A stretch of DNA of 64,000 nucleotides from Fibrobacter sp. UWEL (GTDB lineage: Bacteria; Fibrobacterota; Fibrobacteria; Fibrobacterales; Fibrobacteraceae). A program made the translations under genes and the position numbers. The notes beneath the pieces were generated by a model, which was not told where the DNA came from, did no database searches, and was given only the letters and a program-made list of their open reading frames with translations. This document shows positions 1 to 64,000 of the stretch, in pieces; the stretch's first letter is position 1, and the number at the start of each line of letters is the position of its first letter. The stretch is taken from the NCBI RefSeq assembly GCF_900142535.1, contig NZ_FRBE01000007.1, forward strand, positions 62,001 to 126,000. The letters are read 5' to 3'.

Positions 1-106
1 CTGTCTCGAAGGTCGTACCGGCAGTGTTCGTCGAACACGCCAGCATGGCAACGCCCAGAGCGGACGCCACCACGACAGATCCAATTTTCCACACCCGTTT
101 CATCAT
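1..106 (-). CDS. Putative lipoprotein, 5' end only (runs off window)
   Basis: Only the first 35 codons are present. They encode a basic start (MMKRVWK), a hydrophobic stretch and the lipobox LAC with Cys24 as the predicted lipidated residue, so this is a type II signal peptide and the product should be membrane anchored. The start codon at 104-106 overlaps the stop codon of the upstream TIGR02147 gene as ATGA, which implies co-transcription and translational coupling. The same pairing of a TIGR02147 gene with a lipoprotein gene occurs again at 4945-7028. The mature function cannot be seen here. Confidence 0.75.
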   Translation of the reverse strand, partial: MMKRVWKIGSVVVASALGVAMLACSTNTAGTTFET

Positions 107-966
107 TTCGTCTCCTTTACGCCAGCCTCCGTCTTATCGGCAGATCCCACGCCACCCTTGCGGGCAACCGGGAAGAAGGCCATGGAGAGTTGCATAACCC
201 TATCGGTATTCTTAGCGCTATCAACTCGCTTTTGCACCAGACGGCGGAATTCTCTCAGCATATCGCGGAGATCATCGAAGCATGCCTGGTCGACGGACAG
301 GGTAAGAGTAGAAATATTTCTTTCTTCCGGAGGGAGCTCGTCAATGGAATCGCTGGCCAAAGAGAGTATCTGCTTCTGGAATTTACCAATAGCAGCACGT
401 TTTTCGGGCCCACCTACGGTAAGGTGAGCTTCGGTCAAGGCAAGACGGCCAGAAGCCATCTTCTTGACAAGGCCCACTTCTAACAAAGTATCGATAGCTT
501 CCTGGGCCTGAGCCTCGGTAATGGGCGGGCAGATTTCGCGGGCGATCTGCTTGATGTTCACGATACCGCCGTTCAAGTCCAGATAGGCTCGAACTGCGGG
601 AATCCACCAGTTTTCCAGGAGCTTAAGTTCTGCGGCCTGCAGGCTGTGACGATCCACGTCACGGAGGGCAAGAGCCTTAGCCATGATTTCTTCGCGCTTG
701 TTCTTATCCTTAGTAACAGCGGCGGAGAACAGCAAGTCGAAATATTCGGCTTCACGACCAGAAAGGGCCAAGATGTCCTTGGCGGCCGGAAGGGCATGGG
801 CGGGGAGGTGCTGCTTCTTCTGGAGCACACGGTAGAGGTAGCTGGAATCCAAGCCCAGCTTGTCGCCCATCATGCGATAACTATAGAAAGGCATCTCGAC
901 TTTTTTACGGTCGTAGTAGTCCTTCAAGAAGTCGCGATAGTCCGCAATGTCAGAGAAAGTAACCAT
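103..966 (-). CDS. TIGR02147 family protein (putative regulator)
   Basis: The 287-aa protein begins with the family's typical opening (F-DIADYRDFLKDYY) and matches TIGR02147, a large paralogous family described from Fibrobacter. Residues 28-60 look like a helix-turn-helix region (MMGDKLGLDSSYLYRVL), and residues 120-180 like a winged helix-type segment. No membrane segment is visible, so it is probably cytoplasmic. It overlaps the following lipoprotein gene by four bases. A role as transcriptional regulator of the linked cell-surface gene is inference, because no member has a firmly established function that I know of. Confidence 0.8.
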   Translation of the reverse strand: MVTFSDIADYRDFLKDYYDRKKVEMPFYSYRMMGDKLGLDSSYLYRVLQKKQHLPAHALPAAKDILALSGREAEYFDLLFSAAVTKDKNKREEIMAKALALRDVDRHSLQAAELKLLENWWIPAVRAYLDLNGGIVNIKQIAREICPPITEAQAQEAIDTLLEVGLVKKMASGRLALTEAHLTVGGPEKRAAIGKFQKQILSLASDSIDELPPEERNISTLTLSVDQACFDDLRDMLREFRRLVQKRVDSAKNTDRVMQLSMAFFPVARKGGVGSADKTEAGVKETK

Positions 967-1111
967 AATTTTCTTCTTCTTTCGTTGTTATATCTTTACA
1001 AACAATAAGATAGACTATGCGGACCTTAAAAAATACAGCGTAAGACAAATCATCATGGACATTTTGTCAAAGCCCCTCGTGAAGTTCATCACACACCGGC
1101 TAAAATCTAAT

Positions 1112-1140
1112 AAAAACGGGGATTTTTGCCCCGATTTTCA
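1112..1140. terminator. Hairpin in the divergent intergenic region
   Basis: CGGGG (1117-1121) and CCCCG (1129-1133) form a short stem with a 7-nt T-rich loop, flanked by A-rich sequence on one side and ATTTT on the other. It could act as a weak terminator in either direction between the TIGR02147 gene and the histidine kinase. The rest of 967-1243 is A/T rich with a TATAAA-like box near 1192, a plausible -10 element for the kinase. Confidence 0.35.
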
Positions 1141-1243
1141 CGAATTACACCCCCAAAATCCGCGTACATTTTCAATCAAATTCCAGTATAAAATAACCGC
1201 GGGGTCTCCAGACTCCGTAAAAAAAGCATAGATTTTATTCCAT

Positions 1244-3763
1244 ATGGCCCACAACACTAGGTTTAGTTTCAAACAAAAGGCACTTTTCTGCGTTTTTGCC
1301 GTTTTTTCGGCAATTCTTGTCTGTGCGTTCGTTCAATATGTTTATAAGGCCACCCAGGCCAAGCAAGAAACAGAAGCCGTCGCCTACGGGGAAACCGTAG
1401 CAGCAGCCATCCAATTGTCCCTGGACAAGAGCACCAACGTGGCAAGTACCCTGGCAAATCTCTATCAGGAGATGGGAGAGGGCTTTTTAGGAGATTTCGA
1501 GAAGGTGGCCGCCCGACTGACCGCGGATAATCCCGCCATTGGAAGCGCATATATCGCCCCCAACGCCATTATTAAGGTAGCCTACCCCGCCAAAGTCAAC
1601 AAGGCAACTATTGGATTCGAGATGCTGAAGGACCCAGATCAGGGTCCCAGGGCTCTAACAGCAATCCGTAGCCAAAAGGCAACCATCGCAGGCCCCCTAA
1701 GCTTGATTGAAGGGGGAAGCGGATTCATCATTCGCGTTCCTGTTTTCGACAAGAGCCACAGTTTCCAGGCATTTGGCATCGTGGTGCTGGACTGGTCCAA
1801 CTTTATCCAGCAGGTGAACGAGGCTCTACCCAACAAATCCGTATTCAAATTCGCCCTGTGGATGGACGATAACCAGAACGCCATTACCGACAAGAACGGG
1901 TTTATCTACACCAACTCCAGCGAATCCATCGGGACCAGGGTGACTCTGCCCGTAAGCGTTCCCAACGACACTTGGCATCTTTCCGTAGAACCGTCCGAGG
2001 GATGGTGCAGCATCAAGACCATTTCAACGGAAATCGTCCTCGCCGTCATCTTCTGGCTACTCCTTCTATTGTGCGCCTATGCGGTATTAGTCATGCAGGA
2101 ACGGGGACGCCAGATGCAACTTCAGAAGGATGAGAACGAAGCCATCCAGGCAAGGATGAGCATCATCCAGTCCATGAGCAGCATTTACTTCGCCAGCTAC
2201 CTGATAGACTTCAGCAAGGACCTTGTCACCGAGCTCAAAGCGGAAGGCCCCGCCCACGCCTCCGTCGGTGAAAGGACAAGCGTCAGTAAGTTTATTTCCG
2301 TAATGGAAGACGTCATCGATAAACGACATCGAGATGAAACCTTAGGCTTGATCAACCGCAAAACTCTAGAGGAAAAGTTCAAGAACAACAACTGGATTTC
2401 CGCAGAATATTTCTGCAACATGCAAGCAGCCTGGTGCCGCATCAACTTTATCCCCGTCGCCATGGAGCACGGCAGAGTCATCAAGGTTCTGGCAGCCTAC
2501 CAGCGCATCCAGGAAGAAAAGGAAAAGGAATTACGTTATCAGGAATCCCTGCAGAAGGCCACCAGCGAAGCCAAGATGGCAAGCGCCGCCAAGACAGCAT
2601 TCCTGTTCAACATGAGTCACGATATCCGTACGCCCATGAACGCCATCATCGGCTTTGCGGAACTGCTGGATCATTTCAAGGGCGATCTCCAGAAACAGAC
2701 GGAATATATTGCCAATATCAAGACATCCAGCAAGTACCTACTGGACTTGATCAACGCGGTCCTTGAAATGGCCCGCATCGAGAGCGGCAAGATGACTTTG
2801 CAGGAAGAACCTATCCATACAAGTCAAATCGCAAGCGATCTCGGCACCATCTTCGCAAAACAGTACGAGCAGAGGAAACTGACCATCACCCGCAAGATCG
2901 AGATGAGCAACCAGCTGGTATTCTGCGACAAGACGAAACTGACCGAAGTCTACTTGAACATCATGAGCAATGCGGTGAAGTACACTCCCGAAGGAGGACA
3001 CATCCACATTGAAATCATCGAAAAGCCCTCCGAGACAAAGCCCGGCTACATCGACTGTTGCGTTTCCATCCAGGATGATGGTATCGGTATGTCCAAGGAA
3101 TTCCTCCCCCACATTTTCGACAGCTTCTCCAGAGCGCAATCCGCAACGGAAAGCCGCATTGCAGGTACCGGCCTGGGGATGAGTATTGTAAAGAAGATTG
3201 TGGACCTGATGGGCGGAACCATTAGGGTGGAAAGCGAACCGGGCAAGGGAACGAAGGTATCCACCGTCATTCCTCACCGTATCGCACCTCCGGAATTTGA
3301 AGTACAGGATGAATCCACGCAGGTGGCTGAAGATTCCGCCACGAACGCCATTCCAAATTCTATTTCCAACCGCAGTTTCTTCCACAAGCACTTTGACGGA
3401 AAGCGAGTGTTGCTGGTAGAAGACAACGAGCTGAACAGCATTATCGCCCAGACCCTTCTGGAAGAAGTCCACCTGGAAGTGGACCTGGTAGAAAACGGCG
3501 CCCTGGCAGTGGAAAAGATCAAGGAAAATCCCACCAAGTACAACCTGGTGCTGATGGATGTCCAGATGCCCGTGATGGACGGTTACGAAGCCACCCGCAG
3601 GATTCGCGGGATGGGATTCGACTTGCTACCCATTTATGCCATGACTGCAAACGCCTTCGACGAAGACAAGCAAAACGCCATGATTGCCGGCATGGATGGG
3701 CATATAGCAAAGCCCCTGGATATCCAGAGGCTTACGGAAGTACTCGAAGGAGTTCTGAGCTAG
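1244..3763 (+). CDS. Hybrid sensor histidine kinase with CHASE-like sensor and receiver
   Basis: The 839-aa protein has a first membrane helix (about 10-32), an extracytoplasmic sensor resembling a CHASE domain (about 40-255, with a [11 protein letters not shown] segment), a second helix (about 265-288), a linker, a HisKA domain whose phospho-acceptor is His459 ([13 protein letters not shown]), an HATPase_c domain with a [18 protein letters not shown] segment, and a C-terminal receiver with Asp772 ([11 protein letters not shown]). It should autophosphorylate in response to an extracellular ligand and pass phosphate to its own receiver. No cognate output protein lies next to it, so the partner is unknown. 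The gene ends 13 bp from the convergent LysR gene. Confidence 0.9.
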
Positions 3764-3776
3764 TCCAGCGATTGAC

Positions 3777-4715
3777 TTAGCGAGAACGTTCCGGAGTATA
3801 GGTCTGGAGGTACTTTTCCATTTCCTGGATGTAGAACCTGCAGATGGTGCTCAGCATGAAATTCTTCTTGGTGATGTAGCCAATTTCCATGGTACGGTCA
3901 TCCTCGCCCTTGGCATCCTTGAAGGGAACAGCCACGTAGTCGGAGCCGTTGATTTCTTCGCTGATAATGCCGGAGCAGAGGGTGTAACCGTTGAGGCCCA
4001 CCATCAAGTTCAGCATGGTAGCGCGGTCGTTTGCCTTAATGGTCTTGTGGTACTCATTGGTACTGAGAATTTCTTCTGCGAAATAATAGCTGCCGCTTTC
4101 GCTCTGCTCGAAGGAAAGGCAGGGATACTGGGAAAGGTCTTCCAGATTGACGGAAGCCTTCTTTGCCAGGGGATGATCCTTCCACATGTAGGCATAGGCG
4201 TGGCAGTCAATGAGCTTGTGGAATTCCAGGTCATGTTCCTTCAGCAGGTAATTAATATACTTGCGGTTAAATTCACTGAGGTACAGAATGCCGATTTCAC
4301 TCTTGAGGGATGCCACATCGTCAATCACTTCCTTGGTCTTGGTTTCACGAATGGCAAATTCGTAATCGTCAATGTTATAACGCTTCACCAGGTCCACGAA
4401 GGACTTGACCGCAAAGGAGTAGTGCTGGGTAGAAACAGCGAACTTCTTCTTTTTCTGTTCGGTCTTGCTGTAGTTTTCCAGAACGGTTTCGTAATGGTGG
4501 TACAGCTGGTTTGCCTGAGCCACGAAATCTTCACCTTCGGGGGTAAGAGTCACGCCGCGGCTGGAGCGGTTAAAGATTACGATGCCGATTTCATCTTCCA
4601 GGTCGTGGATGGCGGCAGTGAGGGACGGCTGGGAAATAAACAAAGCCTCGGCGGCCTTATTGAAGGAACCCACCTTGGCGATACCGATTGCGTAGCGTAA
4701 CTGTTGAAGGGTCAT
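3777..4715 (-). CDS. LysR-family transcriptional regulator
   Basis: The 312-aa protein carries a classical LysR N-terminal winged helix (residues 1-60, MTLQQLRYAIGIAKVGSFNKAA, SQPSLTAAI) followed by a periplasmic-binding-protein-like effector domain (about 90-300). It is divergent from the TIGR02147/lipoprotein/cellulase operon, with a 229-bp A/T-rich intergenic region holding a LysR-type T-N11-A palindrome at 4766-4780. It may regulate itself and perhaps that operon; the effector is unknown. Confidence 0.9.
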   Translation of the reverse strand: MTLQQLRYAIGIAKVGSFNKAAEALFISQPSLTAAIHDLEDEIGIVIFNRSSRGVTLTPEGEDFVAQANQLYHHYETVLENYSKTEQKKKKFAVSTQHYSFAVKSFVDLVKRYNIDDYEFAIRETKTKEVIDDVASLKSEIGILYLSEFNRKYINYLLKEHDLEFHKLIDCHAYAYMWKDHPLAKKASVNLEDLSQYPCLSFEQSESGSYYFAEEILSTNEYHKTIKANDRATMLNLMVGLNGYTLCSGIISEEINGSDYVAVPFKDAKGEDDRTMEIGYITKKNFMLSTICRFYIQEMEKYLQTYTPERSR

Positions 4716-4765
4716 GACGACTCCTGGATAAAAAAAACTGCGCCAAATCTTGATATTGGCATTTT

Positions 4766-4780
4766 CTATACGAAATATAG
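4766..4780. promoter_or_regulatory. Candidate LysR T-N11-A operator
   Basis: CTATACGAAATATAG is an inverted repeat (CTATA/TATAG, 5-nt spacer) that satisfies the T-N11-A rule for LysR-type sites. It lies 51 bp upstream of the LysR start codon. The remainder of 4716-4944 is A/T rich, with no other clear element. Confidence 0.4.
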
Positions 4781-4944
4781 TTAAATAGTTTTTATTTTCC
4801 TATAGGTCTGGTAGGAATTATTTCGTATTTTTTCGTTTTTCCGATTTATTCCGTTTCCAAATTCGTTGTATTTTTCACATCACCTTTAACAGGGTTTACG
4901 ATTATTTACTTTTAAAATCATTCAAATAACATATATTTAGGGTC

Positions 4945-5787
4945 ATGACAAGTGTTTCCAAAATTAGTGTATTTATGTTCTTTGATTACAGAGAGTATAT
5001 CAAGGCTGTTTTGGACCTTTTACAGAAAAGCGGCAAATCCTTGCGCTCCATCCAGGCGGAAGCCGGCGTGCAGGGTTCTGCGTTTTTCGCTAGAATTCTG
5101 GACGGATCCCGCCCTTTATCCCTGGAAAACGGCAAAATTCTTGCAAAATCCTGGAATTTGGACCCCGAGGAAGAAGCCTACCTAACGGATTTGATTCGCT
5201 TTGGGAACGAAAAGAACGTAGACCAGAGGGAAGCCCTCCTGAGGAAATTGCTGGCCGTTCGCGAAAGCAAGAAGGAATTCGCCCTCCAGGATTCCGCCTT
5301 AAAGTTCTTTAGCAAGTGGTACTATCCCGTTTTACGAGATTTATTGCCGCTCTTGCCCGCAGGCACATCCGTCGAGAAAATCGGCAGGATGTTCACTCCA
5401 ACACTCCGAGCCCCACAGGTACAGAGCGGCATTAACTACTTGACGGAAGCTGGTTTTATCCAGCTGGGTAATGACGGCGTTTACCAGGTGACGGAACCGG
5501 TGGTTTCCACTCCCCCGCGGGTGCGTTCCACCATCCTTCGCAAGTACCACCTGAAGAATCTGGAAATCAACAGCGAAGTCTACGACGAATTTACCAGCGA
5601 TGACCGCAGCATGACCAGCGTTACCTGCAGTCTCTCTAAGGAAAGTTTCGAGAAGGTTCGTGCAGAAATCGCCGCCATGAGAGAGCGTATTCTGGCAATC
5701 GCCCAGGCGGACACCAACCCCGACCGCGTTTGTCACGTAGGTTTCCAGCTGGTACCCCGCGCTAAAAAGATTAAGGAGGGCAAATAA
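4945..5787 (+). CDS. TIGR02147 family protein (putative regulator)
   Basis: A second TIGR02147 paralogue, 280 aa. The family opening appears at residues 12-20 (FFDYREYIKAV). An alternative ATG at 4975 would match that opening better, but only the 4945 start has a purine-rich stretch (TTAGGG) just upstream. An HTH-like region (LRSIQAEAGVQGSAFFARIL) lies at about 35-55. The stop codon overlaps the next start as TAATG, so the lipoprotein gene is translationally coupled, and the cellulase gene follows. It may control, or sense something for, this surface cellulase cluster (inference). Confidence 0.8.
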   Translation: MTSVSKISVFMFFDYREYIKAVLDLLQKSGKSLRSIQAEAGVQGSAFFARILDGSRPLSLENGKILAKSWNLDPEEEAYLTDLIRFGNEKNVDQREALLRKLLAVRESKKEFALQDSALKFFSKWYYPVLRDLLPLLPAGTSVEKIGRMFTPTLRAPQVQSGINYLTEAGFIQLGNDGVYQVTEPVVSTPPRVRSTILRKYHLKNLEINSEVYDEFTSDDRSMTSVTCSLSKESFEKVRAEIAAMRERILAIAQADTNPDRVCHVGFQLVPRAKKIKEGK

Positions 5788-7028
5788 TGAAGTTCCTCCT
5801 GACCTCTCGTTTATCTCGTGCCTTGACCGCCTGCGGACTCCTCTCGGGATTGTTCAGCCTGATGGCTTGCAGCACAGACAGCAACAGCGTGGCCAACGGA
5901 ACCGGCAGTAACGCCGGGGAAACAGAAATCGCCACCACGCAAATCGCAGGCACCATTACGGCAACCAGCGCAGACGGTGCCCCGCTGGCTCGGGCCACCG
6001 CACGCATCTGGACGTTAAACGAAGACACCATTTCCGTAGCCTTTACGGACACGCTGGACAGCAAGGGACAGCTGGATTTCGCAGCCCACCTGGAAAAGAA
6101 TCAAGTGTCCGGCAGATACCTGCTGGAAGCAAATTCCGGCGACACTCTTTCTGTGATGCGTTGGGTGAATTTCAATAAGAAGCCGGCCCAGAAGTTGTCC
6201 GCCGATAGCACCACCTCCCTGAAGGGAACCATCACCAACAGGTCCGCCGCAGTGGCTGGTGCCACCATCACCATTCTGGACAAGCAGGCCGTTACCGATC
6301 CCTCCGGCAATTTCCAGATTACAGGCGTCCCCGCTGGCGTCCACTACGCCTTTGTGGAAGGCAACTTCGGGAAGTTCTCTTACCAGATGCAGACAGGCCT
6401 GGATAGCAACGGCCAGACCAACAACATCGACATCGGCGATTCCATCTTTACCGTCATCGAGGACTTCGAAAACTGGACTACCAAGCAGACGTTATTGGGC
6501 AAGAGTTTTGGAGACGGCTGGTGGTTTATCTGCACCGACTCCCTGCAGGGCGGAGGCAGTCGCGCAGAAATCGGGATCAACAGCGACAGCCTGCTGGTCA
6601 GCGGTAGCGAAGCCCACACCGGCAGCAGCCTCCATCTGAAATTCAACATTGACTGGGAAACTGAAGGGCGCTACGGCGTAGCAGGATTCACCATCGGCGA
6701 CGATTTCGAGGAAACCGATTCCTACTCCTTCTTTGACCTTCGTCAGGCCACCGCCATTTCCTTTGACGCCAGAGGCTCTGGCGAATTGTTCCTGCAGATT
6801 ACCAAGCGCGGTGAGAATGGGGAACGAGAATATTATGAAAACACCCCTGTGAATCTCAGTGAAGAATGGCAGCACTTCACCTTTACCGCAGAGGATTTCA
6901 ACACGGAACTGATTGCAGTAAATTCCCTGAACTTCATGGTACGAGACAACGCTGATTTCTACCTGGACAATATTCGACTGGACGGCATATCCCCAAGTAT
7001 GTGGCCTAGCCTGGGAATGGAATTTTAA
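5787..7028 (+). CDS. Lipoprotein with regulatory-like beta domain and carbohydrate-binding-like C-terminus
   Basis: The 413-aa protein has a lipoprotein signal (lipobox LMAC, Cys28), then a Ser/Thr/Asn-rich linker, then a carboxypeptidase-regulatory-like beta-sandwich (about 145-185, LKGTITNRSAAVAGATITIL ... TDPSGNFQITGVPAG), and a C-terminal half (about 225-405) that resembles a CBM11/CIA30-type jelly roll (FDARGSGELFLQI ... YLDNIRLDG). It is probably a surface glycan-binding protein. It sits between a TIGR02147 gene (1-bp overlap) and a secreted GH5 enzyme 44 bp downstream, which supports a role in cellulose or hemicellulose attachment. Binding specificity is not readable from the sequence. 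Confidence 0.7.
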   Translation: MKFLLTSRLSRALTACGLLSGLFSLMACSTDSNSVANGTGSNAGETEIATTQIAGTITATSADGAPLARATARIWTLNEDTISVAFTDTLDSKGQLDFAAHLEKNQVSGRYLLEANSGDTLSVMRWVNFNKKPAQKLSADSTTSLKGTITNRSAAVAGATITILDKQAVTDPSGNFQITGVPAGVHYAFVEGNFGKFSYQMQTGLDSNGQTNNIDIGDSIFTVIEDFENWTTKQTLLGKSFGDGWWFICTDSLQGGGSRAEIGINSDSLLVSGSEAHTGSSLHLKFNIDWETEGRYGVAGFTIGDDFEETDSYSFFDLRQATAISFDARGSGELFLQITKRGENGEREYYENTPVNLSEEWQHFTFTAEDFNTELIAVNSLNFMVRDNADFYLDNIRLDGISPSMWPSLGMEF

Positions 7029-7072
7029 ACCCCTAACGAACCAAATTGCTGAATAAACAGCAAGGAGTATGT

Positions 7073-8971
7073 ATGAAGATGTTTGGCAAGGCGATTACCG
7101 CCCTGTGCGTTGCAGCGCTGGCTAGTGCAGCATTCGCAACTATTCAACCTAAGCGCGTCGGCCCTGTAAGCCAGTATGGCGCCCTGCAGGCAGGAAAGAA
7201 TGCCGCCGGCGAAGGCCGCATTTACGGCAGCGTTGATGGCGTGACCGAAGGCAAGGAAGTTCAGGTAAAGGGCATGAGCCTGACCTGGAGCATGTACTGG
7301 CCCTATGGCAGCTCTTTCTACGGCAACACCTTTATCGACACTCTCGTTGGTGGCTGGAATGTGGAACTGATCCGTTCCGCCATGGGCGTTGTTCCTCCTT
7401 GGGGACACGGCGGCTACATGACCCGTCCGGAATATTTCGAAGCCCAGATGGACACTGTGGTTCAGGCCGCTATTGAAAACGACGTTTACGTTCTGATTGA
7501 CTGGCACTCTGAAGGTGGTTACTTCAACTGCATTCATCCGGGTGAAAAGCCTGCCCAGACCTGGATGAAGTTTAACGACAACAAGACCTGCTTTAGCGCC
7601 GCTGACGCCGCCAAGTTCTTTGGCAAGATGGCAGAACGTTACGGTAAGTACCCTCATGTGATTTTCGAAATCTATAACGAACCGGTGGCTGAAACTTGGG
7701 CAGACCTGAAGGCTTACGCAGATACGGTGATCGCCGCCATCCGTCCCCATTCCAACAACCTGATTGTGGTGGGTAACCCCCAGTGGTCTTCTCAGGCAGG
7801 CGAAGCTGTTGCAGATCCTGTGAATGATCCTAACGTAGCTTACACCTACCACTTCTACGCCGACATCCACACCACCCAGGAACATATTGCAAGTTCCAAT
7901 AAGGCAATGGCTGCAGGCCTGAGCGTCATGGTTACCGAATGGGGAGGCATCGACCAGATTTTCACCAAGGAATCTCACAAGACCCAGCTGGAAGAATTCC
8001 TGGCATGGACTACCGAGAAGAAGCTCTCCTACGCCAAGTGGGACGTAGAAAAGCCTTTCCTGGAAGATAATGACGTTGATAACTACATGAAGGCAAACAT
8101 TCTTCCCCAGAAGACCACCTACGAAAAGAAACTTGACTGGGCAGCCACCATCACCGACAATCTCCCCAACTTGGTGACCTACGGCGAAGGCACTGAAATT
8201 GCAGGCAAGTGGAGCACAACTAGCGACATCGATGACTACGGTGATCCCGATGGCCACAAGGGCAATTCCACCTTCGACGACAACACCGCTGATGGCGTGG
8301 TGAAGATGGACAACATGAATCTGGATACCGTCGGCACTGGTTTTGATTACGCGCCTTATATTCGTGCGGAATATTCTACCAAGGCTAATCTTTCCAAGTG
8401 CAAGATGATCCAGTACAGCTATAAGGGCGCTAACCACCAGTTTACTCTTTACTACGACTGGAACGCCAGCGAAGAATTCTTTGGCGAAGGCGCCTGGGAT
8501 TATCCCTTCGTCGAAATGCCTTACGCACCGGAATGGGAAACCGTGAATATCGATCTTGGCTGGGCCATGAGCAACGGCTGGCAGCCCGCAATCCCCACCT
8601 ACCCTGTTCTTGAACAGGTGACTGCATTCCGTTTCCTGGTGACCAACGACTTCTTTGACAAGTCCCTCTGGGTGAAGGACCTGAAGTGTGTTACCGAAGT
8701 GACCGGTTATACTTTTGCAGCCATTCCGGAATATAACGCCGATGACGCCATCAAGCCCTCCTTCGCCAAGGCAAACTTCGGCGTGAACGTAAACGGCAAG
8801 AACATCGCTGTTAGCGGAATCGCTGCAGGCACCAAGTATTCTCTCAGCAACATGCTGGGCCAGACTCTGGTGAAGGGCTCCGCCAATGGTAGCGTCATGC
8901 TGACTGCTCCCCGCGCAGGCCGCTACGTTCTCCGCGTGGGCAACGAAACCCGTGCCATCACCATCAAGTAA
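7073..8971 (+). CDS. Secreted GH5 endoglucanase (cellulase) with CBM11-like module
   Basis: The 632-aa enzyme begins at ATG 7073, which has an AAGGAG ribosome-binding site 5 nt upstream; an in-frame TTG at 7046 is less likely. Residues 1-22 are a Sec signal peptide ending AFA. The catalytic domain (about 40-345) has the GH5 motifs: DWHSEG, the acid/base Glu203 in IYNEP, and the nucleophile Glu289 in VTEWGG. Residues 365-555 form a CBM11/CIA30-like jelly roll, and the last 70 residues (from about NFGVNVNGKN) resemble a type IX secretion or Fibrobacter C-terminal sorting tail. It should cleave beta-1,4-glucans outside the cell. It is the third gene of the TIGR02147/lipoprotein operon. Confidence 0.9.
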   Translation: MKMFGKAITALCVAALASAAFATIQPKRVGPVSQYGALQAGKNAAGEGRIYGSVDGVTEGKEVQVKGMSLTWSMYWPYGSSFYGNTFIDTLVGGWNVELIRSAMGVVPPWGHGGYMTRPEYFEAQMDTVVQAAIENDVYVLIDWHSEGGYFNCIHPGEKPAQTWMKFNDNKTCFSAADAAKFFGKMAERYGKYPHVIFEIYNEPVAETWADLKAYADTVIAAIRPHSNNLIVVGNPQWSSQAGEAVADPVNDPNVAYTYHFYADIHTTQEHIASSNKAMAAGLSVMVTEWGGIDQIFTKESHKTQLEEFLAWTTEKKLSYAKWDVEKPFLEDNDVDNYMKANILPQKTTYEKKLDWAATITDNLPNLVTYGEGTEIAGKWSTTSDIDDYGDPDGHKGNSTFDDNTADGVVKMDNMNLDTVGTGFDYAPYIRAEYSTKANLSKCKMIQYSYKGANHQFTLYYDWNASEEFFGEGAWDYPFVEMPYAPEWETVNIDLGWAMSNGWQPAIPTYPVLEQVTAFRFLVTNDFFDKSLWVKDLKCVTEVTGYTFAAIPEYNADDAIKPSFAKANFGVNVNGKNIAVSGIAAGTKYSLSNMLGQTLVKGSANGSVMLTAPRAGRYVLRVGNETRAITIK

Positions 8972-8994
8972 TTCTCATCTCCTGAGATCACCAC

Positions 8995-9031
8995 AAGAGA
9001 CGCTCGCAAGGGCGCCTCTTATTTTCTATTT
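8995..9031 (+). terminator. Rho-independent terminator after the cellulase gene
   Basis: AAGAG-A-CGC pairs with GCG-C-CTCTT around an 8-nt loop, followed by a T-rich tract (ATTTTCTATTTTG). It ends the cellulase transcript just before the TtcA-like gene. Confidence 0.7.
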
Positions 9032-9040
9032 TGTAGTTCA

Positions 9041-9925
9041 ATGAGTCAGAAATCAAAAAGAGAATTGTCTTTTGTGCAGAAGGTGGAACGAAGTATTTCC
9101 ACCACCTATAGGGAACGCCTATGGACGCCCTTTATTTCTGCAATTAAAAAATACAAGCTCATTGAAGAAGGTGACAAAATCGCAGTCTGTATTTCTGGTG
9201 GCAAGGATTCCATGCTGCTGGCCAAATTGATGCAGATGCTTTTGCGCCATACTGACTTTCAGTTTGAAGTAAAATACTTGGTTATGGATCCGGGCTACAA
9301 CAAGATCAATCGCGAAAAGATTGAAAGTAATGCCGCCCTGCTGGAAATTCCCATTACGGTTTTCGAGACCAACATTTTTGACGTTACGGAAAAAGTGGTG
9401 AAGTCTCCCTGTTACGTTTGCGCCAAGATGCGCCGCGGCCATCTGTACCATTTTGCAAAGGACATGGGCTGCAACAAGATTGCGCTAGGCCATCATATGT
9501 CCGACGTGATTGAAACTACGGTGATGGCCATGTTCTACGGAGCCCAATTGCAGGGTATGATGCCCAAGCTCCACAGCCAGAATTTTGAAGGCATGGAACT
9601 GATTCGTCCGCTGTACTGCATTAACGAACAGGACATTATCAACTGGACCAAGTATAACGATTTGGAATTTATCCAGTGCGCCTGCCGCCAGACTTCCCGA
9701 AGCGAAATTACCGCCGAGGAAAATTGCGAAGTGAACGTAAGCAAGCGCAAGGAAACTAAGGAATTGATCAAGCGATTGAAGCGAATCAATCCCAATATTG
9801 AGAAGAACATTTTCAATAGCGTTCACGCCGTATGCATCGAGACATTCCCGGGCTACAAAGCTGGCGGCGAACAGCACAGTTTCCTGGAAGATTATAATGA
9901 GGATTCATCCCATGAAGAATCTTGA
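9041..9925 (+). CDS. ttcA: TtcA-like tRNA 2-thiocytidine synthetase (PP-loop ATPase)
   Basis: The 294-aa protein has the PP-loop SGGKDS (52-57), the CxxC pair Cys124/Cys127 (CYVC), and a later cysteine motif CAC (213-215) followed by RQTSR, as in TtcA. TtcA binds a [4Fe-4S] cluster and thiolates cytidine 32 of tRNA. The absence of a TilS-type lysidine domain argues against TilS. It overlaps bioA by 14 bp, so the two are probably co-transcribed although functionally unrelated; biotin synthesis and tRNA thiolation both use Fe-S or sulfur chemistry, but a link is only speculation. Confidence 0.8.
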   Translation: MSQKSKRELSFVQKVERSISTTYRERLWTPFISAIKKYKLIEEGDKIAVCISGGKDSMLLAKLMQMLLRHTDFQFEVKYLVMDPGYNKINREKIESNAALLEIPITVFETNIFDVTEKVVKSPCYVCAKMRRGHLYHFAKDMGCNKIALGHHMSDVIETTVMAMFYGAQLQGMMPKLHSQNFEGMELIRPLYCINEQDIINWTKYNDLEFIQCACRQTSRSEITAEENCEVNVSKRKETKELIKRLKRINPNIEKNIFNSVHAVCIETFPGYKAGGEQHSFLEDYNEDSSHEES

Positions 9926-11246
9926 TTCCCTTTTGGCTTTTGACGCTGATCATTTGTGGCACCCTTATGCCGCCCTGCGTAATACTCCCGCACGCTTTCT
10001 GGCAAAGGCCGCACACGGAACAACGATTGAAACCGCCGACGGTTTGAATTTGATTGACGCTGTTTCTAGCTGGTGGTGCGTGGCACACGGCCACAACGCC
10101 CCCGAGATTACAGAAGCCATCCGCAAGCAAAGCGAAAAGATGTGCCATGTGATGTTTGGTGGATTCACTCACGAGCCTGCCATTGAGCTGGGTGAACGCT
10201 TGGTGAAGTTCCTGCCCAAGGGTCTCAACAAGATTTTTTACGCCGACTCCGGAAGTATTTCTGTGGAATGTGCCGCCAAGATGGCTGTGCAGTACCAATT
10301 CGCCAAGGGACACCCTGAAAAGTGCAAACTGGTGGCATTGAAGGGCGGCTATCATGGTGACACCGCAGGCGCCATGGCATTAAGTGATCCTGACGGAATG
10401 CACACTTTGTTCCGAGGCATTATGCCTCAGCATTATTTTGCGGAACGCCCCAACTGTCGCGCAGATGGTGAATGGGACGACCGCGATTTTGAAAGCATGG
10501 AACGCGTGGTCGAAGAACACGAAAAGGAAATCGCAGCCATTATTTGCGAACCTGTTTTCCAGGGCGGAAACGGCATGTGGCTTTATAACGCAGGATACTT
10601 GAAGAGACTGCGCAAGCTCTGCGACGAAAAAGGCATTCTGCTGATCTTTGACGAAATCGCTGCAGGATTTTACCGCACCGGCCCGCGCTGGGGTATGGAA
10701 CACGCGTCGTTGGGGGACCACGGCGAGTACGTGCTGCCAGACATTATGACTATCGGTAAAGCCCTGACGGGCGGACACATGACTATGGCAGCATGCGTCG
10801 CTTCCGAAATGGTTGCAGACGTTATTACCAACAGCAAGATTTCCGCCTTCATGCACGGCCCTACCTACATGGCAAACCCGCTGGCCTGTGCTGCGGCTAT
10901 TGCTTCCTTGGATCTATTTGAAAACCGTGACTATGCATCCCGCGTGGCCGCAATTGAGTCTCGCCTCCGCGCAAATTTGGAACCGTTACGCAATCTTGAA
11001 AACGCCGCAGACGTTCGCGTACTGGGCGCCATCGGCTGCTTGGAACTGAAGGCCATTCCCACGTCCGACGACATTCTGCGAGTGATCAAGGAAACCGGTG
11101 TGTGGCTCCGTCCTTTCTGTAATTACGTTTACACCATGCCGCCCCTCATCACCACCGACGCCGAGGTGGACCGCATTTGCGAAGCCATCAAGATGATTGG
11201 TCAATGTGAACCCGGCCCCGTCAGCGATGACGAATTCCACGAATAG
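9912..11246 (+). CDS. bioA: Adenosylmethionine-8-amino-7-oxononanoate aminotransferase
   Basis: A 444-aa class III PLP aminotransferase converting KAPA to DAPA in biotin synthesis, with S-adenosylmethionine as amino donor. Family signatures include the N-terminal LWHPYA, SSWWCVAHGHN, YADSGS, YHGDTAGAM, the DEIAAGFYRTG segment and the PLP-lysine region TIGKALTGG. I chose ATG 9912 (MKNLDSLLAF), with GAGG upstream; an in-frame ATG at 9897 is also possible. It overlaps ttcA and is followed 7 bp later by bioW. The other biotin genes of the window (bioF, bioD) are about 42 kb away, and no bioB is present. Confidence 0.95.
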   Translation: MKNLDSLLAFDADHLWHPYAALRNTPARFLAKAAHGTTIETADGLNLIDAVSSWWCVAHGHNAPEITEAIRKQSEKMCHVMFGGFTHEPAIELGERLVKFLPKGLNKIFYADSGSISVECAAKMAVQYQFAKGHPEKCKLVALKGGYHGDTAGAMALSDPDGMHTLFRGIMPQHYFAERPNCRADGEWDDRDFESMERVVEEHEKEIAAIICEPVFQGGNGMWLYNAGYLKRLRKLCDEKGILLIFDEIAAGFYRTGPRWGMEHASLGDHGEYVLPDIMTIGKALTGGHMTMAACVASEMVADVITNSKISAFMHGPTYMANPLACAAAIASLDLFENRDYASRVAAIESRLRANLEPLRNLENAADVRVLGAIGCLELKAIPTSDDILRVIKETGVWLRPFCNYVYTMPPLITTDAEVDRICEAIKMIGQCEPGPVSDDEFHE

Positions 11247-11253
11247 GGATATT

Positions 11254-12093
11254 ATGGATTACTACAGTTTGAAAATGCGCGCTTCCCAGGATGTGGAAGA
11301 AACTGGCGCAGACGGCAACCGCAACATTCACGAGCAGCATATTTCCGGTGCAGAGCGCATCGTTTCTCGCGATGCTGTAGAATACGTTTGTCAGGCCATG
11401 GTGCGCCGCGCCATGACGCACTCCAAAGGCGATCCGGATAAAATCAACATCAAGATTGAAAAGGTGGCAGAAAAGGACATTCAGATTCTGGACGCACTGC
11501 CCGTAACCCGGGTGGATGTAGACACCTGGCAGGAAGGTCTTGACAAGGCTTTTGAACTTGTGAACCAGTCCGTGGTAAAGGCTTCAGGAGAGTCCGATTG
11601 TCATCCTCGCGAAGGCGAGAATCTAGCAATTCTTAAAAACTTTAGAGAAAAGCTCCCCGAACTTCTCCGCGCCACCTACCCCATGCGCGGCGCCATGCTT
11701 TACGACATCCGCACCGGCAACCGACTGGAACCCAACCCGGAACGCGGTGTTCGCGCCACCTATATGGATGCGCTGCAGACCAACACTGTTGATGATCGGG
11801 AGCCCTGCGGCAAAGCATCCACCAACAAGAACCACTTCAACGAAGCCATCGTTCTGGCAACAAAAGTGGCAAACGCTCCCGGCATGGTCGCAGAACTTTG
11901 CATCAGCGACGATCCGGATTACGTCACCGGCTACGTTGCCAGCAAGGAACTGGGCTACGTACGAATCATGAAGCTGAAGGAAATGGGCAACCCCGACGGT
12001 GGCCGAGTTTTCCTCTTTGATTCCAGCAAGGCCTCTGCCGAAGAATGCATCGACTTCCTGCAGAAAAAGAAAGTACTGGTCCGCTGCAAGTAA
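11254..12093 (+). CDS. bioW: 6-carboxyhexanoate-CoA ligase (pimeloyl-CoA synthetase)
   Basis: The 279-aa protein matches BioW along its length: YSLKMRAS at the start, HISGAERIV, THSKGDPD, MRGAMLYDIRTG, GVRATYMD, and AELCISDDPDYVTGYVASKELGY. BioW joins pimelate and CoA using ATP, the entry step to biotin in organisms that use free pimelate. The start at 11254 follows bioA by 7 bp with AGGGAT upstream. The protein is about 20 residues longer than the Bacillus-type enzyme, and part of the extra loop (residues 116-124, CHPREGENL) is encoded by a copy of the dispersed palindromic repeat of this genome (11599-11626). Confidence 0.93.
   Translation: MDYYSLKMRASQDVEETGADGNRNIHEQHISGAERIVSRDAVEYVCQAMVRRAMTHSKGDPDKINIKIEKVAEKDIQILDALPVTRVDVDTWQEGLDKAFELVNQSVVKASGESDCHPREGENLAILKNFREKLPELLRATYPMRGAMLYDIRTGNRLEPNPERGVRATYMDALQTNTVDDREPCGKASTNKNHFNEAIVLATKVANAPGMVAELCISDDPDYVTGYVASKELGYVRIMKLKEMGNPDGGRVFLFDSSKASAEECIDFLQKKKVLVRCK
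11599..11626. repeat. Dispersed palindromic repeat copy inside bioW
   Basis: This 28-bp sequence matches the intergenic copy at 29684-29711 (opposite orientation) at 27 of 28 positions. It has the family form TGTCATCC ... GATCTAG, with the inner inverted arms CTCGC/GCGAG, and is read through in frame by bioW. Confidence 0.85.
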
Positions 12094-12106
12094 GACCCCC
12101 ATTCAT

Positions 12107-12712
12107 TCAAATCAACCTGTACATTTGCATCAGCTCTATTTCCCCCGATAGACAATCTCCCGCGATTCTTGACGAAAACTGTCGAAATCCGTTTGACTCG
12201 TAAAAACGTAACAGTTTTCGTTTGTTTTCGCACTCAAGAAACACTATTGTTCCGCCGACAATATTCTGAGCAAGTTGGATTGTATTAATCGCCAAATTGA
12301 GCAAATGATTTCCGGAAATACGATTTTCTTCTGTTATGCGAAAATTTTTTCCAAGCTGAGCGATAAGGAATCCGCTTGCATTAAAAACACCCGAATCAAC
12401 ATCGTACTTGCTAACACGTTCAATAATCTTACGAGACGTATTGCTTAATATTTCGCTACGAAAAGAAACAGGCTTTACTGCAAGAGCAAAATATCCAACC
12501 AAATTTTTCAAGTCATCGTAAACGCAATATGTTATGGACTGTTTCTTTTGAGTAAAAGGAATCGAGCTATTCTGAAGAAAGTTCTTTACATCTTCATTAG
12601 GTCCACACGAAAAGAAACTGAAATCCTTCTGAATTTCATCATTAGGAACAAGAACATTCCCTTTCGCTTCAAGATATTGTTTTAAACTGATGACGGAATA
12701 ACGATTATCCAT
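12107..12712 (-). CDS. GNAT-family acetyltransferase, probable toxin of a TA pair
   Basis: The 201-aa protein has an N-terminal segment like TacT/AtaT-type GNAT toxins (FFSCGPNEDVKNFLQNSS, then an aromatic TYCVYDD strand and GYFALAVKP), and a C-terminal GNAT part (ISGNHLLNLAINTIQLAQ ... FYESNGFRQF). Such toxins acetylate charged tRNA or translation components; the target here is unknown. I chose ATG 12712 because it overlaps the stop region of the small upstream gene by 8 bp (ATGGATAA), the hallmark of a coupled antitoxin-toxin pair; an upstream ATG at 12739 exists. The A/T content is higher than in neighbouring genes, consistent with transfer. Confidence 0.7.
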   Translation of the reverse strand: MDNRYSVISLKQYLEAKGNVLVPNDEIQKDFSFFSCGPNEDVKNFLQNSSIPFTQKKQSITYCVYDDLKNLVGYFALAVKPVSFRSEILSNTSRKIIERVSKYDVDSGVFNASGFLIAQLGKNFRITEENRISGNHLLNLAINTIQLAQNIVGGTIVFLECENKRKLLRFYESNGFRQFSSRIAGDCLSGEIELMQMYRLI

Positions 12713-12884
12713 TTGATCCTTGCTTTGACATAAAAGCAAGGATTTCTTTGGGATCAGTTATAAATCTTGCAACCTGAGGAATAGGTTTCTGTGCATCGCG
12801 TTCCGCAGCTTCAAGCTGATCAACAAAACGCTGAGTACTCGCTGCGTCAAACACAAAATTATGTGTAATGCTAGAAGTTGCCAT
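12705..12884 (-). CDS. Small 59-aa protein, candidate antitoxin of the GNAT toxin
   Basis: The ORF starts at ATG 12884, preceded by GGGAG, and encodes MATSSITHNFVFDAASTQRF and on to residue 59. The opening (SITHNFVFD) and the segment FITDPKEILAFM resemble small non-RHH proteins that I recall upstream of GNAT genes in gut bacteria. No ribbon-helix-helix pattern typical of TacA/AtaR (DUF1778) is obvious. Its stop overlaps the toxin start by 8 bp. Antitoxin function is inferred from size, order and overlap. Confidence 0.65.
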   Translation of the reverse strand: MATSSITHNFVFDAASTQRFVDQLEAAERDAQKPIPQVARFITDPKEILAFMSKQGSNG

Positions 12885-12904
12885 AAATCTCCCTGACTTT
12901 GTGC

Positions 12905-13012
12905 CTTTGGTGCCCTACGTTGATCGTCAGGGGCCGGCCTCCCCATAGGGTTCCTGTTGCATAGCAACGACGTCAAGCAGAGAGTTTAAGATGCCCCTCG
13001 TAAGGGGATTTG
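12905..13012. other. Compact GC-rich structured element upstream of the TA pair
   Basis: The segment contains nested pairing CCCTA (12913-12917)/TAGGG (12946-12950) around GGGG (12930-12933)/CCCC (12941-12944), a hairpin GTTGC-ATA-GCAAC (12956-12968), and CCCCT (12994-12998)/AGGGG (13003-13007) followed by ATTTGTTT. It is much richer in GC than its flanks. It could be a leader for the antitoxin transcript, a small RNA on the plus strand, or a mobile repeat. I do not recognise a named RNA family. Between 13013 and 13076 I see only A/T-rich sequence. Confidence 0.4.
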
Positions 13013-13076
13013 TTTCTCATGCATTTAATATACTTAAAAATTCAGCACATTCCAATAGGGACAAACCCATCCATTG

Positions 13077-13104
13077 AAAAAAGGCCCGCGGTTTCTCGCG
13101 AGCC
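13077..13104 (-). terminator. Rho-independent terminator
   Basis: GGC-C-CGCG (13083-13090) pairs with CGCG-A-GCC (13097-13104) around a 6-nt loop. On the minus strand the stem is followed by six T residues. It terminates the 56-codon gene and any read-through from the acetolactate synthase gene. Confidence 0.75.
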
Positions 13105-13142
13105 TTTCGTGTTGAACTTGGAGGTTTTTATGAAGTTAAAAT

Positions 13143-13313
13143 TTATTCAGCCTGCTTCTGCTGCTTTTCCGCAACCTTACAGCCAACCTTGAGATGGCGG
13201 TAAACAGCTGAGTGGCCGGAAATGCTGTTAATGGACATGAGGTTGGAGGATTCAGAAACCGACACGCCAGAGGTTTCTGCCTGACCCGTAAACAGAGAAT
13301 TGATGTATCCCAT
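13143..13313 (-). CDS. Small 56-aa protein of unknown function
   Basis: The ORF starts MGYINSLFTGQAETSGVSVS and ends with KVAEKQQKQAE. It has an AAGGAA ribosome-binding site 7 nt before the ATG and a strong terminator 40-65 bp after its stop, so it looks like a real gene. It is Ser-rich in the middle and polar at the end, with no signal peptide or membrane segment. It lies downstream of the acetolactate synthase gene, separated by one copy of the dispersed repeat. I do not recognise the family. Confidence 0.55.
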   Translation of the reverse strand: MGYINSLFTGQAETSGVSVSESSNLMSINSISGHSAVYRHLKVGCKVAEKQQKQAE

Positions 13314-13341
13314 ATTGTGGTTCCTTATGATAAATTTTTTA

Positions 13342-13371
13342 CTAGATCCTTCGACTTCGCTCAGGATGACG
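13342..13371. repeat. Dispersed palindromic repeat copy
   Basis: The sequence runs from CTAGATCCTTCGAC to TCAGGATGACG and shares the end motifs of the copies at 11599, 29684 and 55432. It sits in the gap between the acetolactate synthase gene and the 56-codon gene. Confidence 0.75.
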
Positions 13372-13385
13372 CAAGCGTTGCTTGC

Positions 13386-15026
13386 TTACACTTTTAAGTT
13401 CTTTAAGTATTCGGACAGTTCCATGTTGGCGGAATAGTCCACCGGGCATTCGATAATACTGGGCACGTCCTGCTCGAAGGCCTCGCGGAGCGTGGGGATG
13501 AGATCCTCAGTACGTTCGATGCGGTAGCCCTTCAGGTGCATGGATTCGGCGTACTTCACGAAATCCGGATTGGTAAATTCAATGGCGTAGCTTTCACCGT
13601 AACGTTCTTCCTGTTTCCACTTGATGAGACCGTAGTTACCATCGGTAAACACCAGTGTCACAAAAGGAATGTGTTCGCGGTAAGCCGTTTCCAGTTCCTG
13701 GCTGTTCATCATGAAGCCGCCATCGCCTGTAACTGCCAGCACCTTCTTTTCGGGATTCAAAAGCTTTGCTGCAATTGCGCCCGGCACGGCGATGCCCATG
13801 GTTGCAAAACCGTTGGAGATAATGCAAGTGTTGGGATGGTAGCAATGGTACTGTCGAGCAATCCACATCTTGTGAGCGCCCACGTCCGAAAGCAAGATAT
13901 CGTCTTCGCCCATGACCAGGCGAACATCGTGCAAAACCTTCTGAGGCTTGGGCGGGAAACTCTTATCCAGATCGTAGCGGGCATGATCCGCCGCCATCTT
14001 CTCGCGAATGTACAGAGCCCATTCCGGATCCTTAGTGCTGGGGCAAAGATTGCGAAGCACATCCAGGGACGCAGAAATATTTCCAATGACTTCTTCTTCG
14101 GGCTGGTAGTATTTATTCACATGGTTGGGAGTTTCGTCGATGTGAATAATTCTCTTGTCGCCCTTGGAATTCCACTTGACCGGAGCATATTCCACAACGT
14201 CGTAGCCCACGGCAATCACAAGATCAGCCTCGTCCATAATGTAGTTCTGATAATCCTTCTGGGGAATACCGATACACCACATGGAATAGCGATTATCGCA
14301 AGGAATCACGCCCTTGGCCATCATGGTACTGACCACGGGAATCTTTGCGGAAGAAGCAAATTCAGTCAAAGCCTTTGAAGCATTATTCCGAACTGCAGAG
14401 TGACCTGCCAAAATCACAGGGCGCTTGGCGCTGGCAATAGCCTTAGCCGCAGCCTTGATAGCCTCGTCGCTAGCGTACACAATATTCTCGCGGTGATGCT
14501 TCAGCGGGGTCTGAGCCACTTCGCAGGAAACTTCCATGGCGGCAATATTGCAGGGCAAATCGATATGGCAAGCACCCGGCTTTTCCATCTCGGCATACTT
14601 AAATACAATGCGAACAATTTCATTCACCGTGTCGGGGCGAACCACCTGCTTACTGCGCTTGGTAATAGGCGTAAACATGTTCACCAGATCCAAATACTGG
14701 TGGCTCGTCAAATGCATACGTTCCGTACCCACCTGGCCTGTAATAGCAATCAGCGGAGCACCATCGGAATTGGCATCAGCCACACCGGTCACCAAGTTGG
14801 TGGCACCCGGCCCAAGGGTAGAAAGACAGACGCCAGCCTTTCCCGTAAGGCGGCCATAGACGTCGGCCATAAAGGCCGCACCCTGTTCGTGACGGACCGT
14901 AATAAAACGAATGGAGGAATGCTTGATCGCTTCCATCAATTCCAAGGTTTCTTCACCCGGAATACCAAAAATATACTTGACGCCCTCACTTTCCAGGGAC
15001 TTGATTAAAACTTCGGCTGTGTTCAT
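13386..15026 (-). CDS. Acetolactate synthase (thiamine diphosphate enzyme)
   Basis: The 546-aa protein condenses two pyruvates to acetolactate. It shows the three domains of the family: an N-terminal ThDP-binding Pyr domain with Glu47 (RHEQGAAF), a central domain, and the PP domain with GDGGFMMNSQELETA and DGNYGLIKW. No small regulatory subunit gene is adjacent, and the sequence resembles the catabolic AlsS-like group, so the product may feed acetoin or branched-chain amino acid synthesis. It has a sigma-54 promoter (15038-15053) whose predicted start site lies one base before the ATG, and no visible ribosome-binding site. The nitrogen-type promoter favours an anabolic or overflow role under nitrogen limitation (inference). 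Confidence 0.88.
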   Translation of the reverse strand: MNTAEVLIKSLESEGVKYIFGIPGEETLELMEAIKHSSIRFITVRHEQGAAFMADVYGRLTGKAGVCLSTLGPGATNLVTGVADANSDGAPLIAITGQVGTERMHLTSHQYLDLVNMFTPITKRSKQVVRPDTVNEIVRIVFKYAEMEKPGACHIDLPCNIAAMEVSCEVAQTPLKHHRENIVYASDEAIKAAAKAIASAKRPVILAGHSAVRNNASKALTEFASSAKIPVVSTMMAKGVIPCDNRYSMWCIGIPQKDYQNYIMDEADLVIAVGYDVVEYAPVKWNSKGDKRIIHIDETPNHVNKYYQPEEEVIGNISASLDVLRNLCPSTKDPEWALYIREKMAADHARYDLDKSFPPKPQKVLHDVRLVMGEDDILLSDVGAHKMWIARQYHCYHPNTCIISNGFATMGIAVPGAIAAKLLNPEKKVLAVTGDGGFMMNSQELETAYREHIPFVTLVFTDGNYGLIKWKQEERYGESYAIEFTNPDFVKYAESMHLKGYRIERTEDLIPTLREAFEQDVPSIIECPVDYSANMELSEYLKNLKV

Positions 15027-15037
15027 GCCGAGCGTTT

Positions 15038-15053
15038 TGCAAAATGCGTGCCA
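15038..15053 (-). promoter_or_regulatory. Sigma-54 promoter of the acetolactate synthase gene
   Basis: On the minus strand the sequence reads TGGCACGCATTTTGCA, that is TGGCAC-N5-TTGCA with GG at -24 and GC at -12. The start site calculated from the GC doublet is 15027, one base before the ATG at 15026, implying a leaderless message. Confidence 0.75.
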
Positions 15054-15190
15054 TTATATAAAGTAGATAGGAAATTGCCTCATATCCAGAAGATATACGT
15101 TTTTTTAAAGCCCGCAGGACCACAAAGCACGTATTTTAAAAACAAGCCTATTATTCCCGCTGGGTTTTCACAATCCGTTTTCCATACAAT

Positions 15191-15256
15191 TTCTGTAAAG
15201 CCATTCAAAAAATGTGACTACGGGATTCTTACAAGAAATGTACGTTTACACATTTT
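15191..15256. promoter_or_regulatory. Candidate enhancer region between divergent sigma-54 promoters
   Basis: The 317-bp gap between the acetolactate synthase gene and urtA carries an inverted repeat AAAATGTG (15209-15216)/CACATTTT (15249-15256), and a TTCTGTAA element (15191-15198) also seen near the sigma-54 promoters at 26 kb (26038-26045, inverted) and 46 kb (46119-46126, TTACAGAT). Either could be the site for a sigma-54 activator; this is inference from position. Confidence 0.3.
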
Positions 15257-15294
15257 GCCCATTGACAGCGTCTAAAACCGTTTCGGCGGACCAT

Positions 15295-15310
15295 TGGCAC
15301 GGCTTTTGCA
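15295..15310 (+). promoter_or_regulatory. Sigma-54 promoter of the urea transport/urease operon
   Basis: TGGCACGGCTTTTGCA matches the -24/-12 consensus completely. The calculated start is near 15321, giving a leader of about 22 nt that contains AAGGAG before the urtA ATG. Sixteen bases are identical to the promoter at 26125. Confidence 0.9.
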
Positions 15311-15343
15311 ATCATGGGGTCGTAAACCAACAAGGAGACCCCT

Positions 15344-16579
15344 ATGAATATCGCTCGTAAGTTTTTATCTACCCTAGCAACAGGCGCTCTAGTCCTGGGC
15401 GCATTCGGCCTCGTAGGCTGTAACGAAGAAAAGGCCGCAGAAACCGCAACTGTGAAGGTGGGCTTGCTCCACTCCCTCACCGGCCCTATGGCTATTAGTG
15501 AAAAGTCCGTCCGCGACGCAGAAGTTTTGGCTATTGAACAGATCAATAAGGCCGGCGGCGTGTTGGGTAAGCAGATTGTCTTCGTGGAAGAAGATGGCGC
15601 TTCTGAACCGTCTACTTTCGCAACCAAGGCTGAAAAGCTGATTGACATCGAAAAGGTTGCTACCGTATTCGGCTGCTGGACTTCTTCCTCCCGTAAGGCT
15701 GTAAAGCCCATCTTCGAAGAATATAAGTCTCTGCTCTGGTACCCGGTGCAGTACGAAGGTATGGAAATGTCTCCGAACATTGTCTACACCGGTGCAGCTC
15801 CTAACCAGCAGATCGTTCCGGCTATCGAATACCTGATTTCCAAGGGCTACAAGAAGCTGTTCCTTTTGGGTTCCGACTACGTGTTCCCCCGCACCGCCAA
15901 CATGATCATCAATGCACAGGCTAAGGCCGCTGGCATTTCTGTGGTGGGTGAAGAATACGCCGATATGGACCAGACCGATTTCGCAGCTATCATCGCAAAG
16001 ATCGAAGCCGCAAAGCCGGATGTTATCGTGAACACCTTGAACGGCACCGGCAACGTTTCCTTCTTCAAGCAGATGTCCGAAAAGAACTACTCCAGCAAGG
16101 AATACATGACCATGTCCTTCTCCATTGCTGAAGAAGAAGTTGCTACCATCGGCCCCGCAATCCTGAAAGGTCATCTGGTTTCCTGGAACTACTACCAGAC
16201 TACCGAAACTCCTGAAAACAGCGCATTCGTTGCTGCCTATAAGGAAAAGTTTGGCGCAACTCGCGTGACCTCCGACCCGGCAGAAGCAGCATATGACGCA
16301 GTCTACCTGTGGGCAGAAGCTGTGAAGGTTGCAAAGAGCTTTGAAGTGGAAGCCGTTCTTACCGCAATCAAGTCTGGCGCCATTTCCTACAAGGCTCCGG
16401 AAGGTGTTGTGGCTATCGATGGCAAGACCCAGCACCTCTCCAAGCCGGTACGCGTAGGCGAAGTTTCCGAAGATGGTCTCATCAAGGAAGTCTACGCAAC
16501 CGCTGGCCCCGTGGCTCCGGATCCGTACCTGACCACTTACGATTGGGCTGTAAAGGCAGGCCTCCAGCCGCTGAACTAG
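15344..16579 (+). CDS. urtA: Urea ABC transporter substrate-binding lipoprotein
   Basis: The 411-aa protein is a type I periplasmic-binding protein with a lipobox (LVGC, Cys26). It carries the UrtA-typical stretches KVGLLHSLTGPMAISE, AGGVLGKQI, FGCWTSSSRKAVKPIFE and LLWYPVQYEGMEMSPN, which separate UrtA from branched-chain amino acid binding proteins. It binds urea outside the membrane for the UrtBCDE transporter. It is first in the operon, behind a sigma-54 promoter, and is followed by two hairpins, the second with a T tract, that may raise its level relative to the membrane subunits. Confidence 0.93.
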   Translation: MNIARKFLSTLATGALVLGAFGLVGCNEEKAAETATVKVGLLHSLTGPMAISEKSVRDAEVLAIEQINKAGGVLGKQIVFVEEDGASEPSTFATKAEKLIDIEKVATVFGCWTSSSRKAVKPIFEEYKSLLWYPVQYEGMEMSPNIVYTGAAPNQQIVPAIEYLISKGYKKLFLLGSDYVFPRTANMIINAQAKAAGISVVGEEYADMDQTDFAAIIAKIEAAKPDVIVNTLNGTGNVSFFKQMSEKNYSSKEYMTMSFSIAEEEVATIGPAILKGHLVSWNYYQTTETPENSAFVAAYKEKFGATRVTSDPAEAAYDAVYLWAEAVKVAKSFEVEAVLTAIKSGAISYKAPEGVVAIDGKTQHLSKPVRVGEVSEDGLIKEVYATAGPVAPDPYLTTYDWAVKAGLQPLN

Positions 16580-16622
16580 TTTCTTCATAATACCTCCTAA
16601 TCAATAAAGACCAATAGAGACC

Positions 16623-16681
16623 GCAGGCTTTTTCGCCTGCATCCATATAACCAGCGGGCCTTCGGGCCCGCGCCCTTTTTT
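16623..16681 (+). terminator. Two tandem hairpins between urtA and urtB
   Basis: The first stem is GCAGGC (16623-16628)/GCCTGC (16635-16640). The second is GCGGGCC-TTCG-GGCCCGC (16654-16671), followed by CCC and six T residues. The second has full intrinsic terminator form, yet urtB-E have no other visible promoter, so it probably acts as a partial terminator and 3' stabiliser of the urtA message. Confidence 0.75.
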
Positions 16682-16724
16682 CAAAAACATCAAACTCTTT
16701 TACCACAAACGGACCGAGGACACC

Positions 16725-17627
16725 TTGGAACAAATCATCAACATTCTTTTTAACGGTTTGAGCCTCAGCTCCATTATCTTGCTGACGTCTTTAGGCCTTG
16801 CCATTACTTTTGGCGTAATGCGCGTGATCAACATGGCTCACGGCGAATTCGTCATGATTGGCGCATACATGACGTTTGTGGTTCAACAACTTTTTGTAAA
16901 GTTCCTGCCGGAATCCATCGGCGGGCTTTATTACTTCGTAGCTATTGCAGCTGCATTTGGCGTTGCATTCGGGCTGGGAAGCCTTCTTGAAAAATTCGTG
17001 ATTTCCAGACTGTACGGTCGTGAAATCGATAGCCTTCTAGCCACCTGGGGCATTAGCCTGATTTTACAACAGGGTGCACGTTCCATCTTTGGTTCCCAGG
17101 GCGTTAACGTTACCGCACCCGCTTTTTTGAGCGGTGGCATCACTCTCGGAGAATGCACGTTCTCCTATAACAGAATTTTCATCATCCTGCTGGTGGCCCT
17201 CTGTATGGGAGCTGTTTGGCTTGTGATGTACAAGTCTAATTTCGGTCGCCAGATGCGCGCCGTCATGCAGAACCGCCCTATGGCGCAGTGCATGGGCATT
17301 AACTCCCGCAAGGTGGACAACATCACCTTCGCCATGGGTTCCGGATTCGCAGGCATCGCAGGCTGTTCCGTTGCCCTGCTGGGTTCCATTGACTCTACCG
17401 TTGGTCAGAGCTATATCGTGAACTCCTTTATGGCCGTAGTATTAGGCGGCGTAGGAAACTTGGCAGGTACCGTCATCGGTTCCAGCATCATTGGCATCAG
17501 TTCCATCTTTACGGAAAACTATACGTCCTCTACCATCGCCAAGGCTGTAGTTCTCCTCATCGTCATCGTATTCTTGCAGAAAAGACCTCAAGGCCTATTC
17601 GTTATCAAGAGCAGAAATTTGGATTAA
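16725..17627 (+). CDS. urtB: Urea ABC transporter permease UrtB
   Basis: The 300-aa LivH-type permease has about eight membrane segments and the family features FGVMRVINMAHGEFVMIGAYM, GVGNLAGTVIGSSIIG, and a C-terminal KRPQGLF. The start is TTG at 16725, with GAGG 6-9 nt upstream; no ATG fits. It forms the channel with UrtC. Confidence 0.92.
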   Translation: MEQIINILFNGLSLSSIILLTSLGLAITFGVMRVINMAHGEFVMIGAYMTFVVQQLFVKFLPESIGGLYYFVAIAAAFGVAFGLGSLLEKFVISRLYGREIDSLLATWGISLILQQGARSIFGSQGVNVTAPAFLSGGITLGECTFSYNRIFIILLVALCMGAVWLVMYKSNFGRQMRAVMQNRPMAQCMGINSRKVDNITFAMGSGFAGIAGCSVALLGSIDSTVGQSYIVNSFMAVVLGGVGNLAGTVIGSSIIGISSIFTENYTSSTIAKAVVLLIVIVFLQKRPQGLFVIKSRNLD

Positions 17628-17656
17628 CGGTTTAACGAAGGATTTTAGGTACAACA

Positions 17657-18730
17657 ATGAAGGCTTTAAAACTATTCGAAAGACACGGATCCAACATTAC
17701 CTTTGGAATTATCGTTTTTATTCTGGCCATGATGCCTGTGCTTCTAATGCTAGGCGTGGTCAGCGGCGGTTCCACCATTCTGTTCCTAGGCAAGTGCATT
17801 AGCTTTGCCATCGTAGCCATCGGCATCGACTTGATCTGGGGTTACACCGGAATTTTGAGCCTGGGTCACGGCCTGTATTTCGCCTTGGGCGGTTACGCCA
17901 TGGCCATGTACTTGAAGATGCAGGCTACGGGAGGACACCTGACTGACTTTATGCATATTGGTGGCCTTACGGAGCTGCCTTTGATATGGACTCCTTTCGC
18001 CATGTCTCCCGGTAGCATCCTCCTGGTGGTTGTGGCACCTGCTCTTGTAGCATGGGTAGTTGGCTACTTCATCTTCAAGAATCGCGTGAAGGGCGTCTAC
18101 TTTTCCATCATTTCCCAGGCACTTACCTGGGCCGCATGCTCCCTGTTTATCGCCATGTCTCCCTACACTAACGGTAACGTAGGCATTACGGAAATCAAGT
18201 CCATCTTCGGAAGCATCAAGGGTAGTGCCAATCAGGGCAATATGTTCCTGCTGTTCTACGTATCCCTCATTGCGCTGGTGGCGATTTATGCATTGTCCAA
18301 ATTCCTGGTGGAACGTAAGTTCGGTAAGGTCCTGATTGCAATCCGCGATGGCGAAAACAGAACATACTTCTCCGGCTATCCTGTAAGCCGCTACAAGACT
18401 TTCATCTATGTTCTTTCCGCAGCATTCGCAGGCATTGCAGGCGCCATTTTCGTGAACTTCAACGGATGTATCACTCCTTCCCAGATGACCATCACCTACT
18501 CCATCGGCATGGTGATCTGGGTGGCCATCGGTGGCCGCGGCACTATTATCGGCGCTGTGATTGGAGCGTTCTTCATTAACATCTGTGAATACAACTTGAG
18601 TTCCGGAAGTACCGTAGAAATCTGGCAGTACATTATCGGCATTCTGTTCTGCGTCACCATTCTGTTCTTTAAGGGCGGCATCGTGGGCCTTGTCCGCGAC
18701 AAAGTTCCCGCACTGTTTAAAAAGGCTTAA
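17657..18730 (+). CDS. urtC: Urea ABC transporter permease UrtC
   Basis: The 357-aa LivM-type permease has the typical central motif DLIWGYTGILSLGHGLYFALGGYAMAMYLK, and a C-terminal GGRGTIIGAVIGAFFIN segment. It follows urtB by 29 bp with RBS-like AGG before the ATG and precedes urtD by 9 bp. It pairs with UrtB in the inner membrane. Confidence 0.92.
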   Translation: MKALKLFERHGSNITFGIIVFILAMMPVLLMLGVVSGGSTILFLGKCISFAIVAIGIDLIWGYTGILSLGHGLYFALGGYAMAMYLKMQATGGHLTDFMHIGGLTELPLIWTPFAMSPGSILLVVVAPALVAWVVGYFIFKNRVKGVYFSIISQALTWAACSLFIAMSPYTNGNVGITEIKSIFGSIKGSANQGNMFLLFYVSLIALVAIYALSKFLVERKFGKVLIAIRDGENRTYFSGYPVSRYKTFIYVLSAAFAGIAGAIFVNFNGCITPSQMTITYSIGMVIWVAIGGRGTIIGAVIGAFFINICEYNLSSGSTVEIWQYIIGILFCVTILFFKGGIVGLVRDKVPALFKKA

Positions 18731-18739
18731 GGAGTTTTT

Positions 18740-19570
18740 ATGCATCACGAAATTGTATCAAAAGAAGAACTTCTTGCTAATAACCCGGCCCCTATTGAAG
18801 TTAGACAGCTTTCAGAATCCGTATTGGACATCAATCACGTTTCTGTCTGCTTTGACGGTTTTTACGCACTGACCGATGTGAATACAAAGGTCAAGAGAAA
18901 TACCATTCATTTCTTTATTGGTCCTAACGGTGCAGGCAAAACCACTTTGCTGGACATCATCTGCGCCAAGACGAAACCCACTCAGGGTAATGTAGTTTAT
19001 CATCCCATGTACAAGGAGCCTGTAACTTTGACGGGGATGAAGGAATACAAGATTGTGTGGCTTGGAATTGGAAGAAAGTTCCAGGTGCCTTCTGTATTTG
19101 TGAACTTGACCGTAGAAGAAAACATGATTCTTTCCCTGAAGAAGGGCAAGAGAATCGTGGATACCATTCTACGCAAGCCCAAGAAGGACGAGCTGGATCA
19201 TATTGAAGAAACCTTACAGAAGGTGGGTCTTGCTGACAAGCGTGAATGGCGTGCCGGTGCATTGGCTCATGGCGAAAAGCAATGGCTGGAAATTGCCATG
19301 CAGTTGGTGCAAAAGCCGGAAGTCATTATGCTGGACGAACCCGCCGCAGGTATGGGCAAGCCGGAAACATTCAAGACCGGCGAAATCCTGAAGGAAATCA
19401 AGAAGGAATGTTCCGTCATCGTCATTGAACACGATATGGATTTCGTCAAGCAGATTGCAGACCGCGTAACCGTCCTTCACGAAGGAAAAATTCTGATGGA
19501 AGGTTCCGTGACGGAAGTTCTTGCAGATCCGACGGTACAGAAGGTTTACCTGGGACGCGGCGGCGAATAG
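18740..19570 (+). CDS. urtD: Urea ABC transporter ATPase UrtD
   Basis: The 276-aa ATPase has Walker A GPNGAGKTT, a signature-like AHGEKQWLEIAMQL in place of LSGGQ, as is usual for UrtD/LivG-type subunits, Walker B VIMLDEPAAGMG, and the switch His in VIEHDMDFV. The first 30 residues before the ABC core (about 1-30) are an extension of the kind seen in UrtD. It energises urea uptake with UrtE. Confidence 0.92.
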   Translation: MHHEIVSKEELLANNPAPIEVRQLSESVLDINHVSVCFDGFYALTDVNTKVKRNTIHFFIGPNGAGKTTLLDIICAKTKPTQGNVVYHPMYKEPVTLTGMKEYKIVWLGIGRKFQVPSVFVNLTVEENMILSLKKGKRIVDTILRKPKKDELDHIEETLQKVGLADKREWRAGALAHGEKQWLEIAMQLVQKPEVIMLDEPAAGMGKPETFKTGEILKEIKKECSVIVIEHDMDFVKQIADRVTVLHEGKILMEGSVTEVLADPTVQKVYLGRGGE

Positions 19571-19578
19571 GAGATTGT

Positions 19579-20292
19579 ATGCTGTATTTAAAAGACATGG
19601 ATTCTTATTATGGCGAAAGCAAGGTTATCGAAGGATTGAACCTTGAAATTCCCAAGGGAAAGATCGTCAGTCTGATTGGTCGAAATGGCGTGGGCAAGAG
19701 CACCACTTTAAAAAGCATTATGGGCCTGGTCAAGACAGGTCCTAAGACCTCCCTTATGTTTGACGGTAAGGAAATTGCCGGTTTGCCGGCTTATGAGCGA
19801 GTCCGTCGTGGCATTGGTTACGTCCCTCAGGGCCGCGACATTTTTCCGCAGATGACCGTCCTTGAAAATCTGGAATTAGGCGTGCAGCCCATGCTTGGAC
19901 GCGGCGAGAAGGTGGGAAAGAACAAGGTTCCCGAATACCTTTACGACCTGTTCCCTATTCTTCCGAAGTTCGCCAAGCGCAGGGGTGGTGACCTTTCCGG
20001 CGGTCAGCAGCAACAGCTGGCAATCGCCCGCGCCCTAGTTCAAGATCCCAGGATCTTGATTCTGGACGAGCCTACCGAAGGTATCCAGCCTTCCATCATT
20101 AACGATATTGGCCGGGCCATCCGTAAGATCAACGAATGGAAGGGCATTACCGTGTTGCTGGTGGAACAGTATCTGGATTTCGTCATGGAAAACAGCCACT
20201 ACATCAACATTATGGAAAAGGGTAACATCATTTTCCATAAGGAAACTTCTCTCTGCGACAAGGCAGAAGTCCAAAAGTTAATGACGGATTAA
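19579..20292 (+). CDS. urtE: Urea ABC transporter ATPase UrtE
   Basis: The 237-aa LivF-type ATPase has Walker [11 protein letters not shown], signature [15 protein letters not shown], Walker [16 protein letters not shown], and switch region [10 protein letters not shown]. It follows urtD by 8 bp and ends 2 bp before the urease gene, so transporter and enzyme belong to one transcript. Confidence 0.93.
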
Positions 20293-20294
20293 TT

Positions 20295-20975
20295 ATGCAT
20301 TTAACTCCTAGAGAAATCGAAAAGTTGATGCTGCATTACGCAGGCATTGTCGCTAGCGAAAGACTGCAGCGCGGTTTGAAACTGAACCATCCGGAAGCAA
20401 TCGCCTATATCAGCAGCAAACTTTTGGAACTTGCTCGCGATGGCAAGACCGTGGCAGATTTAATGTCTGAAGGCCGCAAGATGCTGACCGCGGAGCAGGT
20501 GCTGGACGGTGTAGCGGAAATGATTCACGAAATCCAGCTGGAAGCCACCTTCCCCGATGGCACCAAGCTAGTGACTGTTCACGACCCCATTCCCACCACC
20601 GGGAAAATTATTCCTGGCGAAGTCCTTGTGGAAGACGGATTCATCGAGCTGAACGCCGGCAAGAACACTATAACTCTGGACGTAACCAATACGGCGGATC
20701 GTCCCGTTCAGGTAGGCTCCCATTTCCATTTCTTCGAGGTCAACAAGAAGCTGGATTTCAACCGCACCGCAGCTTACGGCATGCGTCTGGATATTCCCGC
20801 TGGTACCGCAGTCCGTTTTGAACCGGGCGAGACAAAGAAGGTGAATCTGGTAGAAATCGGCGGCACACGGGAAGGATACGGATTGAACGGTCTTGTGGAA
20901 GGCCTGATGGACGATGAAAAGATTAAATCTGCCGCATTGAACAAAGCTTCTGCAGAAAAATTCGCAGGCGTATAA
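20295..20975 (+). CDS. ureAB: Urease gamma/beta subunit fusion
   Basis: The 226-aa protein joins the gamma subunit (residues 1-100, [25 protein letters not shown]) and the beta subunit (about 102-226, [46 protein letters not shown]). The same fusion is known from Helicobacter UreA. Together with UreC it forms the structural core of urease, which hydrolyses urea to ammonia and carbamate in the cytoplasm. No ribosome-binding site is needed if the 2-bp gap to urtE gives coupling. Confidence 0.95.
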
Positions 20976-20988
20976 AGGCGAGAGTTTT

Positions 20989-22701
20989 ATGTACAAGATT
21001 TCTAGAAAAGATTACGCTCAAATGTACGGCCCCACCGTTGGAGACCGCGTCCGTCTTGCGGATACTTCCTTGATTGTGGAAGTAGAAAAGGATTATTGCG
21101 TCTACGGCGACGAAGCAAAATTCGGTGGTGGCAAGTCCCTGCGCGATGGCATGGGCCAGGCCGTTCCCTTCAAGGATGAAGAATGCCTGGACACCGTGAT
21201 TACAAGCGCTCTCGTTATTGACGCCACTGGAATTTTCAAAGCAGATATTGGCATTAAGGACGGTCTGATTGCAGGTATTGGCAAGGCAGGCAATCCCCAC
21301 ATGATGGACGGTGTCACCCCCGGTATGATTATCGGGGCGTCAACAGAAGCAATCGCCGGCGAAGGCCTGATATTGACCGCTGGCGGTATCGATACCCACA
21401 TCCACTTTATTTCACCTACCCAGGTGCGTACCGCCCTCTATAGCGGCGTCACCACCATGGTGGGCGGCGGCACGGGGCCTGCAGATGGCACCAACGCCAC
21501 CACTTGTACGCCGGGCGCGTTTAACATTCACAGAATGCTGGAAGCGGCAGAAGATCTGCCGGTCAATTTGGCGTTCTTAGGAAAGGGAAACGGTTCCAAT
21601 CCGGAAACCTTGAGAGAGCAGATTCGTGCAGGGGCTGCGGGCCTGAAGTTGCACGAAGACTGGGGTTCTACACCCAAGGCTATTGACACTTGCTTGGGCG
21701 TGGCTGACGAATTTGACGTTCAGGTTTCCATCCATACGGACACATTAAATGAAGGCGGCTTCGTGGAAGATACCATCTCAGCCTTCAAGGGACGCACCAT
21801 TCACACCTACCATACGGAAGGTGCAGGCGGTGGACACGCTCCCGACATTATCCGCGCAGCCGCCTTCCCCAATGTTCTGCCCTCCTCCACAAACCCCACC
21901 ATGCCCTTCACGAAAAATACCATCGATGAGCATCTGGACATGTTGATGGTTTGCCACCATCTGGACAAGAACAACAAGGAAGACGTCGCCTTCGCTGATT
22001 CCCGAATCCGTCCGGAGACCATCGCCGCTGAAGACGTTCTTCACGATATGGGCATTTTCTCCATGATGAGTTCTGACTCTCAGGCCATGGGCCGCGTAGG
22101 CGAAGTCATTACTCGCACTTGGCAAACTGCGGACAAGATGAAAAAGCAGAGGGGCACTCTGGATACGGACTGCGAACGCAACGACAATAACCGCGTCAAA
22201 CGTTACGTAGCCAAGTACACCATCAATCCCGCTATCACTCACGGAATTTCAAAATACGTAGGATCCGTGGAAGTAGGCAAGATTGCAGACCTGGTTTTGT
22301 GGCGCCCCGACATGTTCGGCGCCAAACCCGAAATGATTTTGAAATCTGGATTTATCTGCGCTTCCAAAATGGGAGATGCCAACGCCAGCATTCCAACGCC
22401 GGAGCCGGTGGTGTATACCGACATGTTCGGCGCTCACGGAAAGGCTCTGGCAAAGACCTGCATTACTTTCGTTTCTGAATACGCCTTTACCCACGGCATC
22501 AAGGAAGAACTGGGACTTTCAAGAACCATCCTTCCCGTAAGCAACTGCCGCAACATTGGGAAAAAGGACATGGTCCATAACGATCGAATTGCAAAGCTGG
22601 AAGTGGATCCAGAAACCTATACCGTTAAAGTGGATGGAGAAAGAATTACCTGTGAAGCCGCCACAGAGCTTTCTCTTGCCAGAAGATATTTCCTCTTCTA
22701 A
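20989..22701 (+). CDS. ureC: Urease alpha subunit (nickel catalytic subunit)
   Basis: The 570-aa protein has all key residues of UreC: the HIH metal motif in [12 protein letters not shown], the carbamylated Lys220 (GLKLHEDWG), the histidines in [10 protein letters not shown] and GAGGGHAPD, and the flap with Cys322 in MVCHHLD. The length is usual for the family. An AGAG-rich site precedes the ATG. It needs UreEFGD for nickel insertion, all encoded just downstream. Confidence 0.97.
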
Positions 22702-22717
22702 AACAAAGGAGTCCAAA

Positions 22718-23224
22718 ATGATTGCCGATAAAATTTTGGGAAACCTCTACTGGGAAAAGAGTCCCATCCAGAAGAAGATTGTCAGTGTTCCTTTTGAATG
22801 GTTCGAAACAGACAAGCATCGCATCTTGAAAATTGCTGATGACGGAACCGAATTGGGAATTCAGATTGACGAAACTCTTTCTGATGGAGACGTTCTTGCC
22901 GTAACCCCCCAAGCCATTTACGCCGTCCAAATCAAGAAAAGCAAGCTGATTCGCATTGCCGTAGATTCCATGGAAGAAATGGGACGTCTTGGTTTTGAAT
23001 TGGGCAATAGGCATTTGTCCCTGCAGATCACCTGCAAGGATATTACCATTCCCTACGACGAGCCCACCTATCTCTATCTGATTCGCATTGGTTTCTACCC
23101 CCAGGTTGTGGAAGCGGTCTTTACCGATTACATCGTCTGCAAGGCACACGGAGCTACCCACAGCCACACTCATGAACATGAGCACCATCATCATGATGGT
23201 GAGGGCCATCATCACGAGCACTAG
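22718..23224 (+). CDS. ureE: Urease accessory nickel metallochaperone UreE
   Basis: The 168-aa protein starts at ATG 22718, with AAAGGAG upstream; longer in-frame starts lie inside ureC. It has the two UreE domains and a strongly histidine-rich C-terminus (about residues 144-168, with HEHEHHHHDGEGHHHEH), which binds nickel and can store it. It delivers Ni to the UreG/UreF/UreD complex. Confidence 0.93.
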   Translation: MIADKILGNLYWEKSPIQKKIVSVPFEWFETDKHRILKIADDGTELGIQIDETLSDGDVLAVTPQAIYAVQIKKSKLIRIAVDSMEEMGRLGFELGNRHLSLQITCKDITIPYDEPTYLYLIRIGFYPQVVEAVFTDYIVCKAHGATHSHTHEHEHHHHDGEGHHHEH

Positions 23225-23227
23225 AGT

Positions 23228-23920
23228 ATGCTGGCTACCTTGCGGATGATTCAAGTCTGCGACAGCCTCTTTCCCATTGGAGCATTCACGCTTTCCAATG
23301 GGCTGGAGACTCTTATCGCAAACAGAACCATAACCAACGGCACTTCTCTGGAAGAATACGTTTCCAGCTTTTTAAAGATCCTGCCCTACAATGACCTTGG
23401 GGTCATGACCCTCAGTTATGATCACGCCCAAGACATGGACTACATAAAAAATCTGGATCGTTTTTCCATGGCATTGAAAGCGCCAGAAGAAGTACGTACT
23501 GGTTCTAGAAAACTTTGCAGTCGATTTCTCAAAATCTATCAGGAATTTGAGGGAGCCTCCCAACAGGGCTACCCTTCTCTGGATACATACCGAGAGGAAG
23601 TTCTCAATACAGGCTCTTGCATCGGGAACCACTCCATTGCCGTAGGCTTATTCGCAAAGGATATCGGCCTCAGTAAGGACGAGGCCGCTAGCATTTACAC
23701 CTACAGCCTGCTGAACGCCATTGTGACCAACGGAGTCAAGATGATTCCCCTCAGCCAGATGGTGGGTCAGAAAATCCTCAGCGAAAGCCAGAAGAAAATT
23801 CTGGAAGCCGTTCAGCGCGCATCCACCCTCGAAATCGAGGACCTTGGGGTAGGCGGCACTGGCATAGATATTGCAGGGATGAAACACGAAGAACTTTATT
23901 CACGACTTTACATGAGTTAA
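23228..23920 (+). CDS. ureF: Urease accessory protein UreF
   Basis: The 230-aa all-helical protein begins MLATLRMIQVCDSLFPIGAF, followed by TLSNGLETLI, the conserved UreF opening. It has GSCIGNHSIAVGLFAK and the C-terminal QMVGQKIL segment. UreF bridges UreD and UreG in the nickel-loading complex. The gene starts 3 bp after ureE. Confidence 0.92.
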   Translation: MLATLRMIQVCDSLFPIGAFTLSNGLETLIANRTITNGTSLEEYVSSFLKILPYNDLGVMTLSYDHAQDMDYIKNLDRFSMALKAPEEVRTGSRKLCSRFLKIYQEFEGASQQGYPSLDTYREEVLNTGSCIGNHSIAVGLFAKDIGLSKDEAASIYTYSLLNAIVTNGVKMIPLSQMVGQKILSESQKKILEAVQRASTLEIEDLGVGGTGIDIAGMKHEELYSRLYMS

Positions 23921-23926
23921 TGTTTT

Positions 23927-24535
23927 ATGAGTTACGTTAAGATTGGCGTTGGAGGCCCCGTAGGTTCCGGAAAGACCGCATTGATCGAAAGGCTCACCCG
24001 CAAGATGAGCAAGGAATACAGCATTTGCGTGGTCACCAACGATATTTACACCAAGGAAGATGCTGAATTTTTGATCAAGAATTCCGCCCTACCCGCCGAA
24101 CGCATCGTTGGCGTAGAAACAGGCGGATGCCCCCACACCGCCATTCGCGAAGACTGCTCCATGAACCTGGAAGCCGTGGACGAAATGGCCCACAAGTTTC
24201 CCGACGTGCAGATCATTTTCATTGAAAGCGGTGGCGATAACCTGTCCGCTACTTTCAGCCCCGACTTGGCTGACGCAAGCATTTACGTCATTGACGTAGC
24301 CCAGGGGGAAAAGATTCCCCGCAAGGGTGGTCCCGGCGTCATGCGTTCCGATCTGCTGGTCATTAACAAGACGGACTTGGCCCCGCTAGTAGGCGCAAGC
24401 TTGGAAGTGATGGCCCGAGATTCAGAACGGATGCGAGAAGGCCGCAAGTTTTTATTCACGAACCTCATGAGCATGGATGGCGTAGACGAAGTCATCGCAT
24501 GGATCAAGAAGGCTGTTCTATTCGAAGGCGTTTAA
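23927..24535 (+). CDS. ureG: Urease accessory GTPase UreG
   Basis: The 202-aa SIMIBI GTPase has P-loop GPVGSGKT (10-17), the [15 protein letters not shown] region, the metal-binding [14 protein letters not shown] (Cys-Pro-His), [13 protein letters not shown], and [11 protein letters not shown]. It drives GTP-dependent nickel insertion into urease. Confidence 0.95.
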
Positions 24536-24579
24536 CCCGCAGAATCAAACCCGCAAAAAGTATTATCAAAGGAGTCCAT

Positions 24580-24942
24580 ATGGCATGTTTTGTAGTCCCC
24601 GTTGCCGAAGCTTTAATTACCACCGCAGTCACTCTCATTGTGGAAAAGAAGATGCCTGAAAAGGCCCCGCTGCAGGCTCCCCGCCGCCTGTCCAAGCTGC
24701 TGTGGGGCGGTTCTGCCCTGCTTGCTTTCGAGCATTTCTGGCACGGCGAAATCCAGCCTTTCTATCCCTTCCTTACGGCAGCTCAGGATCCGGAATCTAC
24801 TCAAGTCATGCTTCACGAAATGTCTACCGTAGGCGTGGGCATGGCCTGCATGGTCACGTTAGCGTGGGCGGCGTCCTTAATCTTCCTAAAGACCAAGAGT
24901 AAGGCAAGAGCCGCTCATGAAGTTCATTCCGAGGAGGCGTAA
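24580..24942 (+). CDS. Small membrane protein of unknown function in the urease cluster
   Basis: The 120-aa protein starts at ATG 24580, with AAAGGAG upstream. It shows about three hydrophobic segments (about 3-24, 40-55 and 86-106) and several histidines (EHFWHGE, LHEMST, and near the end). It is placed after ureG, and its stop is 1 bp from the next membrane protein. It is not recognisable as UreI/AmiS (about 190 aa, six helices), nor as a known nickel permease. Its position hints at a role in urea, ammonia or nickel passage, or in membrane attachment of urease (inference). Confidence 0.75.
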   Translation: MACFVVPVAEALITTAVTLIVEKKMPEKAPLQAPRRLSKLLWGGSALLAFEHFWHGEIQPFYPFLTAAQDPESTQVMLHEMSTVGVGMACMVTLAWAASLIFLKTKSKARAAHEVHSEEA

Positions 24943-24943
24943 A

Positions 24944-25255
24944 ATGACCTTGCTTATCACCGCAATTGCAGCCATCATCTCTTCCCTCCTGTGGTACAAC
25001 AGCATGACCAAGCAGGGCAAGGACACCATGAAGTATTCCACCCTCTGCTACATGTTCTGGGGCGCATCCCTCATGTGGTTTGTGGACGCCATTGCCGAAT
25101 ACGCTGAGCTTGGCGCTGAATACTTCACACCCGCTGCAGCAGACATGCTGAACGACGCCTTCCTGGGCGTTTCTGTAGTAGCCCTAGCTTTAATACTGTG
25201 GCTCGCACGCCTTCTCTGGTCTGCACGAGATCTATGCAGAGCACACTCCGCATAA
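24944..25255 (+). CDS. Second small membrane protein of unknown function in the urease cluster
   Basis: The 103-aa protein starts at ATG 24944 behind GAGGAGG. It has about three predicted helices (1-19, 32-50, 70-92), with a conserved-looking MFWGASLMWFVDAIAEY segment containing an acidic residue in the membrane. It overlaps ureD by 22 bp. Three plus three helices with its neighbour would match the helix number of a UreI protomer, but no sequence similarity is evident. Confidence 0.75.
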   Translation: MTLLITAIAAIISSLLWYNSMTKQGKDTMKYSTLCYMFWGASLMWFVDAIAEYAELGAEYFTPAAADMLNDAFLGVSVVALALILWLARLLWSARDLCRAHSA

Positions 25256-26007
25256 AGACCTGCTTTCGAAACGGGTGCACCGAAATAGAGGACGCCTTCT
25301 ACACGTCCCCTTACAAAGTGATGCACCCCTTTCGCAATGGAACTCATTCCGACATCATGATGATGGCCGCCTCCGCCGGACTCCTTGGGGGCGACCATTT
25401 CATGTTGGATCTTGATTTTGGCACCGGAAGTAACGCCACATTTCTCTCCCAGAGCTACGAAAAAGTTTTTAATACTGACGGGAAAATTGCCTCCAAGGAC
25501 ATTTCCATCCAGGTGGGGCCAGAGGCTAAAATCTGCTACATGCCCTATCCTGCCATCCCCTTCGCGGGAAGCAATTACCAGAGCAGGGCCACCGTCAAAA
25601 TCCACCCTACAGCCACCTTCATTTACGCCGATATTTTCACCTGCGGTCGCACCGGAATGGGTGAATTTTTTGCTATGGAAAAGTTCCAGAGCAAGAGCCT
25701 TTTTTACGTGGGAGACCAGCTGGCCTTTGCCGATCATACCCTCCTGAATCCCAGGGAATTCGACTACACCAAAATCGGTTTCTGGCAGAACTACACCCAC
25801 AACGGGATGATGTATATCTACAGCCCAGACAACGAATTTTTAAATCACTTAAAGATCTTCGTCCGGAATAATAGTCCTGTAATGAATGGGGTCGTTGGGG
25901 TGACCAACGCCTATAAGGGAGTGGTGATCCGCACCCTGGCCATGAGGGGCGAAACCATCTGGGATTTTTTTGAGTCCGTCAAGGAGTTTTACATACAAGA
26001 AATGTAA
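25234..26007 (+). CDS. ureD: Urease accessory protein UreD (UreH)
   Basis: The 257-aa protein has UreD features: NGTHSDIMMMAASAGLLGGD, a QSYEKVFN segment matching the conserved Q-(S/T)-E-K-(V/I)-F, YMPYPAIPFAGSNY, and GRTGMGE. UreD is the scaffold that holds UreF and UreG on apo-urease. The chosen ATG (25234) lies inside the preceding gene; a longer form from 25198 is possible. As in Helicobacter, ureD is last in the cluster. No terminator follows it. Confidence 0.88.
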   Translation: MQSTLRIKTCFRNGCTEIEDAFYTSPYKVMHPFRNGTHSDIMMMAASAGLLGGDHFMLDLDFGTGSNATFLSQSYEKVFNTDGKIASKDISIQVGPEAKICYMPYPAIPFAGSNYQSRATVKIHPTATFIYADIFTCGRTGMGEFFAMEKFQSKSLFYVGDQLAFADHTLLNPREFDYTKIGFWQNYTHNGMMYIYSPDNEFLNHLKIFVRNNSPVMNGVVGVTNAYKGVVIRTLAMRGETIWDFFESVKEFYIQEM

Positions 26008-26124
26008 AGCTTTCAAAATTCTGTATCTACATAAATCTTACAGAAAAATATTCTGCAAGAAGTCAAGATTTTTTTCCACCTCAGCGTCCCTTCGGCAATA
26101 AGGTTGGTGAGCTCGCCGAACCAC

Positions 26125-26140
26125 TGGCACGGCTTTTGCA
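26125..26140 (+). promoter_or_regulatory. Sigma-54 promoter of the ATP-grasp/transglutaminase operon
   Basis: TGGCACGGCTTTTGCA is identical to the urtA promoter. The start site calculated from the GC doublet falls on 26151, the A of the ATG, so the message would be leaderless. An inverted pair TTCTGTA (26019-26025)/TTACAGAA (26038-26045) lies about 110-130 bp upstream. Confidence 0.88.
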
Positions 26141-26150
26141 CTAATGGAGT

Positions 26151-28649
26151 ATGAACTGTGTGGAAACAGAAAATTCGTTTTTAAAGTCCCTTTCGGCATT
26201 GTCGAGGGAGGAGTTTGAGCACCGTTGCAGGCGCTTGCATAATGTTCTGGACGAGAACGATCTTTCGTCCAGTTCCAGCAGCTGCCACAAGGGCACGGAC
26301 CCCATCCCCCTGGTAATTTCGCCTGAGGACTGGAGCCGCCTGGAAGCAGGAGTGGCTCAGAGGGCAAGGCTTTTCAACGCCTTGGCAGAAGACATTTATG
26401 GCGATCAAAAGCTGTGGAAAGAGGGCAAGTTGCCCGCCGCCCTTTTGTTCGCGAACCCGGACTTCATGCAAGTGGCCTGGAAGGTAAAACCTGCAGGCGG
26501 CATATTCGTGAATTTATCCTCTACGGATGTGGCCCGGCTGGAAGACGGCTCCTTTGTAGCCATCGCAGACCACTTGCAAGTACCGGAAGGTTTAGGCCGC
26601 GCCTTGGAAAACCGCATTGGGGTCAGCCGCGCATTCCCGGAACTTTTCCGCAGTATGCGTACGGAACGCCTGGCAGGGTTCTTCAAGAAGTTGCTGGATG
26701 GCCTTAACGCCATGCATGAGGATATTAACGCCAAGGGCGCTCATGGCGACAGCGGAAAGGTCGTCTTGCTGGCCCCGGGACCTGAAAATCCCCGTCGAGG
26801 CGAAGACGCCATGTTGGCCCGCTACCTAGGGATCCCGTTGGTAGAAAACGACGACCTGGCAGTGCGTAATCTGCAGGTCTACATGAAGACTCTCATGGGT
26901 CTGAAGAAGATTGGAACCATCTTCCGTCGGGTGGAAGACGGCATGTGCGACCCGCTGGAACTTCGCATCGATAGCGGAGAAGGGGCAGTAGGCCTCATCA
27001 GCACGGTGCGAGCAGGAAACGTAGCCATCGGAAACTTCCTGGGCACAGGCGTCCTGGAGACGCCTATGTTCAAGCCGTTCCTGCCGGAAATTTGTCGCGA
27101 GCTTCTTGGCGAAGAATTGCTCCTGCCCGATGTGGAAACCATCTGGATGGGCAACGCAGCTGAAGCAGAACGAGTTTTGGCAGAGCCTGAAAAGTGGATT
27201 TTTAAGAAGGCCTTCAGGGACGCGGGTAGTTTGAAGGAACAGGAAGTCAAGGCATATGCTTCCATGACTACCACGGCTCAGCTGGCCTTGCTACAGACCA
27301 TCGAAAACAGCCCTGAACAATGGGTTGCGGAAAAGTCTGTGGAAGTGGCAACCGTTTCCGCCTATCGCGGAGGCTCCAGCAGCAATGGCGCCGCAGATTT
27401 TGAACCGGCAATTTCACTGATGCGTCTGTTCGCCGTGAACACCGCGAAGGAAACCTCGGTGATGCCTGGTGGACTGGGAATTTTCCAGTTCATCGATAAG
27501 AACTTGGCACAAAGTGCCGCAGCAAGTATTTCAAAGGCCCACATCCTTGAAAGCGATGTTGGAGAAAAGGACATCTGGGTGCTTTCTGAAAGACCTGTTG
27601 CCCACTTCTCTCTCCTGGCCCCGGCCGACCAGGCTATAACACCTTCTCGAGCGGGCGGTGATTTGCCCAGCCGCGCTGCTGAGAACTTGTTCCGCCTCGG
27701 CCGGGACCTGTCCGCTTCCAACATGATGGCTCGTATTGCAAGAGGAATCGCAGTACGACTGTCTGATGAATCCTGGACGGAAATGCCGGAATTGCCTTGG
27801 ATCTTGAAGGCTGGACTTTCTGACGAATCTCTGGCCCGCATGGCCCAGGATCCGGAAAACGCATTACGTTACTTCGTCCTAAGAAAGGACAACAAGAACG
27901 GAATGCAATGTGCATTAGCGGAAATTCACGATCTCGCAGTGCAGATTCGAGATCGCATTTCCGAAGACTTGTGGTTGTACCTGAACGGGTTCGGCGTTGC
28001 AGAAATGCCGGCGGGGGCAGGTGCCGCAGCGCTTTTGCCTTACTTAAAGGCAGTCTTATCAGATAGCGCTGCTGTGGCCGGCCTCGCTGCGGACTCCATG
28101 ACTCGCGGCCATGAGTGGCGCTTTCTAGAACTTGGTCGACAGATCGAGTGCGCCACTCGCACCTTGCAGCTGATTAAAAACCTGCTGTCTACGGCCCCCG
28201 CCGATGAAACGACGAACCTACGTTTGCTGCAGGCAGTGCTTGAAATTGGTGACGGCCTCATGACTTACCACCGTCGCTATGGCGGCCGCCTGCAGGTAGT
28301 GCCGGTTTTGGATTTGCTTCTGTCCGACGAATCCAACCCGCGAAGCGTTGCCTATCAGGTGGCAAAGCTCCGTGAAGCTACAGCCCACCTGCCGGGAAAC
28401 GATCAAGGTGAAGCCACCTTCTCGCCGCTGGACCGTGAACTTATGCGAATACTCACGGACCTGCGCCTGGCCAACATGGAAAAGCTTGCTGAAACTGTAG
28501 GCTACAACAGGGAGAACTTAACAAAGCTAGTAGACGAACAACTTGAAGCCATTGAACGAGTCGGTGAAATCATCAGCAGACTCTATCTGAGCCACGCCCC
28601 CCGCGCAGGCATTTTCCACGCCACCACTACCGAAGTGTCGGAGGTTTAA
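26151..28649 (+). CDS. Circularly permuted ATP-grasp protein fused to an alpha-E domain
   Basis: The 832-aa protein has an N-terminal circularly permuted type 2 ATP-grasp region (about 50-480, with ISPEDWSRLEAGVAQRA, LLAPGPENPRRGEDAMLARY, FRRVEDGMCDPLELR) and a C-terminal alpha-helical alpha-E domain (about 505-820, starting LPSRAAENLFRLGRDL). Compared with the stand-alone copy at 29745, the EDNMRxPSG motif reads ADHLQVPEG (139-147), and the glycine loop SGGYGM is not visible. This copy may therefore be catalytically altered or structural. Family members are predicted amide or peptide ligases that act on an unknown substrate. It is first in a four-gene operon with its own sigma-54 promoter, directly after urease. 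Confidence 0.85.
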   Translation: MNCVETENSFLKSLSALSREEFEHRCRRLHNVLDENDLSSSSSSCHKGTDPIPLVISPEDWSRLEAGVAQRARLFNALAEDIYGDQKLWKEGKLPAALLFANPDFMQVAWKVKPAGGIFVNLSSTDVARLEDGSFVAIADHLQVPEGLGRALENRIGVSRAFPELFRSMRTERLAGFFKKLLDGLNAMHEDINAKGAHGDSGKVVLLAPGPENPRRGEDAMLARYLGIPLVENDDLAVRNLQVYMKTLMGLKKIGTIFRRVEDGMCDPLELRIDSGEGAVGLISTVRAGNVAIGNFLGTGVLETPMFKPFLPEICRELLGEELLLPDVETIWMGNAAEAERVLAEPEKWIFKKAFRDAGSLKEQEVKAYASMTTTAQLALLQTIENSPEQWVAEKSVEVATVSAYRGGSSSNGAADFEPAISLMRLFAVNTAKETSVMPGGLGIFQFIDKNLAQSAAASISKAHILESDVGEKDIWVLSERPVAHFSLLAPADQAITPSRAGGDLPSRAAENLFRLGRDLSASNMMARIARGIAVRLSDESWTEMPELPWILKAGLSDESLARMAQDPENALRYFVLRKDNKNGMQCALAEIHDLAVQIRDRISEDLWLYLNGFGVAEMPAGAGAAALLPYLKAVLSDSAAVAGLAADSMTRGHEWRFLELGRQIECATRTLQLIKNLLSTAPADETTNLRLLQAVLEIGDGLMTYHRRYGGRLQVVPVLDLLLSDESNPRSVAYQVAKLREATAHLPGNDQGEATFSPLDRELMRILTDLRLANMEKLAETVGYNRENLTKLVDEQLEAIERVGEIISRLYLSHAPRAGIFHATTTEVSEV

Positions 28650-28651
28650 AA

Positions 28652-29527
28652 ATGCCTATCTATCAGATCGATCACGAAACTGTTTATGATTATTGCGAGC
28701 CTGTTCTCTATAGTAACCACTTGGCTCACATGCTTCCGCGAATTGTCGGTCGACAGAACTGGATTAGCCACACCATCGAAGTGGAACCCAATCCAACTGT
28801 AAAGCAGGAACGACTGGACATTTTCGGAAACCGCGTCCTAGCCTTTAGTATTGAACAGGAACATACACACTTTAGATTCAAGACTACCGGTATTGTTGAT
28901 GTCCGCGGAGAGGAACCTCCCAAGGAAGGAGCAACAATGCCCTGGGAAGAAGTGGCAAAACTTCTGGAACGTCCCAACGATGCCGAAACATTGGACGCCT
29001 CCATGTACGCCTACGCCTCCCCCTTCGCAGGTTATGACGAATCTGTCAGGAACTATGCGCTGGAAAGTTTTGAACCGGGCCGCCCCATTTTTGATGCCGC
29101 CAAGGAATTGATGACTCGCGTCTATACGGATTGCAAGTACACTCCCGGCGCCACCAGGATTGGAGCCCAGCCTCAAGAAATTCTTCGAGGCCGCAAAGGC
29201 GTCTGCCAGGATTTCGCACACTTGATGATTGGTTGCTTAAGGTCTCTGAAATTGCCTTGCCGCTACGTCAGTGGATACCTGCGGACTCATCCGCCTGAAG
29301 GTCAGCCAAAGCTGGTGGGTGCCGATGCCACGCATGCTTGGGCAAGCACCTACATTCCCGGCTACGGTTGGGTGGAACTGGATCCCACCAACAACGTGCT
29401 GGGCGGCGAGGAACACATCATCCTTGCCTGGGGAAGAGACTTTGGTGATGTAAGCCCCCTGAAGGGAGTCATTACCGGCGGCGGCGACCACACGCTGAAA
29501 GTGGGCGTGAACGTTGATTTGAAATGA
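28652..29527 (+). CDS. Transglutaminase-like cysteine protease family protein
   Basis: The 291-aa protein has the bacterial transglutaminase N-terminal domain (about 1-80) and a transglutaminase core with the triad Cys185 (GRKGVCQDFAH), His228 (GADATHAWAS) and Asp244 (VELDPTNN). It lacks a signal peptide, so it is probably cytoplasmic. It follows the fused ATP-grasp gene by 2 bp. Proteins of this type accompany ATP-grasp and alpha-E proteins in many genomes and are thought to cleave or transfer the amide bonds made by the ligase; the substrate is unknown. Confidence 0.88.
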   Translation: MPIYQIDHETVYDYCEPVLYSNHLAHMLPRIVGRQNWISHTIEVEPNPTVKQERLDIFGNRVLAFSIEQEHTHFRFKTTGIVDVRGEEPPKEGATMPWEEVAKLLERPNDAETLDASMYAYASPFAGYDESVRNYALESFEPGRPIFDAAKELMTRVYTDCKYTPGATRIGAQPQEILRGRKGVCQDFAHLMIGCLRSLKLPCRYVSGYLRTHPPEGQPKLVGADATHAWASTYIPGYGWVELDPTNNVLGGEEHIILAWGRDFGDVSPLKGVITGGGDHTLKVGVNVDLK

Positions 29528-29590
29528 ACGATGAACAATTAACAATGAATAATGAATGAAGGTTAGTTGAGTCACAACATTCTTATCAAG

Positions 29591-29635
29591 AGTCATTCTG
29601 AGCGGAATCGCGAAGCGATGAAGTCGAAGAATCTA
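29591..29635. repeat. Dispersed palindromic repeat copy (long, diverged)
   Basis: This copy runs from AGTCATTCTGAGCGG to GAAGAATCTA, the family ends, with an internal extra hairpin ATCGCGAAGCGAT. It is 45 bp long against about 28 bp for the compact copies. Confidence 0.65.
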
Positions 29636-29683
29636 AAAAGAATTAAAAACAAAGGCTGAATAGAAAGAACAAAACAAACAACG

Positions 29684-29711
29684 CTAGATCCTCGCCTTCG
29701 CGAGGATGACA
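29684..29711. repeat. Dispersed palindromic repeat copy
   Basis: The copy reads CTAGATCCTCGCC ... GGATGACA and forms a near-perfect hairpin with a small loop. It is the closest match to the copy embedded in bioW. Confidence 0.85.
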
Positions 29712-29744
29712 TAGTACGGAAAAACACACAAGGAAAAACAGAAC

Positions 29745-31238
29745 ATGAAATTTGGAAACTACAATACCGAAGGCTTCTACGACGAGCTTTGCCTTCCTGA
29801 TGGGACTCCCCGCCCGGCGGCAGAGCCGTTGATTACCAGAATCAACGAACTTCCCGAAGGTGAATTGCAGCGTCGCCAGACGGTTGCAGAATCCGCTTTC
29901 TACGACAATGGCATCACCTTCGCCGTCTATGGAAACAAGGAAGGTAAGGACAAGATTATCCCCTTCGATGTCATTCCCCGTATCGTCAGTGCCGCCGACT
30001 GGAAGCATCTGGAAGCAGGCCTCAAGCAGCGTACCGAAGCATTGAACTGCTTCTTGACAGACATCTACAACGACCGCAAGATTTTACGGGACAAGGTTGT
30101 TCCTGAAAGTCTCATCAACACCTGCACCGCTTACCGCCCCCAGATGGAAGGCTTTGTGCCGCCCAAGGGAATCTGGGCACACATTACCGGTACCGATCTT
30201 GTACGCGATACCGACGGCACCTTCTATGTGCTGGAAGACAACATGCGTTGTCCCAGTGGTATTTCCTACGTGCTGCAGAACCGCCAGATTTTAAAGCGCA
30301 CCTTCCCTCAGGTTTTCAGCCACTGCTCCATCCGCCCGGTGGATGAGTACTGCACTCGTCTCCGCAAGGCTCTGGAATACTTGGCAGAAGGCGTCGAAAA
30401 TCCCAGAGTGGTGGTGCTTACTCCGGGCATCTACAACTCCGCCTACTACGAACATTCCTATCTGGCACAGCAGATGGGCGTAGACTTGGTCACCGGCGAC
30501 GACTTGGTAGTGCAAGACAAGAAGGTCTTTGCACGTACTACCCGCGGCCTCAAGCAGGTTCACGTAATCTACCGTCGCGTGGATGATGAATTCCTGGATC
30601 CTCAGGTGTTCCGCCCGGATTCTTGCTTGGGTGTACCCGGTTTGATCGAAGCCTACAAGGCTGGAAACGTGGCTCTCGCCAACGCCCCTGGCTGCGGTGT
30701 GGCCGACGACAAGGCTATCTACACTTTCGTTCCTCAGATCATCAAGTACTACCTGGGCGAAGAAGCCATCATTCCTAATGTACCCACCTTCGTTTGCGAA
30801 AACCCCAAGCACATGCAGCACGTCATCGACCATATTGAAAACATGGTGGTGAAGGCAGCCAGCGAATCCGGTGGCTACGGCATGCTGGTTGGCCCCAAGT
30901 CAACCAAGGAAGAATGTGAAGCCTTCAAGCAGAAGATTATTGCAAACCCCCGTAACTACATCGCTCAGCCCATGATTTCCCTGAGCCGTGTGCCCTGCAT
31001 TGTGGATGGCGGTTTTGAAGGTCGTCACGTAGATTTACGCCCGTATATTGTACAGGGTAAGGAGACCTACATCCTTCCCGGTGGCCTCACCCGCGTAGCT
31101 CTTCGCAAGGGATCCATCGTGGTGAACAGCTCTCAGGGCGGTGGCTGTAAGGATACTTGGGTCATCGCTGAAAACGAGAAGGCTCCAGAACTCGGCCAGG
31201 CCAGACAATGGATGGAACAACAACAACAGCAACAATAG
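29745..31238 (+). CDS. Circularly permuted type 2 ATP-grasp protein (stand-alone)
   Basis: The 497-aa protein is a full member of the DUF404/DUF407 ATP-grasp family: YVLEDNMRCPSG (about 161-172), VVVLTPGIYNSAYYEHSYLA, IYRRVDDEFLDPQVF, the loop VVKAASESGGYGMLVGP (about 368-384), and the C-terminal VALRKGSIVVNSSQGGGCKDTW. The C-terminus ends in a short glutamine run. It is expected to join an amine to a carboxylate with ATP; the substrate is not known. It pairs with the alpha-E gene 10 bp downstream. Confidence 0.9.
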   Translation: MKFGNYNTEGFYDELCLPDGTPRPAAEPLITRINELPEGELQRRQTVAESAFYDNGITFAVYGNKEGKDKIIPFDVIPRIVSAADWKHLEAGLKQRTEALNCFLTDIYNDRKILRDKVVPESLINTCTAYRPQMEGFVPPKGIWAHITGTDLVRDTDGTFYVLEDNMRCPSGISYVLQNRQILKRTFPQVFSHCSIRPVDEYCTRLRKALEYLAEGVENPRVVVLTPGIYNSAYYEHSYLAQQMGVDLVTGDDLVVQDKKVFARTTRGLKQVHVIYRRVDDEFLDPQVFRPDSCLGVPGLIEAYKAGNVALANAPGCGVADDKAIYTFVPQIIKYYLGEEAIIPNVPTFVCENPKHMQHVIDHIENMVVKAASESGGYGMLVGPKSTKEECEAFKQKIIANPRNYIAQPMISLSRVPCIVDGGFEGRHVDLRPYIVQGKETYILPGGLTRVALRKGSIVVNSSQGGGCKDTWVIAENEKAPELGQARQWMEQQQQQQ

Positions 31239-31247
31239 GAGAGAATC

Positions 31248-32177
31248 ATGTTAAGTAGAGTTGCAAATTCCATTTATTGGCTTGCCCGCTATATTGAACG
31301 TGCAGAAAATGTCGCCCGCGGCATTGACGTGAATCTTCAGCTTCAGCTGGACTTGCCTGGCGAAGAACGTCCCTGGGAACCGGTAATCCAGACCGCCGGC
31401 AACGCCGATGAATTCTTCAAGAAGTACGCTCACGTTTCTATCGAGAACGCCTTGATGTTCCTCACCTTCGACAAGGAAAATCCCAGCAGCATCATCTCTT
31501 GTGTGGCTGCCGCCCGCGAAAACGCCCGCTGCGTTCGCGAGAGAATTTCCTCCGAATTGTGGCTAGCCATCAACCAGTTTTACCTAAAACTGAACGAACC
31601 TGATATGCCCCAGCAGGTATTGGCATCTCCCCACACGTTCTACAGAAGCGTGAAGGAATTCAGCCAGCTTACCGCAGGTATCATTCAGGGCACCATGAAT
31701 CATGACGTTGCCTGGAATTTTACCCATCTAGGCACGCTGCTGGAACGAGCCGACCAGACTTCCCGAATTCTGGATGTGAAGTACTACATCCTCCTTCCGG
31801 ATGTGAGCATGGTGGGCATGGCCATGGATACGGTGCAGTGGAACGCGGTTCTTAAGAGCGTGGGCGCATACGAAATGTTCCACCGCCGCAATTCCAACGT
31901 AACACCCCATAACGTTGCGGAATTTCTCCTCCTTACGGAAGACTTCCCCCGTTCCCTTCGTTACTGTTTGGAAAAGGCGGAACAAGTTCTCAAGAATATT
32001 GCATTCCCCGTAAAGAGCAATGCAGAATCCATCCGTATGTTGGGCAAGCTCCGTTCCGATGTGGCATTCACCACCATTGACGAAATCATCAATGATGGTC
32101 TTCACGAACGTATCGAAAAAATTCAGACACGCCTGAACGAGCTGGGTAATCAAATCTGGAAGGATTTCTTCTGCTAG
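31248..32177 (+). CDS. Alpha-E domain protein (DUF403)
   Basis: The 309-aa protein is all-helical and starts with the family signature MLSRVANSIYWLARYIERAE, followed by NVARGIDVN. It has conserved acidic and arginine-rich helices (AARENARCVRERISSELW, LGTLLERADQTSRILDVKYY). Alpha-E proteins occur only beside or fused to these ATP-grasp proteins and are thought to be partner subunits. It is homologous to the C-terminal domain of the 26151 gene, so the operon encodes the same pair once fused and once separate. Confidence 0.9.
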   Translation: MLSRVANSIYWLARYIERAENVARGIDVNLQLQLDLPGEERPWEPVIQTAGNADEFFKKYAHVSIENALMFLTFDKENPSSIISCVAAARENARCVRERISSELWLAINQFYLKLNEPDMPQQVLASPHTFYRSVKEFSQLTAGIIQGTMNHDVAWNFTHLGTLLERADQTSRILDVKYYILLPDVSMVGMAMDTVQWNAVLKSVGAYEMFHRRNSNVTPHNVAEFLLLTEDFPRSLRYCLEKAEQVLKNIAFPVKSNAESIRMLGKLRSDVAFTTIDEIINDGLHERIEKIQTRLNELGNQIWKDFFC

Positions 32178-32219
32178 CTCCAAGCGGAATTCATTAATCT
32201 GCTGATCCACACAGCAACA

Positions 32220-32304
32220 TAGGGGCGGACTTTTCGGCAGTCTTCCCCTAGGGTCCACGAGGCCCACGGCAGGGATTTGGTAATGCACTTCCCTGCCGTT
32301 TCTT
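32220..32304 (+). terminator. Hairpins and terminator after the ATP-grasp/alpha-E operon
   Basis: A first hairpin pairs TAGGGG and GAC with GTC and CCCCTA (about 32220-32250). The second, CGGCAGGGA (32267-32275)/TCCCTGCCG (32290-32298), is followed by TTTCTTATTT on the plus strand. It likely ends the long nitrogen operon before the convergent methyltransferase gene. Confidence 0.65.
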
Positions 32305-32917
32305 ATTTCCTATACATCACCACAAAGCTTCTGCCTTCGACGATTTCCTTTACGGTTATATCCTCAAAGCCAGCTTTATTTCCCAGCGCTATCAAGTCCT
32401 CGGGTTCAAACTTCTTAAAGCCCTTTTTAGTATAGGAAAGTTTGTCCAGCCATTCCTTGGAATAAACCACGTTATAGAAAGTGGCACCAGGCTTCAGCAC
32501 TCGACGAATTTCGCTTAAGCCCCATACTGTATCGTTCCAAAAATAAATCGTATTGATGGAGGTGACGGCGGAGAAAAAGTTGTCTTCAAAAGTCAAGTCG
32601 CAGCAATCCCCCTCTTGCAAGTAAAGATTGCCATCGCCTGCAGCACAGGCATTTCGCGCTGTCGCCGCTGCAACCATATCTTCGGAAATGTCAATGCCAT
32701 ACATATGGCATTTCTGCTTGCGATAAAGACGCTGCAACAAATAACCGTTACCAAAGCCAACATCAAGAATATTGTCCTCAGCATTCACTTTCACCAGAGC
32801 CACCACGTTCTTGTACATGGCTTGGTTAATCACATTCATAATGATCGTGCAAATCCGCCCCACAAACCCGCGAGGATTTCCAAACTGACTACCGATATAT
32901 TCCGAAAACTTGGACAT
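32303..32917 (-). CDS. Class I SAM-dependent methyltransferase
   Basis: The 204-aa protein has a Rossmann fold with motif I NILDVGFGNGYLLQRL, then MYGIDISEDMVAAA and a post-motif FFSAVTSINTIYFWND. It resembles UbiE/small-molecule methyltransferases of the Methyltransf_11 type. The substrate is unknown. It lies 5 bp after the antiporter gene on the same strand and is probably co-transcribed with it. Confidence 0.85.
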   Translation of the reverse strand: MSKFSEYIGSQFGNPRGFVGRICTIIMNVINQAMYKNVVALVKVNAEDNILDVGFGNGYLLQRLYRKQKCHMYGIDISEDMVAAATARNACAAGDGNLYLQEGDCCDLTFEDNFFSAVTSINTIYFWNDTVWGLSEIRRVLKPGATFYNVVYSKEWLDKLSYTKKGFKKFEPEDLIALGNKAGFEDITVKEIVEGRSFVVMYRK

Positions 32918-32922
32918 AGATT

Positions 32923-34230
32923 TTATTTTGATTGGCGATTAAAAATTACCCTACAAACAGGCACCAGATACAGGAAGCAGGCGCAAAGTACGGCACTGTT
33001 GGGAGCCTGCACAGCATTCAGTACAATCACGGTAGCCACAGACCAGGGAACCAATGCGATTACCGTTACAGCAGTATCGTAAAGGTTCAAAGCCTGATTT
33101 TTCGCCCCCAGATTTTCGCTCATCTGATTGGTCAAAATGATGGTAAGAGTCTGATTGCAAACTACGCAAGAAGTAATGCAGGCACAAGCCAAAGTAGCAA
33201 CGAAAGGATTAGTCTTTTGGGACAGCTTTTCGATTTTCGACTTCAACGGATTCAGCAAAGGCGTACCCTTGAAAATGCCGCCGTAACAGCCCGCGATGAC
33301 CACGATCAAAAACACGTTCACCATGGAAAGCAAACCGCCGCCGTTCACCATTTTCGCAATTTCCGGCACGGAGGTTTTATAGCCGAACACTAATGCCTTC
33401 AGCAGTTCCATTACACCTTGGTTTTCAATTACAAGCGCTAGGATAAATGCGGAAATAGAACTCCACAAAAGAACCAGACTGGTTCGTACACGAGCAATGG
33501 AAAGGGCAATAATTACCCCCGCAGGAATCAAGGTCCAGAGAGAAAGAGAAAAATCCTTGGCAAAAAGTTCAGCCACATTTGGGACAGCAACAGCATTCGC
33601 AGCAGAGGCAGCACCACCTTTCATTCCCGCCACAAAATAAACTACACAGCTCAGCAGGAAAGGCAACCATGTCGTACGCACCATGCCGCGAATGTTCTGA
33701 TAGATATCCGTCTTGGTTATGCCCGCCGTCAAGAGCGCCATAGAAGAGATGGGCGAAATTCTGTTACCGAAGTATACGCCCGCCAGAACCGCGCCACCAA
33801 TCCACGCAGAATCCGCAGTGCTATCCATCCCGATGGAACGCCCGATAGTAGCACAAATAACACCCATGGTTGCCGCAGTCCCCAGAGCCGTTCCCGTCAA
33901 GAGGGACATGGCGGAATTCAGCACGAAGGTCAACAGAATAAAGCTTGACGGATGAATCAGTTCTACCGCATAACTCACGATTACGGGAATAGTACCTGCA
34001 GCTCGCCACATGGAGGTCAAGAGCCCCAGCAGAACAAACAACAGCAGAATGCCGCGGGTCGTCTTGATGCCGTTCCAACACATTTTCAAAGTTTCGCCAC
34101 AGCCGCGGAATCGCACGCCATAACCAGCAAAAAGCAGCAATCCAAACAGCAACGCATACAGCAAAGGCACGCCCGCAAACAGCGACGCAAAAAGTGCAAT
34201 GCAGAATGTTAAAAGAATTGCAATTTCCAT
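32923..34230 (-). CDS. NhaC-like sodium/proton antiporter family membrane protein
   Basis: The protein has about 10-12 membrane segments (435 aa from ATG 34230, MEIAILLTFCIALFASL; a 24-codon upstream extension to 34302 is possible). Motifs such as TGTALGTAATMGVICATIG and YFGNRISPISSMALLTAGIT match the NhaC/Na+:H+ antiporter superfamily. In the urease neighbourhood it could help keep internal pH when ammonia is made, but ion specificity is not readable. Confidence 0.75.
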   Translation of the reverse strand: MEIAILLTFCIALFASLFAGVPLLYALLFGLLLFAGYGVRFRGCGETLKMCWNGIKTTRGILLLFVLLGLLTSMWRAAGTIPVIVSYAVELIHPSSFILLTFVLNSAMSLLTGTALGTAATMGVICATIGRSIGMDSTADSAWIGGAVLAGVYFGNRISPISSMALLTAGITKTDIYQNIRGMVRTTWLPFLLSCVVYFVAGMKGGAASAANAVAVPNVAELFAKDFSLSLWTLIPAGVIIALSIARVRTSLVLLWSSISAFILALVIENQGVMELLKALVFGYKTSVPEIAKMVNGGGLLSMVNVFLIVVIAGCYGGIFKGTPLLNPLKSKIEKLSQKTNPFVATLACACITSCVVCNQTLTIILTNQMSENLGAKNQALNLYDTAVTVIALVPWSVATVIVLNAVQAPNSAVLCACFLYLVPVCRVIFNRQSK

Positions 34231-34366
34231 TTTTCTAAATCCCAAAATTGATGACTTTGTCAACAACCTTATCAAAGGTAGAAAAATCATTTTGTAATCC
34301 ATTCCAAAACTTTTTACGCAAGTTTTTCACTATATGTAACCCTTTACATTTTATGCATTGCATTTC

Positions 34367-34398
34367 TGCAGTTTTCTAAAAAAACATGCAGTTTTCTA
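34367..34398. promoter_or_regulatory. 12-bp direct repeat upstream of the allophanate hydrolase gene
   Basis: TGCAGTTTTCTA occurs at 34367-34378 and again at 34387-34398, a spacing of exactly 20 bp, about two helical turns. This looks like a paired activator site. The remainder of 34231-34366 is A/T rich, and no sigma-54 consensus is present. Confidence 0.4.
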
Positions 34399-34424
34399 TT
34401 GCCAAAAAAGATTCACAGTGCTAC

Positions 34425-34446
34425 TTTATAAAAGTACTTTACAAAG
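34425..34446. promoter_or_regulatory. Candidate operator shared with the carboxylase operon
   Basis: Two adjacent near-palindromes, ACTTT-ATA-AAAGT and ACTTT-AC-AAAGT, occupy 34424-34447. On the opposite strand the block at 46180-46201 has the same outer parts (TTTATAAA and CTTTACAAAG with a 4-nt variable spacer plus one C). It lies about 62-83 bp before the allophanate hydrolase ATG. Confidence 0.5.
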
Positions 34447-34507
34447 TTTAATTCGAGTCGAGACGCCAGGAAGACTGCAGCCGGCCGCACCCTGCAAGGA
34501 GTCCGCT

Positions 34508-36316
34508 ATGGCACAACTTGATCTTAGAATTTCAAGCCTCCGCTCTGCTTATGAAAAGGGCGAAATCACTCCCCGTGAAGTTGTACAAAACCTCCGCGAT
34601 GCCATCGAAAAGGCTCCCAAGGAAATCTGGATTGCAAAGACCAGCAAGGAACAACTGGAAAAATATTTGACCGCTTTGGAAGACGTTGCCGACCGCGCAA
34701 GGAGCGCCGCAGGTTTCAAGATTCCCGCAGACAAGCCCCTATTCGGCATTCCATTCGCCATCAAGGACAACATTGACTGCGAAGGTATGGAAAGCACTTC
34801 CGCCTGCCCCGCCTACGCCTACATGCCCAAGAAATCCGCCTTCGTGGTAGAGCGCCTCATTGAAGCTGGCGCCATTCCCATGGGCAAAACCAACATGGAC
34901 CAGTTCGCCACCGGCCTGGTGGGCGTGCGCTCCCCTTACGGAAGCATCCCTAACCGCTACGCCCCGGAATATGTTTCTGGGGGAAGCAGCAGCGGTTCTG
35001 CAGCCGCCTTGGCTTATGGGCTTTGCAGTTTTTCGCTGGGCACAGATACGGCAGGATCCGGCCGCGTCCCCGCCGCCTTCAACAAGCTTGTAGGCGTGAA
35101 GCCTACCCGCGGTTTGCTTAGCACCAGCGGAGTGATTCCCGCCTGCCGTAGCCTAGACTGCGTTAGCATTTTTGCATTGGACAATAGCGACGCCCGCTAC
35201 GTCTTGAACATCGCCGGTGCCGAAGATTCCGAAGACGCCTACTCCCGCGAAGCTCCGTGGAACTCTGCTTCGGACAGCGCAGGCTCCGCAGCCCGCCTCC
35301 CCGAAAACTGGACCTTCGGTGTCCCCGAAGAAAGCGAGCTGAACTTCTTTGGAAACGAGGGTTACAAGGCCGCCTTCTACCGCGCCGTGGAAGCTTTTGA
35401 AAAAGCAGGCGGCACCAAGGTCACCATCCACTTTACTCCATTCCTAGAAGCAGCGCGCCTGCTTTACGAAGGCCCCTGGGTTTTTGAACGTTACGATGCA
35501 GTGGGCAAGTTCATCGAAGAACATCCCGACGAAATCTTCCCCGTCACCAAGGAAATCATTAGCCCCAAAACAACACCCCACCCCTCCGAAGTTTTCGCCG
35601 GATTCCACGCCCTGCAAGCCAAGAAGAAAATTGCCGACCTTGAATTTTCAAAGGTGGACGTTTTGCTCACCCCCACCGCAGGCACCATCTACAAGACCGC
35701 AGAAGTAAACGCCGACCCCATCAAGCTGAACAGCAACCTGGGCTATTACACCAACTACATGAACCTGCTGGATTATTCCGCCCTGGCCATCCCCGCCGGC
35801 ATGGCCACCTGCAAGGACTCCAGCACCGACACAGGTTCCATCCAGTTGCCCTTTGGCGTTACCATCGTAGGCCATGCCTTTGACGACTTCAAGCTTTTGG
35901 ATGTGGCCGAAAAGGTCACCCCCTTCCTTAGCGAAAAGATTCCCCTGGCAGTTTGCGGAGCCCACCTGAAGGGCGAACCCCTACACTATCAATTGCAAAC
36001 CGCCGACTTCTTGGGTGCCACCGAAACCGCCCCGGAATACAAGATGTACGCCTTCAAGGACGGCAACATTCAAAAGCCAGCCATGATCGCAGGCAACAGC
36101 AGTTTCTACGTAGAACTTTACGCCCTCACCCCCGAGGAATTCGGCAAGTTCGCCGCCGCTATTCCTGCCCCCCTGGGAATCGGCAAGATCAAGCTTTCCG
36201 ACGGTCGCGTGGTCCCCGGATTCATTGGCGACGGCACCATCTCGGTCATGGCCTTTGGCGGTGCCGCTGTCGACATTTCGGAATTCGGAGATTGGCGTAA
36301 GTACATCCACAAATAA
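34508..36316 (+). CDS. atzF: Allophanate hydrolase (amidase-signature enzyme)
   Basis: The 602-aa protein starts at ATG 34508, with AAGGAG upstream. It has an amidase-signature domain (about 1-440) with Lys86 (GIPFAIKDN), the GGSSSGS loop (158-164) and the nucleophile Ser184 (GTDTAGSGR), and the C-terminal domain typical of allophanate hydrolases (about 515-600, MYAFKDGNIQKPAMIAGN ... LGIGKIKLSDGR ... GDGTISVMAFGG). It converts allophanate to ammonia and CO2, the second half of the urea- or guanidine-carboxylase route. It is convergent with, not part of, the carboxylase operon. Confidence 0.92.
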   Translation: MAQLDLRISSLRSAYEKGEITPREVVQNLRDAIEKAPKEIWIAKTSKEQLEKYLTALEDVADRARSAAGFKIPADKPLFGIPFAIKDNIDCEGMESTSACPAYAYMPKKSAFVVERLIEAGAIPMGKTNMDQFATGLVGVRSPYGSIPNRYAPEYVSGGSSSGSAAALAYGLCSFSLGTDTAGSGRVPAAFNKLVGVKPTRGLLSTSGVIPACRSLDCVSIFALDNSDARYVLNIAGAEDSEDAYSREAPWNSASDSAGSAARLPENWTFGVPEESELNFFGNEGYKAAFYRAVEAFEKAGGTKVTIHFTPFLEAARLLYEGPWVFERYDAVGKFIEEHPDEIFPVTKEIISPKTTPHPSEVFAGFHALQAKKKIADLEFSKVDVLLTPTAGTIYKTAEVNADPIKLNSNLGYYTNYMNLLDYSALAIPAGMATCKDSSTDTGSIQLPFGVTIVGHAFDDFKLLDVAEKVTPFLSEKIPLAVCGAHLKGEPLHYQLQTADFLGATETAPEYKMYAFKDGNIQKPAMIAGNSSFYVELYALTPEEFGKFAAAIPAPLGIGKIKLSDGRVVPGFIGDGTISVMAFGGAAVDISEFGDWRKYIHK

Positions 36317-36342
36317 AATCTAATAGTACAAACCACACAACA

Positions 36343-36373
36343 AAAAACTGTTCCTCTTCGGAGCAGTTTTTTT
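36343..36373 (+). terminator. Rho-independent terminator of the allophanate hydrolase gene
   Basis: AAACTGTTCC (36345-36354) pairs with GGAGCAGTTT (36360-36369) around a TCTTC loop, followed by T residues. It stops transcription before the convergent carboxylase gene. Confidence 0.85.
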
Positions 36374-36394
36374 GATGTTTCGGCAGAACAGAAA

Positions 36395-36422
36395 ACCCGC
36401 CTCGAATTCCATCGAGACGGGC
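36395..36422 (-). terminator. Terminator of the carboxylase operon (minus strand)
   Basis: On the minus strand GCCCG-T-CTCGA pairs with TCGAG-G-CGGG, followed by TTTTCTG. A second GC-rich hairpin (GCGCGG/CCGCGC around 36445-36462) sits between it and the carboxylase stop codon. Confidence 0.65.
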
Positions 36423-36466
36423 ATCTTGTTATGTGGAGTTCTAATGCGCGGGAGACCGCGCGGTAA

Positions 36467-39400
36467 TTACATGGGCTTTACGGCAAAGAGGCATTGACCG
36501 GAGCGGATTTCGCCACCTTGCTTTCCAAAGACCTGAGTAACGACACCGTCTTCGTCGGCAACCACCGGGATTTCGGTCTTCATACTTTCCAAAATAGCCA
36601 GGGTATCGCCAGCCTTGAACTTGGCGCCCACTTCAGAAACAACTAGCTTCCAGAGGGAACCAGCCACAGGACTGTACACACCTTCTTCGCCGTCGGCCAA
36701 GGTCACCTCTGCAGCGGGGGCTGCGTCAGCGCTATGGCTTTCGAAAGTGAACTGACCATTTGCAATCCAACGCTGCTTTTCTTCTTCGAAGGCGTTCTTG
36801 CGCTTGGTTTCAAAGGCATCGATGGTCGTTGCGTTATCTGCCAGGAACTTTTCGTATTCGGTAATGTCGAAGGAACTTTCCACGATCTTTACGTGGAACT
36901 TGCCAGCGATGAAATCCTTGCGCATCTGCAGAAGTTCATCGGCACCCACTTCGTAGTACTTGACCACGTCAAAGAAGCGGAGCAGGTAAGGCAAGGTGAA
37001 GTCGCTTGTCTTTTTGAAACGATTCCACATCTGGACGGTACGGCCAACGAACTGATAGCCGCCGGGACCTTCCATGCCATAGACGCACATGTATGCGCCG
37101 CCAATACCCACAGCGTTTTCGGGAGTCCAGGTACGAGCCGGGTTGTACTTGGTGGTCACCAGACGATGGCGAGGATCCAGCGGAGTAGCCACAGGAGCGC
37201 CCAGATAAACGTCGCCCAGGCCCATGACCAAGTAATCGGCGTTCATGACAATGTTCTTCACATCGGCAATGGAATCCAGGCCGTTAACGCGGCGGATGAA
37301 TTCGATGTTGTTGGGGCAGCACCAAGGTGCACCGGGGCGAACGGTGGTCACGTACTTTTCGATAGCCACGCGAGTCTGGGGGTCGTCCCAAGAAAGGGGC
37401 AGGTAAACTGTACGGGTGGGAACCTTGGTGACCTTGTTCTTCTTCAGGTGTTCGGCAAGGTCAGCAAGCTTTGCAAGCATTTCACCCTGACGGATTTTTG
37501 CAATATCGTAATGGATCTGGATAGAGCGAATACCCGGGGTAACGTCAATGACCAGGTCGGCCATCTGTTCCTTAACAGCCAGCATCCAGGCGTGAGCGGT
37601 AAAGCGGAGGCGAAGGTCAATAATGGCAGGGCCAAATTCAACCAGCACATAGTTGTCACCATCGGCGCGGACAACGATGTGATCCATTTCATCGGCGCTA
37701 TCCTTGTGGAATTCGGCAATAATGGGAGTGACCACAGGAGCGGCAACCAAAGCAGGAATTGCAGCGGAAGCAGCAGCGACATTTGCAAGGTTTGCTTCAC
37801 GAGCCAAGCGAATTTCTTCGGCGCTTTCGGCAGTGAGGGGAACGAACTTGACGCGGTCACCACTGCGGAGCTGACCCATCTTCCAAAGTTCAGAAGAAAC
37901 GATGGTAACAGGGCAAGCAAAGCCACCCAGGCTGGGGCCATCTACGCCCAAAATAATGGGCATGTCGCCAGTAAAGTCTACGGTACCAATGGCGTAGGCG
38001 TTATCGTGAAGGTTGGAAGGATGAAGGCCTGCTTCACCGCCATCGGGGCGAGCCCACTTGGGCTGAGGTCCAATCAAACGAATGCCAGTTCTAGAAGAGT
38101 TGTAATGAACTTCCCAATTAGCGGCAAAGAATTCATCAATGTCTTCCTGAGTCAAATAGTCAGGAGCACCATGAGGGCCGTACATCACGCCAATTTCCCA
38201 CTGGGTAGAAATCTGCGGAAGAGCGGCTTCTGCAGGAACCACAGGTTCTGTAGCAATGGCGTTACCAATGTGGAGGATATCGCCAGCAGCCAAAGCGCGA
38301 CCGCCGTGTCCACCGAAACCGCCCAGGGTAAAGGTAGACTTGCTTCCCAGATAATCGGGAACGTCAATACCACCGCGAATAGCCAGGTAAGCACGCTGAC
38401 CCATCTTGGTAATACCGAACTTCAGCACATCACCATCGTGAACTTCAACAGGAGTGTTCTTGGAGCATGCAGCACCGTTCAGCTTTGCAGGGAAATCACC
38501 GCCCACCCATGCAATCACCGTATCGGTATGGAAGGCAAGGGAGCAGCCGGAAAGAGTCATTTCGATACCGGCGGCGTCATCGGCGTTACCCACAATCTTG
38601 TTGGCAAGGCGGAAACTGTAGTTATCCATAGGACCGCTAGGAGGAATACCTACATCCCACAGATTCAAACGACCCGGATAATCCTGGATGGTTGTCTGGA
38701 GGCCCGGAGCCAGCACTTCAAAAATCTTGTTTTCGTACTTGTAATCGTTCAGGATCCAGGTAGAGACCTTACCGTTAATAAAGTCTTCCATTTCAAGGAC
38801 ATCCTGCAAAAGCTTGATGTTGGTTTCAAAACCACAGAGCTTGACCTGTTCCAAAACCTTGCGAGCCTTGGCAATGTTGTCGTCGCGATCGTCGCCGGCC
38901 ACAATCACCTTTGCCAACAGAGGATCGTAGAAGGCACTGACTTCGGTACCGCGAGAAACCCAGGTGTCTACGCGAATGCCTTCGGGGAAGGAAACTTCGG
39001 TCAACAGGCCACTGGAGGGGCGATAGTTCTTGCCCGGATCTTCGGCGTATACGCGAAATTCCATGGCATGGCCCTTGGGGGTAAACTGGGCACCGATTTC
39101 GAAGGGGCGTCTCCCTGCGGCCTGTTCGATCATCCAGCGCACCAGATCCACACCGAACACCGTTTCGGTGACGCCATGTTCCACCTGCAAACGGGTATTC
39201 ACTTCCAGGAAGTAGAACTTGTCATCCTTGGCATCGTAAATAAATTCAACGGTACCTGCAGAGCGGTACTGAACACCCTGTACCAGGCGGAGGGCAGAAG
39301 CATGGAGGGCTTCACGAGTAGCCTGCGGAAGGCAAGGAGCCGGAGTTTCTTCAACAACCTTCTGGTTACGGCGCTGCACGGAGCAATCGCGTTCACCGAG

Positions 39401-40066
39401 AACAACGGCATTACCTTCACCATCACCGAAAACCTGGACTTCTACGTGGCGGCCACGTTCCACATACTTTTCTACAAAGAGTCCTGCGTTCTTGAAGTTG
39501 TTTTCGCTAAGACGCTTAATACGATCATAGCTTTCGCGGAGTTCAGTTTCGCTGTGGCAAATAGCCATACCAATGCCGCCACCGCCTGCAGTGCTCTTGA
39601 GCATGACGGGGTAGCCAATCTTTCCAGCACCTTCTGCAGCTTCATCAACGCTATTCAAAAGGCCGGTACCAGGAACCAGGGGAACACCAAATTCTTCGGC
39701 CAGTTCCTTACTGCGGTGCTTTAAACCAAATTCAATCAACTGCTTGGGAGTGGGGCCAATAAAGGCAACGCCATTTTCTTCCAAGATTTTTGCAAATTCT
39801 GCATTTTCACTTAAGAAACCATAACCCGGGTGAACGGCTTCGGCACCGGTCTGCTTAATGGCAGCTAGGATGGCGTCCACATTCAGGTAGCTATCCTTGG
39901 CGGCGGCAGGGCCAACACGGACCGCTTCATCAGCCATCAAAACATGGGCAGCAGTTTCGTCGGGATCGGAATAGACCGCCACGGACTTTACGCCCATTTC
40001 TTTTAGAGAACGAATGACACGGCAAGCAATTTCGCCACGGTTCGCAATCAGTACTTTCTTAAACAT
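36467..40066 (-). CDS. Biotin-dependent urea/guanidine carboxylase
   Basis: The 1199-aa protein has an ATP-grasp biotin carboxylase (about 1-450, MFKKVLIANRGEIACRVIRS, KSTAGGGGIGM, FLEVNTRLQVEHGVTE), the two KipI/KipA-like carboxyltransferase halves (about 455-1100, GPMDNYSFRLANKIVGN, PWCCPNNIEFIRRVNG, GYQFVGRTVQMWNR), and a C-terminal biotinyl domain with the attachment Lys1163 in ESMKTE. It carboxylates urea to allophanate, or guanidine to carboxyguanidine. The DUF1989 genes upstream make guanidine at least as likely (established link: DUF1989 proteins CgdAB are carboxyguanidine deiminase). It is the last gene of the sigma-54 operon. Confidence 0.9.
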   Translation of the reverse strand: MFKKVLIANRGEIACRVIRSLKEMGVKSVAVYSDPDETAAHVLMADEAVRVGPAAAKDSYLNVDAILAAIKQTGAEAVHPGYGFLSENAEFAKILEENGVAFIGPTPKQLIEFGLKHRSKELAEEFGVPLVPGTGLLNSVDEAAEGAGKIGYPVMLKSTAGGGGIGMAICHSETELRESYDRIKRLSENNFKNAGLFVEKYVERGRHVEVQVFGDGEGNAVVLGERDCSVQRRNQKVVEETPAPCLPQATREALHASALRLVQGVQYRSAGTVEFIYDAKDDKFYFLEVNTRLQVEHGVTETVFGVDLVRWMIEQAAGRRPFEIGAQFTPKGHAMEFRVYAEDPGKNYRPSSGLLTEVSFPEGIRVDTWVSRGTEVSAFYDPLLAKVIVAGDDRDDNIAKARKVLEQVKLCGFETNIKLLQDVLEMEDFINGKVSTWILNDYKYENKIFEVLAPGLQTTIQDYPGRLNLWDVGIPPSGPMDNYSFRLANKIVGNADDAAGIEMTLSGCSLAFHTDTVIAWVGGDFPAKLNGAACSKNTPVEVHDGDVLKFGITKMGQRAYLAIRGGIDVPDYLGSKSTFTLGGFGGHGGRALAAGDILHIGNAIATEPVVPAEAALPQISTQWEIGVMYGPHGAPDYLTQEDIDEFFAANWEVHYNSSRTGIRLIGPQPKWARPDGGEAGLHPSNLHDNAYAIGTVDFTGDMPIILGVDGPSLGGFACPVTIVSSELWKMGQLRSGDRVKFVPLTAESAEEIRLAREANLANVAAASAAIPALVAAPVVTPIIAEFHKDSADEMDHIVVRADGDNYVLVEFGPAIIDLRLRFTAHAWMLAVKEQMADLVIDVTPGIRSIQIHYDIAKIRQGEMLAKLADLAEHLKKNKVTKVPTRTVYLPLSWDDPQTRVAIEKYVTTVRPGAPWCCPNNIEFIRRVNGLDSIADVKNIVMNADYLVMGLGDVYLGAPVATPLDPRHRLVTTKYNPARTWTPENAVGIGGAYMCVYGMEGPGGYQFVGRTVQMWNRFKKTSDFTLPYLLRFFDVVKYYEVGADELLQMRKDFIAGKFHVKIVESSFDITEYEKFLADNATTIDAFETKRKNAFEEEKQRWIANGQFTFESHSADAAPAAEVTLADGEEGVYSPVAGSLWKLVVSEVGAKFKAGDTLAILESMKTEIPVVADEDGVVTQVFGKQGGEIRSGQCLFAVKPM

Positions 40067-40159
40067 TTCTTGTTCCTTTTTCAGTCACGCGATTTTTCGC
40101 GTCCTAATTCGGAACCCGCCTTGCATTCACTCGAACGCCGCGGAATTTCCACACAACAA

Positions 40160-40990
40160 TTACTTCCCCGCCATCATGCAAAGCATCCGGGAAAGAGCGC
40201 CATTAGTTTTTTCCAATTCGGTAAGAATCGAAAAATGATTATGGCCCTCTAGCAGGGAATAAGTTCCCGGTACACGTTCTGCAGCTCTGAGAGTTGCAAA
40301 TTCAAGACTCTGTCGACGCAGTTCCGGAAGTTCATCACTTCCCGAAACAATGACAACAGGCTTCCTCACCAGCGGCACGCGAGCAGGGCTCAGGCGAATC
40401 ACCTCGTCGGAAGTCAATTTCAATTTTTCATTCAGGTAGCTTTTGGAAATCGGTTCCAGATCGTAGATGCCGCTAATGGCCAATGCGCCCTGCACCCCTG
40501 TTTCATCAAGAACAGAAACGCAAAGGTGGCCCCCAGCAGACCAGCCCGAAACATAAATGCGATTAGCATCAAAACCCAATTCATCGGCACGGCTGCGCAA
40601 TACCTTTATGGCCAACCGAATTTCGTAAATGATTCCCGTCAAAGACATTTCGGGAGCCAAGGTATAGCCAACATTGGCCACATTAAAGCCATTGGCCAGC
40701 GGACCCCTCGCAAGGAAACGGAAAGTATCCTTGCAGCGCATCTGCCAATAGCCACCATGAATGAACAAGAACAGCGGAGCCTTACGATTACCGCAGCTAA
40801 AATAGTCGAACCTGTTTCGAGTCCCGTTCCCATAGGTTAGATGCATGAATTCAACGAATTCTTTTGCAATCATATCGCTACGATTGTCAAAAGCTTTCAA
40901 CAGCAATGCGCTATCGGCAACCGCATTGGAGTTGTCGTAACCAGCATCCAGTTCCGCCTGGGTAAAGCCACGATAAACAAGTTCGCTCAT
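40160..40990 (-). CDS. Alpha/beta hydrolase, arylformamidase-like
   Basis: The 276-aa protein has the HGGYW motif (78-82), the nucleophile Ser151 in GWSAGG, Asp219 in GSDELPE, and the catalytic His in GHNHFS (250-252), as in the kynurenine formamidase group of alpha/beta hydrolases. It should hydrolyse an amide, formamide or ester in the cytoplasm. It sits between the carboxylase and the DUF1989 genes, 9 bp from the latter, an unusual partner for that pathway; the substrate is unknown. The 93-bp gap to the carboxylase holds a small hairpin (ACGCGA/TCGCGT). Confidence 0.8.
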   Translation of the reverse strand: MSELVYRGFTQAELDAGYDNSNAVADSALLLKAFDNRSDMIAKEFVEFMHLTYGNGTRNRFDYFSCGNRKAPLFLFIHGGYWQMRCKDTFRFLARGPLANGFNVANVGYTLAPEMSLTGIIYEIRLAIKVLRSRADELGFDANRIYVSGWSAGGHLCVSVLDETGVQGALAISGIYDLEPISKSYLNEKLKLTSDEVIRLSPARVPLVRKPVVIVSGSDELPELRRQSLEFATLRAAERVPGTYSLLEGHNHFSILTELEKTNGALSRMLCMMAGK

Positions 40991-40999
40991 CAGTCCCTC

Positions 41000-41641
41000 T
41001 TATGCGTCCCACACCACCATACGAATGGGAGTGGGGTTATAGTCATTACAAGGGTTATTCAGCTGGGAGCAATCGCTCAGCAAGAACAGCACATCCATAT
41101 CGGCACGCATGTCAATGTACTTGCCCGGCCCCGAAATACCATCGGCAAATTCCAGGCGACCAGTGTCATCCAGAATAACCTTGGTAAAGAAATTCAGGTT
41201 GCAAGTCTGATCTCGCTTACTCATGCCAAAGTTCTGCAAGGTACGCACAAAAGTGTCGCGACAGCTATGCATATAACGGGTCTTATCCGTATAACGCACA
41301 CAGTTCCCTTCTGCAGAACAGCCACTGCCAAGAGTATCGTGCTCACCGCAAGTATCTGCAATCACCGTCAACATAGGATTGTTCAGGTTACTGCGAATAA
41401 CCGTACCCAACTCAATCATGGTGTTGGCCTGGGCGGTTATGGTATTGTTGGCATTGTAGCGTTCGGTTTTATCGCGCTGGTTATAAATCTGCACGTCACC
41501 GGACTGGTTTCCGCAAACATCGATCAAGCGTAGAATCTGCCCCTTCTTCAAGGGCAGCATATAGCCGTCACCTGCATTCACCGTAACATCGAAGACAGCA
41601 TCTTCGACCTTGCGGGAACTTTCAAGAAGTTTGGAATTCAT
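41000..41641 (-). CDS. DUF1989 protein, urea carboxylase-associated type 1 (copy A)
   Basis: The 213-aa protein contains the DUF1989 metal-site motifs DTCGEHDTLGSGCSAEGN and YMHSCRDTF, and the C-terminal LNNPCNDYNPTPIRMVVWDA. It is closely similar to copy B at 41658 (same ends, same motif spacing). In guanidine degradation two DUF1989 subunits form carboxyguanidine deiminase, which releases ammonia and allophanate. Having two type-1 copies is unusual. Confidence 0.85.
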   Translation of the reverse strand: MNSKLLESSRKVEDAVFDVTVNAGDGYMLPLKKGQILRLIDVCGNQSGDVQIYNQRDKTERYNANNTITAQANTMIELGTVIRSNLNNPMLTVIADTCGEHDTLGSGCSAEGNCVRYTDKTRYMHSCRDTFVRTLQNFGMSKRDQTCNLNFFTKVILDDTGRLEFADGISGPGKYIDMRADMDVLFLLSDCSQLNNPCNDYNPTPIRMVVWDA

Positions 41642-41657
41642 AATGACCTCGTTCCTC

Positions 41658-42302
41658 TTATGCGTCCCAGATAATCATGCGAACGGGGGTGGGATCGTAG
41701 GCGTTGCAGGGATTGTTCAGCTGGGGGCAGTTGCTCACCACAGCATATACATCCATTTCAGCCTTCATTTCTACATACTTGCCCGGGCTAGAAATACCAT
41801 CGGCAAAGTTCAGGTTGCCCCGTTCATCAAAAGGCACGTACATAAAGAAGTTCAAGTTGTTCACCTGATCACGCTTGTCTAAATCCGGAGTTTCAAGCAA
41901 GACCTTCAGGAAGGATTCGCGGCAGGCGTGCATATAACGCTTGTCCAGAGAATAGCGGCAAGTATTACTTTCGCAAGAGCAGGCAGATCCCAGAGTATCA
42001 TGGTCGCCGCAAGTATCGGCAACAACAGTAAGCATAGGATTGTCATCGTTGGAATAAAGCTTGGTACCAACGCCTACCAGGCAGTTAGCCTGACGCTGAA
42101 CAGTCTGCTGCACGCTGTAACGTTCAGAAGGATCGTTTGCGTTAATGAAAAGCGTATCTACGGCCTGGTTGCCCTTCAGGTCCAGGATTCTAAAAGTCTG
42201 ACCTTTCTTGATCAGGTGAAGCCAGCCAGCACCAGCCGGCACGTCTTCAACATAAACAGCATCTTCTTCTTTCAGGGAGCTTTCGAGATATTTTGTATAC
42301 AT
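41658..42302 (-). CDS. DUF1989 protein, urea carboxylase-associated type 1 (copy B)
   Basis: The 214-aa paralogue of the downstream gene has DTCGDHDTLGSACSCESN, YMHACRESF and LNNPCNAYDPTPVRMIIWDA. It matches the usual UAAP1/CgdB-type sequence more closely than copy A, so it is probably the true deiminase subunit and copy A the divergent duplicate. It is 16 bp from copy A and 19 bp from the type-2 gene. Confidence 0.85.
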   Translation of the reverse strand: MYTKYLESSLKEEDAVYVEDVPAGAGWLHLIKKGQTFRILDLKGNQAVDTLFINANDPSERYSVQQTVQRQANCLVGVGTKLYSNDDNPMLTVVADTCGDHDTLGSACSCESNTCRYSLDKRYMHACRESFLKVLLETPDLDKRDQVNNLNFFMYVPFDERGNLNFADGISSPGKYVEMKAEMDVYAVVSNCPQLNNPCNAYDPTPVRMIIWDA

Positions 42303-42321
42303 TTTTTAGTCCTCCTAGAAA

Positions 42322-43038
42322 TTAAAGGTTATAGTCTGCAGTGTTAATGAAACCGCGGCCATTTTCCGGACACCAAGTAAAGCAAGGATCTTCAGCAGTA
42401 GAATCATCGCAAGTCAAGAGTTCAACCTTAACAGGCTTGCGCAGGTATTCCTTAGTGGGGTTCAGAGGATGAAGACCAGTATCAATCACAACAAGGGTAT
42501 CCATTTCGGCACGGAGCTCTACATAGTCACCGACCTTGGAGTTGTTCTCTACGAAGGTCATCTTGCCATCGGGAGTTACAACCACCTTGCTGAAGAAGTT
42601 TACAAGTTCAGTAAAGTCACGCTTGGTCAGGCCATGCTTGCCGATTTCCACCAGCAGGGAATCGTAACCATTACGGAAGAAATCGTTGTGGGAAGCCTGG
42701 TAAGTCTGTTCACCAAAACGTTCCTTGATAAGATTTGCATGAGTGCAGCCGCACAGAGGATCGTGCCAGCCAACGGTATCTTCTACAACGCTCAAAAGGA
42801 TGCGGCCCATATCGCTATAGAGGCAGCAGTTCTTGGCGATGCGGCAGATGTGCTGGATTTTCAGAGTATCACCGAGATTAAAACGTTCGGTCATATTCTT
42901 GGCATTATAGCACATGACGCTTGCATTGGCGCCGCCTTCAATATCGGTCAGGCGAATCTTCTGGCCCTTCTTCACAATACGGGAATAGTTCCAGCCACCA
43001 GCAATTGTTTTTTCAAGTAAGACTTTAGATTCAGACAT
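42322..43038 (-). CDS. DUF1989 protein, urea carboxylase-associated type 2
   Basis: The 238-aa protein has the type-2 signatures GGWNYSRIVKKGQKIRLTDIEG, LYSDMGRILLSVVEDTVGWHDPLCGCTH and YQASHNDFFRNGYDSLLVEI, and ends PCFTWCPENGRGFINTADYN. This is the second kind of subunit (UAAP2/CgdA-type) expected for carboxyguanidine deiminase. It lies between the transporter genes and the type-1 copies. Confidence 0.85.
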   Translation of the reverse strand: MSESKVLLEKTIAGGWNYSRIVKKGQKIRLTDIEGGANASVMCYNAKNMTERFNLGDTLKIQHICRIAKNCCLYSDMGRILLSVVEDTVGWHDPLCGCTHANLIKERFGEQTYQASHNDFFRNGYDSLLVEIGKHGLTKRDFTELVNFFSKVVVTPDGKMTFVENNSKVGDYVELRAEMDTLVVIDTGLHPLNPTKEYLRKPVKVELLTCDDSTAEDPCFTWCPENGRGFINTADYNL

Positions 43039-43096
43039 ATTTGGACTCCATTTTTTGAATTTCTTTTTTGCGCTCCTGCGCAGTTTTGATCGCGAT

Positions 43097-43948
43097 TTAC
43101 TTCTTGGCGATCATGTTCACGATTTTGAATTCTTCTTCGGGTTCTTCCACCAATTTGGGCGGGTGAATCAGATTTTCAATGTGCTTACGCTTTTCGATAA
43201 ACTCAGGCAGCAAGAAGCTATCTTTATTACGGGGACGAGGAACAGAATGAACATCCACCATTTCCTTCACCTTGCCGGGGTTTGCCTGCAGCGTCAAGAT
43301 TCTATCAGACAGGAAAACAGCTTCATCAAGATCATGAGTTACGAAGATAATGGTGATATCAATGTTCTTCCACACTTCCAGCAAGTACTTCTGCATCTGG
43401 GAGCGGGTCTGTGCATCAAGGGCACCGAAAGGTTCATCCATCAAGAGCACGCGGGGCTGCGGGGCCAAAGCTCGGGCAATTGCAACTCGCTGCTGCATAC
43501 CGCCAGAAAGCTGCTTTGGGAAGTATTCGCCATACTTTTCGAGACCCACAATCTGCAGCCACTGTTCGGCAATTTCTTCAGCTTCGCCGCCGTAGCCAAT
43601 GGATTCCAAGCCGAACATTACGTTCTTCTTCACAGACATCCAGGGGAAAAGCGTATACTTCTGGAATACCATGCCTCGTTCGGCGCTGGTACCCTTTACC
43701 TTCTTACCGTCCAGATAGAATTCGCCAGAGGTTGCTGTTTCAAGGCCTGCGGCAATGCGAATCAAAGTAGACTTACCGCAACCAGAAGGGCCAATAATAG
43801 AGAGGAATTCGCGACGACGCACACCAAAGGAAACATCGTCCAAAACGCGATGAGTACCAGAGCCGTTTGTTTCCTCGAAGTCCTTTACAATGTGGCGGGC
43901 TTCCAGAATAATATCTTCGGCAGGGGAAATAATCTTAGAGTCGGCCAT
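43097..43948 (-). CDS. ABC transporter ATPase, NrtD/SsuB/TauB type
   Basis: The 283-aa ATPase has Walker [11 protein letters not shown], signature [18 protein letters not shown], Walker [17 protein letters not shown], and the switch His in [10 protein letters not shown]. The permease gene overlaps it by 14 bp. The nitrate/sulfonate/taurine family is also the type of transporter found in guanidine- and urea-carboxylase loci. Confidence 0.9.
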
Positions 43949-45008
43949 TGTTCTTCTCCTTCAGAGCTTTTTCTTCTGCAGTCAAACGGAAGGAGAAAAC
44001 ATTTTCTCTCGGTCCAAAAACTTCATTCTTAATCTTTGCACCTACGCCTACTCGGCCATCTTCCCAGGCAAAGATCTTCTTGCCCAGCCATGCCAAAATC
44101 AGGTCGCAGCCAAGACCAATAATTCCAAGAATCACAATGGCAGCATAGACGTTATCGAAATTACGATACTTGGCCTGCTGATTTATGAACCAAGTAATAC
44201 CGGAACTTGTTCCCACCACTTCAGCGACAATCAAATAGGTCCATGCCCAACCCAAGAGGATTCGCATGTCCTTGTACATCTTGGGAGCAATTTCAGGGAG
44301 AATTACCTTGAAGAGAATACGCTTGGGAGAAGAACCCAAAGTACGAGCCGCTTCAATCAAGGCGCCATCGGCACGACGGGTGGTTGCCGCAATCATAGGC
44401 ACCTGTTGGAAGAAAGTACCGATGATAATGATGGCGATTTTCGGAGCATCGTTAATGCCAAGGATGGCAACAGCCAAAGCGCCAAAAACCGGAGCCGGGA
44501 AATAGCGGAAGAATTCAATGAAGGGCCCAGTCAGTTTTTCGAAGAAAGGAATGGCACCAGAAAGCATGCCCATGGGCACGCCCACAAGGCTCGAAAGGAA
44601 GAAGGCCAGGAACACAATCTTTACGGAATGGAGGATGCTCTGGTAGAACCATACATCGCCATCGCGCTTGGGTTCCGTGGTAAAAGCCGTTACCAAGGCC
44701 TTGGCCACTTCGTGAGGGGCCGGCAGGTAAGCAGGGTTGGCGCGAACGCCGGTCATGGGCTTTTCACCAGCTTCAACCAAGTTCTTGTTTTCTTCGGCGA
44801 AGTTGGCACGATCAATTTCATCACCAGGCATACAGAACATGCTATCGCCAGCGTCCACCACGCGCATCAGCGGGTGATACACAAAAGGCACATAGCTAAT
44901 CACGCTCCAGGTAGCCAGGGGAATCACAAAGGAAAGAATGGCCAAAACCATAGTCCATTTCTTTCCGACAGTCTTTTGAATTCCAACAGGATTAGTCATT
45001 TGATCCAC
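43935..45008 (-). CDS. ABC transporter permease, NrtB/SsuC type
   Basis: The 357-aa protein has an N-terminal membrane helix, a soluble insertion of about 90 residues (about 55-125), then a BPD_transp_1 core with the EAA-like loop [26 protein letters not shown]. The inserted segment makes it longer than the usual 250-280 aa permease. It forms the channel for the substrate-binding protein encoded upstream. Confidence 0.88.
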
Positions 45009-45024
45009 ACAACATTAAGGTTTT

Positions 45025-45043
45025 GCGGGGGCGCAACCCCCGC
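45025..45043. other. Perfect GC-rich hairpin between binding-protein and permease genes
   Basis: GCGGGGG (45025-45031) and CCCCCGC (45037-45043) form a 7-bp stem with a 5-nt loop. On the minus (sense) strand no T tract follows, so it is more likely a 3' stabiliser or pause site that raises the level of the binding protein than a full terminator. Confidence 0.6.
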
Positions 45044-45060
45044 GATTTTTGCCAAATGAA

Positions 45061-46038
45061 TTACTTCTTCAGAGCGTCTTCGGTGAACTTAGGCATGATG
45101 AATCGATTCACATCAACACTCTTGTCATACACCTTGTTATCTACGAAGAACTTGTCTACAATCTTGGAAGAACCATAAATGGAATTGTAACCTTCGCCCT
45201 TCTTGAAATACTTCACAGATTCGCTGAGGCTCAAGAACTTGGTGCCGCCCATGAACTTCGAATACTGAGCTTCGGAAATACCCACGCGGGCAGCCAGAAT
45301 CTTAACAGCCTCATCCTTGTTGGCAGGGTCCTTCAAATAAGCCACCACGTCATCCCAGGCGGCCACCACCTTGGCCCATTCAGCCTTGTTCTTCATGAGG
45401 GATTCCTGAGAAACAACCAGCAAGTCATAAATGATACCCGGTTCGTTGGCGCTGGTGTAAAGTTCCTTGGAACCCTTCACCTTTTCAAGAGCGTTCACAG
45501 AATGGGGAACCCATGCCACCACAGCGGCAACTTCACCGGATTCCAGAGTCTGTACAGCCTGATGGGTGGGCATGTTCACCAGAGTCACTTCGGAAGGCTT
45601 CAAGCCATTCTTCTGCAGAGCGTTAATCAAAAGAGCGTGGGAAAGGCAGCCAATTTCAACGCCAACCTTCTTACCCTTCAAATCCTTGATGGAATTGATT
45701 CCCGGGGCACCGACAATCTTATCGTTACCGTTACTGTAGTCGTTGATCAGGATGGTCACGTTACGGGCGCCGGTAGCGTTCAGCACCATGGCATCACCGT
45801 TAGCAACACCCACAGCATCCACCTTCTTGGCAGCGAAAGCATCCATAGACGGACCGTAATCAAACCATTCCAACTTTACTTCCACATCGTGCTTCTTAAA
45901 GAAGCCCTTCTTTTCGGCAATTTCCCAGGCGGTCCAACCCGGCCAATCGCTGTAGGCAATCTTCAGAACAGGCTTCTGAGCGTAAACGGTTGCAGCCAAA
46001 GCCATAACGCCTGCAATCAAGAACTTGGAAATATTCAT
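45061..46038 (-). CDS. ABC transporter substrate-binding protein, SsuA/NrtA type
   Basis: The 325-aa protein starts at ATG 46038, with AGAGG upstream; longer frames would run into the promoter. It has a Sec signal peptide (1-20, ending VYA), and the SsuA/TauA-like fold: IAYSDWPGWTAWEIAEKKGFF, GNDKIVGAPGINSIKDLKGKKVGVE and AAVVAWVPHS. It captures the pathway substrate in the periplasm; context suggests urea, guanidine or a related cationic amidine. It is first in the operon. Confidence 0.88.
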   Translation of the reverse strand: MNISKFLIAGVMALAATVYAQKPVLKIAYSDWPGWTAWEIAEKKGFFKKHDVEVKLEWFDYGPSMDAFAAKKVDAVGVANGDAMVLNATGARNVTILINDYSNGNDKIVGAPGINSIKDLKGKKVGVEIGCLSHALLINALQKNGLKPSEVTLVNMPTHQAVQTLESGEVAAVVAWVPHSVNALEKVKGSKELYTSANEPGIIYDLLVVSQESLMKNKAEWAKVVAAWDDVVAYLKDPANKDEAVKILAARVGISEAQYSKFMGGTKFLSLSESVKYFKKGEGYNSIYGSSKIVDKFFVDNKVYDKSVDVNRFIMPKFTEDALKK

Positions 46039-46080
46039 AGGAAACCTCTTTAGGTGAATTGTTTTTTTCGTTTCCATAAA

Positions 46081-46096
46081 TGCAAATGCCGTGCCA
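46081..46096 (-). promoter_or_regulatory. Sigma-54 promoter of the transporter/DUF1989/carboxylase operon
   Basis: The minus strand reads TGGCACGGCATTTGCA, a full -24/-12 match. The calculated start is near 46070, giving a 32-nt leader with a ribosome-binding site before ATG 46038. Confidence 0.9.
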
Positions 46097-46179
46097 AAAA
46101 ACAAAAAACGGCGTTATTTTACAGATTTCGCCAGTTTTACACTTTCGTATCAAAGAGATAAGATTTCGGTAGCCTCACG

Positions 46180-46201
46180 CTTTGTAAAGGCACTTTATAA
46201 A
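46180..46201. promoter_or_regulatory. Candidate ROK operator upstream of the carboxylase operon
   Basis: CTTTGTAAAG at 46180-46189 is followed by GCA and CTTTATAAA, the inverse of the block at 34425-34446 before the allophanate hydrolase gene. It lies about 110-130 bp upstream of the sigma-54 start site, where an enhancer or repressor site could act. Confidence 0.5.
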
Positions 46202-46316
46202 ACACCTTTTTATTTTCCATTTTATGTAAACAAGATCTTCAGTTTTTCCTGATTTTGCCCACTTATTTTCTTCAAAAAAGATCGTTTTTGGTCAAAACGC
46301 ACCAAAACAAACACAT

Positions 46317-46325
46317 TTTGTAAAG
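46317..46325. promoter_or_regulatory. Candidate ROK autoregulatory half-site
   Basis: TTTGTAAAG occurs again about 50 bp before the ROK start codon, close to where a -35 element would lie (TATACG near 46341 may be the -10). The remainder of 46039-46373 is A/T rich; I found no guanidine riboswitch there. Confidence 0.4.
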
Positions 46326-46373
46326 TGGCATATTTTTCGCTATACGAGAAAGAATAGACGTTAAAGGAAATAA

Positions 46374-47375
46374 ATGGTTAAGGAAATTCACTCTTCGACA
46401 GAAATCAAGAAAATAAATGTGGCCAGCGTAAAAAGAGCCATTTTGGAGAAAGGATCCGCCACCAAGCCAGAAGTAGCTGAACTTACAGGACTGAGCGTCG
46501 TCACTTGCGGCGCGATCCTTAACGAGCTCGCCGCATCAGGGACCATTATCGAAGAAACACAAAGACTTTCCAACGGGGGTCGCCCCGCCGTGAGTTACCG
46601 TTTTAGCGAAAATACAGGCAACGCCCTCTGCGCATACATGTACAAGGAGAGCGATTTCTGCTATCTACGATATCAAATCCGAGACATTTCTGGAAACATC
46701 AAAGACACCGGCGTAATCCAAGAGAAGAGTCTCAGTATAGACACCCTGGTTGACTATATCAAAAAACTATGCGTTCCCGAAAAGTTCATCAAAGTCATCG
46801 TACTAGGAATCCAAGGGTGCATCAACAACGGCGTCTTGGAATTCTCCGATTTTTCAAATTTAATCGGAATCAACGTCTCTAACAAAATACAATCCGCAAC
46901 AGGAATCACCACGATAGTCGAAAACGACATGAACACCATCGCGCTAGGTTATTCCAAAAGCGACGAGAATACAAACGTAGACAACATTGCCATTCTCTTT
47001 TTTCCAAAGGGACAAACTCCCGCGGGAGGATTCGTTGTCGACGGGAACATTCTTCGCGGGTCATCAAATCTTGCAGGAGAGCTTTCTTTCTTCCCCTTCA
47101 ATTTCAAAAAAGAAAGTCAGCGAGTCGCCTTCAGCGACATTGAATATGCACAGCCAATCATAGGGCAGCTAGCCGTTGCCACCACTATATTTCTAGATCC
47201 ATCTGCCATCGTTATCACAGGCGGCCTATCTAATGAAGTGAACAAGGAAGACATTATAAATGTCTTAAAAACAAGCCTTAATCGCAGCCAACTTCCCGAC
47301 ATCAAAATTCAGCCTATGGTAGAATCGGAATATTACACCGGTTTATATTCCATTGCTCTTGACCATTTAATTTAA
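46374..47375 (+). CDS. ROK-family transcriptional regulator
   Basis: The 333-aa protein has an N-terminal winged helix (about 10-70, KRAILEKGSATKPEVAELTG, SVVTCGAILNELAASGTI, then NGGRPAVSYRF) and a ROK domain (about 80-330) with ENDMNTIALGY, a G-rich GFVVDGNILRG, and LAGELSFFP. The zinc-binding CxCGxxGC motif of many ROK proteins is absent. ROK regulators usually sense sugars, but this one diverges from a nitrogen-scavenging operon, which suggests a different effector. RBS AAAGGA precedes ATG 46374. Confidence 0.88.
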   Translation: MVKEIHSSTEIKKINVASVKRAILEKGSATKPEVAELTGLSVVTCGAILNELAASGTIIEETQRLSNGGRPAVSYRFSENTGNALCAYMYKESDFCYLRYQIRDISGNIKDTGVIQEKSLSIDTLVDYIKKLCVPEKFIKVIVLGIQGCINNGVLEFSDFSNLIGINVSNKIQSATGITTIVENDMNTIALGYSKSDENTNVDNIAILFFPKGQTPAGGFVVDGNILRGSSNLAGELSFFPFNFKKESQRVAFSDIEYAQPIIGQLAVATTIFLDPSAIVITGGLSNEVNKEDIINVLKTSLNRSQLPDIKIQPMVESEYYTGLYSIALDHLI

Positions 47376-47390
47376 AGACTTTTAAGAAGC

Positions 47391-47410
47391 CCATGTAAAA
47401 TCCATGTAAA
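47391..47410 (+). promoter_or_regulatory. Pho-box-like direct repeat before the phosphate transporter gene
   Basis: CCATGTAAA at 47391-47399 is repeated at 47402-47410 with an 11-bp period, the geometry of PhoB sites. CTTTGCAAAG (47424-47433) and a TATATAGG (-10-like) follow before the start codon at 47518. Confidence 0.55.
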
Positions 47411-47517
47411 GCGAAAATAAAACCTTTGCAAAGCCCATTATATAGGCCTTGTGCCTTCCCCCTCAAGCTATTTACCTTATAGCCGCAGATTAACACAAAC
47501 GCAAAAAAGGTAATAGC

Positions 47518-49779
47518 ATGATTTCGCTTTACATCATTCTGGTGGCACTGCTGTTGACGCTGGCCATCTTTGATCTTTTCCTTGGCGTATCCAACGACGC
47601 CGTCAACTTCATGAATTCCGCCATCGGAAGCAAGGCCTTCAAATTCAGGACCCTTCTGATTTTCGCCGCAGTGGGCGTGTTTATGGGAGCCACCTTCAGC
47701 AATGGCATGATGGACATCGCCCGCCACGGAATTTTCCAGCCGCAGTACTACACTTTCGCGGAACTTTCCACCATCTTCGTGGCGGTAATGCTGACGGACG
47801 TGATTCTCCTGGATTTTTTCAATTCACTGGGAATGCCCACTTCCACCACAGTCTCCATGGTCTTTGAATTGCTGGGAGCATCCGTTGCAGTAGCCTGCAT
47901 CAAAGTGGCGGGCGACGATTCCCTTGCCTTAGGAAACCTGATTAACACCAGCAAGGCTTTGTCCGTCATTATGGGCATCTTCGTTTCCGTTGCCATTGCC
48001 TTTACAGTAGGCACTATTGTGCAATACCTGACCCGACTGATTTTCACCTTCGGTTACAAAAAGAACCTGAAATATTTCATCGGCATCTTCGGCGGATTTT
48101 CTCTCACATCCATTCTCTACTTCATCCTGATCAAGGGCCTAAAGAACATGAGTTTTGTAGGCGCCGATTACAAGCAGTTTATCGCAAGCAACGAAGGCCT
48201 TCTTCTGGCGGGGATGTTCGCCGCATTCTTCGTACTAAGCCACATTCTCCACACTGCGGGCGTCAACGTCTTGAAAGTCATTATCGGCTTTGGAACCTTT
48301 TCTCTGGCACTTGCATTTGCGGGGAATGACCTTGTAAATTTCGTAGGCGTTCCTTTGGCAGGACTTTCCTCGTTGCAACACTTGATGGCTGATGGCGGCA
48401 CTCCCGACACTTACACCATGGAAGCCTTGTTGCAATCGGAACCTGGCCAGTGGTATTTGCTTTTGACAGCCGGTGTCATCATGGTTCTGGCTTTAATCTT
48501 TTCGAAGAAATCTCACAACGTTATTAAAACCTCTGTGAACCTTGCTGCCCAGGGACAATCCGAAGAAATCTTCGGCACCAATCCTGTGGCAAGAGCAATG
48601 ATCCGCGGAAGCCACACCATCGGCAAAGCATTATCAACCCTAATCCCCGCAAAAGTCTCCAAGTCAATGAACGCGCGATTCAACACCCAAGCAATCCAGT
48701 TGGAAGAAAAAGATGCAGCCTTCGATTTATTGCGAGCCAGCGTCAACTTGATGCTAGCCAGTTCCTTGATTGCCTTGGGAACTTCCTTGAAGTTGCCTCT
48801 TTCCACCACATACGTCACCTTCATGGTGGCCATGGGTACAAGCCTCGCCGATCGCGCCTGGAGCCGTGAATCCGCAGTCTACCGCATTACCGGCGTACTC
48901 TCCGTTATTGGCGGCTGGTTCGCCACCGCATTCATTGCATTCGCCATCAGCGGAATCGTTGCAGTAGGTCTCTTCTTCGGCGGTTTCGTGGCGAAGTTCA
49001 GTTTAATCGCAATTGTTGTAACCTATCTCGTTTACGCCAACTTCAAAAAGCGGGACAAAGCCGCCGACAAGACCGCAGAACGTTTTGAAAAAATTCTCAC
49101 CGCAAGCCCCGACACGAAAAAGTACCCTCTCATCCAGGAGTACAGCCGCAGCGAATGGAGCGAAGTTCTAAGCTGGACCGCCGAATGTTACAAGAACGTT
49201 CTCTTCAGTTTCTTGAGGGAAGATTTAAGCGGTCTCCGCTCCGCCAACAAGCAAATCAAAATCCTAAAGAAGCACATCGAGCGCAACCGTCGCCACGGCT
49301 CTTTCTGCACCGAACTGCTTGCAAAAGAAGATATGGTAAACAAAAACTTTTTCCTTTACCAGGCCAACGACTTTATGGGCGAAATGCTCTTCAGCCTCCA
49401 ACAAATTTGTTCCCCCTGCAAGGACCACGTAGACAACAGTTTCTCCCCCATGGAAAATGACAAACGCAAAATGTTAATGCGCTTCGCCTACGATGTAGAA
49501 TCCGCCATCAACGACTCCGCACAATTAGTAAGCAAGAATGATTACGAACGCTGCGATGAAATCCGCACCAAACTTAAGGAACTCAGCAAGAAAATCTTGG
49601 ACGAGCGCAAAAGTCAGATGTTCAATGAAAATCCGAAAGTAGATTCCGCCGGGGTCCGCACCACCATCATCTACATGACCATCCTGTACGAATCCAAGGC
49701 CATGCTAGACGCAGTCGCATCCTTCGCAAAATCCAGCCGAAAGTTCATGACTGAAAAAGCGGAACCCGTTTTAAAGTAA
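47518..49779 (+). CDS. PiT-family inorganic phosphate transporter with PhoU-like C-terminus
   Basis: The 753-aa protein has a membrane part (about 1-525) with the two PiT repeats: the GVSNDAVNFMNSAIGSKAF and MPTSTTVSMVFELLGAS motifs, and in the second half GTSLKLPLSTTYVTFMVAMG. It then carries a cytoplasmic helical region (about 530-750) resembling PhoU/DUF47 proteins. It imports phosphate with a cation; the C-terminal domain may link it to the adjacent two-component system. A PhoB-like direct repeat lies upstream. Confidence 0.88.
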   Translation: MISLYIILVALLLTLAIFDLFLGVSNDAVNFMNSAIGSKAFKFRTLLIFAAVGVFMGATFSNGMMDIARHGIFQPQYYTFAELSTIFVAVMLTDVILLDFFNSLGMPTSTTVSMVFELLGASVAVACIKVAGDDSLALGNLINTSKALSVIMGIFVSVAIAFTVGTIVQYLTRLIFTFGYKKNLKYFIGIFGGFSLTSILYFILIKGLKNMSFVGADYKQFIASNEGLLLAGMFAAFFVLSHILHTAGVNVLKVIIGFGTFSLALAFAGNDLVNFVGVPLAGLSSLQHLMADGGTPDTYTMEALLQSEPGQWYLLLTAGVIMVLALIFSKKSHNVIKTSVNLAAQGQSEEIFGTNPVARAMIRGSHTIGKALSTLIPAKVSKSMNARFNTQAIQLEEKDAAFDLLRASVNLMLASSLIALGTSLKLPLSTTYVTFMVAMGTSLADRAWSRESAVYRITGVLSVIGGWFATAFIAFAISGIVAVGLFFGGFVAKFSLIAIVVTYLVYANFKKRDKAADKTAERFEKILTASPDTKKYPLIQEYSRSEWSEVLSWTAECYKNVLFSFLREDLSGLRSANKQIKILKKHIERNRRHGSFCTELLAKEDMVNKNFFLYQANDFMGEMLFSLQQICSPCKDHVDNSFSPMENDKRKMLMRFAYDVESAINDSAQLVSKNDYERCDEIRTKLKELSKKILDERKSQMFNENPKVDSAGVRTTIIYMTILYESKAMLDAVASFAKSSRKFMTEKAEPVLK

Positions 49780-49791
49780 AATCCACGTAAA
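49776..49791 (+). promoter_or_regulatory. Second Pho-box-like repeat, before the response regulator gene
   Basis: GTAAA occurs at 49776-49780 and 49787-49791, again with an 11-bp period and the surrounding TCCA(C/T)GTAAAG shared with 47402. TATAAT at 49829-49834 is a good -10 element, only 15 bp before ATG 49850, so the leader would be very short. Confidence 0.4.
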
Positions 49792-49849
49792 GTGCATCAT
49801 TTCGCTCTTGTTAGGCGCTCCCGAACTTTATAATTTTAGCGTAGAATCT

Positions 49850-50554
49850 ATGATTTATATAGTTGAAGATGATTCTGAAATCCGCGAAATGGAAACGTAC
49901 GCCCTGCGGAACGCCGGCTTCGAAGTGGCGGCCTTTGACTGCGGCAAGGCCATGGACGAACACCTCCGCAGTTCTGCTACGGACAACGAAAAGCCGGATC
50001 TATTCATTTTAGACATAATGCTCCCCGGCGAAGACGGCTTAAGTATTCTGAAAAGATTGCGGTCCCAGTCCTACACCAGTCAGATTCCTGTGATGATGCT
50101 TACTGCAAAAGGTACGGAGCTGGACAAGGTGAAAGGTCTTGATTCCGGTGCAGACGATTACCTTACAAAGCCCTTCGGGATTCTGGAATTCATTTCTCGC
50201 GTAAAGGCATTATTGCGACGTGCGACAAATACGGCTACGGGAGCCACCGCGCCCGGCACAGAAAACACCTTGCAAGTAGGCGGAATTCTATTAGACGATA
50301 ACCGCCACATAGTCACCATCAACGGCAACCCTTGCGAGCTCACCTTCAAAGAATACGAATTGCTAAAGCTGTTGATGCAAAAGCCCGGCAACGTTTTTAC
50401 CCGTCAGGAAATTATGACCCGAGTATGGGGCGTTGATTTCACATTGGAAACTCGCACCGTAGATATGCACATCAAGACTCTCCGTCAAAAACTGGGCAAC
50501 TGCGGTGACATCATCAAGACCATTCGTAACATCGGGTACAAAGCGGAGGCATAA
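49850..50554 (+). CDS. phoB: OmpR/PhoB-type response regulator
   Basis: The 234-aa protein has a receiver domain with Asp55 (LFILDIMLPGEDG) and a Lys in LTKPFG, followed by an OmpR-type winged helix (about 135-232, ELTFKEYELLKLLMQKPGNV, DMHIKTLRQKLG). The start at 49850 fits the receiver fold; a 14-codon upstream extension is less likely. Neighbouring phosphate transporter and kinase support a PhoB role. Confidence 0.88.
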   Translation: MIYIVEDDSEIREMETYALRNAGFEVAAFDCGKAMDEHLRSSATDNEKPDLFILDIMLPGEDGLSILKRLRSQSYTSQIPVMMLTAKGTELDKVKGLDSGADDYLTKPFGILEFISRVKALLRRATNTATGATAPGTENTLQVGGILLDDNRHIVTINGNPCELTFKEYELLKLLMQKPGNVFTRQEIMTRVWGVDFTLETRTVDMHIKTLRQKLGNCGDIIKTIRNIGYKAEA

Positions 50555-50556
50555 TT

Positions 50557-51930
50557 ATGCAGGCCCGAATCAGTTTAAGCCTTTGCTACGTTGGCATTCT
50601 CGCCACAATCTTTGCAGTCTATTTTTCTACCAAAGTTTTCGAAGAAACTCTAGTGAGCGAAATGCACAGCGCACTGCGTCAGGATTCCCACCTGATTGAA
50701 GCCGCCTACGATCAAAATTCCGAAATCCAGTTGAAGCAATTCGCCTCTGATTCCCTGCGCATCACCCTTATTTCAAAAGAGGGCGACGTTCTTTTTGAAA
50801 GCGATGGCCAGGCAGAAAACATGGGCAATCACATGAGTCGCCCCGAAGTCATCGCAGCCTTTAAGGAAGGCTCCGGCGAAGGGGTGCGACACTCCACCAC
50901 GTTGGACGCAAGCGTTTACTACTACGCTGTAAAATTGACGGACGGAAACATCCTAAGACTGGGTATGAAACAGGCAAACATCCAGCAAGTGGTTTCCCGC
51001 ACGACACCTTATTTATTAGGCCTCATTGCCGTCATTATTGCAGTTTCAATTCTCATTGCAATCGGGCTGGGTAAAATCTTTGTTCGCCCCATCAAGAAAC
51101 TTTCGGAGAAACTGGATGACGCTGAAATCCTTGAAGACGAAAGCCTGTACAAAGAAATCGCTCCCTTCATAAAAACCATTCGAAACAAGAATCGCGAACT
51201 GGCCATTACCATCGAAAAGCTTCACGACGAAGAACAGAAAACCACCCGTCTAAAAGACGAATTCACCGCCAACGCGGCCCATGAATTAAAGACCCCCCTC
51301 ACCACAATTTCAGGCTACGCCGAAATGCTGGAAGCAGGCATCGCAAAGCCCGAAGACACCGCACGTTTCGCAGGGAAAATCCACAAAGAAGCCCAGCGAA
51401 TGCTCAACATCACCAATGACATTCTGACCCTTTCAAAACTAGATAAACCTAGCAAACAGACCGTCAATCTAGACGAAGATGTAGACCTATGGAGTACCGC
51501 AACTGATTGCGTGGGGCTTTTAACCATAAACGCCAACAAAAAGAATATTCAACTTTCATTGCAAGGTGAAGTCGGCACAGTTGACAGATCCAGCAATCAC
51601 ACCATCAAAGGCAACGAAAAACTGATTTTCGAGATGATCTACAACCTGGTAGATAACGCCATCCGCTACACCAACGAAAATGGGAAAGTGGATGTCATTG
51701 TTGTAGGCAATTCCATTTCCGTCATAGACAACGGCATCGGCATCCCCGAAGAATACAAGGATCGAGTATTCGAAAGATTCTTTAGGGTGGACAAAAGCCA
51801 TTCCCGCGAAACAGGCGGAACAGGCCTAGGCCTCGCCATCGTTAAGCACGTAGCCGAAGTACACAACGCCACCATTGACTTCAAATCCATCGTAGGCGTG
51901 GGTACGCAAATTCGGGTGAGTTTTCCATAA
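50557..51930 (+). CDS. phoR: PhoR-like sensor histidine kinase
   Basis: The 457-aa protein has two membrane helices (about 5-25 and 149-171) around a periplasmic sensor, a short linker, a HisKA domain with His242 (AAHELKTPLTTI), and an HATPase_c domain (DNGIGIPEEYKDRVFERFFR, TGGTGLGLAIVKHVAE). It begins 2 bp after the regulator gene. The pair probably controls phosphate uptake genes, including the transporter before it. Confidence 0.88.
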   Translation: MQARISLSLCYVGILATIFAVYFSTKVFEETLVSEMHSALRQDSHLIEAAYDQNSEIQLKQFASDSLRITLISKEGDVLFESDGQAENMGNHMSRPEVIAAFKEGSGEGVRHSTTLDASVYYYAVKLTDGNILRLGMKQANIQQVVSRTTPYLLGLIAVIIAVSILIAIGLGKIFVRPIKKLSEKLDDAEILEDESLYKEIAPFIKTIRNKNRELAITIEKLHDEEQKTTRLKDEFTANAAHELKTPLTTISGYAEMLEAGIAKPEDTARFAGKIHKEAQRMLNITNDILTLSKLDKPSKQTVNLDEDVDLWSTATDCVGLLTINANKKNIQLSLQGEVGTVDRSSNHTIKGNEKLIFEMIYNLVDNAIRYTNENGKVDVIVVGNSISVIDNGIGIPEEYKDRVFERFFRVDKSHSRETGGTGLGLAIVKHVAEVHNATIDFKSIVGVGTQIRVSFP

Positions 51931-52037
51931 AAGCAATCATTTCTTTGTCTTTTGTCTATTTTCCACGAATTATTTGTTTGGTTTTTGTCTAATTTTTGTA
52001 TATTTATTCCTTGGAAATTATCTTCAAAAAGGTTGAA

Positions 52038-53435
52038 ATGTACTTTAAACGGCAAATTGATGCAGTCCTGCAAGAATGGGTTAAAGCCAGCGCCCATAAA
52101 CCTCTTTTGCTACGCGGAGCAAGGCAAGTTGGCAAGTCGAGCACCATTGACCATCTAGGCAAATCTTTTAAACACTACATCTGCATTAATTTTGAACGCA
52201 ATCCAGAATTCAAAACAGTATTTCAACATAATCTAGATATAAAAAGAATCACCGCACAAATCTCCGCCATGACAGGCATCCCTGTCATTCCGCAAGAAAC
52301 ACTCATTTTCTTTGACGAAATACAAAACTGCCTCGATGCAATCATGTCTTTAAGGTTCTTTTACGAAGAATTTCCCCAACTCCATGTGATTGCAGCGGGA
52401 TCTTTACTTGAATTTGCCTTAAGAGAAATTCCAACCTATGGCGTGGGCAGAATACACTCGCTAATGATGAGACCAATGTCCTTTGACGAATTTGCCGAAG
52501 CATGCGGTCACTCATCTCTGCTAGAAATAAGGAATTCAGCATCTCCAAGCAATCCATTACCCCCTCACATACACAATAAGTTCATCGATATTTTCAGAAC
52601 CTATATGATGGTAGGCGGGATGCCCGAATCTGTTGTCAAATGGATTTCTACAGGCGATTATTTACAATGCCAATCTGTTCAAGACGACATCATCGTAACC
52701 TACGAAGATGACTTTTCAAAATACAAAAAAAAAGTCAATCCCCAACTATTGAGGGCAACCTTTAGAAGCGCTGCTCTTCAAATCACACAAAAATTCACCT
52801 ACTCAAAAGTTGGCGGCGGATACAAGGCCGAGAAAGTTCGCGAGGCACTAGAATTATTGTCGCTTGCAGGACTAATCATTCAAGCAGTCCATTCAGACTG
52901 TAATGGTCTTCCTCTAGGAAGCGAAGCCGATCTCGGCATTCGGAAGGTCCTTATTTTAGATCCAGGAATTCAGCTGCGATTAATGAATATGTCCTTGGGG
53001 AATAACACCGAAATCACCAAACAAATTTTAACAACAACTGCCGCAGATCTCGTAAATAAAGGAGCCCTAGCCGAGATGATTGCAGGCCTTGAATTGTTGC
53101 AAAACAAGCCCCCACACCAAAGGCATGAACTTTTCTATTGGGTTCGCAAACAAAAAAATAGCGAATCCGAAGTTGATTACGTAGAACCTCATCATGGGAT
53201 ACAAGTTCCCATCGAAGTAAAAGCAGGTACTCAAGGTGGTATGAAAAGTCTTTGGATTATGATGCGCGAAAAAAAATTAATCCAAGGGTTCCGATGTTCC
53301 CTGGAGAATTTTGGAAAAATTCAATATAAAGATTACGAGGACAACGAGACTATACGAAATGTATCCATCGTCCCTCTATATTCAATTTCGCAAATAAACA
53401 ATTTTAATTTTGATAACGAACATGAAAACTTTTGA
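52038..53435 (+). CDS. AAA+ ATPase with DUF4143 domain
   Basis: The 465-aa protein has an AAA_14 domain with Walker A RGARQVGKSS, Walker B LIFFDEIQNC, and the VIAAGSLLEFAL segment, followed by a DUF4143 C-terminal part with a nuclease-like DYVEPHHGIQVPIEVKAG region. The function of these widespread ATPases is unsettled. The gene is more A/T rich than its neighbours and overlaps bioF by 14 bp, consistent with insertion of an accessory gene before bioF. ATG 52038 is preferred over an earlier TTG, with AAAAGG upstream. Confidence 0.88.
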   Translation: MYFKRQIDAVLQEWVKASAHKPLLLRGARQVGKSSTIDHLGKSFKHYICINFERNPEFKTVFQHNLDIKRITAQISAMTGIPVIPQETLIFFDEIQNCLDAIMSLRFFYEEFPQLHVIAAGSLLEFALREIPTYGVGRIHSLMMRPMSFDEFAEACGHSSLLEIRNSASPSNPLPPHIHNKFIDIFRTYMMVGGMPESVVKWISTGDYLQCQSVQDDIIVTYEDDFSKYKKKVNPQLLRATFRSAALQITQKFTYSKVGGGYKAEKVREALELLSLAGLIIQAVHSDCNGLPLGSEADLGIRKVLILDPGIQLRLMNMSLGNNTEITKQILTTTAADLVNKGALAEMIAGLELLQNKPPHQRHELFYWVRKQKNSESEVDYVEPHHGIQVPIEVKAGTQGGMKSLWIMMREKKLIQGFRCSLENFGKIQYKDYEDNETIRNVSIVPLYSISQINNFNFDNEHENF

Positions 53436-54717
53436 CACATTCATCAAAACAACATTAGAAGAAGCGAAGGCAAACAGCACCTATCGCACTATGCGACTGT
53501 TGGAAAGTGCCGAAGCCAGCCGCGTTCAGATTGCAGGGCGCGACACCTTACTTTTGGCTTCCAATTCCTATCTGGACTTGTGCAACGAACCTGAATTGAA
53601 GCAGGCTGCGGCTGGCGCTGTTTTACAGTGGGGTACGGGAAGCGGTGGAGCTCGCCTGACCACCGGCAACAAGACTCCCCACGAAGAGCTGGAACGGACC
53701 ATCGCAAACTTTAAAGGCGAGGAAGCGGCCATCACTTTCGGCACTGGCTACATGGCAAATGTAGGCGTCATTTCTGCATTGTGCAGCAAGCAAATTCGAG
53801 CAAACGGCGACGAAAGTTGGTGCTACGTCTTAAGCGATGAATTGAATCACGCCAGCATTATTGACGGCATTAGACTTTCCAAGGCTAGGTGCTTTGTATA
53901 TAAGCATAATGATATGGCAGATTTGCAGCGCGCCATTGATGAAGCCCGCGCAGAGTTCGCCTATATGGCATCTGAATTTGAACAGACAAACAGCGTCAAA
54001 TACTCTGCTCGTTATTTAATCGTCACAGACGCAGTCTTCAGCATGGATGGCGACTTGGCCAACTTGCCCGAACTGCAAAAGATCGCCAAGGCAAACAATT
54101 GCCTTCTCATGATTGACGAAGCCCACGCCACTGGCGTTATCGGCAAAACAGGCCGCGGTCTTGCAGAGCATTTTAACGACAAGGGTATTCCCTGCGAACA
54201 CGCGGATGTTACTGTAGGAACCTTAAGCAAAGCTGTTGGCTGCGAGGGCGGTTTTGTGGCAGGCAAGCAACAGCTCATCGACTTCCTGCGAAACAAGGCC
54301 CGCAGTTTTATTTTCACCACGGCAATGTCTCCGGCTATGGCCCAGGTAGCCGCGAACAACCTGCGATTCATAGCAAATCATCCGGAACGTGTGCAGCAGC
54401 TGCAGGAAAATGTGAGAATTTTCTGCAAGGCTTTGAAGAACGCAGGAGTACGCCTCGGCGGCGACCAACAGGACGCTCACTTCGGCAAGCTCAGTGAACT
54501 TGAACCCACTTCCGCCATCGTTCCCATCATCATCGGTGACGAAGCCGCAGCACTCGCAGCATCCGCCGCACTGTTGGAACGAGGCATCCTGATTCCCGCC
54601 ATCCGCTACCCCACCGTAGCGAAAGGCCAGGCAAGACTTCGCGCCAGTCTCATGGCCACACATACTAAAGAAGAACTGGAATCCGCCGCCAACGCGATTG
54701 CAGAGGTTTTGAAATGA
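53422..54717 (+). CDS. bioF: 8-amino-7-oxononanoate synthase (KAPA synthase)
   Basis: The 431-aa PLP enzyme condenses pimeloyl-CoA with alanine. It shows ASNSYLDL, GTGSGGARLTTGN, the cofactor Asp/His pair in MIDEAHATGVIG, and the Schiff-base lysine in VGTLSKAVGCEGG. The length is slightly above the usual 385-400, with extra residues near 165-185. The ATG at 53422 overlaps the DUF4143 gene; a TTG at 53410 is possible. It uses the pimeloyl-CoA made by BioW encoded 42 kb away. Confidence 0.92.
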   Translation: MKTFDTFIKTTLEEAKANSTYRTMRLLESAEASRVQIAGRDTLLLASNSYLDLCNEPELKQAAAGAVLQWGTGSGGARLTTGNKTPHEELERTIANFKGEEAAITFGTGYMANVGVISALCSKQIRANGDESWCYVLSDELNHASIIDGIRLSKARCFVYKHNDMADLQRAIDEARAEFAYMASEFEQTNSVKYSARYLIVTDAVFSMDGDLANLPELQKIAKANNCLLMIDEAHATGVIGKTGRGLAEHFNDKGIPCEHADVTVGTLSKAVGCEGGFVAGKQQLIDFLRNKARSFIFTTAMSPAMAQVAANNLRFIANHPERVQQLQENVRIFCKALKNAGVRLGGDQQDAHFGKLSELEPTSAIVPIIIGDEAAALAASAALLERGILIPAIRYPTVAKGQARLRASLMATHTKEELESAANAIAEVLK

Positions 54718-55424
54718 AAGGTTATTTTGTAACAGCTACTGGAACTGATGTCGGTAAAACTTTTGTCACCGCGCTTCTCGTAAAAAAATGGCGCGATTCT
54801 GGAATTGATGCCGGTTATTACAAAGCAGCTCTCAGCGGAGCCGAATTGCGAAACGGCACATGGGTGGCCGGCGATGCCGACTACGTTAAAACCATAGCCA
54901 ATCTCCCCGACACTCAAGAAGAACTTGTCAGCTACGTCTACAAGGAAGCCGTCTCCCCCCACCTGGCCGCCCGCAAGGAAGGCAACCCGGTGAAACTTTC
55001 CAAGGTCTGCGCAGATTTTGACGCAGCAATCTCCCGACACAAATTCATCTTCGTAGAAGGTAGCGGTGGCATCATTTGCCCCATCCGCTACGACGATCCC
55101 GCAGCAGCCCCCACCTGCGACAAGCCCGACGCAAAAGGCAATCCGCAAAAGCTGTTCCTAGCCGACATCATGCAGGAACTGAAACTTCCCCTCCTGATTG
55201 TCACTACAGCGGCTCTCGGCAGTATCAACGCCTGCGTTCTGACGGTAGAGTACGCCCGCGCTCGTGGCCTGGATATTCGCGGTATTATCGTGAACCGCTA
55301 CGGCATGAGTGGCAACTTTCAGATGGAAGACGACAACATCCTCATGATGCAAGAGATGACAGGCCTTCCCATCTTGGCAAAAATTAAAGAAGGCGATACC
55401 GACCTCGGCACCGCCCCATTTTAA
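54714..55424 (+). CDS. bioD: Dethiobiotin synthetase
   Basis: The 236-aa ATPase carboxylates DAPA to close the ureido ring. It has Walker A ATGTDVGKTFVT, a conserved Lys in YYKAALSG, and the EGSGGIICPI motif. Its ATG overlaps the bioF stop as ATGA. A dispersed repeat follows its stop. Confidence 0.93.
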   Translation: MKGYFVTATGTDVGKTFVTALLVKKWRDSGIDAGYYKAALSGAELRNGTWVAGDADYVKTIANLPDTQEELVSYVYKEAVSPHLAARKEGNPVKLSKVCADFDAAISRHKFIFVEGSGGIICPIRYDDPAAAPTCDKPDAKGNPQKLFLADIMQELKLPLLIVTTAALGSINACVLTVEYARARGLDIRGIIVNRYGMSGNFQMEDDNILMMQEMTGLPILAKIKEGDTDLGTAPF

Positions 55425-55431
55425 CACCCGA

Positions 55432-55465
55432 CGTCATCCTGAGCCCGCAGGGGCGAAGGATCTAG
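55432..55465. repeat. Dispersed palindromic repeat copy
   Basis: The copy runs from CGTCATCCTGAGCC to GAAGGATCTAG and lies between the converging bioD and mnmA genes, where it may also act as a hairpin at both 3' ends. Confidence 0.8.
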
Positions 55466-55468
55466 CAT

Positions 55469-56581
55469 TTATTTCGTAATAATACCCGATGCCACAATGC
55501 CCTGGCCGGCGTACAGAACCAGAATCTGTCCCGGAGCAGAAGCAAACTGAGGTTCGTCAAAATGCACGCTGATCTTACCTGCGGACACATCCAATTCAGT
55601 AATGTGCGCGGTAGCGCCCTTGTGGCCTAAGCGAATGTGAGCTGTCAAGGGTTCCTTCAGCAGCGGGGAATCCTCGTCCACCATCAGGTTCAAATCCGTG
55701 GCAGAAACATCCACGCAGCTCATAACGCTACGGGGCCCAAGAATCACCTGGTTCTTCTTGACGTCAATACTTACAACAAAGTAAGGTTCTGGCAGACCGC
55801 CAATGTTCAGGCCCTTGCGCTGGCCGATGGTGTAATGAATAATGCCCTTGTGCTTACCCAGAACCTTGCCGTTCATGTCCACAAAGTCACCGGGAACGTT
55901 ATCCGACTCATCAAAGAGAACCGTGTAGTCACCGCATTCCAAAAAATCCTGGCTTTCCTTCTTGGTGGCAAAATCCACCCAGCCGATTTCTGCAGCCAAG
56001 GCCTTCACATCGGTCTTTTTCATTCCGCCCAAAGGGAAGATCACCGTAGACAATTGTTCCGCACTCAGGCGAGAAAGGAAGTAGGTCTGGTCCTTGGAAT
56101 CATCCAGAGCAGCGTAAAGGAAAGGCTTCTTGGGATCCGTAAATTCCACGCGGGCGTAATGACCGGTGGCAAAATAATCAAAGTCCACACCCATGCGGCG
56201 GGTTGCGGAATGGAGGGCGCCAAACTTGATATTCTGATTGCAACGGACGCAAGGATTGGGAGTGCGGCCGGCACGATATTCGGCACGGAAATAATCCAGA
56301 ACCTGGCGCTTGTATTCTTCGGAAACGCTGACAGTGTAGTGCGGGATGCCGAGACGTTCTGCAACGGTCTTTGCCTGGGCGATATTCTCGTCTTCACCAG
56401 GGCCAAAGCAGCCTTCGCGACCTTCCACATGGGGCATGTTCTTGATGGAGCCATCCCAGGTGGCCATAGTAACGCCAATGACTTCGTAACCTTGCTGTTT
56501 CAAGAGATATGCAGCAAGAGCGGAATCAACACCACCAGAAAGGCCAACGGCCACACGCTTCTTAGAAGAATCCATATTCAT
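55469..56581 (-). CDS. mnmA: tRNA 2-thiouridylase MnmA
   Basis: The 370-aa enzyme has the PP-loop SGGVDS (15-20), GRTPNPCVRCN with Cys111 and Cys114, ATGHYARV, and the C-terminal HYTIGQRKGLNIGG. It makes 2-thiouridine 34 in tRNA. The usual second catalytic cysteine motif (GICFIG or SQDICFI) is replaced by SQDFLECGDY, with Cys216 shifted by two positions. Together with the CxxC pair this suggests a three-cysteine, possibly Fe-S, variant (inference). Confidence 0.9.
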   Translation of the reverse strand: MNMDSSKKRVAVGLSGGVDSALAAYLLKQQGYEVIGVTMATWDGSIKNMPHVEGREGCFGPGEDENIAQAKTVAERLGIPHYTVSVSEEYKRQVLDYFRAEYRAGRTPNPCVRCNQNIKFGALHSATRRMGVDFDYFATGHYARVEFTDPKKPFLYAALDDSKDQTYFLSRLSAEQLSTVIFPLGGMKKTDVKALAAEIGWVDFATKKESQDFLECGDYTVLFDESDNVPGDFVDMNGKVLGKHKGIIHYTIGQRKGLNIGGLPEPYFVVSIDVKKNQVILGPRSVMSCVDVSATDLNLMVDEDSPLLKEPLTAHIRLGHKGATAHITELDVSAGKISVHFDEPQFASAPGQILVLYAGQGIVASGIITK

Positions 56582-56619
56582 ACCTAAAATATAGGAATTT
56601 TCCTGCAGATCTAAAAGCC

Positions 56620-57372
56620 CTATTGTTGGGCCTTGTCGTAAATGTCTTTCATTACCAAGCCCGCAATAGTAAACCCGAAAATGGCTACGGCGTGGGCCAT
56701 GGTTCCGTTGTAGGCCACCTTGCGAAATTCTGCAGGGCTTCCATCGTCGTTCGCTACAGGGCCCTTATTCACCAGCAGTTCTTCGCTGTACACCACCTTG
56801 ATTTTCTTGGCGGGGCGCAGCTGCTTTTTCTTGAACTTGTCACGAAGAGCGCGGGCCAGCGGGCAACCCTTTGCATCCCAAAATTCCGCAACCTTGATTT
56901 TTGTGGGGTCTATTTTAAGTGCTGCGCCCATGGAGGCGAAAACCTTGGCCTTGGTGCGGGATGCATTCATCAGCAAATTCATCTTGGGGTCAAGACTGTC
57001 GATGGCGTCGATGATATAGTCATAATTACCCAGATGGAAACTAGCGCTAGTTTGTTCTGAATACAGCTCTGCGCGGGCTTCAATTTCCGCATCCGGATTT
57101 ATCTCCAGCAATCGTTGCTTCAAAACATCTACTTTCACTTGGCCCACCGTCTTCGTTGTGGCCATCAGCTGTCGATTCACGTTGGTCACATTCACCACAT
57201 CGGAATCTACGATAGTCAAGTATTTTATACCGGAGCGAACTAGACTTTCGGCACACCAGCTACCCACTCCCCCCACGCCAAAAATAATGACGCGTTTGGA
57301 GGAAATAACATCCATGGTTTCGTTACCCACGAGACGGATAGTACGATTAAAAATAGCTGGATTTGCAGACAT
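56620..57372 (-). CDS. tcdA: tRNA threonylcarbamoyladenosine dehydratase (E1-like)
   Basis: The 250-aa ThiF/HesA-type protein has the adenylate-binding GVGGVGSW, the LVRSGIKYLTIVDSDVVNVTNVNRQ stretch (partial E1 signature), DYIIDAIDS, and GCPLAR near residue 170. TcdA cyclises t6A37 of tRNA. It follows the pdxST terminator and precedes mnmA on the same strand, so two tRNA modification genes are linked. Confidence 0.88.
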   Translation of the reverse strand: MSANPAIFNRTIRLVGNETMDVISSKRVIIFGVGGVGSWCAESLVRSGIKYLTIVDSDVVNVTNVNRQLMATTKTVGQVKVDVLKQRLLEINPDAEIEARAELYSEQTSASFHLGNYDYIIDAIDSLDPKMNLLMNASRTKAKVFASMGAALKIDPTKIKVAEFWDAKGCPLARALRDKFKKKQLRPAKKIKVVYSEELLVNKGPVANDDGSPAEFRKVAYNGTMAHAVAIFGFTIAGLVMKDIYDKAQQ

Positions 57373-57382
57373 GGTTCAAAAA

Positions 57383-57430
57383 TAAAAAAAGGAGCTCCCA
57401 GGTGGATTTCGATTCCCCAGGAGCTCCCGG
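57383..57430 (-). terminator. Terminator of the pdxST operon
   Basis: On the minus strand two copies of GGAGCTCC (57420-57427 and 57391-57398) pair, followed by seven T residues. It lies about 150 bp after pdxT and just upstream of the tcdA start. The stretch 57431-57576 is A/T rich with no other clear element. Confidence 0.75.
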
Positions 57431-57576
57431 TTTGTACGGATCTCTAATGAAACGCAACAAGATTTCCTACAATTTCTATAGGATAATATAGGAATCCACC
57501 CGTCCCTTTCAAGGGGTTCTGATTATACTATTTTCCTAAAGTCAATCATAAGTTTTCGCTATAACAAAGAGCTGAT

Positions 57577-58191
57577 TCACTTTTTGCCTAGGCAAATGTC
57601 CACGAAATATTGATGAATACGGGTATCATCATTGAGTTCCGGATGGAAGGACACGCCTAGCTGATTCTTGTAACGGACAGCATAAATCTGCTTGGTTTCA
57701 GAATTCTGAGCAAGAACATCCACACCTTCACCAGCGCTTTCGATCAGGGGCGCACGAATGAAAGTCATAGGAACCGTTTCGGGTTGATCCACCACGGAGT
57801 TATTGACCCCGCGGAAGGGCTGTTCAGTAAAGAAACTACCAAGCTGTCTTCCGTAAGCGTTGCGTTGCACCGTCACTGGCAAAGTACCAAAATAGGTGTT
57901 GCCATCGTTGCTCAATCGGGACGCCAGGAGAATCAAGCCCGCGCAAGTTCCAAATACCGGAAGGCCTTTCTGAATCTTTTCCAACAGCAAGTCAAAAAGA
58001 TCCAGTTCCCTCAGGAGTTTTCCTTGCACCGTACTTTCGCCACCAGGGAGAATAAGTCCATCCAACGGATTATTCAGCAAGTCGGCCTTCTGTCGAATCT
58101 CGAAAGTCTCGACGCCAAGCTTTGCCAGAATCTGTCGGTGTTCAATGAATGCACCCTGTACGGCGAGAACGCCAATTACAGGTTTGTTCAT
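57577..58191 (-). CDS. pdxT: Pyridoxal 5'-phosphate synthase glutaminase subunit
   Basis: The 204-aa class I glutaminase has the nucleophile Cys83 (FGTCAGLILLA), the opening VIGVLAVQGAFIEH, LILPGGESTVQG, and the His-Glu pair in SFHPELND. It supplies ammonia to PdxS. Its start overlaps the pdxS stop as TAATG. Confidence 0.95.
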   Translation of the reverse strand: MNKPVIGVLAVQGAFIEHRQILAKLGVETFEIRQKADLLNNPLDGLILPGGESTVQGKLLRELDLFDLLLEKIQKGLPVFGTCAGLILLASRLSNDGNTYFGTLPVTVQRNAYGRQLGSFFTEQPFRGVNNSVVDQPETVPMTFIRAPLIESAGEGVDVLAQNSETKQIYAVRYKNQLGVSFHPELNDDTRIHQYFVDICLGKK

Positions 58192-59081
58192 TACTTACCT
58201 CTTTCAGCCATGAGCAGGGCGATTTCCTGTTCGTTAATACCCACCATGGCTTCGCCAAGGTCTTCGGAAAGTTCAGCAATGAGCTTTGCGTCGGTGTAGT
58301 TGGTTACAGCCTTTACGATTGCCTGAGCGCGCTTTTCAGGATTGCCGGACTTGAAGATACCGGAACCTACGAACACGCCTTCGGCACCCAGTTGCATCAT
58401 GAGAGCTGCGTCGGCAGGCGTTGCCACGCCACCGGCAGCAAAGTTCACCACAGGCAGCTTGCCATTGTCATGGACGTAACGAACCAGAGCGTAAGAAACC
58501 TGGAGTTCCTTGGCGCGGTTGTACAGTTCGTCTTCACGCATGCTAGTGAGGCGAGCGATTTCCTGTTGCATCAAGCGCATGTGGCGAACAGCCTGCACCA
58601 CGTCACCAGTACCCGGTTCGCCCTTGGTACGGATCATGGAAGCACCTTCTTCAATGCGGCGGAGGGCTTCGCCCAAATCCTTGGCACCGCAAACAAAAGG
58701 AACCTTGAAGTCACGCTTATTAATGTGGTAGATATCATCTGCAGGAGAAAGAACTTCACTTTCGTCGATGTAGTCAATTTCAATAGCCTGAAGAATCTGG
58801 GCTTCGGCAAAGTGACCGATACGGCACTTGGCCATGACCGGGATAGAAACTGCGTCCTGGATGCCCTTGATCATCTTGGGGTCGCTCATGCGGCTTACGC
58901 CACCAGCGGCACGGATGTCAGCAGGAATGCGTTCCAAAGCCATGACGGCGCAAGCACCGGCAGCTTCTGCAATCTTTGCCTGTTCCGGAGTGGTCACGTC
59001 CATAATCACGCCGCCCTTCAGCATCTGGGCAAGATTCTTGTTCAATTCGTAACGTTCAGCAATGTAATTCTGTTCAGACAT
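58191..59081 (-). CDS. pdxS: Pyridoxal 5'-phosphate synthase lyase subunit
   Basis: The 296-aa TIM-barrel enzyme starts at ATG 59081 behind AAGGAG. It has the highly conserved [51 protein letters not shown] and [15 protein letters not shown]. With PdxT it makes pyridoxal phosphate from pentose and triose phosphates. PLP enzymes bioA, bioF and PdxR lie in the same window. Confidence 0.96.
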
Positions 59082-59102
59082 TTTGATGCTCCTTTTCTTG
59101 AT

Positions 59103-59130
59103 TGTCATCCCCGCGTAGGCGGGGATCTCG
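59103..59130. repeat. Dispersed palindromic repeat copy (GC-rich variant)
   Basis: TGTCATCCCCGCG ... CGGGGATCTCG forms a hairpin with arms CCCCGC/GCGGGG. It is the most diverged of the compact copies and lies in the pdxS-pdxR divergent region, which otherwise is A/T rich. Confidence 0.6.
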
Positions 59131-59217
59131 TTTTCGGTGTGTAAATTAGGTATTCAGCTGACTATTTAAAATGTTCAATTTTCTATTATTTTAATAAGTC
59201 CAGAATAAGGTCAGATT

Positions 59218-60672
59218 ATGCTCAGTTACGACATCAAGCTAGCGGATTCCGATTCCCTCTACCACTTCATCTACAAGTGCATCAAGAAGGATATCCTGTC
59301 GGGAGCTCTTCCCGCCGATGAAAAGCTCCCTTCCAAGCGCCCTTTCGCTACCCAGCTTGGGGTCAGTGTCATTACAGTGGAAAACGCCTACGCCCAGCTT
59401 TTGACTGAGGGGTTTATCTACACCAAGCCTCGCATGGGATTTTTCGTATCTGCCATCGACACTAGCAAGGTTCCTGGCGCAAACGCAGGCCTAAACAATA
59501 TCGCAAGTCAAAAACAATCCCGAGAAGCTCAAAAAAGCACGCCCGACGCCTTCAATCAAGAACCGCGCCGCGCTCCGAAAAAATATCTGGCAGACTTCAT
59601 CAACAACCAAGCCAATCCGGAATCTTTCCCCTTTTCCACCTGGGCAAAAATCACCCGCAAGGTTCTCTGCGAAAATCAGAACGAACTTCTAGTTCGACCT
59701 CCTTATGGTGGCACCTTGGCGGTCCGCAAGTCCATCGCAAAACTGCTCCGCGAATTCCGCAATATGAACGTGGATCCAGACCAGATTATTATGGGCGCGG
59801 GAACAGAATACTTGTACGGCTTGATTGTGCAGCTTTTAGGATTTGACAAAAAGTACGGCGTAGAAGATCCAGGCTACAGCAACATCTCTAAAATCTATCG
59901 CAAGATGAATGTGGTCTGCAATTTCATCCCCATGGATGAAAGCGGCGTCATCGTAGACCAGCTGGAAGAAACCTGCACCGACGTGATCCACATTTCTCCC
60001 TCACACCATTTCCCCACAGGAATCGTGACTCCCGTAAGTCGCCGTTACGAACTTTTAAGCTGGGCGTCAAAATCCAGCAACCGCTTTATTGTAGAAGATG
60101 ACTACGACAGCGAATTCCGCATGGTGGGCAGTCCCATTCCCGCCATGAAGAACATCGACGTTATGGACAAGGTTATTTACATCAACACCTTCTCCAAGAC
60201 ACTTACGTCTTCTGCCCGCTTCAGCTACATGGTTCTGCCCAAACCGCTGGCGAAAAGGTTTCGCGATGAATTTTCATTTTATGCCTGCACCATATCTACT
60301 CTGGAACAGCTGACCCTTTCAAGATTCATTGACGAAGGATCCTTCGAAAAGCACATCAATCGCATGCGCAATGCCTACCGCAGCCGCCGCGACGTACTGC
60401 TCCAAGCCATTAGCAAAAGCAAGTTAGGCAAGCTGGTAGAAATCCACGAAGAGAACGCCGGCCTCCACTTTATTATGGAAGTGCAGACAACCCTTACCGA
60501 CGAAGAGTTCTGCAAGCGGGCCGAAGAAAAAGGCGTCCGCATCGGAGCCCTTTCGGATTACTACACCGAAGCCACCCCCAGCGAGCATCAGTTTATCATC
60601 AACTATTCAGGACTTTCTGAAAAGATATTAAGCAAGGCCCTGAGCATTCTGTACGAAGTAGCGGTTTCCTAA
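59218..60672 (+). CDS. pdxR: MocR-type regulator PdxR (GntR plus aminotransferase-like domain)
   Basis: The 484-aa protein has a GntR winged helix (about 10-80, GALPADEKLPSKRPFATQLG, VITVENAYAQLLTEGF) and a fold-type I aminotransferase-like domain with the PLP lysine in NTFSKTLTSSARF. PdxR proteins sense PLP and activate pdxST. The divergent position next to pdxST supports this. Confidence 0.9.
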   Translation: MLSYDIKLADSDSLYHFIYKCIKKDILSGALPADEKLPSKRPFATQLGVSVITVENAYAQLLTEGFIYTKPRMGFFVSAIDTSKVPGANAGLNNIASQKQSREAQKSTPDAFNQEPRRAPKKYLADFINNQANPESFPFSTWAKITRKVLCENQNELLVRPPYGGTLAVRKSIAKLLREFRNMNVDPDQIIMGAGTEYLYGLIVQLLGFDKKYGVEDPGYSNISKIYRKMNVVCNFIPMDESGVIVDQLEETCTDVIHISPSHHFPTGIVTPVSRRYELLSWASKSSNRFIVEDDYDSEFRMVGSPIPAMKNIDVMDKVIYINTFSKTLTSSARFSYMVLPKPLAKRFRDEFSFYACTISTLEQLTLSRFIDEGSFEKHINRMRNAYRSRRDVLLQAISKSKLGKLVEIHEENAGLHFIMEVQTTLTDEEFCKRAEEKGVRIGALSDYYTEATPSEHQFIINYSGLSEKILSKALSILYEVAVS

Positions 60673-60731
60673 ATCCGCCCGCTCAACCATTCCATAATTT
60701 TTATACATTGGACTTACCTGGAGGAATATGT

Positions 60732-61559
60732 ATGAAACTTGAAGGCGTTGCAAACCTGCGAGACCTTGGCGGCATCAAGACCATGGACGGAAGGACCATT
60801 AAAAGCGATTTGCTTTTTCGTTCCGCAAACTTATCCAAAGCCACCGAAAAAGACATCCAGCAACTTCAAGGAAAGAACCTGAAATTGGTTTGCGATCTGC
60901 GTACAGAAACCGAGCGCAACAGCGCCCTGGACGTACAGATTCCCGGCGCAGAAAACATCTGGTTCAACGTTCTCGGCACTCTTCCCCAAAAATCAGACGG
61001 CTCCAGCAAGGCGGAAGTAGGCCTCAACATGGTGAAAGTCATGAGCCCCAACACCTTCAGCCCGGAAGTAGCCGCAAAGATGATCGAAGTGGTCAAGAGC
61101 GGAATCTTTGACGGTATGATGGAAAACGCCTACTTGGGCCTAGTGGCCAGAGAACATCCGCAGAATGAATATGCACGAATGTTTGAGGAAATCCTGAAAA
61201 CTCAGGGCGGAACCATCCTTTGGCACTGTTCTCAGGGAAAGGACCGCGCAGGCCTCGCTGCAGCCTTTATCCTGGCAGCCCTGGGCGTTGACGAAGCCTC
61301 CATTATGGAAGACTTCAAAAAGTCCAATGAATCTTACCAGTCCATGATTGACGCAGGGTTGAAACTTGCAGCAGCCCACAACCTTTCCGAAAAGCACCAA
61401 GGCGTTATCAAGGCAATTCTGGGTGTGAATCCCGATTACCTAAAGAAGGCTCTGGACTTCATCAAGGGCAACTTCGGTTCCATTCAAAAATATCTGGAGC
61501 TGAAGTTAAACCTTACAGAAGACAGAATAAAAAAACTGCAGGCTTACTACCTGCAGTAA
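60732..61559 (+). CDS. Tyrosine-type protein phosphatase (Y_phosphatase3 family)
   Basis: The 275-aa protein starts at ATG 60732 with TGGAGGA upstream. It has the NLRDLGG opening (8-14) and the catalytic CX5R loop HCSQGKDRAG, with Cys166 and Arg172. Such enzymes remove phosphate from tyrosine, or from phosphoinositides, and are soluble. The last codons overlap the terminator hairpin of the converging pectate lyase gene. Confidence 0.88.
   Translation: MKLEGVANLRDLGGIKTMDGRTIKSDLLFRSANLSKATEKDIQQLQGKNLKLVCDLRTETERNSALDVQIPGAENIWFNVLGTLPQKSDGSSKAEVGLNMVKVMSPNTFSPEVAAKMIEVVKSGIFDGMMENAYLGLVAREHPQNEYARMFEEILKTQGGTILWHCSQGKDRAGLAAAFILAALGVDEASIMEDFKKSNESYQSMIDAGLKLAAAHNLSEKHQGVIKAILGVNPDYLKKALDFIKGNFGSIQKYLELKLNLTEDRIKKLQAYYLQ
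61527..61556 (-). terminator. Terminator of the pectate lyase gene inside the phosphatase gene end
   Basis: On the minus strand CTGCAGG (61550-61556) and CCTGCAG (61536-61542) form a perfect 7-bp stem with a 7-nt loop, followed by seven T residues. The hairpin uses the last codons and stop region of the plus-strand phosphatase gene. Confidence 0.8.
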
Positions 61560-61592
61560 CGTGACGCCGTTTTAGTCTCGTTTTGTAGAAAA

Positions 61593-64000
61593 TTATCGAT
61601 CCGTGCGGTTCACTTTCGCAGTCTTGTTCATCATTCGGCCATTGTTCATTCCGCGAACATTCACCAGATAAACGCCATTGCCGAAAGATTCAAGATTTAC
61701 CATGGCGTTTCCGCTAGCAGAAACAACGGATTTCTGAGTCATCAAGTGTTTGCCGCTAAGATCTGTAACCGTAATAGTCGCGTTTTGCGGAATGCCCGCT
61801 AAATGTACCATATTGTTCTGGATGGAAATGCGGAAGTTTCCTACGGAGGGATGCTGAACAAAGCCCGCGGGAGTTTCCGGTTCAGGATTATCGTTTACTT
61901 CCTCAGAAGAACTTGAAGACACTTCGGCGGGCTCAGTGACCTGAGAAGATGTTGTGACGGCAAGGCCCTGAGTCACGCCGATCATGCGGCTGAAGGAATC
62001 TCCAGCATTGTCCTTCATAGTAAAGGTGATGTAGCCTGCGCCAGCAAAGTTGTCGGACAGCTTTACAGTCAGCTTGGAGCCGCTTACAGTTGCAGTGACG
62101 CCGCTGGGAACGTTAGAAACGCTGTAGGTTCCGTTGTCGTAGCCCTTGGTAAACTGAGAAAGATCGATGGTCTGGGTTTCGCCCTTTTCAAAAGTAAAGT
62201 GGGCACGGGCCATCCATTCCAAATAGCGTTCCAGTTCCGTCCAGCCGTCGCCAAGACGATCCTTGTTAGCGTCGCTAAAGTCACCGCTCTTGGATTTTGC
62301 GTTGTAGCCGTACATATTCTCCCACCAATCCGGAAGGCCATCCAAGTCAGAATCGTAATCATCCGCCCAGCTGGTAGAAGGATAATTCTCGTAGCCGCCC
62401 ACATCAGATTCGCGGTCAGGAATTCCCGGCAGATTGCCCACGGAACCTGTATACTTGTAGGTACCGGTCTTTACTTCATTAATCACGCGAGCGTCATGAT
62501 CATCCAGCACAGGCATGCGCTGGCCCACATCGCTAAGCACATCCTTATAGGCGGCCTTTGCACTCTGGATATTTGCGTAAGAAGCGAAGAAGGGCTTAGA
62601 ATTCCAAACGTCCCAATCTAGGGTCTGGCCATTGCTCAATGTGTAGCGACGACCGCAGTTATCGTTGGTACCATCGCAGGTGAAAGAACCATTCTTTGCC
62701 TGAAGAATATTGTTGTGATAGTAATAAGCCTGAGAGCCTTTACCCGTGCCTTCCAAATCTGCGCTGAGGGTAATATCCGTAAGCTTTGTTGCAGGACCAA
62801 TCTTATAGTAATTGCCGACGAAGTTCACTTCGTGAGCGCCGCCATCTGTAACGCGGGAATACCAGTTATAGACAACGTTGTTGAAAATGTCAAGGCGACC
62901 TGCGTAATAGCCATTGCCGTCAAGGCCACCGCCCATACTCCAGTTACGGCCAGCATTATGGGCCAGCAAGTTGTGGTGGAAGCTGCCAATGTCACCGCCG
63001 ATAGTTGCAGCGTATCCATGGCCTGTACCAGTAGGATAATTCTGATGGTCGGCGATGTTCAATGCTTCAGAAATCAGGGCGCGTTGCAAAGTCAAATTCT
63101 TACCACCGCGGCTGCTGAAGGATTCATCGATAGTCCAGCTGATACTTGCATGATCAAGAATGCTGTGGTCACCGCCGGTTAGGCCCATGCCATCGTTGGT
63201 AGGTCCGTAACCCAAACGCAAACGCAGGAATCGAGCCACAAGATCATGGCCGGTAAAACCAATGGGGTATCCCTTGAAGGTAATGCCCTTGCCGGGAGCC
63301 GTCTGGCCCGCAATTGTGGTATAAGGATTATTGCAGAACAACTTTGATTTTAACGTAATAACGCCAGACACCTTAAACACGATTGTACGAGGGCCAATAT
63401 CTGCAGTACATGCCTCACGGAAAGAGCCTGCACCGTCATCATTCAGGTTGGTCACATACACCACCTTGCCGCCGCGGCCACCAACAGCTGTACGGCCGTA
63501 GCCTTCAGCATCAGCAAAAGCCAGACGGCCAATACGGAATTTCCACACATCACCCTTGGTTACAGTACCATTGGCGTCCACTTCGTCAACGCGCCAGTAG
63601 TAGCTAGAAAGAGCGTAGGCATCCTTCAGGTTGTAAGTTGTTGCAGTCTGTTCGCCCTTGTATTCTGCGCTCTTAGACGTTGCAGAAAGAACGGATGCGG
63701 AATCCGTGCCCAAATAAACCTGATGTTTCTTGGCATTGCTGGCGGCCGTCCAGGAGAGAGTCAAGTTGCCGTTATCGTGTGCGGCATGATCATCCAAATC
63801 AGAGGGAGAAGGGCTAGATGCCTGCGCGGCGGAGTTTGCCACATTCAAGGCGAAGCCGTTCAGAGTCACATTGCGGAAAGTTGCAGAAGATGTGCTGGGC
63901 ACGAACTTCACCGTAGCAGTACCTGCGCTGCCCACCGTGAAGGTCACATAAGCTGTAGTCGCAGCCTCTGTAGAAAGGGCACGATTAGAAGGCTTTACCG
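61593..64000 (-). CDS. Secreted pectate lyase-like protein, N-terminus beyond the window
   Basis: About 802 codons are present and the frame stays open to the window edge. In order there is part of a beta-sandwich module (first 50 residues), a fibronectin-like segment (about 60-155), a right-handed beta-helix of the pectate lyase type (GGRGGKVVYVTNLNDDGAGS, SWTIDESFSSRGGKNLTLQR, HHNLLAHNAGRN), a calcium-site-like DYDSDLDGLPDWWE, a beta domain, a Ser/Glu/Pro linker, and a C-terminal sorting-like tail similar to that of the cellulase at 7073. It should cleave pectin outside the cell. Confidence 0.85.
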   Translation of the reverse strand, partial: VKPSNRALSTEAATTAYVTFTVGSAGTATVKFVPSTSSATFRNVTLNGFALNVANSAAQASSPSPSDLDDHAAHDNGNLTLSWTAASNAKKHQVYLGTDSASVLSATSKSAEYKGEQTATTYNLKDAYALSSYYWRVDEVDANGTVTKGDVWKFRIGRLAFADAEGYGRTAVGGRGGKVVYVTNLNDDGAGSFREACTADIGPRTIVFKVSGVITLKSKLFCNNPYTTIAGQTAPGKGITFKGYPIGFTGHDLVARFLRLRLGYGPTNDGMGLTGGDHSILDHASISWTIDESFSSRGGKNLTLQRALISEALNIADHQNYPTGTGHGYAATIGGDIGSFHHNLLAHNAGRNWSMGGGLDGNGYYAGRLDIFNNVVYNWYSRVTDGGAHEVNFVGNYYKIGPATKLTDITLSADLEGTGKGSQAYYYHNNILQAKNGSFTCDGTNDNCGRRYTLSNGQTLDWDVWNSKPFFASYANIQSAKAAYKDVLSDVGQRMPVLDDHDARVINEVKTGTYKYTGSVGNLPGIPDRESDVGGYENYPSTSWADDYDSDLDGLPDWWENMYGYNAKSKSGDFSDANKDRLGDGWTELERYLEWMARAHFTFEKGETQTIDLSQFTKGYDNGTYSVSNVPSGVTATVSGSKLTVKLSDNFAGAGYITFTMKDNAGDSFSRMIGVTQGLAVTTSSQVTEPAEVSSSSSEEVNDNPEPETPAGFVQHPSVGNFRISIQNNMVHLAGIPQNATITVTDLSGKHLMTQKSVVSASGNAMVNLESFGNGVYLVNVRGMNNGRMMNKTAKVNRTDR

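Follow-up and report, generated by a model that had tools for sequence, protein, structure and literature searches.

Why should one small operon in Fibrobacter sp. UWEL carry circularly permuted (CP) ATP-grasp and alpha-E sequences twice, once joined in a single protein and once as separate proteins, next to genes for urea use? The operon lies in the 64,000-nt stretch of DNA analysed here (hereafter the window), which is part of a 3.53-Mb genome that is 99.98% complete. An earlier note on this DNA described the same ligase pair encoded twice around a transglutaminase-like protein, and proposed that the system makes and takes apart an amide-linked nitrogen store or tag. On balance we lean towards another reading, in which the locus is the Fibrobacteraceae version of a CP-ATP-grasp/alpha-E/transglutaminase system, controlled by sigma-54 and made up of one catalytic pair with a non-catalytic fused partner.

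Four genes in a nitrogen island

Open reading frames and Pfam matches confirm the four genes at the positions first reported (Table 1). The fused protein matches CP_ATPgrasp_2 (7.6e-111) and Alpha-E (5.4e-55), the transglutaminase-like protein matches Bact_transglu_N (1.7e-20) and Transglut_core (1.2e-22), and the separate ATP-grasp and alpha-E proteins match CP_ATPgrasp_2 (8.6e-167) and Alpha-E (2.9e-100), respectively; none of the four is assigned to a family by NCBIfam. Assignment of the operon to a predicted amide-forming class is supported. The catalytic triad of the transglutaminase-like protein had been called intact, and conservation bears this out: C185, H228 and D244 are identical in 23 of 23 Fibrobacter copies and in 63-65 of 65 others. 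The gap between this gene and the separate ATP-grasp gene differs in length among relatives, and the REP-like hairpin element within it has three copies in the window against none expected.

The operon was also correctly placed beside urea-use genes, its neighbours being the urt-ure run. Together they belong to a nitrogen island that extends from 13 to 46 kb of the window and comprises an acetolactate synthase-like gene, urtABCDE, urease and its accessory genes, the operon itself, an allophanate hydrolase gene, and a urea-carboxylase operon that also encodes three DUF1989 proteins and an ABC transporter of the NMT1 type.

Table 1. Positions of the operon, its neighbours and the associated promoter elements in the window
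Feature	Position	Strand	Remarks
Acetolactate synthase-like gene	13386-15026	-	sigma-54 promoter 15038-15053; ATG at +2
Sigma-54 promoter of urt-ure genes	15295-15310	+	16-mer identical to that of the operon; exact match
urt-ure genes	15344-26007	+	own sigma-54 promoter 15295-15310
Candidate activator site ATACAAGAAATGTAA	25993-26007		TTACA-N5-TGTAA, 1 mismatch; overlaps ureD 3' end; shuffle P 0.012; tentative
Sigma-54 (-24/-12) promoter of operon, TGGCACGGCTTTTGCA	26125-26140	+	exact match
Fused CP-ATP-grasp + alpha-E protein, 832 aa	26151-28649	+	ATG = +1 of sigma-54 promoter; predicted pseudo-ligase
Transglutaminase-like protein	28652-29527	+	Cys185-His228-Asp244; no evident signal peptide
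217-bp gap	29528-29744	+	dispersed REP-like hairpin element at 29690-29710
Stand-alone CP-ATP-grasp	29745-31238	+	family-invariant residues all retained; predicted active ligase
Stand-alone alpha-E protein	31248-32177	+	ER motifs retained
ABC transporter/DUF1989/urea-carboxylase genes	36467-46104	-	sigma-54 promoter 46081-46096

Fused and separate copies across phyla

The idea of one ligase pair encoded twice did not survive comparison of the copies, as the fused protein lacks the invariant ATP-site residues and an ER motif, and the two ATP-grasps are ancient paralogues. A tree resolves the fused ATP-grasps and the separate ones as two distinct clades with 100/100 support, and a recent tandem duplication was rejected on this ground; the operon's fused protein falls inside the fused clade, again with 100/100 support. 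Of the columns conserved in other phyla, the separate ATP-grasp retains 140/143, the separate alpha-E 32/33 and the fused protein 76/98. Losses in the fused protein amount to 20-23 of the 98 columns per genome in Fibrobacteraceae, and to nine at most in any other fused relative.

Residues are given for both copies in the numbering of the separate enzyme. In a joint alignment, E164, N166, K323, the glycine-loop residues G376, G377 and G379, and D430 are 100% conserved among the separate enzymes but for the most part replaced in the fused family, whichever the phylum. The Fibrobacteraceae fused protein has additionally lost R450, Y175, Y234, H237 and the first ER motif; its changes include E164 to A or S, N166 to H or Y and R450 to I or M, together with loss of the glycine loop and D430. 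It still has R71, R155, D235, R259, R260, N295, R425, K473 and D474. We assign roles to these residues presumptively, by analogy with glutathionylspermidine and glutathione synthetases and not from a ligand-bound structure; D151, E164 and N166 (Asp...Glu-x-Asn) resemble what we take to be the metal ligands of glutathionylspermidine synthetase. A profile search to transfer the metal-ligand positions from that enzyme found no second structure, and a literature search for its metal-ligand residues gave nothing usable, so this mapping stays presumptive.

The only solved structure matched by sequence is PDB 3n6x, Methylobacillus flagellatus Mfla_0391, a “putative glutathionylspermidine synthase” whose name is itself only predicted; it aligns with almost the whole length of the separate ATP-grasp (3.8e-161). 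It is also the best fold match of a model of the fused protein (pLDDT 82; TM 0.79 to the target), followed by eukaryote-type glutathione synthetases. The alpha-E model is all-helical, with a pLDDT of 90.7. A fold search against the PDB returned nothing for it at E <= 0.001 (best 0.51, a designed barrel), so that the fold suggests no function; a sequence search gave chance matches only. A confident prediction with no solved match makes alpha-E a good structural target. We know of no biochemical activity for any alpha-E or fused member.

What keeps such a protein in the genome? Selection on the fused gene is purifying (dN/dS about 0.05-0.1, synonymous sites being close to saturation), and a stand-alone alpha-E gene is present in 39 of 40 genomes that have the fused gene, often at another locus. 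The separate pair is found also without the fused gene. Residue losses, purifying selection and co-occurrence together are what one would expect of a pseudo-enzyme conserved as a partner, and on this comparative evidence the fused protein reads as a pseudo-ligase that accompanies one active pair, with the separate ATP-grasp as the predicted active ligase. A different explanation is that both copies are active and carry out successive or opposite-end couplings toward one peptide-like product. Both do have the fold and are under purifying selection, the fused copy retains several conserved residues, and a pseudo-looking ATP-grasp could rely on other residues; even so, the family-wide replacement of E164/N166, K323, the glycine-rich loop and D430, and the further loss of R450, Y175, H237, Y234 and an ER motif in Fibrobacteraceae, make this unlikely, if still the best of the alternatives to a pseudo-ligase partner.

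Anbu, the proteasome-like protease that the earlier note gave as absent here, is indeed absent: its family, PF00227, has no match in this genome or in the sampled Fibrobacter genus. The same note described related clusters as often including Anbu; the loci compared do not support Anbu as the customary partner, the fused gene having DUF2126 beside it in 60 of 80 loci. These 80 fused loci come from many phyla and have the common order ATP-grasp, alpha-E, DUF2126, fused gene, transglutaminase-like gene. The DUF2126 cluster, found in Planctomycetota, Verrucomicrobiota, Acidobacteriota, Pseudomonadota and Thermodesulfobacteriota, has both the fused and the separate paralogues in common with the Fibrobacter operon, as well as the transglutaminase-like family (about 40-50% identity), and in both the fused gene sits beside the transglutaminase-like gene. 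However, the large DUF2126 transglutaminase (PF09899) is absent throughout the sampled Fibrobacteraceae, the gene order there is fused gene, transglutaminase-like gene, ATP-grasp, alpha-E, and the fused protein is uniquely degenerate. Elsewhere in Fibrobacterota, genera g12 and g13 retain DUF2126, whereas Fibrobacteraceae have neither DUF2126 nor Anbu; genus g11 has the canonical Anbu-type operon order in at least two genomes (G025, G100). Loss of DUF2126 as the sole cause of the degeneracy found no support, as other loci with no DUF2126 on the sequence in view lose few columns (median 1, some of the contigs being short).

The Anbu operon itself (for example Pseudomonas putida PP_2685-2688, Yersinia bercovieri) has the stand-alone ATP-grasp, alpha-E and transglutaminase-like families in common with the Fibrobacter operon, which differs in carrying a fused paralogue instead of Anbu. 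For the Yersinia ATP-grasp only phosphate release from ATP was seen, and the proteins of the Anbu operon showed no specific interaction with one another (PMC6376114). A broader proposal may be made, that the fused family is a pseudo-ligase and obligate partner of the catalytic pair across phyla, and that Fibrobacteraceae offer a natural experiment, having lost DUF2126 and kept a dead copy that has decayed further and is read, from a conserved sigma-54 promoter, as a leaderless mRNA. We put this forward tentatively, as an idea nearly as apt to be right as wrong.

Probable nitrogen-linked sigma-54 control

The operon is very likely under nitrogen-linked sigma-54 control. The motif TGGCAC-N5-TTGCW occurs 19 times in the genome against 0 for the reversed control, and all four exact sites of the window (15295 and 26125 on the plus strand, 15038 and 46081 on the minus strand) lie inside the nitrogen island. 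The operon's 16-mer is found in the whole genome only before the operon, urtA and glutamine synthetase III (GS III). An identical promoter next to urease had been claimed; the identity is real, but the second copy precedes the urea transporter gene urtA, and urease lies 5.7 kb downstream in the same gene run. Nitrogen targets of sigma-54 are gltB (GOGAT), PII-amtB, GS III, urtA, the operon, the urea-carboxylase operon and acetolactate synthase, while the other targets are mostly a stress group (Hsp70, Hsp90, Hsp20, an RpoH-like sigma factor, an AAA protein, SpoVG and others). A sigma-54 site is present upstream of the fused gene in all 19 genus or family sequences that hold the region, except G079, and is retained in relatives without urease.

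With the C of TTGC taken as -12, the predicted start point falls at the annotated ATG, leaving it without a normal leader. The fused-gene ATG is at +1 to +3 in 15 of the 19 sequences and at +70 in the other four, all from one sub-clade. It is invariant in the compared group, and no other start codon is. The fused-gene mRNA is therefore predicted to be leaderless or nearly so in most relatives, and the acetolactate synthase gene of the window has a similarly placed ATG.

No regulator in the genome scores above the NtrC cut-off, so that no NtrC activator was identified; there are two GAF-NifA-like activators, one of them near gltBD and accompanied by TTACA-N5-TGTAA sites. This palindrome was first spotted in the fused-gene promoters of relatives and before urtA. 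With no or one mismatch it lies no more than 200 bp upstream of the sigma-54 sites for GS III, PII, gltB, urtA, acetolactate synthase, an NMT1 gene and the operon (dinucleotide-shuffle P from <0.001 to 0.025), although urtA and acetolactate synthase are divergent with one site between them and do not count as two observations. The remaining sigma-54 targets, including the heat-shock genes, have 2-4 mismatches (P >0.08). Exact copies cluster around gltBD and the GAF-NifA-like activator gene, and genome-wide the exact palindrome is modestly enriched (13 versus 7 in the control), so that it counts as evidence by position only. Fused-gene promoters match with at most one mismatch in 8 of 18 cases and have three or more in 5 of 18; as these five do not have the site, and the operon's own copy overlaps the end of ureD, TTACA-N5-TGTAA is only suggestive as a candidate activator site.

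Nitrogen control is already published for proteobacterial relatives and so is not new as a kind; what is new is its extension to Fibrobacterota. Nitrogen limitation induces the operon's relatives in P. putida, the Anbu operon included (PMC8050072; PMC5666114), where Anbu and CP-ATP-grasp genes rise ~16- to 22-fold (log2 3.99, 4.44) on nitrate versus ammonium, together with ureD and urtA (PMC8050072). Burkholderia cenocepacia I35_5080-5083 (DUF404/407, DUF403 and two transglutaminase-like proteins) comprises the same families as the operon and belongs, like urease and urea transport there, to the sigma-54/NtrC regulon (PMC5491218); the host is of another phylum, and NtrC is the activator in it. 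Anbu-type proteases of Proteobacteria are reported to be under sigma-54 control (PMC12316311), and in marine metagenomes urea-metabolism domains correlate with domains of this system (PMC3597751). For this Fibrobacter we infer that nitrogen limitation activates the operon.

How might the four proteins work together? Sigma-54 would switch on the operon alongside genes for ammonia assimilation and for scavenging urea- and guanidine-type nitrogen. The stand-alone ATP-grasp would convert a carboxylate into its activated acyl phosphate and then, together with the separate alpha-E protein, couple it to an amine, and the transglutaminase-like Cys-His-Asp protein would trim, transfer or hydrolyse the resulting amide. 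The fused protein would be the conserved non-catalytic partner of this catalytic unit, presumably in complex with it as a scaffold or regulator, and in Fibrobacteraceae it would work without the large DUF2126 transglutaminase that is its partner elsewhere.

The store or tag of the earlier note would be made when nitrogen is ample and dismantled when it is short, with the transglutaminase-like enzyme as releasing hydrolase. The nitrogen regulation, the link with urea genes both in this window and in marine metagenomes (PMC3597751) and a Cys-His-Asp hydrolase or transferase beside a ligase are what one would expect of it. However, a single promoter of the nitrogen-starvation type serves both ligase and hydrolase, so that synthesis would coincide with nitrogen scarcity, contrary to ordinary storage logic, and the literature searched reports no store or tag for any relative; we consider this proposal improbable. 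A role in scavenging or turnover when nitrogen is short is more probable than the building of a store, and the literature searched holds no published product of an alpha-E/CP-ATP-grasp system.

Urease in relatives and the value of a small system

Is the operon tied to urease in its relatives? Within the phylum sample, alpha-E genes occur in 18 genus genomes and urease alpha in eight, seven of which have alpha-E genes; the eighth, G015, has urease only, and in 10 of the 18 no urease was found. Urease genes lie immediately beside the operon in five genus genomes (G000, G011, G075, G097 and G110, the last with ureD and ureG next to the operon at a contig end) and, in a different order, in G079 of another genus; adjacency is probable in G081, where a contig break intervenes, and in G007 and G041 both are present far apart. 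Urease-free relatives have the operon adjoining a divergent acetolactate synthase gene, a frequent neighbour. Of the 80 loci retrieved, none from outside Fibrobacter lies within 10 kb of urease. The supposed urease link thus stands as adjacency in some close relatives and fails as obligate linkage; with urease absent or distant in many relatives, it is better described as shared regulation and a shared island. That the operon is a urease accessory, for instance in urease maturation or incorporation of urea-derived ammonia, is very improbable and largely refuted despite the adjacency in those five genomes and G079, as it never adjoins urease outside Fibrobacter relatives, urease-free genomes retain operon and promoter, G015 has urease without alpha-E, the acetolactate synthase-like gene is a frequent neighbour and urease has its own UreDEFG.

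The alpha-E/CP-ATP-grasp system occurs in many bacterial phyla and is induced by nitrogen starvation wherever this has been measured. Most informative here are the asymmetry between the copies, the lack of Anbu as well as DUF2126 in Fibrobacteraceae and the predicted leaderless sigma-54 start. If one pair is catalytic and the other copy a pseudo-enzyme, this points experimenters to the protein to assay and to the components to supply with it. In Fibrobacter the system is compact yet has both paralogues, with four genes and neither Anbu nor DUF2126. Some rumen and hindgut Fibrobacter use urea as a nitrogen source for growth (PMC6291624), which makes induction of this small operon, and the metabolite differences it may cause, directly testable.

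Sigma-54 promoters at start codons, stress genes and nitrogen genes

Because the predicted sigma-54 start points of the fused ATP-grasp/alpha-E gene and the acetolactate synthase-like gene fall on their ATG codons, both mRNAs are predicted from sequence to be leaderless; the arrangement of the fused gene is kept in 15/19 sequences. Sigma-54 sites also lie upstream of genes for an RpoH-like sigma factor, Hsp20, Hsp90, SpoVG, Hsp70 and an AAA protein, and the Fibrobacter sp. UWEL genome possibly holds a sigma-54 stress regulon. Nitrogen-type sigma-54 promoters (GS III, PII-amtB, gltBD) seem to be distinguished by the palindrome TTACA-N5-TGTAA, copies of which are grouped close to a GAF-NifA-like activator gene, and this could be the nitrogen activator site of Fibrobacter.

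Features discussed, by position in the window unless stated
Feature	Position	Remark
Sigma-54 start/ATG overlap, fused gene	26125-26151	ATG at +1 of predicted start
Sigma-54 start/ATG overlap, acetolactate synthase-like gene	15026-15053	ATG at +2 of predicted start
Stress-type genes behind sigma-54 sites	loci L002, L009, L010, L014, L015, L018	
TTACA-N5-TGTAA	15184-15198, 15229-15243	
TTACA-N5-TGTAA	sampled genome G000, contigs 2, 12 and 32	
Urea-carboxylase operon	36467-46104	three DUF1989 genes, NMT1-type ABC transporter; sigma-54 site
Allophanate hydrolase	34358-36316	accompanies urea-carboxylase operon
REP-like hairpin CCTCGCCTTCGCGAGGATGAC	29690-29710, 11600-11620, 59104-59124	dispersed

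Relatives of the cluster

In the tree, the Fibrobacteraceae separate ATP-grasp does not cluster with those of other Fibrobacterota; it groups instead with one from Rubripirellula (Planctomycetota; support 98/89; loci L086, L154), which hints that the cluster was transferred horizontally. In the Fibrobacterota genus g11, a divergent Anbu-like gene lies immediately 3' of alpha-E (loci L091, L098); this is an Anbu-type operon within the same phylum as Fibrobacter.

Neighboring elements

The urea-carboxylase operon and allophanate hydrolase may form a set for using guanidine, not urea. The REP-like hairpin occurs three times in the window against 0 expected, one copy occupying the gap that separates the transglutaminase-like gene from the separate ATP-grasp gene.

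Follow-up and report, generated by a model that had tools for sequence, protein, structure and literature searches.

We found in the genome of Fibrobacter sp. UWEL a locus that very probably encodes the import and breakdown of guanidine, and that differs from the known guanidine carboxylase pathway by two extra enzymes and by its probable control through a protein, where an RNA switch would be usual. Within the window, i.e., the whole stretch of 64,000 nucleotides that was analyzed, the locus comprises an eight-gene operon on the minus strand and the gene of the allophanate hydrolase AtzF (34508-36316, plus strand), which forms a transcription unit of its own, convergent with the operon. The original prediction had pointed out the coexistence of urease with an ATP-using carboxylase/allophanate hydrolase route, and had suggested guanidine as the likely substrate of the latter. 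Both systems are indeed encoded here (urease and UrtABCDE at 15344-24535, carboxylase at 36467-40066), and the guanidine assignment is borne out by a signature residue of the carboxylase, by its position in a tree and by the predicted metal sites of the DUF1989 proteins. Their treatment as one linked island did not hold, as urease and operon are inherited independently within Fibrobacter.

We consider with good confidence that the operon and AtzF would constitute a guanidine-assimilation pathway for nitrogen supply, whose steps can be proposed from the protein families involved. Guanidine, or a compound that bears it, would enter through an ABC importer. The biotin carboxylase would use ATP and bicarbonate to convert guanidine to carboxyguanidine, which the DUF1989 complex would turn into allophanate and ammonia; in this complex, UAAP2 would be the subunit that holds the metal and UAAP1 its partner. 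Finally, allophanate hydrolase would release two more ammonia and CO2. The importer is of the SsuABC/TauABC/NrtABC type, in agreement with the NrtABD-type transporter noted before. It consists of a periplasmic substrate-binding protein (SBP) of the SsuA/NMT1 type (45061-46038, minus strand; SsuA_fam, 155 bits; Pfam NMT1), a TauC/SaoP-like permease (43935-45008, minus strand, start codon uncertain; BPD_transp_1, E=6e-21) and a SaoA/TauB/NrtCD-like ATPase (43097-43948, minus strand; ABC_tran, E=1.5e-32). The imported compound is uncertain, since the SBP scores only 151 bits against the "urea carboxylase-associated" model TIGR03427, far under the cut-off of 334. The allophanate hydrolase reaches the equivalog score (TIGR02713, 655 bits; NF006043, 699 bits) and displays the amidase Ser motif GGSSSGS.

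The carboxylase (minus strand; TIGR02712, 1783 bits, cut-off 1304), annotated as a urea carboxylase, has intact biotin carboxylase, carboxyltransferase and biotin-carrier domains, with an ATP-grasp motif and the biotin motif ESMK at position 1160. Its Asp697 aligns with Asn1330 of the Kluyveromyces lactis enzyme, and the residue equivalent to K. lactis position 1584 is an Asp, the GLGDV motif being aligned. Asp at the 1330 position together with the conserved Asp1584 is the published criterion for guanidine carboxylases (PMC11410670). Two Asn-type carboxylases provided a contrast (loci L050 and L015): both adjoin an allophanate hydrolase gene, the one of L050 adjoins urtABCDE as well, and no DUF1989 genes were found near either in the available flanking sequence. 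Every comparable carboxylase with DUF1989 genes in view carries Asp at the specificity site. The tree groups the two Asn-type carboxylases in one clade (support 100/100), with the carboxylase of the window lying apart. These observations support a carboxylase of the guanidine type, a call between guanidine and urea that hangs on a single-residue signature.

Could the carboxylase and allophanate hydrolase instead form a urea amidolyase route, and thus a second use of urea beside urease? The automatic annotation (urea carboxylase, urea amidolyase associated proteins) would suggest so, as would Fibrobacter strain UWT2, which uses urea for growth without known urease genes (PMC6291624). The enzyme families are the same in both routes, but the urea amidolyase route, as in L050, combines an Asn-type carboxylase and AtzF without DUF1989 genes, whereas the Fibrobacter operon combines Asp with three DUF1989 genes, among them intact deiminase genes that would be superfluous for urea. 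Moreover, the genome already owns an ATP-free urease with UrtABCDE. F. intestinalis NR9 (ATCC 43854, PMC8865330; locus L007) carries the operon and lacks urease, yet no growth of this strain with urea was detected (PMC6291624, Table 1), a phenotype that may also reflect an operon that is simply not expressed on urea. Based on the signature residue, the tree and this published phenotype, we rejected the urea amidolyase reading, which appears highly improbable.

The DUF1989 proteins announced by the original prediction are present, and their number, which it did not state, is three (41000-43038): one UAAP1 and two UAAP2. The UAAP1, or CgdA-like, subunit (42322-43038, minus strand; TIGR03425, 303 bits, cut-off 206) and the first UAAP2, or CgdB-like, subunit (41658-42302, minus strand; TIGR03424, 306 bits, cut-off 285) both score above their cut-offs and are encoded next to the carboxylase gene. 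The third protein (41000-41641, minus strand) remains below the cut-off of the UAAP2 model (262 bits versus 284.7), and groups with UAAP2 as a separate clade of 15 sequences (support 100/99); it is referred to here as the second UAAP2. Metal-site residues were assigned by homology to trimethylamine N-oxide (TMAO) demethylase, a DUF1989 enzyme whose site is formed by C263, C279, C343, H276 and D198 (PMC12560246). The site is complete in the first UAAP2 (D49, C108, H125, C127, C192) and all ligands are likewise kept in the second, while the Asp, the His and the three Cys are all missing from UAAP1; two of the three proteins thus retain the deiminase metal site. The structure model of the second UAAP2 has a pLDDT of 76 overall, with values below 50 in the metal loop segment 106-125.

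Between the DUF1989 genes and the carboxylase gene lies a gene, not mentioned in the original prediction, for a cytosolic serine alpha/beta-hydrolase resembling hormone-sensitive lipase and kynurenine formamidase (40160-40990, minus strand; Abhydrolase_3, BD-FAE). It displays the motifs HGGYW, GWSAGG and ELPEL as well as H252. Its model (pLDDT 93) is closest to PDB entry 9n8r, followed by 2pbl, 4zrs and 4e15, and the nearest structures include a lipase, a putative thioesterase, a feruloyl esterase and a kynurenine formamidase. No shared substrate emerged from the gene neighborhoods of its proteobacterial homologs. MgdL was considered as a relative and rejected, the published account of MgdL offering no fitting fold. 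Carboxylase and hydrolase co-occur exactly, in 7 of 80 Fibrobacter genomes and in 6 of 198 genomes of the Victivallis class. The expanded set, with three DUF1989 genes and the hydrolase, is common to Fibrobacter and Victivallales, and the ordinary form with two DUF1989 genes is found in other Fibrobacterota. In the Fibrobacter/Victivallales lineage, the operon has the hydrolase and the second UAAP2 as fixed additional parts.

As these two proteins are dispensable in known pathways, the starting substrate could differ from free guanidine. The role that we find most likely for them, and that we propose tentatively, is a broader substrate range: guanidine would be released by the hydrolase from a precursor carrying an acyl or carbamoyl group, or alternatively a substituted carboxyguanidine would be the compound that the second UAAP2 deiminates. 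One may go further and imagine an operon specialized for guanidine in substituted or conjugated form, in which the hydrolase acts first, the second UAAP2 acts on a substituted carboxyguanidine, and free guanidine is a mere intermediate. This possibility, somewhat short of probable in our view, agrees with the perfect co-occurrence of hydrolase and carboxylase across two phyla, with the retention of the hydrolase despite its different position in the operon of each phylum, and with the divergence of the SBP. It also agrees with six clade-specific substitutions in the second UAAP2, fixed or nearly so (A47S, L82I, A107G, S112G, L132V, M154T), one of which adjoins a metal ligand, and has a precedent in the methylguanidine genes mgdH/mgdL inserted into a gca operon (PMC12508155). 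However, sequence alone reveals no substrate, and the nearest structures of the hydrolase do not indicate a guanidine compound. The second UAAP2 might also be a structural or dosage duplicate that serves a single carboxyguanidine deiminase as its third subunit, next to a hydrolase with a detoxifying or editing function. The identity of 54-57% between the two UAAP2, the retention of all metal ligands and the heteromeric nature of the known enzyme CgdA/CgdB (PMC11410670) make this conceivable, although we would not call it probable: the duplication predates the Fibrobacter/Victivallales split of the operon, the second UAAP2 is about as conserved between phyla as the other subunits (67-70% versus 64-76% identity), and its clade-specific substitutions lie by the metal site. 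More doubtful is a broader scenario in which an enlarged pathway was exchanged between gut Fibrobacter and Victivallales, the serine hydrolase and a re-shaped second deiminase would allow feeding on an undescribed natural guanidine conjugate, and a regulator of the ROK type would have turned into a sensor of guanidine compounds instead of sugars.

Concerning regulation, the original prediction had seen no guanidine riboswitch and had favored control by sigma-54 and a ROK protein, which our searches corroborate through sites conserved across species. No guanidine riboswitch was found across the window at the gathering score (Rfam 15), nor any relevant riboswitch match between 33900 and 46500 down to E=5; the positive control locus L049 gave Guanidine-I and Guanidine-II matches. 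A predicted sigma-54 promoter, TTGGCACGGCATTTGCA (46081-46097, minus strand), matches 13 of 13 positions of the consensus TGGCAC-N5-TTGC, whose GG/GC spacing is fixed. Four sites with at most one mismatch occur in the window versus 0.49 expected, a number reached in none of 100 shuffles, and rpoN was found in the genome. The 10 Fibrobacter loci tested all have the site or a close variant, 45-61 nt upstream of the SBP start; in V. vadensis-type loci the distance is 87-88 nt. Transcription of the operon would begin at this promoter, and nitrogen status would thus probably be its gate; the predicted leader of ∼32 nt would leave no room for a guanidine riboswitch.

Control by an inducer would probably fall to a ROK-type, NagC-like protein with an N-terminal winged helix (46374-47375, plus strand; Pfam ROK, E=5e-11), encoded just beyond the segment 34508-46038 and divergent from the operon. 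This protein probably binds a candidate operator, a 23-bp dyad, as suggested by their co-occurrence alone. The dyad has two sites in the 3.53-Mb genome (at most two mismatches), one before each transcription unit of the pathway (46180-46202, minus strand, and 34424-34446, plus strand). It is found at the SBP promoter in 10/10 Fibrobacter loci and at the allophanate hydrolase gene in 5/5 loci where the latter is a separate unit, and was not found at five SBP promoters from lineages that lack the ROK gene. Since ROK regulators usually sense sugars, and a Pho4-family permease gene comes after the ROK gene in the window, this protein could serve sugar metabolism or the permease, with another regulator binding the dyad. 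We find this unlikely: the ROK gene adjoins the SBP gene divergently in every Fibrobacter carrier whose locus extends there, several carriers (L005, L006, L007, L009, L085, L086, L087, L088) have the allophanate hydrolase gene next after it, and dyad and ROK are missing together in Victivallales and other Fibrobacterota. Furthermore, CxCGxxGCxE, the usual zinc motif of ROK regulators, is missing in all 12 ROK sequences compared, that of the window included. Another dyad of 22 bp (TTTTGGT...ACCAAAA), closer to the ROK gene, was dropped as it was not found in relatives.

The order of ABC importer, UAAP1, UAAP2, guanidine-type carboxylase and allophanate hydrolase matches that of the gca pathway with CgdA/CgdB and AtzF in Pseudomonas syringae, Raoultella and Vreelandella (PMC12186494, PMC12508155). 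The Fibrobacter locus differs from this pathway by a second UAAP2, the alpha/beta-hydrolase, AtzF as a separate unit and a divergent ROK gene with its own dyad, and it has no detected guanidine riboswitch. The gca/mgdH/mgdL operon of Vreelandella boliviensis likewise adds two genes to a gca operon (PMC12508155), but these encode a dioxygenase and a hemiaminal lyase rather than a DUF1989 paralog and a serine hydrolase, and that operon has two riboswitches. According to a review, carboxylase genes without riboswitches are predicted to be urea-specific (PMC12186494); the lineage studied here seems to contradict this rule, a protein probably acting as its switch. Guanidine is present in the feces and urine of cows and sheep (PMC11410670), and no gut fiber-degrader was named as a guanidine consumer in the literature searched. 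Two concrete enzymes for assay are thus at hand, the hydrolase and the additional deiminase subunit, and guanidine use can be tested simply in F. intestinalis NR9, a type strain in culture that has the operon but lacks urease. The urease of Fibrobacter (PMC6291624) also supplies nitrogen in this genus, but is a separate enzyme system with its own species distribution that uses urea directly without ATP; in the window, urtA has an upstream sigma-54 site as well.

Gene calls in the window and profile matches delineate a minus-strand set of eight genes (46038 to 36467), an operon that we class as a novel form of the guanidine carboxylase pathway, with reactions that we infer. It begins with an SsuABC/TauABC-type importer (periplasmic substrate-binding protein (SBP), permease and ATPase), followed by a CgdA-like DUF1989 subunit (UAAP1), a CgdB-like one (UAAP2), a second UAAP2-like DUF1989 protein, an alpha/beta-hydrolase and finally a biotin carboxylase of 1199 aa, whose closest named relatives all come from Fibrobacter, as does the window itself. 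The allophanate hydrolase gene (34508-36316, plus strand) is convergent with this set, and a ROK-type regulator gene starting at 46374 is divergent from the SBP gene.

The original prediction of guanidine as the likely substrate is supported by the carboxylase, in both tree and signature residues. Guanidine carboxylases are defined by an Asp at K. lactis position 1584, and an Asp at position 1330 parts them from urea carboxylases (PMC11410670). In our alignment the former is kept, and Asp697 of the window carboxylase aligns exactly with K. lactis Asn1330. Among the relatives fetched as a contrast set, with and without DUF1989 genes, Asp occurs at every locus where DUF1989 genes are visible, and also at L021/L092, where the contig end cuts off the upstream neighbours. 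Asn is found in a Klebsiella plasmid operon without DUF1989 (L050, atzF-uca-GntR-urtABCDE) and on a Fibrobacterota contig (L015/L091) that has allophanate hydrolase and no DUF1989 gene within the 7.4 kb covered; these Asn-type carboxylases form one clade (support 100/100). A urea route is also argued against by F. intestinalis ATCC 43854, which is strain NR9 (PMC8865330): its genome carries the operon (L007) and gave no match for urease, and with urea as the only source of nitrogen no growth of it was detected (PMC6291624), although the operon was perhaps not induced there. Strain UWT2 is reported to grow on urea without urease (PMC6291624).

The metal site of the predicted DUF1989 deiminase is likewise intact in both UAAP2 copies. 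Five metal ligands (D198, C263, H276, C279, C343), mapped by alignment from TMAO demethylase (PMC12560246), are all kept in both UAAP2 copies of all 15 expanded operons (three DUF1989 genes plus hydrolase) and in the UAAP2 of standard operons (two DUF1989 genes), and none of the five in UAAP1; a single operon thus has two subunits that bear the metal and one that does not. Copies of the second UAAP2 form their own clade of 15 (100/99), and together with the first copies of the same operons a joint clade of 30 (100/99), so that the duplication is older than the split between Fibrobacter and Victivallales operons. Six positions conserved in first UAAP2 and standard CgdB are changed in the second copy: A47S, L82I (87% of rows), A107G, which adjoins ligand C108, S112G, L132V and M154T.

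Hydrolase and carboxylase are confined to the same 7 of 80 Fibrobacter species genomes and the same 6 of 198 Victivallis-class genomes, counts that are not independent events since species share ancestry. In Fibrobacter its gene is flanked by those of the second UAAP2 and the carboxylase, and in Victivallales it comes after allophanate hydrolase; it has stayed with the pathway genes through rearrangement. The HGGYW, GxSAG and ELxEL acid motifs and His252 are invariant, and the confident structure model (pLDDT 93.4) is nearest to Pseudomonas lipase 9n8r (TM 0.92), with 2pbl (putative thioesterase), 4zrs (feruloyl esterase) and 4e15 (kynurenine formamidase) also near. Other members of the class Fibrobacteria (L089, L090, L093) have the standard form without hydrolase. 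The Fibrobacter-operon carboxylases share 65-69% identity with those of Victivallales versus 49-54% with those of their own class, for which horizontal exchange of the operon, in either direction, is the simplest account.

Urease and UrtABCDE (15344-24535) had been treated as one island with the guanidine genes, a view that their separate distribution contradicts: among 80 Fibrobacter genomes there are 8 with urease, just two of which also have the carboxylase, and the adjacency here is therefore due to chance or recent arrangement. The urease gamma and beta subunits are a single fused gene (20295-20975). A 5_ureB_sRNA Rfam match (126.8 bits, 21139-21433, minus strand), antisense to the urease alpha gene, may reflect mere coding-sequence conservation.

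As for regulation, the absence of a guanidine riboswitch held, and the proposed sigma-54 control is supported by conserved sites. Rfam searches of the window and of eleven related loci gave no guanidine riboswitch, and both Guanidine-I and Guanidine-II were detected in the positive control, a Caballeronia operon (L049). A perfect sigma-54 site lies at 46081-46097, with a predicted start ~32 nt before the SBP ATG, and in 10/10 Fibrobacter loci tested a site of this type precedes the SBP start by 45-61 nt. Those of L005 and L009 (10/13) are weak alone, about 1 in 10 shuffles reaching this score, yet their position is the same; in V. vadensis-type loci the distance is 87-88 nt and the match is perfect. 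The window genome encodes rpoN and seven strong sigma-54 activators.

A 23-bp dyad, CTTTATAAAA-N3-TTTTATAAAG with slight variations, is placed 111-141 nt upstream of the SBP start in 10/10 Fibrobacter loci and also precedes allophanate hydrolase in 5/5 loci having it as a separate unit. It is absent before this gene in three tested loci where the gene directly follows ROK, and was not found at five tested SBP promoters from lineages without ROK. Across the 3.53-Mb window genome, the only two matches with at most 2 mismatches lie at the two pathway promoters, and the reversed control pattern gave 0; the pattern being built from these very sites, the weight rests on the lack of others and on cross-species agreement. 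The ROK protein, without the usual zinc motif and 43-64% identical to its counterparts in other species, is the natural candidate to bind this putative operator; the inducer of the operon we likewise infer. In the space that separates the ROK and SBP genes, the window alone of all compared loci has another dyad, of 22 bp (TTTTGGT-N8-ACCAAAA, 46286-46307).

Further sigma-54 sites were noted. In L049 (2525-2687), a sigma-54-like site is immediately upstream of the Guanidine-I riboswitch, and both modes of control may coexist there. Within 15038-15310 of the window, divergent sites comprise a perfect one at 15294 (plus strand) before urtA and one with a single mismatch (15038-15054, minus strand) before an acetolactate synthase gene (13386-15026). 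Within 26124-32177, another perfect site (26124-26140) lies ahead of a gene cluster for proteins of the circularly permuted ATP-grasp, alpha-E and transglutaminase-like kinds, which suggests nitrogen control of this uncharacterised cluster.
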